Assembly (NCBI GenBank): GCA_021828055.1
Contig: JAKATH010000011.1
Location: 1 to 44,243, forward strand
Direction: 5' to 3'
From: Actinomycetes bacterium
GTDB lineage: Bacteria; Actinomycetota; Acidimicrobiia; Acidimicrobiales; RAAP-2
Length of the DNA: 44,243 nt
Under the pieces are notes generated by a model. It had not been told where the DNA came from, ran no database searches, and worked only from the letters and a program-made list of their open reading frames with translations. Position 1 is the first letter of the stretch, and every line of letters starts with the position of its first letter. Positions 1 through 44,243 of the stretch are shown piece after piece. Both the position numbers and the translations under genes were made by a program.

Positions 1-495
1 CGAGGTACTCGGCGAAGTCGGAGCAGTCCGAGGGCGCCATCACCTTGGTTCGCGGCCGATCGATGTCGGCGACCTCGATCCGCGGCACGCCGAAGGGGAC
101 TGCCCCCCGATGGGCGCGCCCCTCGTCTCCTTCCGCGCACGACACGGTGACTTCCTCCCCCGGGGGCGCCTCGACGGTCACATCGCCCGTTCCGACGACC
201 GCGGGGATCCCGAGCTCGCGTGCGACGATCGCCGCGTGCCCGGTGCACCCGCCGCGGTTGGTGACGACGGCAGCGGACGTCGTCATGACCGGCTCCCAGC
301 CGGGCGTCGTCGTGTCGGCGACCAGGGTATCGCCCGGCCGGAAGCGCCCCACTCCGTCGACGCGTAGCCGTTCGGCACCAGCACGCCGTGGGCTGCGAGC
401 GAGCGGTACATCCCCCCCGGTGACGCGTTCTTGCCCCCGACGAGGGCCACGTCGCCGGCCCCGATCTCTCCGAAGAATCGCACGTGCTTGGACAT
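1..495 (-). pseudogene. ppsA: Phosphoenolpyruvate synthase remnant, internal deletion and frameshift, runs off left edge
   Basis: PEP synthase makes PEP from pyruvate and ATP. From the ATG at 495 (peptide MSKHVRFFGEIG) the frame reads the usual N-terminus, with GGKNAS and then VPNGYA near residue 45. Around position 365 the similarity jumps to the phosphohistidine swivelling domain (RPGDTLVADTT, then HAAIVARELGIPAVVGTG), which is now in another frame. The whole ATP-grasp region, several hundred residues in the family, is missing. Read straight from the ATG, translation ends at a stop at 283. Near the phosphohistidine the window has GGCTGH where the family usually has GGRTCH, consistent with relaxed constraint. 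The last ~15 codons before the edge do not look like the normal continuation, so a second junction is possible. A collapsed assembly could look the same. Confidence 0.72.
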
Positions 496-692
496 CGACC
501 TTCCCTTCGCCCGGCCCGGCCGGGCGGCCGCCGAGACCGGCCTCCTCGAGCTGGCGTCACGCTCCAACGCCAGCCTCCCGCCGCCCCGCCCGTCCGGTAG
601 GGCCGAAAGTCCGCGCGGCGGGGGCGAGGGGGGCTGTCGCCGTCGTCCTCGGTGGAACATCCACGCCCGGCGGGACCCAGGGCCGGGCACGC

Positions 693-1640
693 TCACCCGG
701 CGGCGAAGAGGTCGCCGAGCCGCTCGACGCGGGCCAGCACCTCTGCGGGCCCGAACCGGAGCGACTGCGGGTCGCCGCCCGCCGCGCAGGCGGCCACCTC
801 CTCCAAGGTGACGGGGGTGGACACCGACGGCCGGGCCAGCGCTCGCAACGAGTACGCCGCCACCGTCGTCTTCGCGGGGACGTTCTGGCTCCAGTCGATG
901 AAGACCTTCCCCGGGCGGAGGTCCTTGCGCATCTTCGCCACGACGAGGTCCCGGTGGTCGCGCTCGGCGGCGTGCGCGATCCCCATCGCCTCCTCGCGCA
1001 CCGACTCCGGGGTACGAGGAGGCTCGAGCGCCACGTAGAGCTGGAGGCCCTTCTTCCCGCTGGTCTTCGGGCGGACGGTCGAGAGTCCCCTCTCGGCGAG
1101 GACGTCCACCAGGACCTCGGCGACGGCGCAGCACTCGACGATCGTCGCCGGCGGGCCCGGGTCGAGGTCGAAGACCATCCGGTCGAACCGCCAGTGCCCG
1201 CCGGGTGGCCGGTTCCGCCAGAGGGGCACGTGCAGCTCCAGCACGGCCAGGTTGGCGGCCCAGACGAGCGAGGGCAGGTCGGCGATCGCCGGCGCGTGGG
1301 TCGCCGGCGCGTGGATCGCCGGCGCGTGGATCGCCGGCGCGTGGATCGCCGGCGCGTCCGTGCGGCTCGAGCGCGGGACGTCGATGGCCCGGAGCCACTC
1401 CGGAGCGCCGCGCGGAAGACGCTTCTCGAAGAAGCACCCCCCGTCCACCCCGTCGGGGCAGCGCACGAAGGTGACCGGACGGCCGGCCAGGTGCGGCAGG
1501 AGCACCGGCGCGATCCGCACGTAGTAGTCGACGACGTCGGCCTTCGTGAAGCCGGCCTCCGGGAAGAGCACCTTGCCGAGATTGGTGAGCACGAGGTGGC
1601 GCCCCTCCACCTCGGTCTCCGTCCTGGTCTCGGGACCCAC
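693..1640 (-). CDS. ligD: LigD-type DNA polymerase/primase domain protein (NHEJ)
   Basis: A 315-residue protein matching the polymerase module of bacterial LigD, an archaeo-eukaryotic primase fold that fills gaps and adds ribonucleotides during non-homologous end joining. Seen in the sequence: TNLGKVLFPEAGFTK near the N-terminus, the metal-binding FDLDPG in the middle, RPKTSGKKGLQLYV, and VFIDWSQN carrying a further acidic residue. Catalytic motifs look intact. It starts at a GTG 13 bp after the stop of the phosphoesterase/ligase gene, so the two are probably co-transcribed. Modules fused in mycobacterial LigD are therefore separate here. Oddity: a five-fold HAPAI-like pentapeptide repeat sits just before DLPSLVWAANLA, where the family has a single non-repeated stretch. 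It adds about 20 residues without breaking the frame. Confidence 0.88.
   Translation of the reverse strand: MGPETRTETEVEGRHLVLTNLGKVLFPEAGFTKADVVDYYVRIAPVLLPHLAGRPVTFVRCPDGVDGGCFFEKRLPRGAPEWLRAIDVPRSSRTDAPAIHAPAIHAPAIHAPATHAPAIADLPSLVWAANLAVLELHVPLWRNRPPGGHWRFDRMVFDLDPGPPATIVECCAVAEVLVDVLAERGLSTVRPKTSGKKGLQLYVALEPPRTPESVREEAMGIAHAAERDHRDLVVAKMRKDLRPGKVFIDWSQNVPAKTTVAAYSLRALARPSVSTPVTLEEVAACAAGGDPQSLRFGPAEVLARVERLGDLFAAG
1285..1359. repeat. 15-bp tandem repeat x5 inside the LigD polymerase gene
   Basis: Five head-to-tail copies of a 15-bp unit (atcgccggcgcgtgg on the plus strand), differing at only a few bases. On the minus strand each encodes HAPAI or a close variant. The unit is a multiple of three, so the frame is kept. 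Confidence 0.95.
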
Positions 1641-1652
1641 GGGCCGTCTCGG

Positions 1653-2903
1653 TCAGGCTTCGCGGACCACGTCGGCGGGACGCATGTCGCGCAGCCCCAG
1701 CCATGAAGGCTGCCGCAGCCGGCCCGCGCGCGTCCACTCGCTGAAGCGCACCTCCCCCAGGGGCTCCGGCTCCACCCACGTCGCGCCCGCGGCGTTGGCG
1801 GCCGGCACGGACGTCGAGAACGGCGGGCGGCTGCGACGCAGGGATCTCAGCCGGGCGAGGATCCCGGCGACGGCCAGCTCGCTCGACCCGGTCCCCACCT
1901 TTCCCGAGTACACGAGCCCCTCGGGTCCGGGGATCCCGACCATCAACGCGCCGAAACCCGCCCGCGAGCCCTTCGGCTCCGTGAAGCCGCCGATCACGAC
2001 GCTCCGGGTCCGCGCCAGCTTCACCTTGACCCAGTCGGCGCTGCGCCGCCCGGGCTGGTAAGGGCTCTCGGCGCGCTTGGCGACGACGCCCTCGAGGCCG
2101 CCAGCCTCGGCGACGGCGAGGAGGTCGGAGATCATGTAGGTGCCCGGCGTCGTCGCAGTGAGGCGGCGAGCGCGCGGGGCGCCGTCCACCAGCATGCGCG
2201 GCTGGAGCGCCTCGAAGCTCGGCCGTCGGTCTGCGCCGAGCGCGATGATCTCGCCGTCGAGCACCGCCTGACGCGAGCCGAGCGCGTCGCCGAGCTTGCC
2301 GATCTCGGGATAGGCGGCGGCCCGCTCGCGCTCGGCCCGTGAGACGAGGCGGACGCGTCCGCCTTCGACGTACGCGATCGTGCGGACCCCGTCCCACTTG
2401 AACTCGTAGCGCCAGTCGACGCCGCGCTCCTCGGGCAGGGCGCCCGCCACCGCGAGCATCGGCCTGACGAGCTCGGGGATCGGCTCCCAGCCGTCGGGCG
2501 CCGGGTCCTCGCGGTGGATCATCCAGTCGTCGCCGCAGGTCTTGATGAGGACGAAGCGTGCGTCGACCCGCGTCCCGCCGAGGTGGAACTTCACCTCCCG
2601 GCCGGTCCACTTCGTCCCTTCGTACGTGCCCTCGTCCCAGATCGTGACCTCGCCCGCGCCGTACTGGCCTGCCGGGATGGAGCCCTCGCACGAGCCGTAC
2701 TCGAGCGGGTGGTCCTCGACGTGCACCGCGAGGTGGTTCGTGGACCGGCCTGCGGGGAGGCCCTTGGGCACCGCCCACGACACGTAGACGCCGTCACGCT
2801 CCAGCCTCAGGTCCCAGTGGAGGCGGCGGGCGCGGTGCTCTTGGATCACGAAGGTCGGCGCCCCGCTCACGCGCCCACTGACCGCGGCACCGGCGGGCGC
2901 CAC
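1653..2903 (-). CDS. ligD: LigD-type 3'-phosphoesterase and ATP-dependent DNA ligase, with internal deletion
   Basis: This encodes the end-cleaning and sealing modules of NHEJ LigD. Residues ~16-130 are the phosphoesterase domain (RRLHWDLRLE, HVEDHPLEYG, IPAGQYGAG). The ligase nucleotidyltransferase domain follows with EFKWDGVR, whose lysine (~169) should be the adenylated residue, then LDGEII, EGVVAKR and WVKVK. The C-terminal OB fold runs to the end. Two oddities are visible. At ~residue 262 the text passes directly from TYMISDLLA to VAEAGGLEGVV, whereas the family has about 45-50 residues in between, so part of the core appears deleted in frame. Also, family-like N-terminal sequence (LDSYRSKRHPGRTPEP) lies upstream of the GTG at 2903 with no start codon between it and an in-frame TAG at 2967-2969. 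The true start is therefore unclear, and the ligase is probably impaired. Confidence 0.85.
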   Translation of the reverse strand: MAPAGAAVSGRVSGAPTFVIQEHRARRLHWDLRLERDGVYVSWAVPKGLPAGRSTNHLAVHVEDHPLEYGSCEGSIPAGQYGAGEVTIWDEGTYEGTKWTGREVKFHLGGTRVDARFVLIKTCGDDWMIHREDPAPDGWEPIPELVRPMLAVAGALPEERGVDWRYEFKWDGVRTIAYVEGGRVRLVSRAERERAAAYPEIGKLGDALGSRQAVLDGEIIALGADRRPSFEALQPRMLVDGAPRARRLTATTPGTYMISDLLAVAEAGGLEGVVAKRAESPYQPGRRSADWVKVKLARTRSVVIGGFTEPKGSRAGFGALMVGIPGPEGLVYSGKVGTGSSELAVAGILARLRSLRRSRPPFSTSVPAANAAGATWVEPEPLGEVRFSEWTRAGRLRQPSWLGLRDMRPADVVREA

Positions 2904-2966
2904 CGGCTCGGGGGTGCGACCCGGATGACGCTTGGAGCGGTACGAATCGAGCGGCGTCCGCCCAGG

Positions 2967-3439
2967 CTAGGCGAGCCGCGAGGCCGCGGCCTCCGCGACG
3001 TCGTCGGGCGCGGCGGCACACGCGCGCGCCGCCCTGAAGAGGAGGCCCCGCAGGTGCTCGGCGAGCCCGAGCGCGGCCGTCCGGGGATCGCCGGCCTCCA
3101 GCGGGACCGGCTCGCTGCGCGGGTCGAGGCCGGACACCGCGAGGACCGCGCGGCGGAGCGACTGCATGGCCGCGATCAGCCCGTCGGTCCCTGCCTCGTG
3201 GCGCACCATGCAGACCGAGAGCGCCATCGGCACCGTGAGGGGCGCCGCGGCGAGCACCCCGTCGGTCGCCCCTGCCAACGCCGCGGCGACCTCCGCGGCG
3301 ACCAGCCCTTCGGAGACCCCATCCTCCTCGGCCTCCGCAGTGGCGTCCGCGAGCCCGTCGACCCGCTCGGGGGGCAGCACGTCTCGCCGACGCGCGCGCC
3401 CACGACGAGGGTCAGGTGGCGTACCTCGGTCCGTCCCAC
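2967..3439 (-). pseudogene. Unknown protein gene with a one-base frameshift
   Basis: I do not recognise the family. From a GTG at 3439 a high-GC3 frame reads GRTEVRHLTLVVGARVGE. Near 3378-3382 coding character moves to the next frame (LPPERVDGLADATAEAEEDG) and continues to a TAG at 2967. The length fits one missing base in a gene of about 157 codons. Codon usage is strongly GC3 in both segments, which supports one real, broken gene over two chance frames. It is alanine- and leucine-rich and probably helical. It lies between ku (divergent) and ligD (same strand). Its stop is directly in frame with the LigD phosphoesterase reading frame. Confidence 0.45.
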
Positions 3440-4009
3440 GCCCCAAGCATCGCAAGCGGATGTGACGTGGTGGTGGATGGGGGCCGCCGGCGGGTCACGG
3501 GCGGCGCCGTCGCGGCCACCCGCCCATGCGGGCGTGACGCCGCCACGGGCCTCGGGTGTCGGGTGTCGGTTCACTGCTTCCATTGGCCCGGTCGGACGAG
3601 GTGAGAGGAAAGGGGCGGCAGTGGCCAGAGCCGTCTGGACCGGGTCGCTCGGCTTCGGCCTGGTGAACGTGCCAGTGGCGCTCTCTACCGCCATGGAGGA
3701 GAGGTCGATCCGCTTCAACCAGTTCCGACGGGCACCTCCGACAGGGTCCGCAGCAGGCGCGTCAACGAGCGGACCGGCGATGAGGTGCCCTACCAGGACA
3801 TCGCCAAGGGCTACGACCTGGGCGGAGGCGAGGAGGTGCTCCTCAGCCAGGACGAGGTCACCTCGGTCGCGCCGGGGCGCTCGAAGACCGTCGACGTCTC
3901 CGCCGTCGTGGACCTCGCCGAGATCGACCCGGTCTACTTCGACCGGACCTACTGCCTGGCCCCTCTCGCCAAGGGCGCCGGCTCCGGCGCCGAGCGTGCC
4001 TACGGGCTG

Positions 4010-4054
4010 CTGCGGGAGGCGATGCTGCGGGAGGCGATGCTGCGGGAGGCGATG
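4010..4054. repeat. 15-bp tandem repeat x3 in ku
   Basis: Three perfect copies of ctgcgggaggcgatg, each coding LREAM in the local Ku frame. A single LREAM followed by RTNKVAI is what the family shows, so two copies are extra but in frame. Confidence 0.95.
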
Positions 4055-4089
4055 CTGCGCACCAACAAGGTGGCGATCACCACCTTCTT

Positions 4090-4146
4090 CCTTCGCGAGA
4101 AGCAGCACCCTTCGCGAGAAGCAGCAACCTTCGCGAGAAGCAGCAC
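4090..4146. repeat. 19-bp tandem repeat x3 in ku, frame-breaking
   Basis: Three near-identical copies of ccttcgcgagaagcagcac. The two extra copies add 38 bp and shift the frame. Deleting exactly two copies gives FLREKQHLAAVRPRGD, the expected Ku continuation. Confidence 0.95.
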
Positions 4147-4292
4147 CTCGCCGCCGTCCGGCCGCGTGGGGACGTCCTCGTCGTCGAGACCCTGTTCTAC
4201 GCCGACGAGGTCCGCAACCGTTGGTCTCGTGGCGCGTCGTCGGCGTTGGTCTCGTGGCCGGGATCCGAGGGTGGCTCTCCAGTCCGTCCCGC

Positions 4293-5279
4293 TCAGGCGT
4301 CCAGGTGGAGCGGAAGGCCGAACGCCGGGAACAGCCGCTCGGGATCCAAGAAGGAGAGGAAGATCGCCATCTCCACGATCTTCCCGCCCGAGATCTCGAG
4401 CACCTGCAGAGCCCACGGCGCGTAACCGCCGCCGGGGTCGACGCGGTACTGGCCGAAGGCCGGGCACCCGTTGGCCGAGGTGGCGACGAGCCGCGATCCT
4501 CGGCAGTGGCTCGGCTCGGGCTGCATCATCCATGCGCCGATCTGCTCCGCGCCCTGGAGCCACAGCGCGAAGGGGGGCATCGACTGGACGGCGTCTTCGT
4601 GCAGCAACGCGACGAGCGCGTCGACGTCGTAGCGCTCGAAGGCGCCGACGTAGCGCGAGAGGAGCTCAGGATCCACCTCGTCGAGCGGCCCCGACGGGGA
4701 AGGCCCCGGTGCCGCGGCCAGCGTCGCGCGTGCGCGCTGGAGCGCGCTGTTGACCGCTGCGACCGTCGTGGCGAGCAGCTCGGCCGCCTCGGCCGCGGAC
4801 CACCGGAGCACCTCGCAGAGGATGAGCGCCGCGCGCTGACGCGGCGGAAGGTGCTGGAGGGCGGTGATGAACGCCAGGCGGATCGACTCGCGGTACTCGA
4901 CGAGCTCCGCGGGGTCGCCGTACGCGCGGCCGGCGCGGTCGTCGGCGATCGGCGTGACCCAAGCGGCTTCCGGCAGCGGCGGCCCCAGCATCGTCTCGTC
5001 GGGCGGCGAGGACGGTCCCATCTCCATCGGCCGGGCGCGCCGCTGGACCTGGCGGCTCATGTCGATGCAGACGTTGGTCGCGATCTTGTACAGCCACGAC
5101 CGCACGCTCGAACGGCCTTCGAAGTCGCCGACGTGCCGCCACGCGCGCACCAGAGTCTCTTGGACTGCGTCCTCTGCCTCGAAACCGGACCCGAGCATCC
5201 GGTAGCAGTAGCCGGTGAGCTCCCGCCGGTACGGCTCGAGATCCGCTGCCAGCGCGGCTGAGGTGACCGCCACGGCCAC
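4293..5279 (-). CDS. ECF RNA polymerase sigma factor with SnoaL-like C-terminal domain
   Basis: A 328-residue extracytoplasmic-function sigma factor directing RNA polymerase to a special promoter set. Region 2 is near the N-terminus (ELTGYCYRMLGSGFEAED, then SWLYKIATNVCIDMSR). Region 4 follows (HLPPRQRAALILCEVL, then SAAEAAELLATT, a helix-turn-helix). After ~residue 200 comes a SnoaL/NTF2-like domain (LLSRYVGAFERYDVDALV), which in related ECF groups modulates activity in place of a separate anti-sigma factor. The GTG at 5279 keeps the gene clear of the SRPBCC stop at 5315; the open frame extends further upstream but would overlap that gene. The SRPBCC gene lies 35 bp upstream on the same strand and is probably co-transcribed. 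The regulon cannot be told from the sequence. Confidence 0.88.
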   Translation of the reverse strand: MAVAVTSAALAADLEPYRRELTGYCYRMLGSGFEAEDAVQETLVRAWRHVGDFEGRSSVRSWLYKIATNVCIDMSRQVQRRARPMEMGPSSPPDETMLGPPLPEAAWVTPIADDRAGRAYGDPAELVEYRESIRLAFITALQHLPPRQRAALILCEVLRWSAAEAAELLATTVAAVNSALQRARATLAAAPGPSPSGPLDEVDPELLSRYVGAFERYDVDALVALLHEDAVQSMPPFALWLQGAEQIGAWMMQPEPSHCRGSRLVATSANGCPAFGQYRVDPGGGYAPWALQVLEISGGKIVEMAIFLSFLDPERLFPAFGLPLHLDA

Positions 5280-5314
5280 GAATGGTACCGAGCGGCGCAG
5301 CGGGGCGACGGACG

Positions 5315-5818
5315 TCAGGGCTCGCTGGCGGGAGCGGCGACCGTCGCGAGCTTCTCGAGCGTGGCCGCCATCGCGTCGACCCACCGCTGGCCGCCGCGGA
5401 CTGCCTGCTGGAGCCACTCGGGAGACTCGGTGCAGTCGAAGGTCTCGGTGACGACCGTGAGATCCGCGCCCACCGAGACGAGCGTGTAGCCCCAGCGGTG
5501 ACGAGCGGGACTGCCCACATCGGCGGCGTCCTCTTCCCGTGACGCGGCGGACATGACCGGCTCCCACGCGATCACACGGTCCTGCTCGTACGCCACCACG
5601 TGGTTCGTCATCTCGTAGTCGCCCATCTCGTCGTTGTGCATCGCCATCACGAAGGAGCCGCCGACCTCACGCACTGGTCCCGCAGAGAGAGCGGCGCGCA
5701 CCATCCCCGACCCGTCGATCTCCGGGTGGCGGGCCGGGTCGGCGAGCACGGCGAAGATCCGCGACGCTGCCGCCGGGATCCTTCGGGTCACGGAGACGAC
5801 GTTCGTGGTCTCGGTCAT
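5315..5818 (-). CDS. SRPBCC (START/Bet v1-like) family protein
   Basis: A 167-residue protein of the SRPBCC fold, a hydrophobic-pocket domain found in polyketide cyclases and lipid-binding proteins. The N-terminal strand-helix pattern (VVSVTRRIPAAASRIFAVL, ADPARHPEIDGSG) is typical, as is the C-terminal helix (WVDAMAATLEKLATV). The ATG at 5818 has a GGGGGA ribosome site about 6 bp upstream. It precedes the sigma-factor gene on the same strand, and such pairs are common in actinobacteria. The ligand is unknown. A tandem 19-bp repeat lies just upstream. Confidence 0.8.
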   Translation of the reverse strand: MTETTNVVSVTRRIPAAASRIFAVLADPARHPEIDGSGMVRAALSAGPVREVGGSFVMAMHNDEMGDYEMTNHVVAYEQDRVIAWEPVMSAASREEDAADVGSPARHRWGYTLVSVGADLTVVTETFDCTESPEWLQQAVRGGQRWVDAMAATLEKLATVAAPASEP

Positions 5819-5867
5819 GGCGACTCCCCCTTCGTGCTCGGATCGGACACCTCTCCGACGGACCGCG

Positions 5868-5937
5868 GCCGGCGGGATCATCTGCGCCGGCGGGGATCAT
5901 CTGCGCCGGCGGGGATCATCTGCGCCGGCGGGGATCA
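5868..5937. repeat. 19-bp tandem repeat, three full copies plus partial
   Basis: Copies of tctgcgccggcggggatca start at 5881, 5900 and 5919, preceded by a partial copy. The array fills most of the gap between the SRPBCC gene start (5818) and the HAD gene stop (5952). Confidence 0.95.
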
Positions 5938-5951
5938 GCCGCCGGCCAGGA

Positions 5952-6671
5952 TCAGCCGTTGCCGGGCCCCGAGCCGCCGGCCAGGATCTCGAGGACGAGG
6001 CCCGTGTCCGAGAGGCTCTCCACGACCGCGTCGGCCTCGAGTGTGCGGACCGTGTCGAAGCCGTCGTGGCCCGTGCCGACGAGCAGGCAGCGCACCCCGC
6101 CTGCTCTCGCACAGCTCAAGTCTCGCACCGTGTCCCCGACCACCCACACCTCGTCGGGCTGGTAGGTCTCCCCCCGACGCTCCTTCGCCCGCTCCAGCGC
6201 GATGGGCACGAGGCTGTCGCGCTCGGGGTGGTCTGTCCCGTAGGCGCCGACCTCGGGGTCGAGATGGCGCTGGAGCCCGAACACGCCCACTTTCAGCAGG
6301 GCATTCGCCGCGATGTTGCCGGTGAGAAGGCTCTGGCGGACCCCGCCCACGCCAGACAGCGCCTGGAGCAGCTCACGCACGCCGGGGTTGACTGCGCCTT
6401 CGTCACGGATCCTGGCGGACTCCGCGGCGAGGTAGCGCTCGGCCTCACAGAGCGCGAGGGGCAGCACGCGGTCGACCTCTCGGGACGAGAGACCCGCTTC
6501 GCTGAGGAGCTCCCGGACGATCTGAGGGTCGGTCTTGCCGCTCATCTCGACCTGCGGAACGTGCTCGAGCCCGGCGGCCCGGCACGCGCCGAGCTCGAGC
6601 GCGAGGCGTCCTACCGGTCCGGTCCTGAGAAGGGTGCCGTCGATGTCCCACAGGACGAGGCGCCGCGGCAT
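5952..6671 (-). CDS. HAD-superfamily hydrolase (phosphoglycolate phosphatase-like)
   Basis: A 239-residue haloacid-dehalogenase-type phosphatase. Motif I is at the N-terminus (LVLWDIDGTLL, with the nucleophile and acid/base aspartates). Motif II is LLTGN in the middle. Motif IV is VVGDTVRDLSCARAGG near residue 180, with the magnesium-binding aspartate. A helical cap lies between motifs I and II, as in the phosphoglycolate phosphatase/beta-phosphoglucomutase subgroup. The ATG at 6671 puts motif I at the expected place; the frame stays open upstream, but that part is repeat-derived sequence. The physiological substrate cannot be predicted. Confidence 0.85.
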   Translation of the reverse strand: MPRRLVLWDIDGTLLRTGPVGRLALELGACRAAGLEHVPQVEMSGKTDPQIVRELLSEAGLSSREVDRVLPLALCEAERYLAAESARIRDEGAVNPGVRELLQALSGVGGVRQSLLTGNIAANALLKVGVFGLQRHLDPEVGAYGTDHPERDSLVPIALERAKERRGETYQPDEVWVVGDTVRDLSCARAGGVRCLLVGTGHDGFDTVRTLEADAVVESLSDTGLVLEILAGGSGPGNG

Positions 6672-6810
6672 CGCCACAGCCTCGCCGACGCGGTCGCGAG
6701 CCGCAACGCGGTCCGGGACCGAGGTCGTGCCGCTTCGGCCCAGCCCCGCACCTTCGGCACCCAGTCGAGATCGAAGCCGGACGGCTCGGGCCGCGGGCCG
6801 CTGCGACCCG

Positions 6811-6909
6811 CGACACGAGCGGCGTGGCAACCCGAGGCGACCCCGAGGCGACCCCGAGGCGACCCCGACACGAGCGGCGTGGCAACCCGAGGCGACCCCG
6901 AGGCGACCG
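6811..6909. repeat. Nested tandem repeats (11 bp and 55 bp) in a gene-free gap
   Basis: Inside the 6672-7052 gap an 11-bp unit (cgaggcgaccc) occurs three times from 6833 and twice from 6888. A 21-bp block starting at 6811 recurs at 6866, giving a 55-bp higher-order period. Nothing else in 6672-7052 is convincing as a gene. A short minus-strand stretch around 6680-6800 (FDLDWVPKVRGWAE) has coding-like composition, but I cannot assign it. Confidence 0.9.
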
Positions 6910-7052
6910 CCGGCACATGGGAGACGACCTCGCGCTGGTGCGGGAGGAGCCGGGGGGTCTGGGAGGTCCAGCGGTCCGTTGCGGTCGGTGGCCACCAAGC
7001 CGGGGCTCGGTGCGTGCGTCATCGCATCGACGGCCTCGCCGGTGCGGCGCGT

Positions 7053-8420
7053 CTACTCGGCATCACGCTCACGCACGAGGAACGTACCTGTCGGTGGGGC
7101 GTCAGCTGTCAACTGGGCGTCCACCACCTCGGGTGTGAACGGCGGGATCGCGACGCCCGTGTCCTGCACCACCACGGGGCGTGGCGGACGCGCGGCGAAG
7201 AGCAACCAGTACAGGGCGGCGTTCACCACCTGGAGCGCACCCGCAAGCTCGAACGGCGCGGAGAGGCTCACCTCGTCGAAGAGGTAGCCGGCAATCGCCT
7301 GGCCGCCCGCCATGGTCGCTTGGGCGGGCAGGTTCGAGAGGGCCGCGACGCTCGCCCGCTCCTCTGGGTGGGCCATGTCCTGGGTGAACGACTGTCGCAG
7401 CGGCAGACCGATCCGCTGGACGAACATCCGGACGAGGTAGACGGCTCCGGCGATCCAGAAGGCCGGAGCGAGCACCATCGGCACGACCAAGACTCCGCCG
7501 ACCGCACGCATGACGGCGATGGCGCGGACCGTGCCGAGCAGGCGGGCGACGTGCGCCGCCATGAGGGCCGACGCCAGCGTTCCCAGATTGACGACGGCGA
7601 ACATCAGGCCGATCTCCCCGGGAGTCGACCCGTAGCGACGGTAGAGCCAGTAGCTCACGAAAGGGCCGAGCATGCCGATGGCAGCCCCGTTGGCCGCGTT
7701 GGTCAGCCAGAACCTCCACAGCGCGGACCACGATCGACGGGGCCACACGAGCCGCGGGCGGCGAACCTCGTCCCGCGCGGACGTGCGGGCGGGCTCCTCC
7801 AGCAGGAGTGCGAGCACTCCGGCGACGACGGCCACACCGGAGGCGACCAGGAACGCAGGCCGGTACGCGGCGGTCGCGTCGCCTGCGGACATGTGGGGCG
7901 TGGTGCGCACGACCTCGGCGGCGAGCCCTCCGACGAGAGCTCCGAGGCTGGAGGCGAAGGCGACCCGGCCGAAGGCGTCGGCACGCCGTTCGGCGCTGAC
8001 GCCGTCGGCCACCATCGCGGCCTCCGCCGGCTGGTAGGGGCCGACGTTGCCGGCACCGGCGCCCGAGCCCCGTCCGAACGAGCCAAGGGCGGCCGAGGCG
8101 AACAGCAGCCCGGTCATTCGCACCTCGGCGAAGACGACGGCGGCGGCCGCGGCGGCGAGGGGCATGGCGACGAGGAAAAGCTTGCGACTCCAACGGTCGG
8201 CGAGCAACCCGACGACCGTGCTCATCACGGCGGAGGCCACCGTGACGGCGACGAAGAGCGCGCCGATCTCGATGGCGGAGAAACCGATCGCGGCGAGGTA
8301 GAGGGCGGTGACGACCGAGGCGATCGACCGTCCGACGCTCATCCCCACGCGGGCGGCAAGGATCACCTTGAGGTTGCGGTCTGCCCATGCGGGCACGATG
8401 ACAAGCCAGGCCCTGCGCAC
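7053..8420 (-). CDS. Major facilitator superfamily transporter
   Basis: A 455-residue membrane protein with about twelve hydrophobic segments and the loop 2-3 signature LADRWSRKL, typical of MFS antiporters. A long central loop (EEPARTSARDEVRRPRL) separates two six-helix halves. The GTG at 8420 starts a short N-terminal tail before the first membrane segment (AARVGMSVGRS); the frame is open further upstream but loses protein-like character. The substrate is unknown, and a drug- or metabolite-efflux role is the usual guess. It is divergent from the dienelactone hydrolase gene, with a 128-bp shared promoter gap (8421-8548). Confidence 0.85.
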   Translation of the reverse strand: MRRAWLVIVPAWADRNLKVILAARVGMSVGRSIASVVTALYLAAIGFSAIEIGALFVAVTVASAVMSTVVGLLADRWSRKLFLVAMPLAAAAAAVVFAEVRMTGLLFASAALGSFGRGSGAGAGNVGPYQPAEAAMVADGVSAERRADAFGRVAFASSLGALVGGLAAEVVRTTPHMSAGDATAAYRPAFLVASGVAVVAGVLALLLEEPARTSARDEVRRPRLVWPRRSWSALWRFWLTNAANGAAIGMLGPFVSYWLYRRYGSTPGEIGLMFAVVNLGTLASALMAAHVARLLGTVRAIAVMRAVGGVLVVPMVLAPAFWIAGAVYLVRMFVQRIGLPLRQSFTQDMAHPEERASVAALSNLPAQATMAGGQAIAGYLFDEVSLSAPFELAGALQVVNAALYWLLFAARPPRPVVVQDTGVAIPPFTPEVVDAQLTADAPPTGTFLVRERDAE

Positions 8421-8548
8421 TGGGCCCTGTTGTACCCGCGCCCCGCACGCCGGTGGCGGTCTACATCGGCGACGGCGCTCCGCACCGCCTGGAATGGCGG
8501 CGACGTCACTCGGTAGGGTCGGCCCTGAAGAGCACGAAGGGAGCCGCG

Positions 8549-9286
8549 ATGACCCAGCGCACGGTGGAGATCGAGACGGCAGACGGCACCTGCCCGGCTG
8601 CACTCAGCGTTCCCGGGGGAGGTGGCCCCTGGCCCGCGGTGATCATGTTTCCCGACGCCGGAGGGATGCGCGACTCGATGCGGCAAATGGGTGAGCGGCT
8701 GTCGGGTCTCGGTTACGTGGTCCTGGTTCCCGACTTCTACTACCGCACAGGACCGTACGACCCCTTCGACATGCGCACGGCGTTCTCCACAAAGGCGTCG
8801 GCAGAGAAGATCATGGGCATGATGCAGGGCTACGCCGTGGACATGGTGGTGCGCGACGCCAACGCCTTCGTCGACTACCTCGGCTCGTTGCCGGAGAAGG
8901 AGGGTGGCGTCGGCACCACCGGCTACTGCATGGGCGGGCGGCTCTCGCTCGTGACCGCTGCGAACCTGGGCGCTCGCATCGCCGCGGCTGCGTCCTTCCA
9001 CGGCGGGAACCTCGCCAAGGCCGACGACCCCAACAGCCCCCACCACAAGGCTCGGGACATCAAGGCAGCGGTGTACGTCGCCGGGGCGATCGAGGACCAG
9101 TCGTTCTCCGACGAGCAGAAGGACCTGCTCGAGAAGTCCTTGCGCGAGGCCGGCGTCGTCCACACCATCGAGACCTATCAGGCCCACCACGGCTTCGCCG
9201 TCCCCGACAACGCGAGCTACGACGAAGCCGCGGCCGATCGGCACTGGAAGGCCACGGAGCAGTTCTTCGGATCCGTGCTCGGCTGA
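8549..9286 (+). CDS. Dienelactone hydrolase family protein
   Basis: A 245-residue alpha/beta hydrolase. The nucleophile elbow GYCMGGR carries cysteine in place of serine, as in dienelactone hydrolase. The acid is probably the aspartate of IEDQS and the base the histidine of HHGFAVP. PDAGGMRDSMR near residue 40 forms the oxyanion loop region. The ATG at 8549 follows a GAAGGGA ribosome site. Classical family members open the lactone ring in chlorocatechol and related aromatic pathways, but many paralogues act on other esters, so the substrate is open. The nearby aromatic genes make a catabolic role plausible but not shown. Confidence 0.87.
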   Translation: MTQRTVEIETADGTCPAALSVPGGGGPWPAVIMFPDAGGMRDSMRQMGERLSGLGYVVLVPDFYYRTGPYDPFDMRTAFSTKASAEKIMGMMQGYAVDMVVRDANAFVDYLGSLPEKEGGVGTTGYCMGGRLSLVTAANLGARIAAAASFHGGNLAKADDPNSPHHKARDIKAAVYVAGAIEDQSFSDEQKDLLEKSLREAGVVHTIETYQAHHGFAVPDNASYDEAAADRHWKATEQFFGSVLG

Positions 9287-9361
9287 CTGCGAGCGGTCGA
9301 GCAGTCGATCCCTTCGGCGGACGGATCGGTTCACGCCGCAGGCCAGCGCGAAGACGACGTC

Positions 9362-9703
9362 ATGGTCGACGTGACCGAGGACCGATTCGAGGAGATGGTG
9401 TCGGAAGCTCTCGACTCCCTGCCTCGAGAGTTCAGCAGCCGCATCGACAACGTGGCCGTCGCGATCGAGGACGGCACCCCAGAGAGCCCGCTGCTCGGGC
9501 TCTACGAAGGCATCCCGCTCACCAGACGGACGCTCGGCTACACGGGAGTGACGCCGGACCGGATCACGATCTTCCGTTTGCCGATCCTCGCCCGCAGCAC
9601 GACCGAGGACGACGTAAGACGACAGGTCCGCCGGACCGTCCTCCACGAGATCGGTCACTACTTCGGCATCGGCGACGACCGGCTGCGTGAGCTCGGCTGG
9701 TGA
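9362..9703 (+). CDS. Small zincin-like metallopeptidase
   Basis: A 113-residue protein with HEIGHYFGIGDDRLRELGW at the C-terminus, an HExxH zinc motif followed by an aspartate-rich segment. This matches the short actinobacterial metallopeptidase family (PF06262 type). The N-terminal half holds FEEMVSEALDSLP and LLGLYEGIPLTRR, both usual for the family. It has no signal peptide, so it is probably cytoplasmic. Length is normal. Its target is unknown. It lies 75 bp after the dienelactone hydrolase and might share its transcript. Confidence 0.85.
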   Translation: MVDVTEDRFEEMVSEALDSLPREFSSRIDNVAVAIEDGTPESPLLGLYEGIPLTRRTLGYTGVTPDRITIFRLPILARSTTEDDVRRQVRRTVLHEIGHYFGIGDDRLRELGW

Positions 9704-9907
9704 GCGGCAGCGGCTCCTCGGAGACGGCTCAGGCATGGACGCCCACTACCATGTGCCTGTGGGGCGTGCCTGTGGAGTCGGTCACATCCAGCTCGCCCGC
9801 CCGGCACCTGGACGCCCCCGGGCCGACGTGCACGTGGCACGCATCGCTCTCGACGGGTTGCCCATGGTGCACCGCTGCCCTCACTCGGACACCTAGGGTC
9901 GCCGGTC

Positions 9908-10354
9908 ATGGCCCTTTCGCCGTCTCTCCACGACGCGATAAGCGTGCGCCTGGCGGGGTCGGACCAGCGCTATACGCGGCTGCGCCGGATCCTGGTCGAG
10001 ACCCTGGCGGATTCGGCGCGACCGCTCACCGTCCCGGAGATCCTGCAGGCCGCGCGCGGGCTGCCCCAGTCGAGCGCCTACCGGAACGTGACCGCCTTGA
10101 TCGATGCAGGCGTGGTCCGGCGGATCGCCGGCCCGGACGACCATGGGCTCTTCGAGCTCTCCGAGGAGTTCTCCGGGCACCACCACCACCTGGTCTGCGC
10201 CTCGTGCGGCAAGGTCGAGGACGTCGAGCCGTCCGAGCGGCTGGAGCGGGCGCTGAGCGAGGCGGTGCGTGCGATCGGGGACGCCCAGGGCTACCGGGTC
10301 ACCGAGCACCGCGTGGAACTGCTGGGCCTCTGCCCCGACTGCAAGTCGGCCTGA
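9908..10354 (+). CDS. zur: Fur-family metalloregulator, probably Zur
   Basis: A 148-residue Fur-family repressor. The N-terminal winged helix (RYTRLRRILVETL, then SSAYRNVTALIDAGVVRRI) binds DNA. Next comes the HHHHLVCASCGKVEDVE metal-binding stretch, and the C-terminus carries CPDC, giving two CxxC pairs for a structural zinc. It directly precedes a zinc/manganese-type ABC importer, so a zinc-sensing role is more likely than iron sensing. That assignment comes from context only. The ATG at 9908 keeps the whole helix-turn-helix. The 9704-9907 stretch upstream holds no convincing gene. Confidence 0.85.
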   Translation: MALSPSLHDAISVRLAGSDQRYTRLRRILVETLADSARPLTVPEILQAARGLPQSSAYRNVTALIDAGVVRRIAGPDDHGLFELSEEFSGHHHHLVCASCGKVEDVEPSERLERALSEAVRAIGDAQGYRVTEHRVELLGLCPDCKSA

Positions 10355-10447
10355 TCCGTCGCTCACCCCGCCCGAGGCCGAACGTCTGCCTGTGCGCGCG
10401 CACGGCTCGGCGGAGCGCCGCCTCCGCCCGGCTCTCCGACTGGACCG

Positions 10448-10468
10448 GGTAATATAAGAGTGATTACC
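10448..10468. promoter_or_regulatory. Candidate Zur operator/promoter of the metal importer operon
   Basis: A perfect inverted repeat, GGTAAT at 10448-10453 and ATTACC at 10463-10468 with a 9-bp spacer, in an AT-rich island (taatataag) within otherwise GC-rich DNA. It lies about 120 bp before the binding-protein gene and after the Fur-family gene. AT-rich dyads of this size are typical of Fur/Zur boxes, and the taatat/tataag text could be a -10 element. Regulation is inferred. Confidence 0.5.
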
Positions 10469-10490
10469 ATTCCGTTGCTGATCCCGAGAG

Positions 10491-10560
10491 GCCGTGCCGG
10501 GCAGGCGGGCCGTGCCGGGCAGGCGGGCCGTGCCGGGCAGGCGGGCCGTGCCGGGCCGGG
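10491..10560. repeat. 18-bp tandem repeat, nearly four copies
   Basis: Perfect copies of gccgtgccgggcaggcgg begin at 10491, 10509 and 10527, with a partial fourth from 10545. The array sits in the untranslated leader between the candidate operator and the importer operon. Confidence 0.95.
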
Positions 10561-10587
10561 AGAGAGCAGGAGAGAGAAGGAGTGTCC

Positions 10588-11553
10588 GTGCGGATCCGAG
10601 CCACGTCACGCCCCTCGAGGACCGCCGTCGCCGCCACCGCCGTCGCCGCCACCGCCGTCGCCGCCCTCCTCGGAGGGGCCTGCGCCACTGCGCCCCTCGC
10701 GGGCGCTGCGCCGAGCGGCAAGCCCAGGACCGTCGTGGCGGTCGCCGCGGAGAACGGGTACGCCGACGTCATCTCCCAGATCGGGGGTCGCTACGTGACG
10801 GTGACGGCGATCATGAGCAACCCGAACACCGATCCCCATACCTTCGAGTCCAGCGCGCGGGTCTCCCGGGAGGTGGGCGCGGCCCGCCTGGTCGTCCAGA
10901 ACGGCCTCGGGTACGACTCGTTCATGACAAGGATCGAGCAGGCGTCACCGAGCTCGTCGCGAAAGGTGATCGACGTCCAGCGCCTCTTGGGTCTTCCTGA
11001 TTCGACCCCGAACCCCCACCTCTGGTACAAGCCGACCACCATGCCCGCCGTGGCCAAGGCCGTCGCCAAGGTTCTCACGCACTTCCAACCCGCTCATGCG
11101 GCGTACTTCCAGCGGGACCTGCAGGTCTTCGACGCCTCGCTCGCGCCCTACGACCGGGAGCTCGCCAGGATCAAGTCGGCCTTCCCCCACGCAATGGTGG
11201 CCACCACCGAGCCCGTGGCCGACTACATGCTGCAGGCGGCAGGCGTCGACGACATGACGCCGTGGGCTCTGCAGGCGGACATCATGAACACAGTCGACCC
11301 GCCACCACAAGGCGTCTCCCTCCAAGACGATCTGCTGACGGGGAGAAAGGTGGGGGCGCTCGTCTACAACGAGCAGGTCACCAGCTCGGTGACCGAGGCG
11401 TTCTTGAAGCTCGCGCAGGCAAGCAGGATCCCGGTGGTCGGCGTCTACGAGACCATGCCCACCCCCGGCTACCACTTCCAGACCTGGATGCTGGCCGAGG
11501 CCGACGCGCTGTACGACGCGCTCGCGCACCGCACGTCGTCGCCGAAGCTGTGA
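10588..11553 (+). CDS. znuA: Metal (zinc/manganese) ABC transporter substrate-binding protein
   Basis: A 321-residue exported binding protein of the ZnuA/cluster-A family. An N-terminal signal sequence with a hydrophobic core (AVAALLGGACA) shows a possible lipobox cysteine. Candidate metal ligands are the histidines of NTDPHTFES and PNPHLWY and the acidic residue of YETMPTPGYH. The histidine-rich loop seen in some ZnuA proteins is absent. The GTG at 10588 sits 5 bp after AAGGAG; another GTG at 10582 overlaps that site and is less likely. It heads the four-gene importer and probably answers to the upstream Fur-family regulator. Manganese as substrate cannot be excluded. Confidence 0.88.
   Translation: MRIRATSRPSRTAVAATAVAATAVAALLGGACATAPLAGAAPSGKPRTVVAVAAENGYADVISQIGGRYVTVTAIMSNPNTDPHTFESSARVSREVGAARLVVQNGLGYDSFMTRIEQASPSSSRKVIDVQRLLGLPDSTPNPHLWYKPTTMPAVAKAVAKVLTHFQPAHAAYFQRDLQVFDASLAPYDRELARIKSAFPHAMVATTEPVADYMLQAAGVDDMTPWALQADIMNTVDPPPQGVSLQDDLLTGRKVGALVYNEQVTSSVTEAFLKLAQASRIPVVGVYETMPTPGYHFQTWMLAEADALYDALAHRTSSPKL
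10621..10665. repeat. 15-bp tandem repeat x3 in the signal peptide
   Basis: Three copies of accgccgtcgccgcc encode the repeated TAVAA of the signal-peptide hydrophobic core. The frame is preserved. Confidence 0.85.
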
Positions 11554-11561
11554 GGGAAGAC

Positions 11562-12416
11562 GTGGCCGACCCCGCGTCCGGCATGATGGCCGGGGCCGGT
11601 CCTCCGGTCCTGGAGCTCGACGGGATCGGGGTCTGGCTGTCGGGCCGCGAGGTCCTCCGGGACGTGAGGTTCGGGATAGGTCCCGGCGAGGTCGTCGGCC
11701 TCATCGGCGCCAACGGTGCGGGGAAGACCACGATCTTCCGGGTCGTCTTGGGCCTCCTCTCCCCAACGTCCGGAAGGGTGCTGATCGCAGGCCAGCCGCG
11801 GCCTCGCAGAAACCGGTCGGTGGGGTACGTGCCGCAGAAGATCGCGCTGGACCCCGAGATGCCGCTGCGATCGCGGGACCTCGTCGCGCTGGGGTTGGAC
11901 GGGCACCGGCTCGGAGTGCCGCTCCCGTCCCGGCGCCGCCGCGAGCTGGTCGACGAGATGCTCCAAGCCGTCGGCGCCGCGCACTTCGCCGACGCGCGGG
12001 TTGGCAGCCTCTCGGGCGGCGAGCAGCAACGGGTGATGATCGCCCACGCGCTCATCAGCCGACCGAAGCTCCTGCTGCTCGACGAGCCCCTGGCCAACCT
12101 GGACCTCCGCAGCGAGCAGGAGGTCGTGGATCTCGTCGCCCGGATCGCCAAGGATCAGGGGCTTGCGTTCTTGATCTCGGCGCACGACCTGAACCCGCTG
12201 CTCCCGGTGGTGGACCGGGTCGTGTACGTGGCCCACGGCCACGTCGCCAGCGGAACCACCGACGAGGTGGTGACGAGCTCAGTGCTGACCGAGCTGTACG
12301 GGCACCACGTGGACGTCATCCGGCTCCACGGCCGGATCCTGGTCGCCGCCAGCCCGGGGCTGAGCGCCGAGCGCGGAAAGCTGGAGGACTCGATCGACGG
12401 CGCCACGGCGGTCTGA
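11562..12416 (+). CDS. znuC: Metal ABC transporter ATP-binding protein
   Basis: A 284-residue ABC ATPase energising metal uptake. Walker A is GANGAGKTT near residue 50. The Q-loop is YVPQK. The signature LSGGEQQRVMIAHAL lies near residue 150, followed by Walker B LLLLDEPLANLD and the switch histidine in ISAHDLN. The GTG at 11562 follows GAGGGA 4-5 bp upstream, 8 bp after the binding-protein stop. ATG codons at 11583/11586 are alternatives. It forms an operon with the flanking binding-protein and permease genes. Confidence 0.9.
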   Translation: MADPASGMMAGAGPPVLELDGIGVWLSGREVLRDVRFGIGPGEVVGLIGANGAGKTTIFRVVLGLLSPTSGRVLIAGQPRPRRNRSVGYVPQKIALDPEMPLRSRDLVALGLDGHRLGVPLPSRRRRELVDEMLQAVGAAHFADARVGSLSGGEQQRVMIAHALISRPKLLLLDEPLANLDLRSEQEVVDLVARIAKDQGLAFLISAHDLNPLLPVVDRVVYVAHGHVASGTTDEVVTSSVLTELYGHHVDVIRLHGRILVAASPGLSAERGKLEDSIDGATAV

Positions 12417-12418
12417 GC

Positions 12419-13393
12419 GTGGGCGGCTTCTGGTCCCACGTCGTGGAACCCGGCTTCTTCCAGAGCCAGACCGTGCAGGTCGCCCTGCTCGTCGGTGGCG
12501 TCGTCGCCGCGATCTCGGGCGTGGTGGGGGTGTTCGCGGTCTTGCGCGGTCAGTCGTTCGCGGGCCACGCGTTCGGCGACATCAGCGCCGCCGGCGGCGC
12601 GGGGGCGTTCCTCCTCAACATCAGCCCGCTCTTCGGGTTCCTCGGCATGAGCCTGGTCGCCGCCGGGTGCATGGAGGCCATCGGCGTCCGCCGCGTACGC
12701 GGCCGGGACGTCGCGACCGGCGTCGTGCTCGGGGCGGGCCTGGGAACCTCGGCGCTCTTCCTCTACTTCAACACCACGCTCCACAGCACCTCGGGCGCGG
12801 CGATCTCCGTGCTCTTCGGCTCGCTGTTCGTGATCAGCTCGTCCACCGTCCCCGCTGTCGTGGCGAGCGCGGCGGGGGCGCTGGCCATCGTCCTCCTGCT
12901 CTACCGTCCGCTGCTCCTGAGCTCGGTCGGCGACGACATCGCGGCCTCGCGGGGCGTCGCAGTGCGCGTCACGGGCGCCGTCTTCCTTCTTGCCATGGCG
13001 GCGACCGTCGCCCTCGCAGCGATCACGATCGGGGCCATCTTGAGCACGGCGCTCCTCGTCGGGCCTGCCGCGACCGCGCTGCGGATGACCAAACGACCGG
13101 GCACGGCCGCCGCATCCGCCGCGGCGATCGGCGTGGCAGCCACGTGGCTCGGCTGCCTCCTCGCCTACGACAGCTACTACTGGCCACCGGTCGACCACGG
13201 ATGGCCGGTCAGCTTCTGCATCGTGGCGGTCATCTTGATCTCGTACCTGGTGGTCGAGGTCGCCCGGTCGCACCGGCTGCGCAATGCGAGCGCGCGAGCC
13301 GGCTCGGCGGACCAAACGACCGCCGCGGCCCCGCACCCCGGCGTTCCGTCACACGGCGGCCCCGACGCTCTCGGCGCGTCTCGGACGGATTGA
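12419..13393 (+). CDS. znuB: Metal ABC transporter permease (ABC-3 family), first copy
   Basis: A 324-residue integral membrane protein of the ZnuB/ABC-3 family with about eight hydrophobic segments. The family pattern AVLRGQSFAGHAFGDIS near residue 40 and TALLVGPAATALRM near the cytoplasmic coupling region are visible. The GTG lies 2 bp after the ATPase stop. The stop overlaps the next ATG by one base (tgatg), so translation is coupled. A proline/alanine-rich hydrophilic tail of about 40 residues follows the last membrane segment and is longer than usual. Confidence 0.88.
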   Translation: MGGFWSHVVEPGFFQSQTVQVALLVGGVVAAISGVVGVFAVLRGQSFAGHAFGDISAAGGAGAFLLNISPLFGFLGMSLVAAGCMEAIGVRRVRGRDVATGVVLGAGLGTSALFLYFNTTLHSTSGAAISVLFGSLFVISSSTVPAVVASAAGALAIVLLLYRPLLLSSVGDDIAASRGVAVRVTGAVFLLAMAATVALAAITIGAILSTALLVGPAATALRMTKRPGTAAASAAAIGVAATWLGCLLAYDSYYWPPVDHGWPVSFCIVAVILISYLVVEVARSHRLRNASARAGSADQTTAAAPHPGVPSHGGPDALGASRTD

Positions 13394-14250
13394 TGTTCAC
13401 CGGTTTCATGGTCAACGCCTGGCTCGTCGCCACCGTCGTGGCGGTCGTCGCAGGAGTCGTGGGGTTCTTCGTGGTCCTGCGCGGATCCTCGTTCGCCGCC
13501 CACGCCGTCCCCAACGCCGCGTTCGCCGGAGCCGCAGGGGCCAACCTCATCGGAGCCAGCTCCGTCGGCGGGCTGCTGGTGTTCGCGATCGCCGGCGCAC
13601 TGGGCATCAGCCTTCTCTCCAGGCGCGGCCGCCGTGACGTGGCGACGGCGCTGGCCATGGTGGTGATGCTGGCGCTGGGCGCGCTGTTCTTGAGCTTCAG
13701 CACCCAGTACGCCTCGGAGACGTACTCCCTCCTCTTCGGCGAGGTGCTCGGCGTCTCGAGCAGCGAGCTCTTGCCCACCGCCGTGCTGGCCGTCGTGGCG
13801 GTCGCGGCGGTCGTGCTCCTCTGGCGGCTCCTCCTGCTCACGTCGATCGACCCCGAGCTGGCCGACGCGCGCGGCGTGCGCGCGAGCCATGTCGAGCTGG
13901 CGTTCCTTGTGATCGTGGCGGTGGTCACCTCCATGAGCGTGCCGGTGGTCGGGGCACTGCTGATCTTCAGCCTGATGATCGGCCCCCCAGCCGCGGCGCG
14001 CTCGTTCGCCGCCGATCCCTCCGTGGCCGTCCTCCTCGCCGTGTGCTTCTCGCTGGCCACCATCTGGTCCGCCATCGCAGTGTCGTACCTGACCACACTG
14101 CCGATCGGGTTCTTCGTCGGCGCGCTGGGGGCAGCCTTCTACCTCGCCGGTCGAGCACACGCTGTGTGGAGCGGGAAGCGAGTCGGCTCGTCCGGCGTCA
14201 GAGCTTCGCGGGTGGTGACTGCCTTCGACGATCAGGGCGCTCGTCGCTGA
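13393..14250 (+). CDS. Metal ABC transporter permease (ABC-3 family), second copy
   Basis: A 285-residue paralogue of the preceding permease, with the same VVLRGSSFAAHAVPNAAFAG pattern near the N-terminus and ALLIFSLMIGPPAAAR in the coupling region. Two different permeases in one operon suggest a heterodimeric channel, a known arrangement for this family. It is the last gene of the importer operon. The next gene (14408) converges on it. The 14251-14407 gap holds a duplicated ggcgaggggtcggg and no clear terminator. Confidence 0.87.
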   Translation: MFTGFMVNAWLVATVVAVVAGVVGFFVVLRGSSFAAHAVPNAAFAGAAGANLIGASSVGGLLVFAIAGALGISLLSRRGRRDVATALAMVVMLALGALFLSFSTQYASETYSLLFGEVLGVSSSELLPTAVLAVVAVAAVVLLWRLLLLTSIDPELADARGVRASHVELAFLVIVAVVTSMSVPVVGALLIFSLMIGPPAAARSFAADPSVAVLLAVCFSLATIWSAIAVSYLTTLPIGFFVGALGAAFYLAGRAHAVWSGKRVGSSGVRASRVVTAFDDQGARR

Positions 14251-14407
14251 GCGTCTACGCCTCGAGGCTGGCTACCGCGCTCCCTCCCGGCGCCGCGACG
14301 CCGTCGACGTCGGTCACGTCAGAGCGCACGCGGCGAGGGGTCGGGGCGAGAGGTGGCCGGCGAGGGGTCGGGTAGTCGGGGCCGGCGAGAGCCGGGCACC
14401 GCGTCGT

Positions 14408-15532
14408 TCACCGCTGGCTCTCGTCTCCGGGCCGGGGAAAGACCTCCCCGTCGAAGAGCTTGCGAGCCGTGCGGATGATGCCGGCTCGGATGACGATCGG
14501 GTCGGCACCACTCCGGTCCAGCTCCACCACCGCGTCGAAGGTCCCGGTGGGGTGCTCTACGACAACCGTCGGGGCCGCCTCCGACGGATCCGAGTCCCCC
14601 CACTCGGCGACCTCGGCGGCGGGCGTGCCCGGCAGCAGCGCAGCCGTCGCCACCGAGACGGCGGCCAGCACTCCGATCGCGTCATGGGCCCGGTGGGGAA
14701 TGAAGCTCCGCGTGCAGAGGGTCCCGCCCGCCGTCGGCGTGGACACGAGGGTCATCTTTGGGATCGTCGCCGGGCCGACGTCGCCGAGGCCCATGGCCGC
14801 ACCGGCTTCCAATCGCAGCTTCTCGACGACGGCGCGCAGATCGGCGTTGGCCTCGAGCTCCTCCACCGTCTCGTGCCCCGTGGCGCCGACGTCCGTGGCT
14901 CGCAGGACGACGACCGGCATCCCGTTGTCGACGCAGGTCACCTCCAGCCCGGCGAGCCGGTCGACGACCGATCCGGTCGGCAGCAGGCGTCCGCAGGTGG
15001 AGCCGGCGGTCCCCTCGAAGTCGAGCCGGATCTCCGCCGCCGTGCCGGGCACCCCCGAGATGGCCTGCCGGCCGCTGTAGACGGGTTGGCCACGCTCCAC
15101 GGGGAACGTCGCGATCGCCGTGCCGCCGCCGGTGTTCAGCAGCCGGATCCGCACGACCGCCTCGGTCCCCGAAGCGGTCAGGATGCCGCGCTCCACTGCG
15201 AAAGGGCCCACGCCGGCGAGCAGGTTGCCGCAATTCTGCTGGTCGGTGACGAACGCCCGGTCCACGCCGACTTGGAGGAAGAGGTAGTCGACGTCCATCT
15301 CGGGGTCGGCGGAGGGACCGACGACCGCCACCTTGCTCGTGAGCGGATGGGCCCCACCTATGCCGTCGATCTGACGGGGGTCGGGCGACCCCATGACGCG
15401 CAGCAGGAGGTCGTCCCGTGCGGCCGGGTCGGCCGGCAGGTCGTCACCGACGAAGTACGCGCCCTTGGACGTGCCGCCCCTCATGAGCATGCACCGCAGG
15501 CCCCGCGTCTCGCCGTCCGTGGTCACAGGCAT
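14408..15532 (-). CDS. PrpF/GalD-type isomerase (4-oxalomesaconate tautomerase-like)
   Basis: A 374-residue protein of the PrpF family, cofactor-independent isomerases with two diaminopimelate-epimerase-like halves. MLMRGGTSKGAYF opens the protein, then QIDGIGGAHPLTSKVAVV and QNCGNLLAGVGPFAVE, whose lysine and cysteine match the residues studied in PrpF. In Pseudomonas the family member GalD tautomerises 4-oxalomesaconate in gallate degradation; others isomerise 2-methylaconitate. The neighbouring amidohydrolase and O-demethylase favour the aromatic role, but sequence alone does not separate the two. The ATG at 15532 has a GGGGGT ribosome site. Confidence 0.82.
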   Translation of the reverse strand: MPVTTDGETRGLRCMLMRGGTSKGAYFVGDDLPADPAARDDLLLRVMGSPDPRQIDGIGGAHPLTSKVAVVGPSADPEMDVDYLFLQVGVDRAFVTDQQNCGNLLAGVGPFAVERGILTASGTEAVVRIRLLNTGGGTAIATFPVERGQPVYSGRQAISGVPGTAAEIRLDFEGTAGSTCGRLLPTGSVVDRLAGLEVTCVDNGMPVVVLRATDVGATGHETVEELEANADLRAVVEKLRLEAGAAMGLGDVGPATIPKMTLVSTPTAGGTLCTRSFIPHRAHDAIGVLAAVSVATAALLPGTPAAEVAEWGDSDPSEAAPTVVVEHPTGTFDAVVELDRSGADPIVIRAGIIRTARKLFDGEVFPRPGDESQR

Positions 15533-15676
15533 CACCCCCGGTCGGTCGTCCCGCGCATCACGGTAGCGCGGCCGCACGACGGGCGGCCCTCGAGCGCGTC
15601 GGGCCCGAGCGGCTCCCGAGGACCCAGAACCGGTCTTCGCGCTCGGCCTCGAGCTCGGCAAGGAGCCCGTGGAGCG

Positions 15677-15726
15677 CCCGGCGGCATCAGCCCGGCGGCA
15701 TCAGCCCGGCGGCATCAGCCCGGCGG
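15677..15726. repeat. 14-bp tandem repeat x3 spanning the amidohydrolase stop codon
   Basis: Perfect copies of cccggcggcatcag start at 15677, 15691 and 15705, then a partial copy. The amidohydrolase stop (15715-15717) lies in the third copy, the first reached on the minus strand. Confidence 0.95.
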
Positions 15727-16629
15727 GGACCCCGGGCCGCGCCCGAGCTTCAGCAGCGCCAAGGCGTTCTCCTTCAAGATGAGCGGACGGACCTCGTCGC
15801 GGATCGCGGTCTTCTCGAAGTCTGCGAGCCACCGGTCGGGCGTGAGAACGGGGAAGTCCGATCCGAACAGCATCTTGTGACGGAGCAGGGTGTTCGCGTA
15901 CTGGATGAGGATCGGCGGGAAGTACTTGGGCGACCAGCCGGAAAGATCGATGTAGACCGACGGCTTGTGCAGGCACACCGACAGTGCCTCGTCCTGCCAC
16001 GGGAACGACGGGTGGGCGAGGATGATCGGAAGGTCCGGGAAGTCCGTCGCCACGTCGTCGACGAACATCGGGTTCGAGTACTTGAGCCGGACGCCGCCGC
16101 CGCCGCGCACCCCGGCGCCGACACCGGTGTGACCGGTGTGGAACAGCACCGGCACCTGCAGCTCCTCGATCGCGGCATACAACGCGTAGAGCGCGCGCTC
16201 GTTGGGATAGAACGCCTGGGCGTTCGGATGGAACTTGAACCCTCGCGCACCGTGCTCGGTGACGAGGCGCCTGGCGGCTTTCACCGCGGCCATGCCCGCG
16301 TGAGGGTCGACGCTGGCAAAGGGGATGACCACGTCGGCGTGCTCTCTGGCAAGCGCCGCGATCTCCTCGTTCGTCACCGCCGGCGGCTCGCCCGTGGCGC
16401 TGGTCGCGTCGACCGTGAAGGCCACGCAGGCCATCTTGCGCTCGCGGTAGTACGCGGCCATCTGGGGAACCGTGGCCGCGACCACGTCGGTGTGGAAGTA
16501 GCGCGCCATCGCCTCGGCGCCCTCCGACCCGTGCTCCACGCGCTCGGCGCCGGAGCCGGCCGGGACGTCCACCGAAGCCCACACGTGGGTGTGCACGTCC
16601 AACGCCACGATCTCGTCCACGTTGATCAC
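15715..16629 (-). CDS. Amidohydrolase-2 family metal-dependent hydrolase, aromatic catabolism type
   Basis: A 304-residue TIM-barrel amidohydrolase. Metal-binding features are DVHTH near the N-terminus, GFKFHPN, HTGHTG, LAHPSFPW and FGSDFPVLTPDRW with the final aspartate. The text SNPMFVDDVA and IDLSGWSPKYFPP resembles hydrolases annotated as 4-hydroxyphenyl-beta-ketoacyl-CoA hydrolase (CouO of the Rhodococcus p-coumarate pathway). 4-oxalomesaconate hydratase (LigJ) is another member of the wider superfamily and an alternative, given the adjacent PrpF/GalD-like gene. The GTG at 16629 follows AGAGGTGG. Same strand as the tautomerase gene, 182 bp before it, so probably co-transcribed. Confidence 0.78.
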   Translation of the reverse strand: MINVDEIVALDVHTHVWASVDVPAGSGAERVEHGSEGAEAMARYFHTDVVAATVPQMAAYYRERKMACVAFTVDATSATGEPPAVTNEEIAALAREHADVVIPFASVDPHAGMAAVKAARRLVTEHGARGFKFHPNAQAFYPNERALYALYAAIEELQVPVLFHTGHTGVGAGVRGGGGVRLKYSNPMFVDDVATDFPDLPIILAHPSFPWQDEALSVCLHKPSVYIDLSGWSPKYFPPILIQYANTLLRHKMLFGSDFPVLTPDRWLADFEKTAIRDEVRPLILKENALALLKLGRGPGSPPG

Positions 16630-16711
16630 GTCGCCACCTCTCGAGCGGGCGCGACCCTCCCCGACGTGGTCGCGATGGGTGGCCGCATCGTACACCGCGC
16701 CCATCGGCCAC

Positions 16712-16786
16712 CTCTCGGCGTCGTGAGGCCCGCTGGCTCTCGGCGTCGTGAGGCCCGCTGGCTCTCGGCGTCGTGAGGCCCGCTGG
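16712..16786. repeat. 25-bp perfect tandem repeat x3 in the divergent ligM/amidohydrolase promoter gap
   Basis: Three identical 25-bp copies at 16712-16736, 16737-16761 and 16762-16786; the unit begins ctctcggcgtcgtgaggc. The surrounding gap, 16630-17085, is the shared upstream region of the amidohydrolase (minus) and the O-demethylase (plus). Nothing else in it looks like a gene. Confidence 0.95.
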
Positions 16787-17016
16787 CAACCCGTAGGAGG
16801 GGCGCGACGGATCGTGCACGTTCACGCGGGCTCCCGTACTGTCTGCGGCCGTGGAGCGGGAACGTCGGGAGCACCAGAGCGCGACGCCGAGGAAGGCCGC
16901 CCGGCGCCGGTCGGCCGGCGCCGGGACCGTCGCGGCCGACGCCGGAGGAGAGCCCGTCCCCCCCCGAGCCCCTGGCGAAGGCTTCGAGGTGACCGGCTGA
17001 GCACGGTGGTGCATGA

Positions 17017-18507
<1,491 letters not shown>

Positions 18508-18526
18508 CGGCCGCGCGTCGACGCTG

Positions 18527-19366
18527 ATGGGACCACGCGAAGACGTCGAGGCGAGGATCGCGACGCTGGCGCGCACCGGGGACGTCGAGGTCATCCCCAT
18601 GAAGAGCCTGCAGGAGCAGCTGGCGCTGATCCCGAAGGAGACCACGGTCGCCGTCACCTGCTCGGCCAAGTTCGGGATCCAGCGGACGCTCGACTACGCC
18701 GAGTCGCTCACGCAGGCCGGTCACCGGGTCCGTCCCCACCTCGCCGCACGCCAAGTGCCGGACAAGGCGTACCTCGCTGAGGTCGTGGAGAAGCTCCAGC
18801 GCATCGGCGTGAAGGACCTGTACGTGATCGGGGGCGACGCCGAGGAGCCCGAAGGGAGCTACACGTCGGCCGCGGAGCTCATCGAGGACCTCTCGACGAT
18901 GGACCACGGGCTCACCCTCAGCGTCGGCTGCTACCCCGAGGGCCACCCGAAGATCTCCGACGAGGCGCTGTTCGAGGCGCTGCAGCAGAAGCAGGCATAC
19001 GCGAGCTTCATGGTCAACCAGCTCTGCTTCGACCCGAAGGTGCTCGTGTCCTGGCTCTCGTCGATGCGTGAAGCGGGGATCACGCTGCCGCTCCGCATGG
19101 GGCTCGCACCGCCGATCAGCCCGGCCAAGCTCCTCGACCTCTCGTTGAGGATCGGTGTGGGAACCTCGGTGCGGTACCTGTCCAAGCAGCACGGCGTCGT
19201 CGGAAGCCTCCTGCGGGGCAGGTTCTACAAGCCCGAGAAGCTCCTCGGTCGGCTCGGTGAGGCGCTCGTCTCCCCTGAGATGCACATCGACGGGCTCCAC
19301 ATCTTCTCCTTCAACCAGGTCCAGGCGACCGTCGAGTGGCAACGAAGGGTCGGCGGCTCGCGCTGA
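18527..19366 (+). CDS. metF: Methylenetetrahydrofolate reductase-like protein (MetF family)
   Basis: A 279-residue TIM-barrel flavoprotein of the MetF family. Seen: ETTVAVTCSAKFG, DLYVIGGDAEEPEGSY (the GG-D region near the FAD), SVGCYPEGHPK, and FMVNQLCFDPKVL followed by GITLPLRMGLAPPIS. In SYK-6, metF shares an operon with ligM and turns 5-methyl-THF into methylene-THF. The same two genes being adjacent here supports that catabolic direction over methionine synthesis. The protein is slightly short and diverged from E. coli MetF, like other demethylation-linked copies. It converges on the SDR gene with a 63-bp gap. Confidence 0.87.
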   Translation: MGPREDVEARIATLARTGDVEVIPMKSLQEQLALIPKETTVAVTCSAKFGIQRTLDYAESLTQAGHRVRPHLAARQVPDKAYLAEVVEKLQRIGVKDLYVIGGDAEEPEGSYTSAAELIEDLSTMDHGLTLSVGCYPEGHPKISDEALFEALQQKQAYASFMVNQLCFDPKVLVSWLSSMREAGITLPLRMGLAPPISPAKLLDLSLRIGVGTSVRYLSKQHGVVGSLLRGRFYKPEKLLGRLGEALVSPEMHIDGLHIFSFNQVQATVEWQRRVGGSR

Positions 19367-19429
19367 GCCGGGACGCAGAGAAGCACCGCGCGCGCCGCCC
19401 CCCGGCGGGCACCCTGCCCCGGCGGCGCC

Positions 19430-20284
19430 TCAGCGAACGAAGCCGCCGGCCGGTCTGGAGAAGGCGCTGATCGGAGGCCCGACAAGCGTGCCGCCGTCGA
19501 CCGGGATGATCGCGCCCGTGAGGAACGTCGACGCCCGCGGGGCCGCGAGCAGGAGGACCAGCCCCTGCAGCTCCCACGGGTCGGCCATCCTGCCGAGCGG
19601 CACGGTGCTCGCCCAGTACGCCGCCACGTCCGGATCGTCACCGCTCGGTCCCCCGATCCTCGTGTGGAACGGCCCAGGGGCGATCCCGTTCACGAGCACG
19701 TTGTCCCGGGCCAGGTCGAGAGCGGCCTGGCGGACGAGGTTGACGACCCCGCCCTTCGCGGCGATGTAGCCGTAGCCGCAGAAGGCCTCCGTCGAGAGAC
19801 CGGCGGTGGATGCCGTGACGACGATCCGACCGTGGCGCTGCGGCCGCATCGCGCTGGCTGCCGCCTGCACGGTCCACACGACGCCGTCGAGGTTCACGTC
19901 GATCACCTGCCGGTAGGCGCTCCGGTCGGCGTGCTCGATCTGGCCCTCCTCGACGATGACGCCCGCGCCGCGAGAGATCCCGGCATTGGCGAACACGGCG
20001 TCGAGACCCCCCTCACGCTCGGCGATGACCCCGAAGACCCGGTCGACCGCGTCGGGGTCGGACACGTCGCACAGCTCGCCGCTCACCGTGGCGCCTTCGC
20101 CGGCGAGCTCCTTCACGGCCGCCTCGAGGAGCTCCCCGTTCGAGTCGAGCAGGTGCACGCTCGCCCCGTTCAGGGCGAGCACCTCCGCCATGGCGAAGCC
20201 GAGGCCGCTCGCGGCGCCGGTGACCACCGCCCGCACTCCTTCGACGTCGAAGATCGTCGCTGCTCGCTTGTCCGACCCTTGCAT
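19430..20284 (-). CDS. Short-chain dehydrogenase/reductase
   Basis: A 284-residue classical SDR. The cofactor motif TGAASGLG lies near residue 20; DSNGE at the end of the second strand has an acidic residue favouring NAD(H). NAGIS and the catalytic serine in VTASTAG follow, with YIAAK giving the YxxxK pair. VDGGT is near the C-terminus. The ATG at 20284 follows GGGAGAG; an ATG 21 bp upstream is the alternative. It precedes nothing on its strand and follows the zinc dehydrogenase (start 21377, stop 20334) with a 49-bp gap, so the pair is probably an operon. It probably oxidises a secondary alcohol in the aromatic pathway, but the substrate is unknown. Confidence 0.85.
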   Translation of the reverse strand: MQGSDKRAATIFDVEGVRAVVTGAASGLGFAMAEVLALNGASVHLLDSNGELLEAAVKELAGEGATVSGELCDVSDPDAVDRVFGVIAEREGGLDAVFANAGISRGAGVIVEEGQIEHADRSAYRQVIDVNLDGVVWTVQAAASAMRPQRHGRIVVTASTAGLSTEAFCGYGYIAAKGGVVNLVRQAALDLARDNVLVNGIAPGPFHTRIGGPSGDDPDVAAYWASTVPLGRMADPWELQGLVLLLAAPRASTFLTGAIIPVDGGTLVGPPISAFSRPAGGFVR

Positions 20285-20333
20285 CGCGTCCACTCTCCCT
20301 TCCATCGCCTCCCCCCGTGCGCCGGTCCAGCCG

Positions 20334-21377
20334 TCAGCCGGTGACCCGGACGAGCACCTTCGTCGCGCGCTCAGGGTGGGCCCCCGCGAACGCGAAGGCC
20401 TCGGCAGCGTCCCCGAGCGCGTACTCCGGCCCGAGCGCGCCGCCGAGCGCGGCCGCGCCGTCGCGGACGACGTCGACGGCGGCCTCGACGTCCGCCCGCT
20501 CGTGGCAGCTGGAGCCGAGCAGGTCGAACTCCCTGTCGGTGAACCGCCCGAGCGGCACCGGCGCCTCGTCTCCTGAGATCCCGACGACGACGACCCGCCC
20601 CGCCGACGCGACCATCTCGATCGCGCTCCGCAGCGCCGCCGGCACGCCGGTCGTGTCGACGACGACCGGGACGCCGCCGCCTGCGAAGGCTCGGGCTCGG
20701 CCGCCGAGATCGCCCGCCGCCGGGTCCGCGACCTCGTCGGCTCCGAGGGCGAGCGCCCGGTCCCTTCGCGCGGCGACCGGCTCGCTGACCAGCACCCGAG
20801 CGCCCCTCGCCTTGGCGGCGAGCAGGCTCGCCTGACCGATCGGGCCGCCGCCGAGCACCACCACGTCCTCGCCGGCCTTCACCCGGCCGCGTTCGACGGC
20901 ATGGACCGCGACGGCCATCGGCTCGACGAAGGCGCCGAGGGAAGGCGAGAGGTCCCCGATCCCGAAGACGTGGTCGGCGGCCACCACGAGCTGCTCGGCC
21001 AGCCCGCCGTCGACGTGCACGCCGACGAGCTGGAAGGCGTCGCACACCGAGGCGCGACCGACCCGGCAGGGGTAGCAGGAGCCGCAGGACGTGAGCGGCC
21101 AGACTGCCACCCTGTCGCCGATCGACAGCCCGGTCGGCGCCGTCGCCTCTCCGAGCGCCTCGACGACCGCGCAGATCTCATGGCCCTGGATGACCGGGTA
21201 GGGCGAGCCCCCCCGCTTCGGCGCGACGGGGAGGTGCCCGTTGAACAGGTGCAGGTCGGACCCGCAGACCCCGACGAGCTCCGGCCGCAGCAGCGCCTCG
21301 CCCGGCCCCGGGGCCGGCGGGTCGGCGACGGAGGTCACCTCGATCACGCCCGGCGCCGTCGTCACCGCTGCACGCAT
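20334..21377 (-). CDS. Zinc-dependent alcohol dehydrogenase (MDR family)
   Basis: A 347-residue medium-chain dehydrogenase. The catalytic zinc site uses the cysteine of GVCGSD and GHE, and the structural zinc uses CGSCYPCRVGRASVC. The Rossmann motif is VVLGGGPIGQAS, followed by VSEP. This is the threonine/sorbitol dehydrogenase-like branch. The ATG at 21377 lies 10 bp after GGAGGAAGG; the frame is open to 21746, but the upstream part has no family similarity. Together with the downstream SDR it may oxidise side-chain alcohols. The substrate is not evident. Confidence 0.87.
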   Translation of the reverse strand: MRAAVTTAPGVIEVTSVADPPAPGPGEALLRPELVGVCGSDLHLFNGHLPVAPKRGGSPYPVIQGHEICAVVEALGEATAPTGLSIGDRVAVWPLTSCGSCYPCRVGRASVCDAFQLVGVHVDGGLAEQLVVAADHVFGIGDLSPSLGAFVEPMAVAVHAVERGRVKAGEDVVVLGGGPIGQASLLAAKARGARVLVSEPVAARRDRALALGADEVADPAAGDLGGRARAFAGGGVPVVVDTTGVPAALRSAIEMVASAGRVVVVGISGDEAPVPLGRFTDREFDLLGSSCHERADVEAAVDVVRDGAAALGGALGPEYALGDAAEAFAFAGAHPERATKVLVRVTG

Positions 21378-22102
21378 CCTTCGACACCCCCTTCCTCCGC
21401 ACGAGCCGGCCACTCGGTCGAGCCCGGCCGCCCGCCGCCGCGCCCGCACCTTATGGCATCTTCGAGACGCGTGAGATCTGTCCGCACCCCCCGTCACCGA
21501 CCACCCGCGGAGCTGCCGCGGCCGGCTCACGGGGCATCCGGCCACGGATTGTCGATGATCGCGTCGACGCTCCTGTGCGGTCCGGCCGGTTGCAGGTGCG
21601 CCATCGACGGGCTGGAGGCGGGCGGCGGCCCAGCTGAACAGCGCCGTGGCCACCTTGTACGCTGCGGCCGATCGCGGAGCAGGCTCCGCCAGGGATTCGG
21701 TCGAGGGGGGGTCCGCGATGTCGGCGTCAGCCACGAAGGCCCGCATCTGCCCGCGGATGCACCCCGGGCACCTCGCTCCCGAGGAGCACGCGACGCGGCG
21801 GCCGAAGCGGGAGCGGCCGAAGCGGGACCTCCAGGGCCGGCGACAGCACCAGCTGCGTTACAGGACCTTGACAGCTGAGATACCGAACGGCAACGATCGT
21901 ACACTGTGCGGGTGGTCGTTCGACGGTCGAGCTTCCCGCGCCTGCGACGGACCTCGGGGAGACGAGCGACACCCAGGCGGGACCGGGCATCGGGTAGTGG
22001 CCGACGTCCCTGACGACCCTCGAGCGGGCGGCCACACGCGCCCTGCTCGGCCCGCTCCGACACCCCGCCTTCTGAGCCCCAGCGTCGGGGCTTGAACGGG
22101 TG
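21378..22102. other. Intergenic region, no confident gene
   Basis: This 725-bp gap separates the zinc dehydrogenase (minus) from the Liv operon (plus). A minus-strand stretch from 21746 (AAAYKVATALFSWAAARLQP) changes frame near 21610 to end at 21527 (SVDAIIDNPWPDAP). Both parts have high GC3, so a broken small gene is possible, but I do not recognise it. The plus-strand frame at 21646-22095 has poor protein character and was left out. The right half holds the promoter-like text listed separately. Confidence 0.4.
21868..21900 (+). promoter_or_regulatory. Candidate promoter upstream of the Liv operon
   Basis: A consensus -35 hexamer TTGACA at 21868-21873 is followed after 18 bp by AACGAT (21892-21897), a weak -10. 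The -10 region lies in the perfect 8-bp palindrome ACGATCGT (21893-21900), which might bind a regulator. The stretch is the least GC-rich part of the gap and sits about 200 bp before the first Liv gene. Confidence 0.35.
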
Positions 22103-24127
22103 ATGGCGTCACAGATCTTCGCCTACGCGATCATCGGGCTCGGGTCGGGAGCCCTGATCGCAGGGGTCGGCCTCGGCGTCGTCCTCAGCTACCGCGGCTC
22201 GGGCGTCATCAACCTGTCCACCGGCGCGATCGCCATGCTGGCCGGCTACTGCTACTGGGCACTCGCGACCGGCGAGTTCGGGGTCACGTTCCCCACGGGG
22301 TGGGCGATCACGCTCACGCTGCTCTTCAGCGCCGTGGTCGGGGTGGGTTTCGAGCTGGGCGTCGTCCGGCCCCTCAGGCGCCAGCCCGCGCTCGCCAAGC
22401 TCGTCGCCACGTTGGGGATCCTCCTCTCGGCCCAAGCGGCCGTCGTTCTCGCGTTCGGGGACACAGCGCATCCACAGCCGGCCATCCTTCCGGGCGGCAA
22501 CGTGACACTGTTCACAGTGACCATCCCCAACTACGACATCTGGATGGCCGCCATCGTGCTCGGGGTGGGCCTCCTCATCGCGGCCACCTACCGCTGGACG
22601 CGCTTCGGCATCGGCACCCGGGCGGCAGCCGAGAACGAGGCGTACGCCACCTTGTTCGGCCTGTCGCCGAACCGCTACTCGATGGGCAACACCGTGGCCA
22701 TGGCGCTGGTCATGGGGCTGGTCGGCATGCTGGCGGCCTCGATCTCCGAGGTCGACCCCACCACGCTCGTCTTGTTGATCGTCCCGGGCCTTGCCGCCGC
22801 GATGTTCGGGAGGCTCACCGGCTTCACGACGACCTACGTCGCGGGCCTGGTCATCGGCATGGCCGAAGGGGTCCTCGTGTACCTCTCGACCCAGAGCTGG
22901 TTCCCGACGAGCAACGGCGGGCCGCTGCCCGGCGTCGACAATCTGCTCGTCCTGCTCGTGCTGGTGGTGGCGACGTTCTTCCGCGCCGGCAAGATCCCGT
23001 CCCGGGGCGACATCGTCGAGCGACGGCTCCCCAAGGCCCCGCGCCCCGTCGCCCCGCTGCGCACCGCCGCCGTCTTCGTGCCGATCGCAGCCGTCGCCAT
23101 GTGGGCGCTGCCGTTCGGCTTCAGAGAGGGGCTCATCACCTCTTGCATCTTCGCCGTCTCGCTGCTCTCGCTGGTGGTGGTGACCGGCTACCTGGGCCAG
23201 CTCTCCCTGGTGCAGCTCGGGCTGGCCGGCGTCGCCGGCTTCATGGTGTCGCACCTGTTCACGAACTTCGGGATCGGGTTCCCGTGGGCGCCGATCGTCG
23301 GGGTCCTCGCAGCTGCGGCGCTCGGGGTCGGCTTCGGGTTCCCCGCCCTGCGGGTGAGAGGCGTGCAGCTCGCCGTGGTCACCCTGGCCGCGACGGTCAC
23401 CCTCGAGACATTCTGGTTCAGCAACGGGAGCTGGGGGGCCGGCGTGACCGGCGCCCAGGTGCCGGCGCCGTCCCTGTTCGGCTTCGACTTCGGCACGAAC
23501 GCCTCGCTCCACGGCTTGGGCGGGGGCGAGCCGAGCCCGCTCTTCGGTTGGTTCTGCCTGATCGTGCTCGCCGTGATGGCACTGCTCGTCGCCAACTTGC
23601 GGCGCTCGCGGCTCGGCCAGCAGATGCTGGCAGTGCGCGCCAACGAGCGGGCCGCGGCGGCGAGCGGGGTCAACGTGCGCAACGTGAAGCTGACCGGTTT
23701 CGGCATCGCAGCCGGCATCGCCGGGGTGTGCGGGGTGCTGCTCTCCTACAGCTACGGCTCCATCACGGCCGCGAGCTTCTCGACCCTCGTCGCCGTCGCG
23801 CTGGTGGCCTTCGTCTACATCACCGGCATCACGTCCGTCCCCGGCGGCATCTTCGGCGGCCTCATCTACACGGGCGGCATCTTCGCCTACGCCCTCTTGG
23901 ACTGGTTCGGCCTCCAGGGCAACTGGCTGAACCTCATCGTGGGCTTCCTCGTCGTCCTGTCGCTCATCAGCCGGCCTGAGGGCGGGGCCACCTTCCTCTT
24001 CTACGGGAAGCGCCCGAGCCTGCGGCCGCGTGCCTCGATGCAGCATGGGGAGGTGGCCGGCGGTGCGGAGCCCGGCAGGCATGGCGATCACGGCCTCGCG
24101 CCGCTCGAGATCGAGGTGAGGTCGTGA
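22103..24127 (+). CDS. livHM: Fused LivH-LivM permease of a branched-chain amino acid-type ABC transporter
   Basis: A 674-residue membrane protein joining both permeases of a Liv/HAAT importer. Residues ~1-300 are LivH-like (LSYRGSGVINLSTGAIAM, RPLRRQPALAKLVATLG). A basic linker (RRLPKAPRP) follows, then a LivM-like half (GYLGQLSLVQLGLAGV, RVRGVQLAVVTLA, RRSRLGQQMLAVRANERAAAASG). Each half keeps the EAA-like cytoplasmic loop. Start is the ATG at 22103, with a GTG at 22100 equally possible. The stop overlaps the next GTG. In aromatic clusters this transporter type often imports benzoate-like or phenylpropanoid acids, which fits the flanking genes but is inferred. Confidence 0.9.
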   Translation: MASQIFAYAIIGLGSGALIAGVGLGVVLSYRGSGVINLSTGAIAMLAGYCYWALATGEFGVTFPTGWAITLTLLFSAVVGVGFELGVVRPLRRQPALAKLVATLGILLSAQAAVVLAFGDTAHPQPAILPGGNVTLFTVTIPNYDIWMAAIVLGVGLLIAATYRWTRFGIGTRAAAENEAYATLFGLSPNRYSMGNTVAMALVMGLVGMLAASISEVDPTTLVLLIVPGLAAAMFGRLTGFTTTYVAGLVIGMAEGVLVYLSTQSWFPTSNGGPLPGVDNLLVLLVLVVATFFRAGKIPSRGDIVERRLPKAPRPVAPLRTAAVFVPIAAVAMWALPFGFREGLITSCIFAVSLLSLVVVTGYLGQLSLVQLGLAGVAGFMVSHLFTNFGIGFPWAPIVGVLAAAALGVGFGFPALRVRGVQLAVVTLAATVTLETFWFSNGSWGAGVTGAQVPAPSLFGFDFGTNASLHGLGGGEPSPLFGWFCLIVLAVMALLVANLRRSRLGQQMLAVRANERAAAASGVNVRNVKLTGFGIAAGIAGVCGVLLSYSYGSITAASFSTLVAVALVAFVYITGITSVPGGIFGGLIYTGGIFAYALLDWFGLQGNWLNLIVGFLVVLSLISRPEGGATFLFYGKRPSLRPRASMQHGEVAGGAEPGRHGDHGLAPLEIEVRS

Positions 24128-24942
24128 GCGCCGCGCTCCGGGCGTCGGGCATCTCGGTGAGCTTCGGCGCCGTCCGCGCGCTCCAGGGTGTGGACCTCGA
24201 GGTCGGCGCAGGCAAGCTGGTGGGCCTGATCGGGCCCAACGGCGCCGGCAAGACGACGTTCGTCGACGCCATCACCGGATTCGTCCAGGCTTCCGGCAGC
24301 GTGCGCCTCCAAGGCCACGACATCTCCAAGCTGCCGCCGCATCGGCGGGCACGCCTGGGCCTCGCTCGGACCTGGCAGACGATCGAGCTCTTCGACGACC
24401 TGTCCGTCCAGGAGAACCTCGCCGTCGCCGGCGGGCGCCCGTCGCTGGGCTCCACCTTGGCCGAGATCGTCTTCGGGCGCGAGCCGCGCGCGGAGCGGAT
24501 GGCCGAGGAGGTGGTCGGCCTGCTCGACCTCGAGGACATCGCGGCGGAGATGCCGGCCAACCTGTCGCAGGGCCGCAGGAAGCTCGTGGGCATCGCCCGG
24601 GCCCTCGCCGCGCGGCCGAGCCTCCTCCTTCTCGACGAGCCGGCGGCGGGCCTCGACACCCACGAGAGCCAGGACCTCGGCCGCCGGCTCCGCAGGCTCG
24701 CCGACGACGGGCTCCCGACGCTCCTCATCGACCACGACATGGGGCTCGTGCTCGGCATCTGCGACGAGATCTACGTGCTCGACTTCGGGAAGGTCATCGC
24801 GTACGGCACGCCCGAGGAGGTGCGCGGCAATCCCGACGTGCTCGCCGCCTACCTGGGCAAGAGCGGGACCGACGTGCAGCCCGCGGCGCCGGGGACCGGC
24901 TCGACGTGGGCTGCCGTCGCGGAGGGGACGGGAGAGCGGTGA
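24124..24942 (+). CDS. livG: Liv-type ABC transporter ATP-binding protein LivG
   Basis: A 272-residue ABC ATPase. Walker A GPNGAGKTT near residue 40, a Q-loop in ARTWQTIELFDDL (the ARTFQ-like LivG signature), signature LSQGRRKLVGIARAL with Q replacing the usual G, Walker B LLLLDEPAAGLD and switch histidine in IDHDMG. GLDTHE after Walker B is typical of LivG. The GTG overlaps the permease stop (gtga), so translation is coupled. A low-complexity tail of about 25 residues follows the family core. Confidence 0.9.
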   Translation: MSAALRASGISVSFGAVRALQGVDLEVGAGKLVGLIGPNGAGKTTFVDAITGFVQASGSVRLQGHDISKLPPHRRARLGLARTWQTIELFDDLSVQENLAVAGGRPSLGSTLAEIVFGREPRAERMAEEVVGLLDLEDIAAEMPANLSQGRRKLVGIARALAARPSLLLLDEPAAGLDTHESQDLGRRLRRLADDGLPTLLIDHDMGLVLGICDEIYVLDFGKVIAYGTPEEVRGNPDVLAAYLGKSGTDVQPAAPGTGSTWAAVAEGTGER

Positions 24943-25673
24943 GCGACCCCGTGCTCTCGCTCGAGAAGGTGTCGGCCGGCTACGGACAGGCCGACGTCGT
25001 CAGGGAGATCGACCTCGTGGTGCGCCCCGGCGAGATCGTGACGCTGCTCGGCCCGAACGGCGCCGGGAAGACGACGACGCTCCGGGTCGTCTCGGGCCTC
25101 GTCAGGCCCTCCCGGGGAACGGTCAGGTACAAGGGACGAGACATGTCGCACCTCTCGCCGACGCAGCGGGCGCGGGCGGGCATCGCGCACGTGCCCGAGG
25201 GCCGAGGGATCTTCTTCGGGTTGACCGTGGCCGAGCACCTCCGGCTCGGCTACCGGGGCGAGACCATCGACCCGGCAGCGGTGTACACCTACTTCCCGGC
25301 GCTGCGCCAGCTGCGCGATCGGCCCGCCGGACTGCTGTCGGGGGGAGAGCAGCAGATGCTCGCGGTTGCCAGGAACCTGGCACGGCGCCCCGCCCTCCTG
25401 CTCTTGGACGAGCTGAGCCTCGGGCTCGCGCCGCTTCTCGTCGAGGGGCTGCTTCCGGTCGTGCGCGACTACTCGCGCGAGCGGAACTGCGGCGTCCTGC
25501 TCGTCGAGCAGCACGTCCCGCTCGCCCTCGATGTCGCAGACCACTGCTACGTGCTCTCCCACGGCGACGTCGTGCTCCACGAGCCTGCCGCGCGGCTGCG
25601 GGAGAACCCCGAGCTGCTCGTCGAGAGCTACCTCGGCCAGTCCTCGACGTCAGAGGCCCCTGCAACCTCGTGA
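24939..25673 (+). CDS. livF: Liv-type ABC transporter ATP-binding protein LivF
   Basis: A 244-residue ABC ATPase, second nucleotide-binding subunit of the importer. Walker A GPNGAGKTTTLRV, the LivF-type Q-loop region HVPEGRGIFFGLTV, signature LLSGGEQQMLAVARNL, Walker B LLLLDELSLGLAP and the switch region VEQH. The GTG at 24939 overlaps the livG stop and follows GGGAGAG. Length is normal. It is the last gene before the binding protein, which has its own ribosome site after a 122-bp leader. Confidence 0.9.
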   Translation: MSDPVLSLEKVSAGYGQADVVREIDLVVRPGEIVTLLGPNGAGKTTTLRVVSGLVRPSRGTVRYKGRDMSHLSPTQRARAGIAHVPEGRGIFFGLTVAEHLRLGYRGETIDPAAVYTYFPALRQLRDRPAGLLSGGEQQMLAVARNLARRPALLLLDELSLGLAPLLVEGLLPVVRDYSRERNCGVLLVEQHVPLALDVADHCYVLSHGDVVLHEPAARLRENPELLVESYLGQSSTSEAPATS

Positions 25674-25726
25674 ACCACCGAACGAAGGGGGAAACAGAGA
25701 GAAACATGAAAGACAGAGCCACACAC

Positions 25727-25774
25727 GTGAAAAGCAAGGTGAAGAGCAAGGTGAAGAGCAAGGTGAAGAGCAAC
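25727..25774. repeat. 12-bp tandem repeat x4 in an A-rich leader before livK
   Basis: Units gtgaaaagcaag, gtgaagagcaag (twice) and gtgaagagcaac run from 25727 to 25774. The whole 25674-25795 leader is unusually purine- and A-rich for this genome and contains at least seven ACA triplets. It probably forms little structure, which could expose the AAAGGAG site at 25781-25788. Confidence 0.9.
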
Positions 25775-25795
25775 ACGACAAAAGGAGAGATGCAC

Positions 25796-27097
25796 ATGCT
25801 TCATCGTTGGTCGAGGGCGGCGAGACCCGCAGCCCTCGTCGTCGCTGCGTCCGGGCTGGTGCTCGGCGTGCTGGGAGCGAGCGCGGGAGTCGCCGGGGCG
25901 GCCTTCAAGTCCCCCAGCACATACCCGGCCTACGTCGGCGGCCATGGGAAGGCGAACCCGAGGCTCTCGCCCATCACCATCGGCGTCGTGAACCAGCAGA
26001 CAGCCGCCGCCGCCCCGGCCCCGGCGTGGACGACAGGGGTCAAGGTCGGCGTGACATACGTCAACAAGCACACCGGCGGCATCGACGGTCACCCGCTCAA
26101 GGCGGTGTACTGCTCGATCCCGACAACAGTCGGTGCTGCAACCAAGTGCGGGCAGGAGTTCGCCGACAACAGCGCGATCTCCACGGTCCTGGTGGGCGCG
26201 GTCGACGTGGGCAACACAGCGCTCGAGTCGGCGCTCAAGCCTGCCAAGATACCGCAGTACTTCGCGGTGTCCTTGAGCACCGTCGACGAGCACGACCCGT
26301 ACGGCTTCATCCTGTACAACACAGCGACGCAAGTCGAGGCGCCGATGGCAAGCGTCGCCCACGACCTGCACATGAAGTCCATCTCGCTCGTCTACCCGTC
26401 GGACATCCCGGGCAACGTGTACCAGGCCAAGGTGGTCTACGACGCGCTGAAGTACGTGGGCATCAAGCACATCTACAAGGTCGGGTTCACATCGAACGCC
26501 ACGAGCTTCTCAGCGCCGTTCGAAGCTGCGCACGTGGGCCACACCACACTGCTCATCGTGGTCAACAGCGGCGGCCCCGCCTGCTCGGACGCCTACTTGA
26601 CCCTCAAGTCGCTCGGCGTCGCCACAAAGCAGAAGGTGCTCGTCAACGTGCCGTGCGACACGCCGACAATCGCCAAGGCTGACGGCGGCACGCTGCCGCA
26701 CAACTGGTACTACCTGACGGCCAACCCGCTGCCGGGCTCGCCGACACCGGCTGTCACAGCTGCGGTGAAGGCGTTCACGCCGTACGGCAAGGGTCCGATC
26801 GCCTACGACGCCTGGGCCGCCGACGCGTTCGGCCAGGTGCTGACCGTCGCCAAGCTCGACACCGAGATCCTGAAGGCGCACCGGAAGGTCACCCGGGCCA
26901 CGGTGTTCGCGAAGACGAGAGCGTTCAAGGGCCCGATCGTGCAGGGAGCCCCGCACCTCGCCTGCGGCCGCTTCAAGGGCACCCCGGCGACGTGCAACAA
27001 CCTGGACCGGTTCTTCAAGAACACCGCGCCGAACGTGATGAAGCCGCTCGGCACATGGATCGGCCCGCCGAAGGGCTTCAAGCCGCCGCTGTCATAG
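25796..27097 (+). CDS. livK: Liv-type ABC transporter substrate-binding protein
   Basis: A 433-residue exported periplasmic-binding protein (type I fold). The signal peptide is clear: basic start MLHRWSRAARP, hydrophobic core ALVVAASGLVLGVLGAS and an AGA-like cleavage site. The mature part begins with ITIGVVNQQTAA, and the usual second-strand pattern YVNKHTGGIDGHPL follows. It is the fifth component of the importer (permease fusion, LivG, LivF). The ATG at 25796 lies 8 bp after GGAG; an earlier frame start at 25670 would add a lysine-rich repeat before the signal peptide and was rejected. Codon use is odd: roughly 15 of about 36 threonine codons are ACA, which is nearly absent from neighbouring genes. 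The ligand is not predictable. Confidence 0.88.
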   Translation: MLHRWSRAARPAALVVAASGLVLGVLGASAGVAGAAFKSPSTYPAYVGGHGKANPRLSPITIGVVNQQTAAAAPAPAWTTGVKVGVTYVNKHTGGIDGHPLKAVYCSIPTTVGAATKCGQEFADNSAISTVLVGAVDVGNTALESALKPAKIPQYFAVSLSTVDEHDPYGFILYNTATQVEAPMASVAHDLHMKSISLVYPSDIPGNVYQAKVVYDALKYVGIKHIYKVGFTSNATSFSAPFEAAHVGHTTLLIVVNSGGPACSDAYLTLKSLGVATKQKVLVNVPCDTPTIAKADGGTLPHNWYYLTANPLPGSPTPAVTAAVKAFTPYGKGPIAYDAWAADAFGQVLTVAKLDTEILKAHRKVTRATVFAKTRAFKGPIVQGAPHLACGRFKGTPATCNNLDRFFKNTAPNVMKPLGTWIGPPKGFKPPLS

Positions 27098-27115
27098 CGC
27101 GGCGGCTTCTTTCCT

Positions 27116-27165
27116 CCCGCCGCCGCAGCGGCCTCGGTCCGTCCGAGGTCCGCTGCGGCGGCGGG
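27116..27165 (+). terminator. Long GC-rich hairpin after livK
   Basis: Arms 27116-27137 and 27143-27165 pair over 22 bp with one bulged T and a 5-base loop (tccgt). There is no T-tract, so it may be a Rho-independent-like terminator of the actinobacterial type, or a 3' stabiliser that protects livK mRNA and lowers readthrough into the E1 genes. The rest of 27098-27240 holds only the next ribosome site. Confidence 0.7.
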
Positions 27166-27240
27166 GGGCCGCCCACATCGCGACCTGACCCAGACCCGCG
27201 CTCTCCGAGGGGAGAGCCTCCGGAGGAAGGAGCCCCAGCA

Positions 27241-28296
27241 ATGGCAAACGCCAACGCGACGGACGGGAGCGCCCCCGAGGCGCTCGACCCCGAACGCCTC
27301 GTCTGGATGTACACCCAGATGTACCGCATCCGCGAGTTCGAAGAGCGGGTGAAGTCGACCTTCACCGAGCACCCCGGGATCCTCCGGGGCCACACCCATC
27401 TCGCCGACGGCGCCGAGGCGTCGATCGTCGGGTCGGTCGCGGCGTTGGCGCCGGGCGACCAGATCGTCACGACCTACCGGTGCCACGGCTACCCGATCGC
27501 CCTCGGCACCGACACGAAGCGCATGATGGCCGAGATCTACGGCAAGGAAGGCGGCCTGTGCGGCGGCCTCGGCGGGTCGATGCACCTCTACGACGTCGAC
27601 CGCGGCTTCCTCGGAGGCTCGGGGATCGTCGCCCAGGCCATCCCGCACGCGACCGGGGCCGCCTGGGCGGCCCAGATCCGTCGCCAGGGCCAGGTGGTCG
27701 TCTGCTTCTTCGGCGACGGCGCGAGCAAGCAGGGGGCCTTCCACGAGTCGCTCAACATCGCCTCGCTGTGGAAGCTGCCGATCGTCTACGTGATGGAGAA
27801 CAACCGCTACCAGGCCTCCACCCGCACCGACCAGGAGGACGCCAACGCCGCGAGCGGCGAGCCGCTGTCGACGAAGGCCAAGGCCTACTCGATGGAGGGG
27901 GTCACGGTGGACGGCGCAGACCCCGTGGCCGTGCACGCGACGCTGGCCGACGCGCTCGCGCGTGCACGCTCCGGCACGGGCCCGACGCTCGTCGAGTCGC
28001 TCGTCTACCGCCTTTCCGCCCACGGCAACCTGATCGCCCCGCCCGGGGTGCCCCTCAACTACCCCGAGCACGAGGCGATCGCCATCTTCGGCAACAGGGA
28101 CGAGTACGAGGCCGCCCTGCGGGGCGACCCGGTCCCGCGCTTCCGCCACCAGCTCGTCACCGAGGGGACCCTGTCCGCCGCGGACGCCGACGCGATCGAG
28201 CAGGCGGCCCGAGAAGAGATCGACGAAGCCCAGCGCTTCGCCCTCGACAGCCCCTGGCCGGCCCCGGACAGCGGCCTCGCCTACGTCTACGCATGA
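27241..28296 (+). CDS. Thiamine-diphosphate-dependent dehydrogenase E1 component, alpha subunit (pair 1)
   Basis: A 351-residue E1 alpha subunit of the pyruvate/acetoin dehydrogenase type, decarboxylating a 2-oxo acid or cleaving acetoin with TPP. Family text: MYRIREFEERV, GHTHLADGAEA, TYRCHGYPIALG, GGLGGSMHLYD and the TPP-magnesium motif GDGASKQGAFHESLNIA ending in ENN. The ATG at 27241 follows GGAGGAAGGAG. The matching beta gene starts 46 bp downstream. No E2 or E3 gene is present in the window, so acyl transfer must use proteins coded elsewhere, or the pair works differently. Confidence 0.87.
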   Translation: MANANATDGSAPEALDPERLVWMYTQMYRIREFEERVKSTFTEHPGILRGHTHLADGAEASIVGSVAALAPGDQIVTTYRCHGYPIALGTDTKRMMAEIYGKEGGLCGGLGGSMHLYDVDRGFLGGSGIVAQAIPHATGAAWAAQIRRQGQVVVCFFGDGASKQGAFHESLNIASLWKLPIVYVMENNRYQASTRTDQEDANAASGEPLSTKAKAYSMEGVTVDGADPVAVHATLADALARARSGTGPTLVESLVYRLSAHGNLIAPPGVPLNYPEHEAIAIFGNRDEYEAALRGDPVPRFRHQLVTEGTLSAADADAIEQAAREEIDEAQRFALDSPWPAPDSGLAYVYA

Positions 28297-28342
28297 GCGG
28301 GGCCCGACCCATGGCTCAGCTCTTCTACAGGGAGGAAAGCCA

Positions 28343-29323
28343 ATGTCGCACGTGATCCCTTACATCGCGGCCATCCAGGAAGCCATCAGAGAGGAGATGG
28401 AGCGCGACGAGCGCGTCCTGTACTTCGGCCAGAACATGGCCACCTCGCCCGAGGACCCGTTCCTGAAGCAGTTCGGCCCCGACCGGGTCAGGGTCACGCC
28501 GATCTCCGAGACGGCCGAGATCGGCATGGCGACGGGCGCGGCCGTCGCCGGCTACCGGCCGGTCGTCGAGCTCTACATGGCCGAGTTCCTCCTGGTGGCG
28601 ACCGACCAGGTCGTGAACGAGGGCACGCGTTTCCACTTCATGTCGAAGGGGGCGGTGTCGGTCCCGATGGTGATGGTGGCGGGGTACGGCTTCACCGCAG
28701 GGTGGGCGGGCCAGCACACCGGGTCGATCTACGGGATGTTCATGGGCGTGCCGGGCTTGAAGGTCGCCCTGCCCTCGACGCCGGCCGACGCCAAGGGGCT
28801 CATGACGACGGCCATCCGCGACGACAACCCGGTCCTCTTCTTCCAGAACTACCTCCTCCTCCTCGAAGAGGGGGAGGTGCCCGACGGCGAGCACGCCGTC
28901 CCCTTCGGGGTGGCCGACGTGAAGCGGTCGGGCAGTGATCTCACCCTCGTGGCGACCGGGTACGCCGTCCACACCGCGCTCGGAGCCGCCGAGTCGCTCG
29001 CCCGCCGCGGGGTGAGCGTCGAGGTGATCGACCCCCGCACGATCGCCCCCCTCGACGTCGACACGATCCTCTCCTCGGTCGCCCGCACCGGTCACCTCGT
29101 CCTGGTCGACCAGGCGACCCGGCACTCCTCGGTGGCGGCCGTCATCGCCGCCGAGGTCGCGGAGCTGGGCTTCTCCTCGCTCGAGGCCCCGATCTCCATG
29201 GTCACCGCGCTCGACTCCTCCATCGCCTACAGCAAGCCGGTCGAAGAGTTCGTCCTGCCCGACGAGCACAAGGTCGTGCGGGCCGTGGAGGCGTCGCTCG
29301 GGCTCGCCCCGGCCTCGTCCTGA
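28343..29323 (+). CDS. Thiamine-diphosphate-dependent dehydrogenase E1 component, beta subunit (pair 1)
   Basis: A 326-residue transketolase-type beta subunit. The N-terminus (IPYIAAIQEAIREEMERDERV) and TPISETAEIGMATGAAVAGYRPVVE are characteristic, with the conserved glutamate that activates the TPP ring in SETAE. HFMSKG and QHTGSIYGMFMGVPGLKV form the active-site region. The C-terminal domain holds EVIDPRTIAPLD. The ATG at 28343 follows AGGGAGGAA. It is followed after 1 bp by the second alpha gene, so all four E1 genes look like one operon. Confidence 0.88.
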   Translation: MSHVIPYIAAIQEAIREEMERDERVLYFGQNMATSPEDPFLKQFGPDRVRVTPISETAEIGMATGAAVAGYRPVVELYMAEFLLVATDQVVNEGTRFHFMSKGAVSVPMVMVAGYGFTAGWAGQHTGSIYGMFMGVPGLKVALPSTPADAKGLMTTAIRDDNPVLFFQNYLLLLEEGEVPDGEHAVPFGVADVKRSGSDLTLVATGYAVHTALGAAESLARRGVSVEVIDPRTIAPLDVDTILSSVARTGHLVLVDQATRHSSVAAVIAAEVAELGFSSLEAPISMVTALDSSIAYSKPVEEFVLPDEHKVVRAVEASLGLAPASS

Positions 29324-29324
29324 G

Positions 29325-30365
29325 GTGGCCGGCGGCGGGACGGGGGACCCCGGCGGCGGGGCGGGGGACCCCGGCGGCGGGGCGGAGGACCCCGGCGGCG
29401 GGGCGCTCGACGCCGCCGCAGCCGAGCGCCTGCTCGCAACGATGTGGCGGATCCGCGCCTTCGAGGAGCGTCTCGAGCCGCTGAAGCGCTCGAGCATGGT
29501 CCACGGGCTCACCCACCTGAGCATCGGCCAGGAGGCCGTGGCAGCGGGGGTGTGCACCCAGCTGCGGGACGACGAGCCCGTCTACTCCAATCACCGGGCG
29601 AACGGCCACGCGCTCGCCAAGGGAGTCGACATGGGCAAGCTCCTGGCCGAGCTCATGGGGCGTGCGGACGGGTGCTGTCGAGGGCTCGGCGGCTCGATGC
29701 ACGTGGTCGACGTCGCCCACGGCTTCCTCGGCGCGACGGGGGTGGTCGGGGGCAACCTCCCCTTTGCCGTCGGCTCCGCCCTCGCAAGCCGCCTCCTCGG
29801 GCGGGCCCGGCCCGCCGTCGTCTTCTTCGGCGACGGCGCAGCCCAGACCGGCATCTTCGCCGAGACCGTGAACCTGGCCAGCCTGTGGCAGGTCCCGGTC
29901 GTGTTCGTCTGCGAGAACAACGGCTTCGCCGAGTTCACCCCCCGGTCGGCCCACACCCGGGTGGAGCGGGTGAGCGACCTCGCAGCACCGTTTTGCGTCG
30001 CGGCGAGGACCGTCGACGGCAACGACGTCGTCGAGGTCCACGGCGCCTTCGCCGACGCGCTGAGCCAGGCTCGGGCGGGCAGCGGCCCTTACCTCCTCGA
30101 GTGCCTCACCCACCGGCTCTCGGGCCACTACGTCGGCGACCCAGGCGGCTACCGAGCCGCCCTCGAGGACGAAGCGTGGCGAGCCAGGGACCCCATCGCA
30201 CGCCTCGTCCGGCAGGCTGCCGCGGCCGGCTGGTTCGACGCGGAGCACGCGCGCGCCGCCGAAGCGGCAGCGCGCGACGAGGTGGAGGCCGCGGTCGCCT
30301 TCGCGCTCGGGAGCCCGTTCCCGGACCCGAGCATCCCCGCCGAGCTCACCTACGCGCGCTCATGA
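29325..30365 (+). CDS. Thiamine-diphosphate-dependent dehydrogenase E1 component, alpha subunit (pair 2)
   Basis: A 346-residue E1 alpha subunit, clearly diverged from pair 1. Family text: MWRIRAFEERLEPL, HLSIGQEAVAAGV, YSNHRANGHALAKG, CRGLGGSMHVVD and the TPP motif GDGAAQTGIFAETVNLA ending in ENN. The start is a GTG at 29325, one base after the previous stop and without a ribosome site, so it depends on coupling. The first ~30 residues are a glycine-rich GDPGGGA repeat made by a 21-bp tandem triplication, with no counterpart in the family. The stop overlaps the next ATG (atga). Confidence 0.86.
   Translation: MAGGGTGDPGGGAGDPGGGAEDPGGGALDAAAAERLLATMWRIRAFEERLEPLKRSSMVHGLTHLSIGQEAVAAGVCTQLRDDEPVYSNHRANGHALAKGVDMGKLLAELMGRADGCCRGLGGSMHVVDVAHGFLGATGVVGGNLPFAVGSALASRLLGRARPAVVFFGDGAAQTGIFAETVNLASLWQVPVVFVCENNGFAEFTPRSAHTRVERVSDLAAPFCVAARTVDGNDVVEVHGAFADALSQARAGSGPYLLECLTHRLSGHYVGDPGGYRAALEDEAWRARDPIARLVRQAAAAGWFDAEHARAAEAAARDEVEAAVAFALGSPFPDPSIPAELTYARS
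29341..29403. repeat. 21-bp tandem repeat x3 at the start of the second E1 alpha gene
   Basis: Copies at 29341-29361, 29362-29382 and 29383-29403, the last with one changed base. Each encodes GDPGGGA or EDPGGGA. The unit is a multiple of three, so the gene stays open. Confidence 0.95.
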
Positions 30366-31336
30366 CCGAGACGACCTACGCCGCCACCATCGCCGCCACC
30401 CTCGCCGCGGCGATGCGCGCGGACGAGCGTGTCGTGGTGCTGGGCGAGGACGTGGCGCTGGGCGGTCCGTACCTCGCGACGAAGGGGCTCGCCGAGGAGT
30501 TCGGCACCGCCCGCGTCGTGAACACCCCCATCAGCGAAGCGGCGATCTGCGGGGTCGCCATCGGCGCTGCCCAGTCCGGCCTGCGCCCGGTCGTCGAGGT
30601 GATGTTCGTCGACTTCATCGGGCTCGCCCTCGATCAGCTCGTGAACGGGGCCGCGAAGGCCCACTTCATGTCGGGAGGGCAGCTCTGCGTGCCGATGGTG
30701 CTGCGCACCCAGGGTGGGGCGGGCCAGCGCGGCGCCGCGCAGCACTCCCAGAGCCTCGAGAGCTGGCTGACCCATGTGCCCGGGCTGAAGGTCGTCGTCC
30801 CTGCGAGCGCCCGCGAGGTGGCCGCGCTCCTGCCGAGCGCCATCGCCGACCCGAACCCCGTCGTCGTCGTCGAGTCCAAGACGCTCTACTTCCGGCACGA
30901 GACGCTCCCCGACGAAGGGGTCTCCCCCGAGCCGCTCGGGCACGCGCGGGTGGTGCGACGAGGAGACGACGTGACCATCGTCGCCACGTCGAAGATGGTC
31001 CACGAGGCGACCGAGGCCGCGGCCCGCCTCTCCGAGCACGGCGTCGAAGCCGAGGTGATCGACCCGCGCACGCTCGTCCCCCTCGACCTCCCGACGATCG
31101 CCGCCTCGGTCAGGCGCACGGGACGGCTGGTCATCGCCCACGAGGCAGTGGAGCACGGCGGCTTCGGGGCGGAGATCGCTGCGGAGGTCCAGGAGGCGTG
31201 CTTCTACGACCTCGACGCCCCGATCGTCCGCGTCGGCGCGCCCTTCACCCCGGTGCCGCTCAGCCCCGCCCTCGAGGACGCCTACGTGCCCGGCACCGCC
31301 GAGATCCTCGACGGCGTCCGCCGGGTCCTCGGTTGA
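30362..31336 (+). CDS. Thiamine-diphosphate-dependent dehydrogenase E1 component, beta subunit (pair 2)
   Basis: A 324-residue beta subunit. It shows VVVLGEDVALGGPYLATKGL, NTPISEAAICGVAIGAAQSG with the catalytic glutamate, MRTQGG-like LRTQGGAGQRGAAQHSQS, PGLKVVVPASAREV and EVIDPRTLVPLD. It is nearer to acetoin dehydrogenase AcoB and branched-chain E1 beta than the pair-1 protein, whose substrate loop differs (AGWAGQHTGS). The ATG overlaps the alpha stop. No E2/E3 gene follows. Two diverged E1 pairs side by side suggest two substrates served by one shared E2/E3. Confidence 0.87.
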   Translation: MTETTYAATIAATLAAAMRADERVVVLGEDVALGGPYLATKGLAEEFGTARVVNTPISEAAICGVAIGAAQSGLRPVVEVMFVDFIGLALDQLVNGAAKAHFMSGGQLCVPMVLRTQGGAGQRGAAQHSQSLESWLTHVPGLKVVVPASAREVAALLPSAIADPNPVVVVESKTLYFRHETLPDEGVSPEPLGHARVVRRGDDVTIVATSKMVHEATEAAARLSEHGVEAEVIDPRTLVPLDLPTIAASVRRTGRLVIAHEAVEHGGFGAEIAAEVQEACFYDLDAPIVRVGAPFTPVPLSPALEDAYVPGTAEILDGVRRVLG

Positions 31337-31502
31337 CGCGCCGCGGAGGCGCCGTCTCGGCGTCCCCTTGAACTTCGGGCCGGGGCTGGCGAGAATCTGG
31401 GCCGCGGCGCCGTCGGGGCGCAGCTGGGCCGGAGGCAGGGGCTGCGAGCCCCCCCGCCGTCCTGCGGCCGGCGTCAGAGGAGCGCCACGCCACGCCCCAC
31501 GG

Positions 31503-31625
31503 GAAGCCGGGAAGCCGCAAGCCGGGAAGCCAAGAAGCCGGGAAGCCGCACGCCGGGAAGCCAAGAAGCCGGGAAACCGCACGCCGGGAAGCCAAGAAGC
31601 CGGGAAGCCAAGAAGCCGGGAAGGA
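31503..31625. repeat. Compound 31/16-bp tandem repeat ending in a ribosome-binding site
   Basis: A 31-bp unit built from gaagccgggaagcc words repeats three times (from 31503, 31534, 31565), then a 16-bp unit at 31596, then a partial unit from 31612 that runs into GGGAAGGAG, the ribosome site of the cupin gene at 31633. The remainder of the 31337-31632 gap shows no gene. Confidence 0.92.
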
Positions 31626-31632
31626 GCGCCAC

Positions 31633-32148
31633 ATGACGGTCAACGAGGTCGAGTCGCACGCGATGGGTGTCGAGAAACGCGTCGACAGGGTGCGGGACAA
31701 GTACGCCCTCGTCGAAGGGTTCATCGGTGCGACCGACGAGGTCTCCCCGTGGGTCCCCTTCGTCGAGAACGTCTGGATCCGGCACCTCACGTTCGACGTC
31801 CGCTCCAGCTCGGCCGCCAACGTGCTGTGGTGCGCGGCCGGCGGGCAGCTCGGCAGGCACCGTCACCGCGGGCCGGTGTCGGGGTTCACGATCGAGGGAA
31901 GCTGGCGCTACCTCGAGTACGACTGGGTGGCCACGCCGGGGTGCTTCGTCAGAGAGAGCCCGGGCCGGACGCACACCCTCTACTCGGAGAACGGCATGAA
32001 GACCGTCTTCTGGCTGAACGGCCCTCTCGAGTTCCTCGACGACGACGACCGGGTGGTGGAGACCGTGGACGTGTTCTGGTTCATCGACCACTACGAGCGG
32101 TACTGCGAGGAGCACGGCATCCCGATCAACCCCACCCTCTACCTGTGA
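31633..32148 (+). CDS. Cupin protein of the 2,4'-dihydroxyacetophenone dioxygenase/acetylacetone-cleaving type
   Basis: A 171-residue single-domain cupin. Its text PWVPFVENVWIRHLTFDV, GRHRHRGPVSGFTIEGSWRYLEYDWVA (read in two parts) and PGRTHTLYSE matches proteins annotated as 2,4'-dihydroxyacetophenone dioxygenase family. These mononuclear iron enzymes cleave a carbon-carbon bond; the named enzyme yields 4-hydroxybenzoate and formate. Metal ligands are probably the two histidines of RHRHR, the glutamate of TIEG and the histidine of RTHTL. The ATG follows AAGGAG at 31621. Release of formate would link it to the formate-THF ligase nearby. Substrate and reaction are inferred from the family. Confidence 0.72.
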   Translation: MTVNEVESHAMGVEKRVDRVRDKYALVEGFIGATDEVSPWVPFVENVWIRHLTFDVRSSSAANVLWCAAGGQLGRHRHRGPVSGFTIEGSWRYLEYDWVATPGCFVRESPGRTHTLYSENGMKTVFWLNGPLEFLDDDDRVVETVDVFWFIDHYERYCEEHGIPINPTLYL

Positions 32149-32259
32149 GGCCGGCCGCCTGAGCCGGGACGGGACCGGCCGCGCCGCCAGCCACCTGCCG
32201 GCTCCGCCCGGGGGCTCCTTCCTCGGCAGGAGCGGTCGAGGCCGGCGCCCAGCGCGGCG

Positions 32260-33186
32260 TCAGAAGAGCGGCCAGGGTCCGATCGACAGCGTCGTGTGCT
32301 GCATGACCCCGCCGAGCACGGCGTTGCGCACCAGCCACACGTCCGTGACGGGACCGACTCCGCCGGGTACCGGGGTGAGCGCCTCGGCTCGCTGCGCCAC
32401 GCTGTCGAAATCGAGGTCCCCGACGAGGTGGACCCGGCCGTCCTTTCCCTCGACGGGGTTGATCCCGACGTCGATCGCGATCACGCCCTGTTTCACCATG
32501 TCGCCGGTGACCAGCTCCGGGGAGCCGGCGGCCACGATCAGCACGTCCGCCTGGCGGGTGAACTCGGCCAGCCTCCCCGCCTCGGAGGCGTGCTCGTCGC
32601 AGCTCACGACGATGGCTCCCCGGTCCAAGCCGAGCCAGACGGCGGGCTTGCCGACGTTGTGGCTCCTGCCGACGATCACGATCGTCTTGCCCCTCAAGGC
32701 CGTGCTGGGGTCGCGACCCGTCTGACGGAAGTAGTCGTCGAGCAGCCAGAAGCAGCTGGCCGGCGTCGAAGGGACGAACCGGGGGGTGCCGCGCGCCATC
32801 AGCCCGGCATTGGCGGGATGGACCGCCTCGACGTCCTTCAGCGGGTCGAGCGTGGGGTACAGCTCCACCTCCGAGAGCTGGGCGGGAAGGGGGCGGAGCA
32901 CGAGGATCCCGCTGATCCTCGGGTCCGCGTTCAGCTTGCCGATGGTCGCAAGGGCTTCGGCGAGCTCCGCGTCGCGGGGCAGGCGCTCGGGCTGGAACCG
33001 GCAGCCCACGTTCTCCGCCAGCCGGCGGAGCCGGCGCTCGTAGGCGTGGGCGGCGTAGTCCTCGCCCACCACCACGCTCGCCAGCCCGGGGTCGACCTTG
33101 GACGAGCGCACCGCAGCGAGCTCGCCGAGCAGCCGGGCACGGAGGTCCCTCGACACGGCTGCCCCGTCGATGATCGTCGCTTCCAT
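32260..33186 (-). CDS. folD: FolD paralogue 1, predicted methylene-THF dehydrogenase lacking the cyclohydrolase lysine
   Basis: A 308-residue FolD-fold protein. The dinucleotide site is intact: IVIVGRSHNVGKP at ~170-181, with VDVGIN-like IDVGINPV later and the C-terminal PGGVGP. The folate site is altered. The YxxxK pair of bifunctional FolD reads Y49 E R R L53, so the cyclohydrolase lysine is leucine. VQLPLP reads VLRPLP, losing the glutamine, and KDVDG reads KDVEA. Comparable replacements occur in the monofunctional NAD-dependent yeast enzyme Mtd1. The stretch after strand two (SCDEHAS) is acidic where NADP enzymes have HSRT, suggesting NAD. It lies 12 bp after FolD 2 in the same operon, which supplies the lysine. 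Confidence 0.85.
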   Translation of the reverse strand: MEATIIDGAAVSRDLRARLLGELAAVRSSKVDPGLASVVVGEDYAAHAYERRLRRLAENVGCRFQPERLPRDAELAEALATIGKLNADPRISGILVLRPLPAQLSEVELYPTLDPLKDVEAVHPANAGLMARGTPRFVPSTPASCFWLLDDYFRQTGRDPSTALRGKTIVIVGRSHNVGKPAVWLGLDRGAIVVSCDEHASEAGRLAEFTRQADVLIVAAGSPELVTGDMVKQGVIAIDVGINPVEGKDGRVHLVGDLDFDSVAQRAEALTPVPGGVGPVTDVWLVRNAVLGGVMQHTTLSIGPWPLF

Positions 33187-33198
33187 GACCTCAACCTC

Positions 33199-34101
33199 TC
33201 ACACGTGGTCGTTCCCCTGCGGCAGCCCCTTCGCAGCACCGAGCGCGCCGGCGGCCCGCGCGGCGTCGACGGTGTTGCGCAGGAGCAAGGCGACGGTCAT
33301 CGGGCCGGCGCCACCAGGGTTCGGCACGAGGGCCCCGGCGACCTCGGCCACCCGGGGATCGACGTCGCCGGTCAGCTTGCCCCCGACGAAGGAGACGCCG
33401 ACGTCGACGACGGTCGCGCCAGGTTTGACCCACTCGGCCCGCACCCAGTGGGGTCGGCCGGCGTCCGACACGACGAGGTCGGCGGCCCGGCACGCTTCGG
33501 CCACGTCGCCACAACCGGGGTCCACGACCGTCACCGCGGCGCACCCCTTCCCTCCGGCGCCTTCGGGCGCCGAGAGCATGAGGGCCAACGGAAGGGCGAC
33601 GAGCGGTCCGCGCCCCGCGATGACGGCGCGTCGGCGGGCGAGCTGGACGCCGTGGCGCCCGAGAAGGTCGAGGATGCCGGCAGCCGTGCACGGCCGGATG
33701 CCGGGTGCGCCCTGCACGAGCCTTCCAAGTGAAGTGGAGGTCATGCCGTCGACGTCCTTGCCGGGGTCGATGCGGGACGCGGCCGCCAGCTCGTCCAAGC
33801 CCTCGGGGAGCGGCAGCTGCAGCAGGATGCCGTGGACGCTCGGGTCGGTCGAGAGGGAGAGGAGCTCCTCTTCCAATCCGTCCTGGGACACGGACGCCGG
33901 GAGGTGCACCGCCCGCACGCTGAGGCCGACGCGCTCGGCGGCGTCGTGCTTCAGCGCCACGTAGCGGGCGCTCGCCACGTCGTCGCCCACCAGCACGGTG
34001 GCGAAGGTGATCCGCGGGCGGCCACCGGCCTCGACCTCGGACCGCAGGGACTCCAAGATCTCGTCTCTTCGGGCCCTGCCGTCGCAGATGCGCGCCGCCA
34101 A
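33199..34101 (-). CDS. folD: FolD paralogue 2, predicted methenyl-THF cyclohydrolase with degenerate NAD(P) motif
   Basis: A 300-residue FolD-fold protein. The catalytic folate site is conserved: RYVALKHDAAERVG gives Y47 and K51, GILLQLPLP keeps the glutamine (~95), and KDVDGM keeps the aspartates. The dinucleotide motif is degraded: GRSxxVGKP of the family reads GRGPLVALP (~163-171), losing serine, glycine and lysine, and the loop after it is lengthened (SAPEGAGGKG). A cyclohydrolase without dehydrogenase activity is the simplest reading. Stop and start are nearly abutting with Fhs (1 bp) and FolD 1 (12 bp), so the three are one operon. Confidence 0.84.
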   Translation of the reverse strand: MAARICDGRARRDEILESLRSEVEAGGRPRITFATVLVGDDVASARYVALKHDAAERVGLSVRAVHLPASVSQDGLEEELLSLSTDPSVHGILLQLPLPEGLDELAAASRIDPGKDVDGMTSTSLGRLVQGAPGIRPCTAAGILDLLGRHGVQLARRRAVIAGRGPLVALPLALMLSAPEGAGGKGCAAVTVVDPGCGDVAEACRAADLVVSDAGRPHWVRAEWVKPGATVVDVGVSFVGGKLTGDVDPRVAEVAGALVPNPGGAGPMTVALLLRNTVDAARAAGALGAAKGLPQGNDHV

Positions 34102-34102
34102 G

Positions 34103-35800
34103 CTAGGACAGCCCGACGATCTGGCCGTCGGCGTCGAGATCGATGGAGAAGGCAGCGGGGTTGCCCCCGAGCCCCGGCATGGTGCGCATGTCCCCGCAGA
34201 TCGGGTACACGAAGCCCGCCCCGACCGATGCGCGCACTTCCCGGACGGGAAGCGTCCACCCCGTCGGGGCGCCTTTCAACGCGGGGTCGGACGAGATCGA
34301 CAGGTGGGTCTTGGCGATGCACACCGGCAAGCTCCCGAACCCGGCCGCCTCGTAGCGGTCGAGGGCACGGGCCGCCGCCGGGGCGTACGACACGTCCGCG
34401 GCGCCGTACACCTTGGTCGCCACCGTGCGGATCTTGTCCCGGAGCGGCATGTCGTCTGGGTAGAGCATGTGGAATCGGGAGGGCTCGTCCGCCGCCTCGA
34501 CGACCGCCTCGGCGAGCGCGACGGCGCCGGCGCCGCCCTTGGCGAAGTGGTGGCAGACGGCGCTCCTCGCCCCGCTCGACGCCGCGATCTCTGCGACGGC
34601 GTTCCACTCGGAGGGGTGGTCGGTCGGGAAGGCGTTGATCGCGACGACCGGGGTGACCCCGTGGATCTTGATGTTCTCGATCTGCTTCCGCAGGTTGGAC
34701 CCGCCCGCGTGCACCTCGTCGGGGTTCTCCGCGAGGAGGGCCTCGGGCAGGGGCCTTCCTGCGACGACGCGGTGGTTGCCGGTGTGGGTCTTCAGGGCGC
34801 GGACGGTCGCCACGACGACGGCGGCGTCGGGAGTGAGTCCCGAGTACCGGCACTTGATGTTGAAGAAGCGCTCGGCCCCCATGTCGGCTCCGAAGCCGGC
34901 CTCGGTGATGAGGAAGTCCCCGCTCCTGATGCCGATCTGGTCGGCCAGGATGGAGCTGTTGCCGTGGGCGATGTTGCCGAACGGGCCCGCGTGGACCAGA
35001 ACAGGGGTGTTCTCCAACGTCTGGAGGAGGTTCGGCTTCAGAGCGTCGCGCATCAGGACCGCCATCGCACCCGCCGCCTTCAGCTCCTCCGCGGTGACCG
35101 GCGCGCCCTCGTCCGTGTAGCCGACGACGATGCGCCCGAGGCGAGACCGGAGGTCGGAGAGCGAGGTGGCGAGGGCGAAGATCGCCATCACCTCGGACGC
35201 CGCGGTGATGTCGAACCCGGTCTGGCGCGTGACGCCGTCCTCATGCGGGCCGAGACCGATCACGATGTTGCGAAGGGAGCGGTCGTTCACGTCCAGGACG
35301 CGCCGCCAGGTGATGTCGTCCAGGGAGAGCCCGAGGGCGTTGCCCTGGAAGAGGTGGTTGTCGATGATCGCGGACAGGAGGTTGTGCGCCTCGGTGACGG
35401 CGTGGAAGTCGCCGGTCAGGTGGAGGTTCAAGATCTCCATCGGCACGACCTGGCTGTACCCCCCGCCAGCCGCCCCTCCTTTGATCCCGAAGGTCGGGCC
35501 CATCGACGGCTGGCGAATGGCGACCGTCGCCTGCCTCCCGATGTGGCGCATCGCCTGGCCCAGCCCCACAGTCGTGGTCGTCTTCCCCTCGCCGAGCGGC
35601 GTCGGGGTGATCGCCGACACCACCACGTACTTCGCCTTCGGGCGCTCCGAGAGCTCTTCGACCGCCTCGAGCTTGATCTTGGCGACCGCAGATCCATAGG
35701 GCTCCAAGAGGTGCTCACCGATCCCCATCGACGCTGCGATCTCGTTCAACGGCTTCAAGGAGGCGGCGCGTGCGATGCCCAGGTCGGATGGGAAGGCCAT
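34103..35800 (-). CDS. fhs: Formate-tetrahydrofolate ligase
   Basis: A 565-residue enzyme interconverting formate, ATP and THF with 10-formyl-THF. Seen: the P-loop ITPTPLGEGKTTTTVGLGQ near residue 60, RQPSMGPTFGIKGGAAGGG, HAVTEAHNLLSAIIDNH, the formate/folate-site text ITEAGFGADMGAE, and TGNHRVVAG. Length is family-normal. The ATG at 35800 begins AFPSDLGIARAA; the frame is open 45 bp further. In SYK-6 the homologue ligH accompanies ligM and metF and disposes of the methyl carbon, where running in reverse can yield ATP. It heads an operon with two FolD paralogues and is divergent from the molybdenum hydroxylase gene (175-bp gap). Confidence 0.93.
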   Translation of the reverse strand: MAFPSDLGIARAASLKPLNEIAASMGIGEHLLEPYGSAVAKIKLEAVEELSERPKAKYVVVSAITPTPLGEGKTTTTVGLGQAMRHIGRQATVAIRQPSMGPTFGIKGGAAGGGYSQVVPMEILNLHLTGDFHAVTEAHNLLSAIIDNHLFQGNALGLSLDDITWRRVLDVNDRSLRNIVIGLGPHEDGVTRQTGFDITAASEVMAIFALATSLSDLRSRLGRIVVGYTDEGAPVTAEELKAAGAMAVLMRDALKPNLLQTLENTPVLVHAGPFGNIAHGNSSILADQIGIRSGDFLITEAGFGADMGAERFFNIKCRYSGLTPDAAVVVATVRALKTHTGNHRVVAGRPLPEALLAENPDEVHAGGSNLRKQIENIKIHGVTPVVAINAFPTDHPSEWNAVAEIAASSGARSAVCHHFAKGGAGAVALAEAVVEAADEPSRFHMLYPDDMPLRDKIRTVATKVYGAADVSYAPAAARALDRYEAAGFGSLPVCIAKTHLSISSDPALKGAPTGWTLPVREVRASVGAGFVYPICGDMRTMPGLGGNPAAFSIDLDADGQIVGLS

Positions 35801-35975
35801 CGCACAAGGGTAGCGCGCGGGTCGAAACCCGAAGGGGTGGCGCACGACTGCCGCCGCGCCCGCGCCAGTGTCGGGACGAGGGGCAGACGTCGAGGTCGGG
35901 CGCAGCGCAGCAGGGGACCCGACGGAGGCAGATGGCTATGCTCGGTCCGAACTTCGACCGCAGGAGACCCGAACC

Positions 35976-38249
35976 GTGAGCTTTCTTGGCAATCGCGTCC
36001 TCCGCAAGGAGGACGCGAAATTCCTCACCGTCGGCGGCTCGTACGTCGACGACCTCCACCTTCCGTCCGCGCTGTGGGTCGGCTTCCTGCACTCCCCCGT
36101 CGCGCACGCCCGCGTCACCCGGCTCGACGTCTCCGCGGCCCGTTCCGCGCCCGGAGTGGTGGACGTGCTGACGGGCGCCGACCTCGGCCTCCCGCCGCTC
36201 CCTCCCGACCTCCCCATGATCAACCCGCAGATGACGCGCCCTCTTCTCTGCGAGGCCAAGGTCCGGTTCGTCGGTGACCTCGTCGCGGCAGTCGTGGCCG
36301 AGTCGCGCCCCGCGGCGGTCGACGCCCTCGAGCTGATCGAGGTCGACTACGACCCGCTGCCGGCCGTGGTCGGCGCCGAGGAGGCGCTCGCGAGCACGAC
36401 GTTGCTCTTCGAGGAGGCGGGGACCAACGTCGCCTTCGAAGCGTCGTTCGGGCACGACGAGTCGCTCTTCGACGATTGCGAGGTCGTCGTGAGCCAGCGC
36501 ATCGTCAACCAGCGGCTCGCGCCCTGCCCGCTCGAGGTGCGCGCGGCCGCAGCCTGGGTCGAAGAGGACGGGCGGCTCACCGTCTTCGCCTCGAGCCAGG
36601 CTCCGTTCGGGCTGCGAGACGCGATCGCCCGCGAGCTCGCACTCGAGCCCGGGGCCGTGCACGTCGTGTCGCCCGACGTCGGCGGCGGCTTCGGATCGAA
36701 GGCTCCCGCGTACCCCGAGGAGCTGCTCGTCGCGGCGCTCGCCTGGCGGCTGCGCCGTCCGGTGCGCTGGGTGGAGACGCGCTCGGAGAGCATGGTGAGC
36801 CTCGGCCACGGGCGAGCCCAAGTCCAGCAGGTGACGATCGGCGGGTCGCGCGACGGGCGCGTCCAGGCGTACCGGCTGGAGATCGTCCAGGACGCGGGGG
36901 CGTACCCCGCCATCGGCGCCTTCCTGCCGATGTTCACGCGCATGATGCTCACCGGCACCTACGACATCGCAAAGGTCGAGTGCAACTTCACCTCGGCCGT
37001 CACCAACACCACCCAGCTCGTGCCCTACCGCGGCGCAGGCCGGCCCGAGGCGACCGCTGCCGTCGAGCGGGCGATGGACCTGTTCGCGGCAGAGATCGGG
37101 GTCGACCCCGCCGAGGTGCGCCGGCGCAACGTCGTGGCGGGGACCGATCGCTTCCCCTACACGACCCCGACCGGCACGGAGTACGACATCGGCAGCTACG
37201 ACACCGCGCTGGCGCGCCTGCTCGAGACGTCCGGCTACGCAGAGCTCCGTGCCGAGCAACGGGCGCGGCGCGAGTCGGGCGATCCCGTCCAGCTCGGACT
37301 GGGGCTCTCGGTCTACGTCGAGATCACCAACGGCCTCCCCGGGAGCGAGTTCTCCTCGGTGGAGATCCGCCCCGACGGCAAGGCCGTCGTCAAGACGGGG
37401 ACCTCGCCCCATGGGCAGGGCCACGACACCGCGTGGTCGATGCTCGTGGCCGACGAGCTCGGGATCCCGCTGGAGGACGTCGAGTTCATCCACTCCGACA
37501 CCGATCGCGTGGCGCGGGGGGTCGGCACCTTCGGCTCCCGCTCGCTGCAGACGGGGGGCGTGGCAGCCAAGCAGGCGGCGGTGCAGGTCGTGGCCGCGGC
37601 CAAGGAGCTCGCCGCGGAGCTCCTCGAGGCCTCGCCGGACGACGTCGTCGTGGCCGAGGGCGGCGGCGGCATGCACGTCGCGGGCTCGCCGGCCGCCGGG
37701 CGCAGCTGGGCGGAGCTCGCCGCCGCAGCGATGGAGAAGGGCGGCCCGCTCCTGGCCGAGGTGGACTTCAGCGCGCCGGGGCCGACCTTCCCCTTCGGAG
37801 CGCACCTGGCGGTCGTCGAGGTGGAGCTCGAGACCGGACGCGTGGCGCTGCGCCGGCTGGTGGCGCTCGACGACGCCGGTCGCATCATCAACCCGCTCCT
37901 CGCCGAGGGGCAGATCCACGGTGGCCTCGCCCAAGGTGCGGCGCAGGCGTTGATGGAGGAGTTCCGCTACGACGAGCTGGGCAACCCGCTCACCTCGAAC
38001 CTGGCGGACTACCTGTTCATCAGTGCCACCGAGCTCCCGAGCTTCGAGACCGTGACGATGGAGACGCCGACGCCGCGCAACGAGCTCGGCGCGAAGGGGA
38101 TCGGGGAGTCCGGCACCATCGGCTCGACCCCTGCGGTCCAGAACGCCGTCGTGGACGCCGTCTCGCACCTCGGCGTACGCCACATCGACATGCCTGCGAC
38201 CCCCGAGAAGGTGTGGCGGGCGATCTCCGACGCGCAGCGGACGGCCTGA
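35976..38249 (+). CDS. Molybdenum hydroxylase large subunit (xanthine dehydrogenase/CoxL family), orphan
   Basis: A 757-residue large subunit that binds molybdenum-cytosine dinucleotide. Features in order: LRKEDAKFLTVGGSYVDD, GPVxxGGFG-like SPDVGGGFGSKAP, the active-site loop PYRGAGRPEA (as in form II CoxL-like proteins, not the CO-oxidising AYxCSFR form), and GAKGIGESGTIGS with the catalytic glutamate near the C-terminus. The GTG at 35976 follows AGGAG by 9 bp. The usual FAD (medium) and iron-sulfur (small) subunit genes are not adjacent: downstream lies a convergent gene after 39 bp, upstream a divergent one. It may use subunits coded elsewhere. An aromatic aldehyde or N-heterocycle substrate is a guess. 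Confidence 0.87.
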   Translation: MSFLGNRVLRKEDAKFLTVGGSYVDDLHLPSALWVGFLHSPVAHARVTRLDVSAARSAPGVVDVLTGADLGLPPLPPDLPMINPQMTRPLLCEAKVRFVGDLVAAVVAESRPAAVDALELIEVDYDPLPAVVGAEEALASTTLLFEEAGTNVAFEASFGHDESLFDDCEVVVSQRIVNQRLAPCPLEVRAAAAWVEEDGRLTVFASSQAPFGLRDAIARELALEPGAVHVVSPDVGGGFGSKAPAYPEELLVAALAWRLRRPVRWVETRSESMVSLGHGRAQVQQVTIGGSRDGRVQAYRLEIVQDAGAYPAIGAFLPMFTRMMLTGTYDIAKVECNFTSAVTNTTQLVPYRGAGRPEATAAVERAMDLFAAEIGVDPAEVRRRNVVAGTDRFPYTTPTGTEYDIGSYDTALARLLETSGYAELRAEQRARRESGDPVQLGLGLSVYVEITNGLPGSEFSSVEIRPDGKAVVKTGTSPHGQGHDTAWSMLVADELGIPLEDVEFIHSDTDRVARGVGTFGSRSLQTGGVAAKQAAVQVVAAAKELAAELLEASPDDVVVAEGGGGMHVAGSPAAGRSWAELAAAAMEKGGPLLAEVDFSAPGPTFPFGAHLAVVEVELETGRVALRRLVALDDAGRIINPLLAEGQIHGGLAQGAAQALMEEFRYDELGNPLTSNLADYLFISATELPSFETVTMETPTPRNELGAKGIGESGTIGSTPAVQNAVVDAVSHLGVRHIDMPATPEKVWRAISDAQRTA

Positions 38250-38288
38250 GCCGGTCGCCGAGGGCCTGCTCGCAGGAGCGGGGCCGCG

Positions 38289-39227
38289 TCAGGGAAAGAC
38301 GATCACGTTCCTGCCGCGCACGCCTCCCGCCTCGAGGGCGCGGTGCGCCTCCCCCGCCTCCTCCGGCAGGAACGTCCTGGCGACCCGAAGCGTGAGCTTC
38401 CCCTCTCCCGCCAGCCTGCTGAGCTCGGCGAGCGCCTCGGAGTCCCTGGCGCGGTTCGCCACCAGCACGAGGTGCACGGCGATGCCGCGCTCGGTGTCGC
38501 CCTGGAACGGCCGGACGGCGGCGATGGCGCCTCCGTCGCGGACGGCTGGGAGGATCCTGCGATTCAGCAAGGCGGCGTCGACGAGGCCGTCGACGCCATC
38601 CGGGCAGACGTCGCGGATGGCGGACGCCACGTCGTCGCCCCTCGGCACCACGACGTCGGCGCCGAGCCGGGCGACGAGGTCCCGGTCCTCCTCCGAGGCG
38701 TCACCGATGACGCGCAGCCCTTCGAGCTTGGCCAGCTCCATCACGTAGCCCCCCACCGCACCGGCAGCGCCGGTGACCGCCAGCGTCTCCGTGGGCCGCA
38801 GGCCGAGCAGGTCGAGCGCGATCCGGGCGGTGAGCCCGTTCATGGGCAGGGTGGCGCCTTCGGCGAAGCTCGCACCTGCGGGCAGCCGCGCGGCCGAGGC
38901 GGCCGGCACCACCACCTCCTCGGCTTGGGCGCCGCGGCCTCGTGGTCCCGGGACGACGACCGCCACCACCTCGTCGCCGACCTTCCACCCCGCACCGGGC
39001 CCGACGGCGTCCACGACGCCGGCGAGCTCCATCCCCGGGACCAGCGGCCGCTCGACCCCCTCGTACATCCCGCTCCGCAGGCCCGCGCGCAGCGCCGTGT
39101 CGGTCGGGTTGACCGCCGCGGCAGCGACCCGCACCCGCACCTCGCCCTCGCCCGGCTCGTCCACCGGGAGCTCGACGACCTCCAGGACCTCTGGGCCCCC
39201 GAACCGATTGATGCCCACCGCTCGCAC
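38289..39227 (-). CDS. Zinc-free medium-chain NADPH:quinone oxidoreductase-type protein
   Basis: A 312-residue MDR protein without zinc-binding cysteines. N-terminal GGPEVLEVVELP, AAVNPTDTALRAG, PGMELAGVVDAVG and the nucleotide-binding VTGAAGAVGGYVMELAK place it in the quinone oxidoreductase/enoyl reductase branch. VIGDASEEDRDL follows the second strand. The GTG at 39227 lies 6 bp after GGAGG. It converges with the molybdenum hydroxylase gene and lies downstream of the NDMA-type dehydrogenase on the same strand, 119 bp apart. Its reaction could be reduction of an enone or quinone; not resolvable. Confidence 0.83.
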   Translation of the reverse strand: MRAVGINRFGGPEVLEVVELPVDEPGEGEVRVRVAAAAVNPTDTALRAGLRSGMYEGVERPLVPGMELAGVVDAVGPGAGWKVGDEVVAVVVPGPRGRGAQAEEVVVPAASAARLPAGASFAEGATLPMNGLTARIALDLLGLRPTETLAVTGAAGAVGGYVMELAKLEGLRVIGDASEEDRDLVARLGADVVVPRGDDVASAIRDVCPDGVDGLVDAALLNRRILPAVRDGGAIAAVRPFQGDTERGIAVHLVLVANRARDSEALAELSRLAGEGKLTLRVARTFLPEEAGEAHRALEAGGVRGRNVIVFP

Positions 39228-39310
39228 GCACGCCTCCTCGTCGCTCCACGTCGCTTTCGTCGCTCTCGTCGCTCCTCGTCGCTCTCGTCACCGCGTCGGC
39301 GGCTCGCCGG

Positions 39311-39340
39311 CCGGCGACTGGGCGGCCGGCGACTGGGCGG
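39311..39340. repeat. 15-bp direct tandem duplication between two oxidoreductase genes
   Basis: Two perfect copies of ccggcgactgggcgg (39311-39325, 39326-39340), just after the NDMA-type dehydrogenase stop. A cgtcgct-type simple repeat lies at about 39238-39290. Confidence 0.85.
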
Positions 39341-39346
39341 GGTGAC

Positions 39347-40459
39347 TCAGCTGTAGACGATCAGGCCGCGGACGTTCTTCCCGTCACGCAGGTCCTGGTA
39401 GCCCTGGTTCACGTCTTCGAGCGTGTAGGTGCGCGTCACCAGCTCGTCCAGCTTGAGCTGGCCGTCACGGTAGAGCGAGAGCAGCTTGGGGATGTCGGCC
39501 CGCGGGTTGGCCGACCCGAAGAGCGCGCCGCGGAGCTCCTTCTGGAACAGGGTGAGCAGATGGAGGTTGAGCTTCACGTCCATCTGGGAGATCGGCGCGA
39601 TGGCCGTGACCACGGCGCGACCGTCCTTGGAGAGCAGGTCGAGCATCGGGGCGATCAGCTCACCTTCTGCCGTGCCGACGGTGAGGATCGCCTTTTCCGC
39701 CATCTGCCCCCAGGTGAGCTGCTCGACGAGGACCTTCGCAGCCTCCATGTCCGCAGCTGCATGCGTGGCGCCGAACGCCATCGCCTGCTCCCTCTTGAAG
39801 GGGACCGGGTCGACCGCCACGATGTGCTTGGCCCCTGCGAGGCGTGCGCCCTGCACGGCGTTCACGCCCACGCCGCCGGTGCCGACGACCACCACCGTCT
39901 CGCCCGCGTGCACCTCCGCGGAGTACACGGCCGAGCCCCATCCGGTCGTCACCCCGCAGCCGACGAGCGCGGCGACCCCGAGCGGCACCGACTCGTCGAT
40001 CTTCACGACGGAGGACTCGTGCACCACCGTGTACGGGCAGAAGGTGCCGAGGAGGCACATCGTCCCGATCCCGCGCCCCTTCGAGGTGAAGCGGGGCAAC
40101 CCGTCGGCGATCGGCAGCCCTGCGAGAAGGTGGGCTCCGAGATCGCAGAGGTTCTGGCGTCCCGTCGAGCAGTAGTGGCAGCGTCCGCAGGCCGGGATGA
40201 AGCTGAGCACGACGTGGTCGCCCTCGGAGACGCTCGTCACCCCGGGGCCGACGGCCTCCACCACTCCTGCCCCCTCGTGCCCGCCGATCACCGGGAGCGT
40301 GATGGGGATGTCGCCCGTCACGAGGTGCTCGTCCGAGTGACAGAGGCCGGAGGCGGCGAGCTTCACCCTCACTTCGCCGGCGACCGGCTCAGCGAGGTCG
40401 ACCTCCTCGACGCTCCAGGGCTCTCCCACGTTCCAGAGCACGGCGGCTTGCGTCTTCAC
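39347..40459 (-). CDS. NDMA-dependent (mycofactocin-type) alcohol dehydrogenase
   Basis: A 370-residue zinc MDR close to the actinobacterial NDMA-dependent alcohol dehydrogenases, which keep NAD(H) tightly bound and pass electrons to mycofactocin. The N-terminus KTQAAVLWNVGEPWSVEEVDL and SGLCHSDEHLVTGD are strongly typical. The structural zinc site is CGRCHYCSTGRQNLCDLG. The catalytic set comprises the early cysteine, GGHEGAG and CGVTTGWGSA. The Rossmann motif is VVGTGGVGVNAVQGA. The GTG at 40459 follows AGGAGAGG. The mycofactocin biosynthesis genes are not in the window. It would oxidise a primary alcohol, perhaps an aromatic side chain. Confidence 0.85.
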   Translation of the reverse strand: MKTQAAVLWNVGEPWSVEEVDLAEPVAGEVRVKLAASGLCHSDEHLVTGDIPITLPVIGGHEGAGVVEAVGPGVTSVSEGDHVVLSFIPACGRCHYCSTGRQNLCDLGAHLLAGLPIADGLPRFTSKGRGIGTMCLLGTFCPYTVVHESSVVKIDESVPLGVAALVGCGVTTGWGSAVYSAEVHAGETVVVVGTGGVGVNAVQGARLAGAKHIVAVDPVPFKREQAMAFGATHAAADMEAAKVLVEQLTWGQMAEKAILTVGTAEGELIAPMLDLLSKDGRAVVTAIAPISQMDVKLNLHLLTLFQKELRGALFGSANPRADIPKLLSLYRDGQLKLDELVTRTYTLEDVNQGYQDLRDGKNVRGLIVYS

Positions 40460-40577
40460 GGTCCTCTCCTGCTCGCGCGTGTGCGGAGCGGGCACGCCGT
40501 AGACCGCTGCAATGGCGCGGCGCCGCCCGCGGGACGGCCGCAACTTACCACCGAGGCCCCGCCGCTCGTCAGCTCTG

Positions 40578-40715
40578 CGGCTGGCCGTCCGACACCGCGC
40601 CGGCTGGCCGTCCGACACCGCGGCGGCTGGCCGTCCGACACCGCGCCGGCTGGCCGTCCGACGCCGCGCCGGCTGGCCGTCCGACGCCGCGGCGGCTGGC
40701 CGTCCGACGCCGCGG
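40578..40715. repeat. 23-bp tandem repeat x6 between dehydrogenase and PEP-utilizing genes
   Basis: Six copies with start points 40578, 40601, 40624, 40647, 40670 and 40693; the unit begins cggctggccgtccgac. Copies differ at unit position 17 (A in the first three, G in the last three) and at the final base (C or G). The array fills most of the 40460-40742 gap, which contains no gene. Confidence 0.95.
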
Positions 40716-40742
40716 CGGCGACAGGTCGGTCGGACCCGGCGG

Positions 40743-42584
40743 TCAGGTGCCGACCGGCGCCCCCCGTTCGAGAACGGTCACCAGTCCCTCGTCGCCGTCG
40801 ACGCGTACGAGGTCCCCGGTCCGGATCTTCTGGGTCGCCGTCCCGGTCCCGACGACCGCAGGCATGCCGTACTCTCGGGCCACGATCGCCGCGTGCGACA
40901 TGATGCCGCCGATGTCGGAGACGGCGGCTTTGATCTTCCCGAACACCGGCCCCCAGCTCGGGGCGGTCACCGGGCAGACGAGGATCTCGCCAGCCTGGAT
41001 CCGGCCGATCTCGTTCACGCTCATGAGCACCCGGGCCCGGCCCTCGACGACGCCGCCCGAGGCGGCGAAGCCCGAGACGCGGTCGTCGGGCGTCTCGGAG
41101 GCCCGCGCCCATCCCTTGATGGTCTCGCCGGTGATCCCCCAGAGCATCTTCACGGCGGGGTCGTTGAGCGCTTCCGGCTCGGGCCCCAGCGCAGGCGGCG
41201 CGGACCACCGCGCCAGCACCTCGAGCATCGCCTTGCGCTCGGCGACGAGCGGCTTCAGGTACGTCGCCCCAGTGGGCGGCGCGCCGGCGGCCCAGGCGAG
41301 CATCACGTCGGCGAGCGCCTGGTCGACCTCGTAGTGCTGGAGGTGGAACACGTCCTCTGCGTCGTCGAGAACGCCGAAGCGCTCCAGGAGCTGCCCGAAC
41401 CCGCGGATCTTGGCGAAGAACTGGGTCGTGAACCAGTGCTCGCAGTAGAACTTGTGCCCCTCGACGTAGGGGAAGACGAGCCTGCACAGCCCGAGCATCT
41501 GGTCGAAGGCACCCTTCTCCTGCTCGCCGCCGAGCAGCTCGCGGTAGCGCTGCGCCACCTGCTCACGCTCGACCTGGAGCTTCTCGAGCGGGCGGCCGAG
41601 GTCCTCGCCCCTGCGCACCTGCCCGACGTAGCGGGCCAGGGCGGAGAAGGGCACCGTCGGGTTGTCCTTCCAGCTCCGGTGGTGATGGTAGAAGCCGTCC
41701 CCGGTCGACACGTAGAACCAGGGGACCGAGGCCTGCTCGTACTCGGCGAGCCACTTCCTCCCGGCCTCGCCCGACCGCTCGAGCGCCGCGAGCACGGCGG
41801 AGGGGTCGTCGCCCTCCGCGAAGGCGCCGTCCACCCCGAGCTCGACCGCCACCTTCGCCAGCCGCTTCAGCTGCTCGTCCGGCTGGTACATGATGACGTC
41901 GATGCCGGCGACCATCCGGGCGACCGCCTGCACGGGGATCTCGGGGAACGCCTTCTGGAGGAATTCGAAGAAGACGACGTACGCTCCGAAGCCGAGCATG
42001 AGCAGCTCGGTGTGGTGGTTCCACATCTTGGAGAAGAGGTCGATGCAGCGGTGGTACCGCTCCCGGACGAGGTGGTTCGAGGCGTAGCCCCTCGAGCCGG
42101 TCACCACGGACGCATCCTCGAACTCCCCGAGCTCGGGGACCTCGATCGCCTCGATCTCGTCGATGAGGCCCTTCATCCGTTCCTTCCACTCGTCGTAGAG
42201 CCTGTCCCAGTTCTCGTAGTAGTAGCCCGCACGCTCCTGGAAGAGGGCGAGCCGCCGGCTCACCTCCTCGGGATCGGAGACCGGGTTGGCCGTGATGTAG
42301 ACCCTGCCGTTCACGATCCGGTGCTCGATGCCAAGGGTCGTCGGGAAGACGAAGATCCTGGCGGTGTTGGCCCCGATCGCCGTGTAGGGGATCTCGGCGG
42401 TGATGGCGTCGAACGCGGGCATCGGCTCGGGGAAGTGCATGGAGTTGTAGAACCAGAACCGCTCGTCGTCGCCTGGCTGGAACCTCGTGAAGAACGGGTA
42501 CATGGAGCGCCAGTTCTCCGCGCCGGGGACGTCCTCCACATCTGAGGGAAGGGGGAACGGACCCGTCCTCTCGCTCGCTGCCAT
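40743..42584 (-). CDS. PEP-utilizing phosphotransferase subunit resembling phenylphosphate synthase (aryl kinase)
   Basis: A 613-residue protein with no ATP-grasp domain. The C-terminal ~100 residues are the PEP-utilizer swivelling domain: GEILVCPVTAPSWGPVFG, then GGIMSHAAIVAREYGMPAVVGTG (in two parts) with the phosphorylatable histidine. The N-terminal 450 residues (NWRSMYPFFTRF, FWFYNSMHFPEPMPAFDAIT, RAGYYYENWDRLYDEW, GIDVIMYQPDEQLKRLA) resemble the ~70-kDa subunit of Thauera phenylphosphate synthase and related cresol and acetovanillone dikinases. Those enzymes phosphorylate a phenol with a separate ATP-grasp partner, which is not visible here. The ATG at 42584 follows AAAGGAG by 7 bp. Divergent from the NTF2-like gene. 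Confidence 0.8.
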   Translation of the reverse strand: MAASERTGPFPLPSDVEDVPGAENWRSMYPFFTRFQPGDDERFWFYNSMHFPEPMPAFDAITAEIPYTAIGANTARIFVFPTTLGIEHRIVNGRVYITANPVSDPEEVSRRLALFQERAGYYYENWDRLYDEWKERMKGLIDEIEAIEVPELGEFEDASVVTGSRGYASNHLVRERYHRCIDLFSKMWNHHTELLMLGFGAYVVFFEFLQKAFPEIPVQAVARMVAGIDVIMYQPDEQLKRLAKVAVELGVDGAFAEGDDPSAVLAALERSGEAGRKWLAEYEQASVPWFYVSTGDGFYHHHRSWKDNPTVPFSALARYVGQVRRGEDLGRPLEKLQVEREQVAQRYRELLGGEQEKGAFDQMLGLCRLVFPYVEGHKFYCEHWFTTQFFAKIRGFGQLLERFGVLDDAEDVFHLQHYEVDQALADVMLAWAAGAPPTGATYLKPLVAERKAMLEVLARWSAPPALGPEPEALNDPAVKMLWGITGETIKGWARASETPDDRVSGFAASGGVVEGRARVLMSVNEIGRIQAGEILVCPVTAPSWGPVFGKIKAAVSDIGGIMSHAAIVAREYGMPAVVGTGTATQKIRTGDLVRVDGDEGLVTVLERGAPVGT

Positions 42585-42787
42585 CGCCGGCTCCTTTGTC
42601 TCGCCCGACTCGAGCTCTCCCCGTGACATCTCCTCGCGCTCGCCGCGCGAGAAAGATCGCCGTCAGCCTTGCACACATCGGTCGCCCGGAGTCAGGCTGG
42701 CGCCGGACCTGCCGGACCTGCCGGCGCCGGACGCGCCGGACGCGCAGAGCCGGCCGGCCGGGAAGACCGAGGGGGCAAGGAGGCTGC
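42585..42787. promoter_or_regulatory. Divergent promoter gap with short duplications
   Basis: This 203-bp gap must hold the promoters of the PEP-utilizing gene (minus) and the NTF2-like gene (plus). It contains two pairs of 9-bp duplications: ccggacctg at 42703 and 42712, ccggacgcg at 42727 and 42736. No clear -35/-10 pair was seen. Confidence 0.4.
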
Positions 42788-43396
42788 GTGCAGCATCGTG
42801 AGGACCGCGCCGTCATCCGGGACCTGGTCGAGGAGTGGGCGGTCTGGCGCGACTCGATGGACTGGGACCGCTTCAGCCAGGTGTGGCACCGGCCGGGCCG
42901 CATGAACGCCACGTGGTTCCAGGGCTCTGCGGACGACTTCATCTCGGCCAGCCGTGAGGCCGCCGCCCGCGGCGCGAACATCCTCCATTTCCTCGGCGGC
43001 ACCGCGGTCGACGTCGCAGGTGCGCACGCCCTCGCCCAGACGAAGATGACGATCTCCCAGCGCGCGTCCGTCGAGGGGGTGGAGTGCGACGTGGTCTGCA
43101 CCGGCCGGTTCTACGACTTCTTCGCCGTGCGGGACGGCCGGTGGGGCCTCGTGGAGCGGCAGCCCATCTACGAGAAGGACCGGATCGACCCGGTCGACCC
43201 GTCGGCGCGCCTCGAGCTCGAGAGCGAGCTCCTCGACGCCTTCCCTCCGGGCTACCGGCACCTCGCCTATCTCCAGACCAGGATCGGCTACTCGGTGAAG
43301 CCGGACATGCCCGGCCTCACCGGCCCGGCAGTCGAGAGCCTCTACGAGCGGGGGGCGAGATGGCTCGCCGGCGACGAGTCCGTCGTGGGCGGCTGA
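42788..43396 (+). CDS. NTF2/SnoaL-like domain protein
   Basis: A 202-residue protein with an NTF2-like cone fold: RDLVEEWAVWRDSMDWDRFSQVWHR at the N-terminus, HFLGGTAVDVAGAHALAQTKM in the middle, and GRFYDFFAVRDGRWGLVERQPIYEKDR at the sheet end (quoted in part). Such SnoaL_4 proteins include hydratases, isomerases and non-catalytic binders. The C-terminal ~60 residues (GYRHLAYLQTRIGYSVKPDMPG) form an extension found in some actinobacterial relatives. The GTG at 42788 follows AAGGAGG by 5 bp. Its place next to the aryl-kinase-like gene suggests a role in the same aromatic pathway, but the reaction is unknown. Confidence 0.75.
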   Translation: MQHREDRAVIRDLVEEWAVWRDSMDWDRFSQVWHRPGRMNATWFQGSADDFISASREAAARGANILHFLGGTAVDVAGAHALAQTKMTISQRASVEGVECDVVCTGRFYDFFAVRDGRWGLVERQPIYEKDRIDPVDPSARLELESELLDAFPPGYRHLAYLQTRIGYSVKPDMPGLTGPAVESLYERGARWLAGDESVVGG

Positions 43397-43423
43397 GGTG
43401 GGCGGCTGAGGTGGGCGGCTGAG
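43385..43423. repeat. 13-bp tandem repeat x3 at a gene junction
   Basis: Three perfect copies of gtgggcggctgag. The NTF2-like stop codon lies in the first copy. The third ends directly before the next ATG (43424), so the repeat sets the intergenic spacing. Confidence 0.95.
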
Positions 43424-44243
43424 ATGCGCGCCGCGCTGCTCGCGAGCTACCACAGCCCGCTCGAGCTCACCGAGCTCCCCGAGCCCCAGACGGAGCGGGC
43501 CGGCGACGTGGTGGTCCGGGTCGGCGGCGCCGGCGTGTGCGCCACCGACCTCCACTCGATCGACGGGTGGATGCAAGAGGCGGGCGTGCGGCCTCCGCGC
43601 GTGCTCGGTCACGAGAACGCCGGATGGGTCGAGGCGGTCGGCGACGGCGTCTCGTCCGTGCACGTGGGAGACCCGGTCGTCGTCTACCCCGCCTACAGCT
43701 GCGGGCTGTGCCTCCCCTGCCGCCGCGGCGACGACATGCGGTGCGTGAACGGGCGGTTCACCGGACTGTCGGCGGACGGCGGGTTCGCCGAGCACCTGCT
43801 CACGACCGAGCGCTCCCTGGTCAAGCTCGCCCCCGGGATCGACCCTGCCGACGTGGCCCCCCACGCCGACGCCGGCATCACCGCCTACCACGCCGTGCGC
43901 AAGGTCTGTCACCTCGCCCGCCCCGGCTCTCTCTCGGTGGTGATCGGGATCGGCGGGCTCGGCCACATCGGGCTCCAGCTCCTGCGAGAGCTGGGCTCCG
44001 GCACCGTCGTCGCGATCGACGCCGACGAGCGGTGCCGCAGGCTCGCCGCAGAGCTCGGAGCCGACCACGTCGCCGGAGCCGGGCAGGTCGTGGAGGTGGC
44101 ACGCGACCTCACCGGGGGGCGGGGTGCCGACGTCGTCATCGACTTCGTCGGCTCGAGCTCGACGCACGCCGACTCGCTCGCCGCCCTGGCCCGGGGAGGC
44201 ACGTACTCGGTCGTCGGCTACGGCGGGACGTTGAGCGCCCCTT
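43424..44243 (+). CDS. Zinc-dependent alcohol dehydrogenase (MDR), cut by the right edge
   Basis: About 273 residues are visible of a family of roughly 345. Catalytic zinc residues are in GVCATDLHS and LGHENAG. The structural zinc site is CGLCLPCRRGDDMRC. The Rossmann motif is VVIGIGGLGHIGLQLL, with AIDAD after the second strand pointing to NAD(H). ADVVIDFVGSSSTHADSL and GTYSVVGYGG follow before the sequence ends. It starts right after a 13-bp triplication and is probably co-transcribed with the NTF2-like gene. The repeat copies contain no strong ribosome site, so coupling is likely. It probably oxidises or reduces a side-chain alcohol; the substrate is unknown. Confidence 0.85.
   Translation, partial: MRAALLASYHSPLELTELPEPQTERAGDVVVRVGGAGVCATDLHSIDGWMQEAGVRPPRVLGHENAGWVEAVGDGVSSVHVGDPVVVYPAYSCGLCLPCRRGDDMRCVNGRFTGLSADGGFAEHLLTTERSLVKLAPGIDPADVAPHADAGITAYHAVRKVCHLARPGSLSVVIGIGGLGHIGLQLLRELGSGTVVAIDADERCRRLAAELGADHVAGAGQVVEVARDLTGGRGADVVIDFVGSSSTHADSLAALARGGTYSVVGYGGTLSAP

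Follow-up and report, generated by a model that had tools for sequence, protein, structure and literature searches.

Two distantly related FolD proteins in an fhs operon of an actinobacterial genome: a probable route for oxidising one-carbon units from aryl O-demethylation

The fhs-folD2-folD1 operon and its neighbourhood

The window, the whole stretch of DNA analysed here, is a 44-kb contig (G000:C139) of a 2.64-Mb MAG which, among named genomes, is closest to MAGs carrying the labels Acidimicrobiales and Actinomycetes. Three of its genes form a tight run on the minus strand. The first, at 34103..35845, encodes the formate-tetrahydrofolate ligase Fhs (PF01268, 834 bits), and is followed by two genes of the FolD family, folD2 at 33199..34101, for a predicted methenyl-tetrahydrofolate (methenyl-THF) cyclohydrolase, and folD1 at 32260..33186, for a predicted NAD-dependent methylene-THF dehydrogenase. 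A single base stands between the Fhs stop and the TTG with which folD2 begins; the gap from folD2 to folD1 is 12 bases, and a GAGG-type ribosome-binding site precedes the ATG of folD1. Both FolD proteins score far above the gathering score for PF00763 and PF02882 and belong to the FolD superfamily. Their AlphaFold models (seven sequences each as input; mean pLDDT 84 for FolD2 and 76 for FolD1) match FolD crystal structures along the whole chain, a match that speaks only for conservation of the fold and says nothing on the binding of a cofactor. All three genes are under purifying selection, with dN/dS values of 0.08-0.24 for FolD1, 0.23-0.37 for FolD2, and at most 0.19 for Fhs.

On the plus strand, the gene at 17086..18507 encodes LigM, the THF-dependent vanillate/3-O-methylgallate O-demethylase and putative source of methyl-THF, which scores 886.5 bits against the cut-off of 580 of the equivalog model NF047885. 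It is directly followed by a MetF-like methylene-THF reductase (18527..19366, plus strand) that is predicted to oxidise methyl-THF to methylene-THF. The ligM-metF pair and the fhs-folD2-folD1 run lie on different strands with about 13 kb between them, and therefore do not form one operon. Adjoining ligM on the minus strand is an Amidohydrolase_2 family gene (15715..16704) for a possible ring-cleavage-pathway hydrolase or hydratase, and at 14408..15661, also on the minus strand, lies a PrpF-family gene for a possible 4-oxalomesaconate tautomerase of the protocatechuate/gallate pathway; both are assigned at the Pfam level only. Another contig of the same genome (G000:C64:8467-9810) encodes a second LigM/DesA-like O-demethylase (L181), which shares 49% identity with the LigM of the window and scores under the cut-off for LigM.

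Divergent from fhs is a plus-strand gene (35868..38249) for a molybdenum subunit of the xanthine dehydrogenase/CoxL family, which adjoins fhs in G007-G010 too; none of the annotated window genes was recognised as encoding a partner subunit. Positions 26992-31336 hold two successive E1-alpha/E1-beta gene pairs of 2-oxoacid dehydrogenases, about 40% alike, and then a cupin gene. At 40743-44167 a PEP-utiliser mobile-domain protein (PRK08296 type) and an adjoining ORF without a family match are reminiscent of aryl-ketone phosphotransferase systems.

Residue changes in the two FolD proteins

The preliminary description of this DNA had given the position and the motifs of both FolD proteins, all of which match exactly, and had noted the loss from FolD1 of residues required for cyclohydrolase. 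FolD1 carries the motifs YERRL, VLRPLP, KDVEAVH, GRSHNVGKP, and SCDEH, and thus lacks K54, Q98, and D121 (residue numbering is that of E. coli FolD). The losses stand and can be refined, in that Leu replaces Q98 and is followed by a conserved Arg (position 99), Glu replaces D121, and Ala replaces G122. Because of the conserved Arg that follows position 98, the folate pocket looks remodelled and not decayed. A search of the class and of named genomes recovered homologues at 43-97% identity, and the changes K54 to L/V/I, Q98 to L, D121 to E, and G122 to A are fixed in essentially all of the 60-member FolD1 clade (about 57-60 homologues) and in none of 48 ordinary FolDs of the class that served as controls. 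The patterns of the locus scan included KD[VI]EAVH, so fixation of the D121 change is partly selected there; no pattern covered K54 or Q98, and pattern-free protein searches of whole genomes recovered the same signature. Among the 58 positions with an identity of 95% or more across the controls, V51, K54, Q98, D121, G122, C141, G145, and M266 are lost from FolD1 proteins, and FolD2 keeps nearly all of these. Tyr50 and the GRSxxVG loop are retained in FolD1. The YxxxK lysine, Gln98, and Asp121 of E. coli-type bifunctional FolDs are lacking from FolD1 and from its clade as a whole. No description of this signature was found in the open-access literature searched, which is part of the whole literature.

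In the human enzyme, K56 and Q100 set the environment for hydride transfer, K56 may be the proton-transferring residue of the cyclohydrolase reaction, folate is bound by D125 and Y52, and H196 belongs to an Arg-His-Ser set that binds the 2'-phosphate of NADP (PMC3368264). The cyclohydrolase of MTHFD2 needs neither cofactor nor ions (PMC9173628). Judged by its residues, FolD1 is very probably without cyclohydrolase activity. Since the dehydrogenase reaction, too, involves K56 and Q100, the same losses could weaken that activity in FolD1, unless the conserved Arg99 compensates. In about 52 of 57 FolD1 proteins, Asp takes the place of the NADP-type His190 according to one alignment, the FolD1 beta-2 block being shifted by three columns in the 58-position comparison, and this replacement points to NAD as the cofactor of most FolD1 proteins.

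His190 is kept in L095 and in a small sub-clade (L097, L100, L112, and L143) that has no cyclohydrolase lysine and retains an NADP-type CHSRT-like sequence, suggesting that loss of the cyclohydrolase came apart from the presumed switch to NAD; this branch offers a natural test of cofactor switching. In the Acidimicrobiaceae MAG NAT100 (L105:10001-10867), an in-frame stop inside the KDIEAVH motif of FolD1 is either a sequencing error or the mark of a pseudogene. The FolDs of two Bacteroidales loci (L159 and L160) read YVASC, with Cys for the cyclohydrolase lysine, and keep Q98 and KDVDG.

FolD2 carries the motifs YVALK, LQLPLP, KDVDG, and GRGPLVALP. As in bifunctional FolDs, K54, Q98, and D121 are present, and they are invariant in 7/7 orthologues; the changes are in the cofactor pocket. 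Positions 172, 190, and 209 are Ala, Asp, and Asp (G172A, H190D, A209D) in all seven FolD2 proteins, and Gly, His, and Ala in 48/48 controls. Positions 209 and 190 are the equivalents of A215 and H196 in the human enzyme, both listed as NADP contacts (PMC3368264). Two further substitutions near the pocket, P143A and V263A, are common to all seven orthologues, and Arg167 is Thr in three of them. The loop GRGPLVALP had been called ruined; the motif is as described, yet it is altered and conserved. Its GRG is ordinary (Gly occurs there in 21 of the 48 controls), and it is the change of VG to VA that is unusual (7/7 FolD2, 0/48 controls). Asp at the end of beta-2 is a classic sign of NAD binding, and because this residue is conserved FolD2 may still be a dehydrogenase. 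On its sequence, dehydrogenase activity of FolD2 is doubtful.

Among the 58 control-invariant positions, FolD1 has lost about 12 and FolD2 about 8, with 3 shared against about 1.7 expected. Complementary loss as something statistically special in itself was rejected on these counts; the case rests on which residues are lost and not on how many.

Ancestry, distribution, and the slot between fhs and folD1

A FolD tree of 128 rows, built in quick mode, places FolD1 and FolD2 in well-supported separate clades with sequences of other lineages between them. FolD1 is one clade (SH-aLRT 99), mainly of Actinomycetota, with an armatimonadotal branch sister to the rest. FolD2 falls among the FolDs of a different Acidimicrobiales family (support 96), and for two members of that group, those of G042 and G067, the gene comes immediately after fhs. 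Elsewhere in the window genome there is a third FolD, which is complete and groups with its own family. Because of the separate clades, the pair appears to have been assembled from two distant lineages; the proteins are not sister copies, and the suggestion of a bifunctional enzyme split by subfunctionalisation does not survive in its evolutionary sense.

FchA (FTCD_C, PF04961) is a methenyl-THF cyclohydrolase unrelated to FolD. The order Fhs-FchA-FolD1 is found in nine FolD1 loci, and FchA abuts FolD1 upstream in 7 further loci and downstream in 3. The window lacks the fhs-fchA-folD arrangement, the slot between fhs and folD1 being occupied by FolD2, and the order Fhs-FolD2-FolD1 recurs in six loci besides the window, all of the window lineage. 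No FTCD_C gene was found in the window genome or in any of the six window-genus genomes with FolD1, an absence that is affected by MAG incompleteness. FTCD_C is present in 25 of the 35 other FolD1 genomes versus 51 of 395 in the class, where most matches are open frames of about 550-680 aa, unlike stand-alone FchA. Neither FchA nor FolD2 was found in the other 10 of the 35, some of which are incomplete. FchA genes were found with an iterated HMM, a single-sequence search having missed divergent ones. The simplest reading of the slot is that FolD2 performs the reaction of FchA; a replacement of FchA by such a FolD was not found described in the open-access literature searched, a part of the whole. 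Ten loci of Omnitrophota also have the order Fhs-FchA-FolD, with K54 replaced by Gln and D121 by Glu in FolD. This loss of cyclohydrolase residues beside Fhs and FchA (L145-L156, L158) is apparently independent of FolD1.

Six of 61 related genomes have LigM above its cut-off, and it is exactly these six, and no others, that have FolD1. The chance of this overlap is 1/C(61,6) = 2e-8 if the genomes are treated as independent, and 1/1716 within the genus, neither figure allowing for kinship. Fhs is wider among these relatives (19/61), and because LigM co-occurrence is exact while Fhs is wider, FolD1 goes with THF-dependent demethylation. FolD1 loci with LigM and MetF are found in Pseudonocardia, Nocardia, Streptomyces, Amycolatopsis, Mycolicibacterium, and others. 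In other FolD1 loci the neighbours are formate dehydrogenase, genes resembling those of the N-methylglutamate pathway (GmaS, MgsC), or Fhs together with sarcosine-oxidase-like genes. The catabolic one-carbon context proposed beforehand is borne out by this distribution and by LigM-MetF in the window.

In the two closest species (G008 and G009), the DNA around the operon is about 95% identical to the window. In both, the Fhs and FolD1 proteins are intact and 96-98% identical, LigM exceeds its cut-off, and MetF, checked in G008, is 97% identical. FolD2 persists in both as short remnants between fhs and folD1. An assembly error as the cause of this gap was rejected, the two MAGs being separate, with shared remnants such as GCGCGGAAGGCTGA, differing deletion extents, and flanks at 94-95%. 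FchA was not found in either species, and an ordinary FolD is present elsewhere in both. As FolD2 is lost where the rest of the pathway stays, its predicted cyclohydrolase is not essential in those two species, and presumably the ordinary FolD supplies the activity. Together with the third FolD of the window genome, this removes the notion that the cell needs FolD1 and FolD2 to make up one complete FolD.

A candidate oxidation route and its alternatives

It is likely that the fhs-folD2-folD1 operon oxidises one-carbon units from THF-dependent aryl O-demethylation, with FolD1 acting as a dehydrogenase only and FolD2 as the cyclohydrolase in the FchA slot. In the route that we infer, its two FolD activities, cofactor use, and direction of flux included, LigM would pass the methyl group of a methoxyl to THF and MetF, running in the oxidative direction, would yield methylene-THF. 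FolD1, probably with NAD, would convert this to methenyl-THF, which FolD2 would hydrolyse to 10-formyl-THF, and Fhs in reverse would release formate and ATP. FolD2 would then be an fhs-linked FolD recruited to the FchA position of related operons, and not one half of a duplicated FolD. That FolD2 has become a dedicated methenyl-THF cyclohydrolase through loss of its cofactor site, displacing FchA and with FolD1 rebuilding the work of one FolD in trans within an operon for lignin-methoxyl oxidation, is a proposal with about an even chance of being right.

Much depends on how the cofactor pocket of FolD2 is read. It is conceivable, if somewhat unlikely, that FolD2 is still bifunctional and has switched from NADP to NAD through H190D, FolD1 being an additional NAD dehydrogenase that increases the capacity for oxidation, with no division of labour. 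Retention of all catalytic residues, the invariant beta-2-end Asp, and the ordinary Gly-for-Ser in the loop are as expected of such an enzyme, whereas fixation of G172A and A209D, the carboxylate that A209D brings to a listed cofactor contact, and the Arg167 substitution are not. The same changes might be the early decay of a gene that is being lost and retains little function. The remnants in G008 and G009 and a dN/dS about 1.5-2 times that of FolD1 fit such a fate, which is nevertheless rather improbable given clearly purifying selection and the invariant K54, Q98, and D121; moreover, the cofactor-site changes are common to all orthologues, which are 67-76% identical to the window protein, and hence are old and fixed.

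Genes in tandem whose products have lost opposite key residues would suit a subfunctionalised duplicate of one bifunctional FolD. The tree rules this origin out, barring an artefact of strong convergence, and with FolD1 present without FolD2 in more than 50 loci, and a complete FolD elsewhere in the genome, it is scarcely credible. For FolD1, the replacement of three residues important to both activities might mean that it is no dehydrogenase at all and has some other folate-binding or regulatory role. Such a role is very unlikely in view of the retained cofactor-loop residues, the strong purifying selection, and the position beside Fhs and methyl-transfer genes; in the Omnitrophota operons, where a dehydrogenase is expected, K54 and D121 have been replaced independently.

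Dozens of actinobacterial annotations as bifunctional FolD probably denote dehydrogenase-only enzymes tied to demethylation of lignin methoxyl groups, sarcosine/betaine, or methylamine, and the YERRL/LRPLP/KDVEAVH signature together with neighbouring genes would provide a simple rule for re-annotation. The FolD1 signature could also be of use in predicting lignin degraders that oxidise one-carbon units from their genomes, and in engineering NAD-linked one-carbon modules. Replacement of FchA by a FolD in one operon slot would be a clean case of non-orthologous displacement.

Several known systems invite comparison. Yeast Mtd1 (PDB 1EDZ) is a monofunctional NAD-dependent methylene-THF dehydrogenase, and FolD1 is predicted to resemble it as an NAD dehydrogenase without cyclohydrolase. 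The parallel, drawn already in the preliminary description, holds as functional analogy and fails as kinship: FolD1 is of a different lineage, with weak similarity to Mtd1 (E 1.4e-4) versus 1.8e-49 to the best bacterial FolD. The bifunctional FolDs of E. coli (1B0A) and M. tuberculosis (2C2X) share their fold and both Pfam domains with FolD1 and FolD2, but catalytic residues are missing from FolD1 and the cofactor pocket is altered in FolD2. FchA would share with FolD2 its presumed reaction and its operon slot, although the protein families are unrelated and none was found in the window genome. In Acetobacterium woodii, the methyl branch of the Wood-Ljungdahl pathway is encoded by fhs1-fchA-folD (Awo_c09260-09280; PMC10472528), which, like FchA-bearing FolD1 loci, has a distinct cyclohydrolase gene flanked by fhs and by a folD whose product is designated the dehydrogenase; the window differs in having a second FolD for FchA and in its apparent tie to the oxidation of methoxyl carbon, not to acetogenesis. 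Vanillate and syringate catabolism in Sphingobium SYK-6 uses a LigM-MetF-LigH/Fhs one-carbon route (PMC9296663), and the window likewise brings together a LigM equivalog, MetF, and formate-THF ligase, differing from SYK-6 in its actinobacterial host and in the two apparently specialised FolDs that lie beside Fhs.
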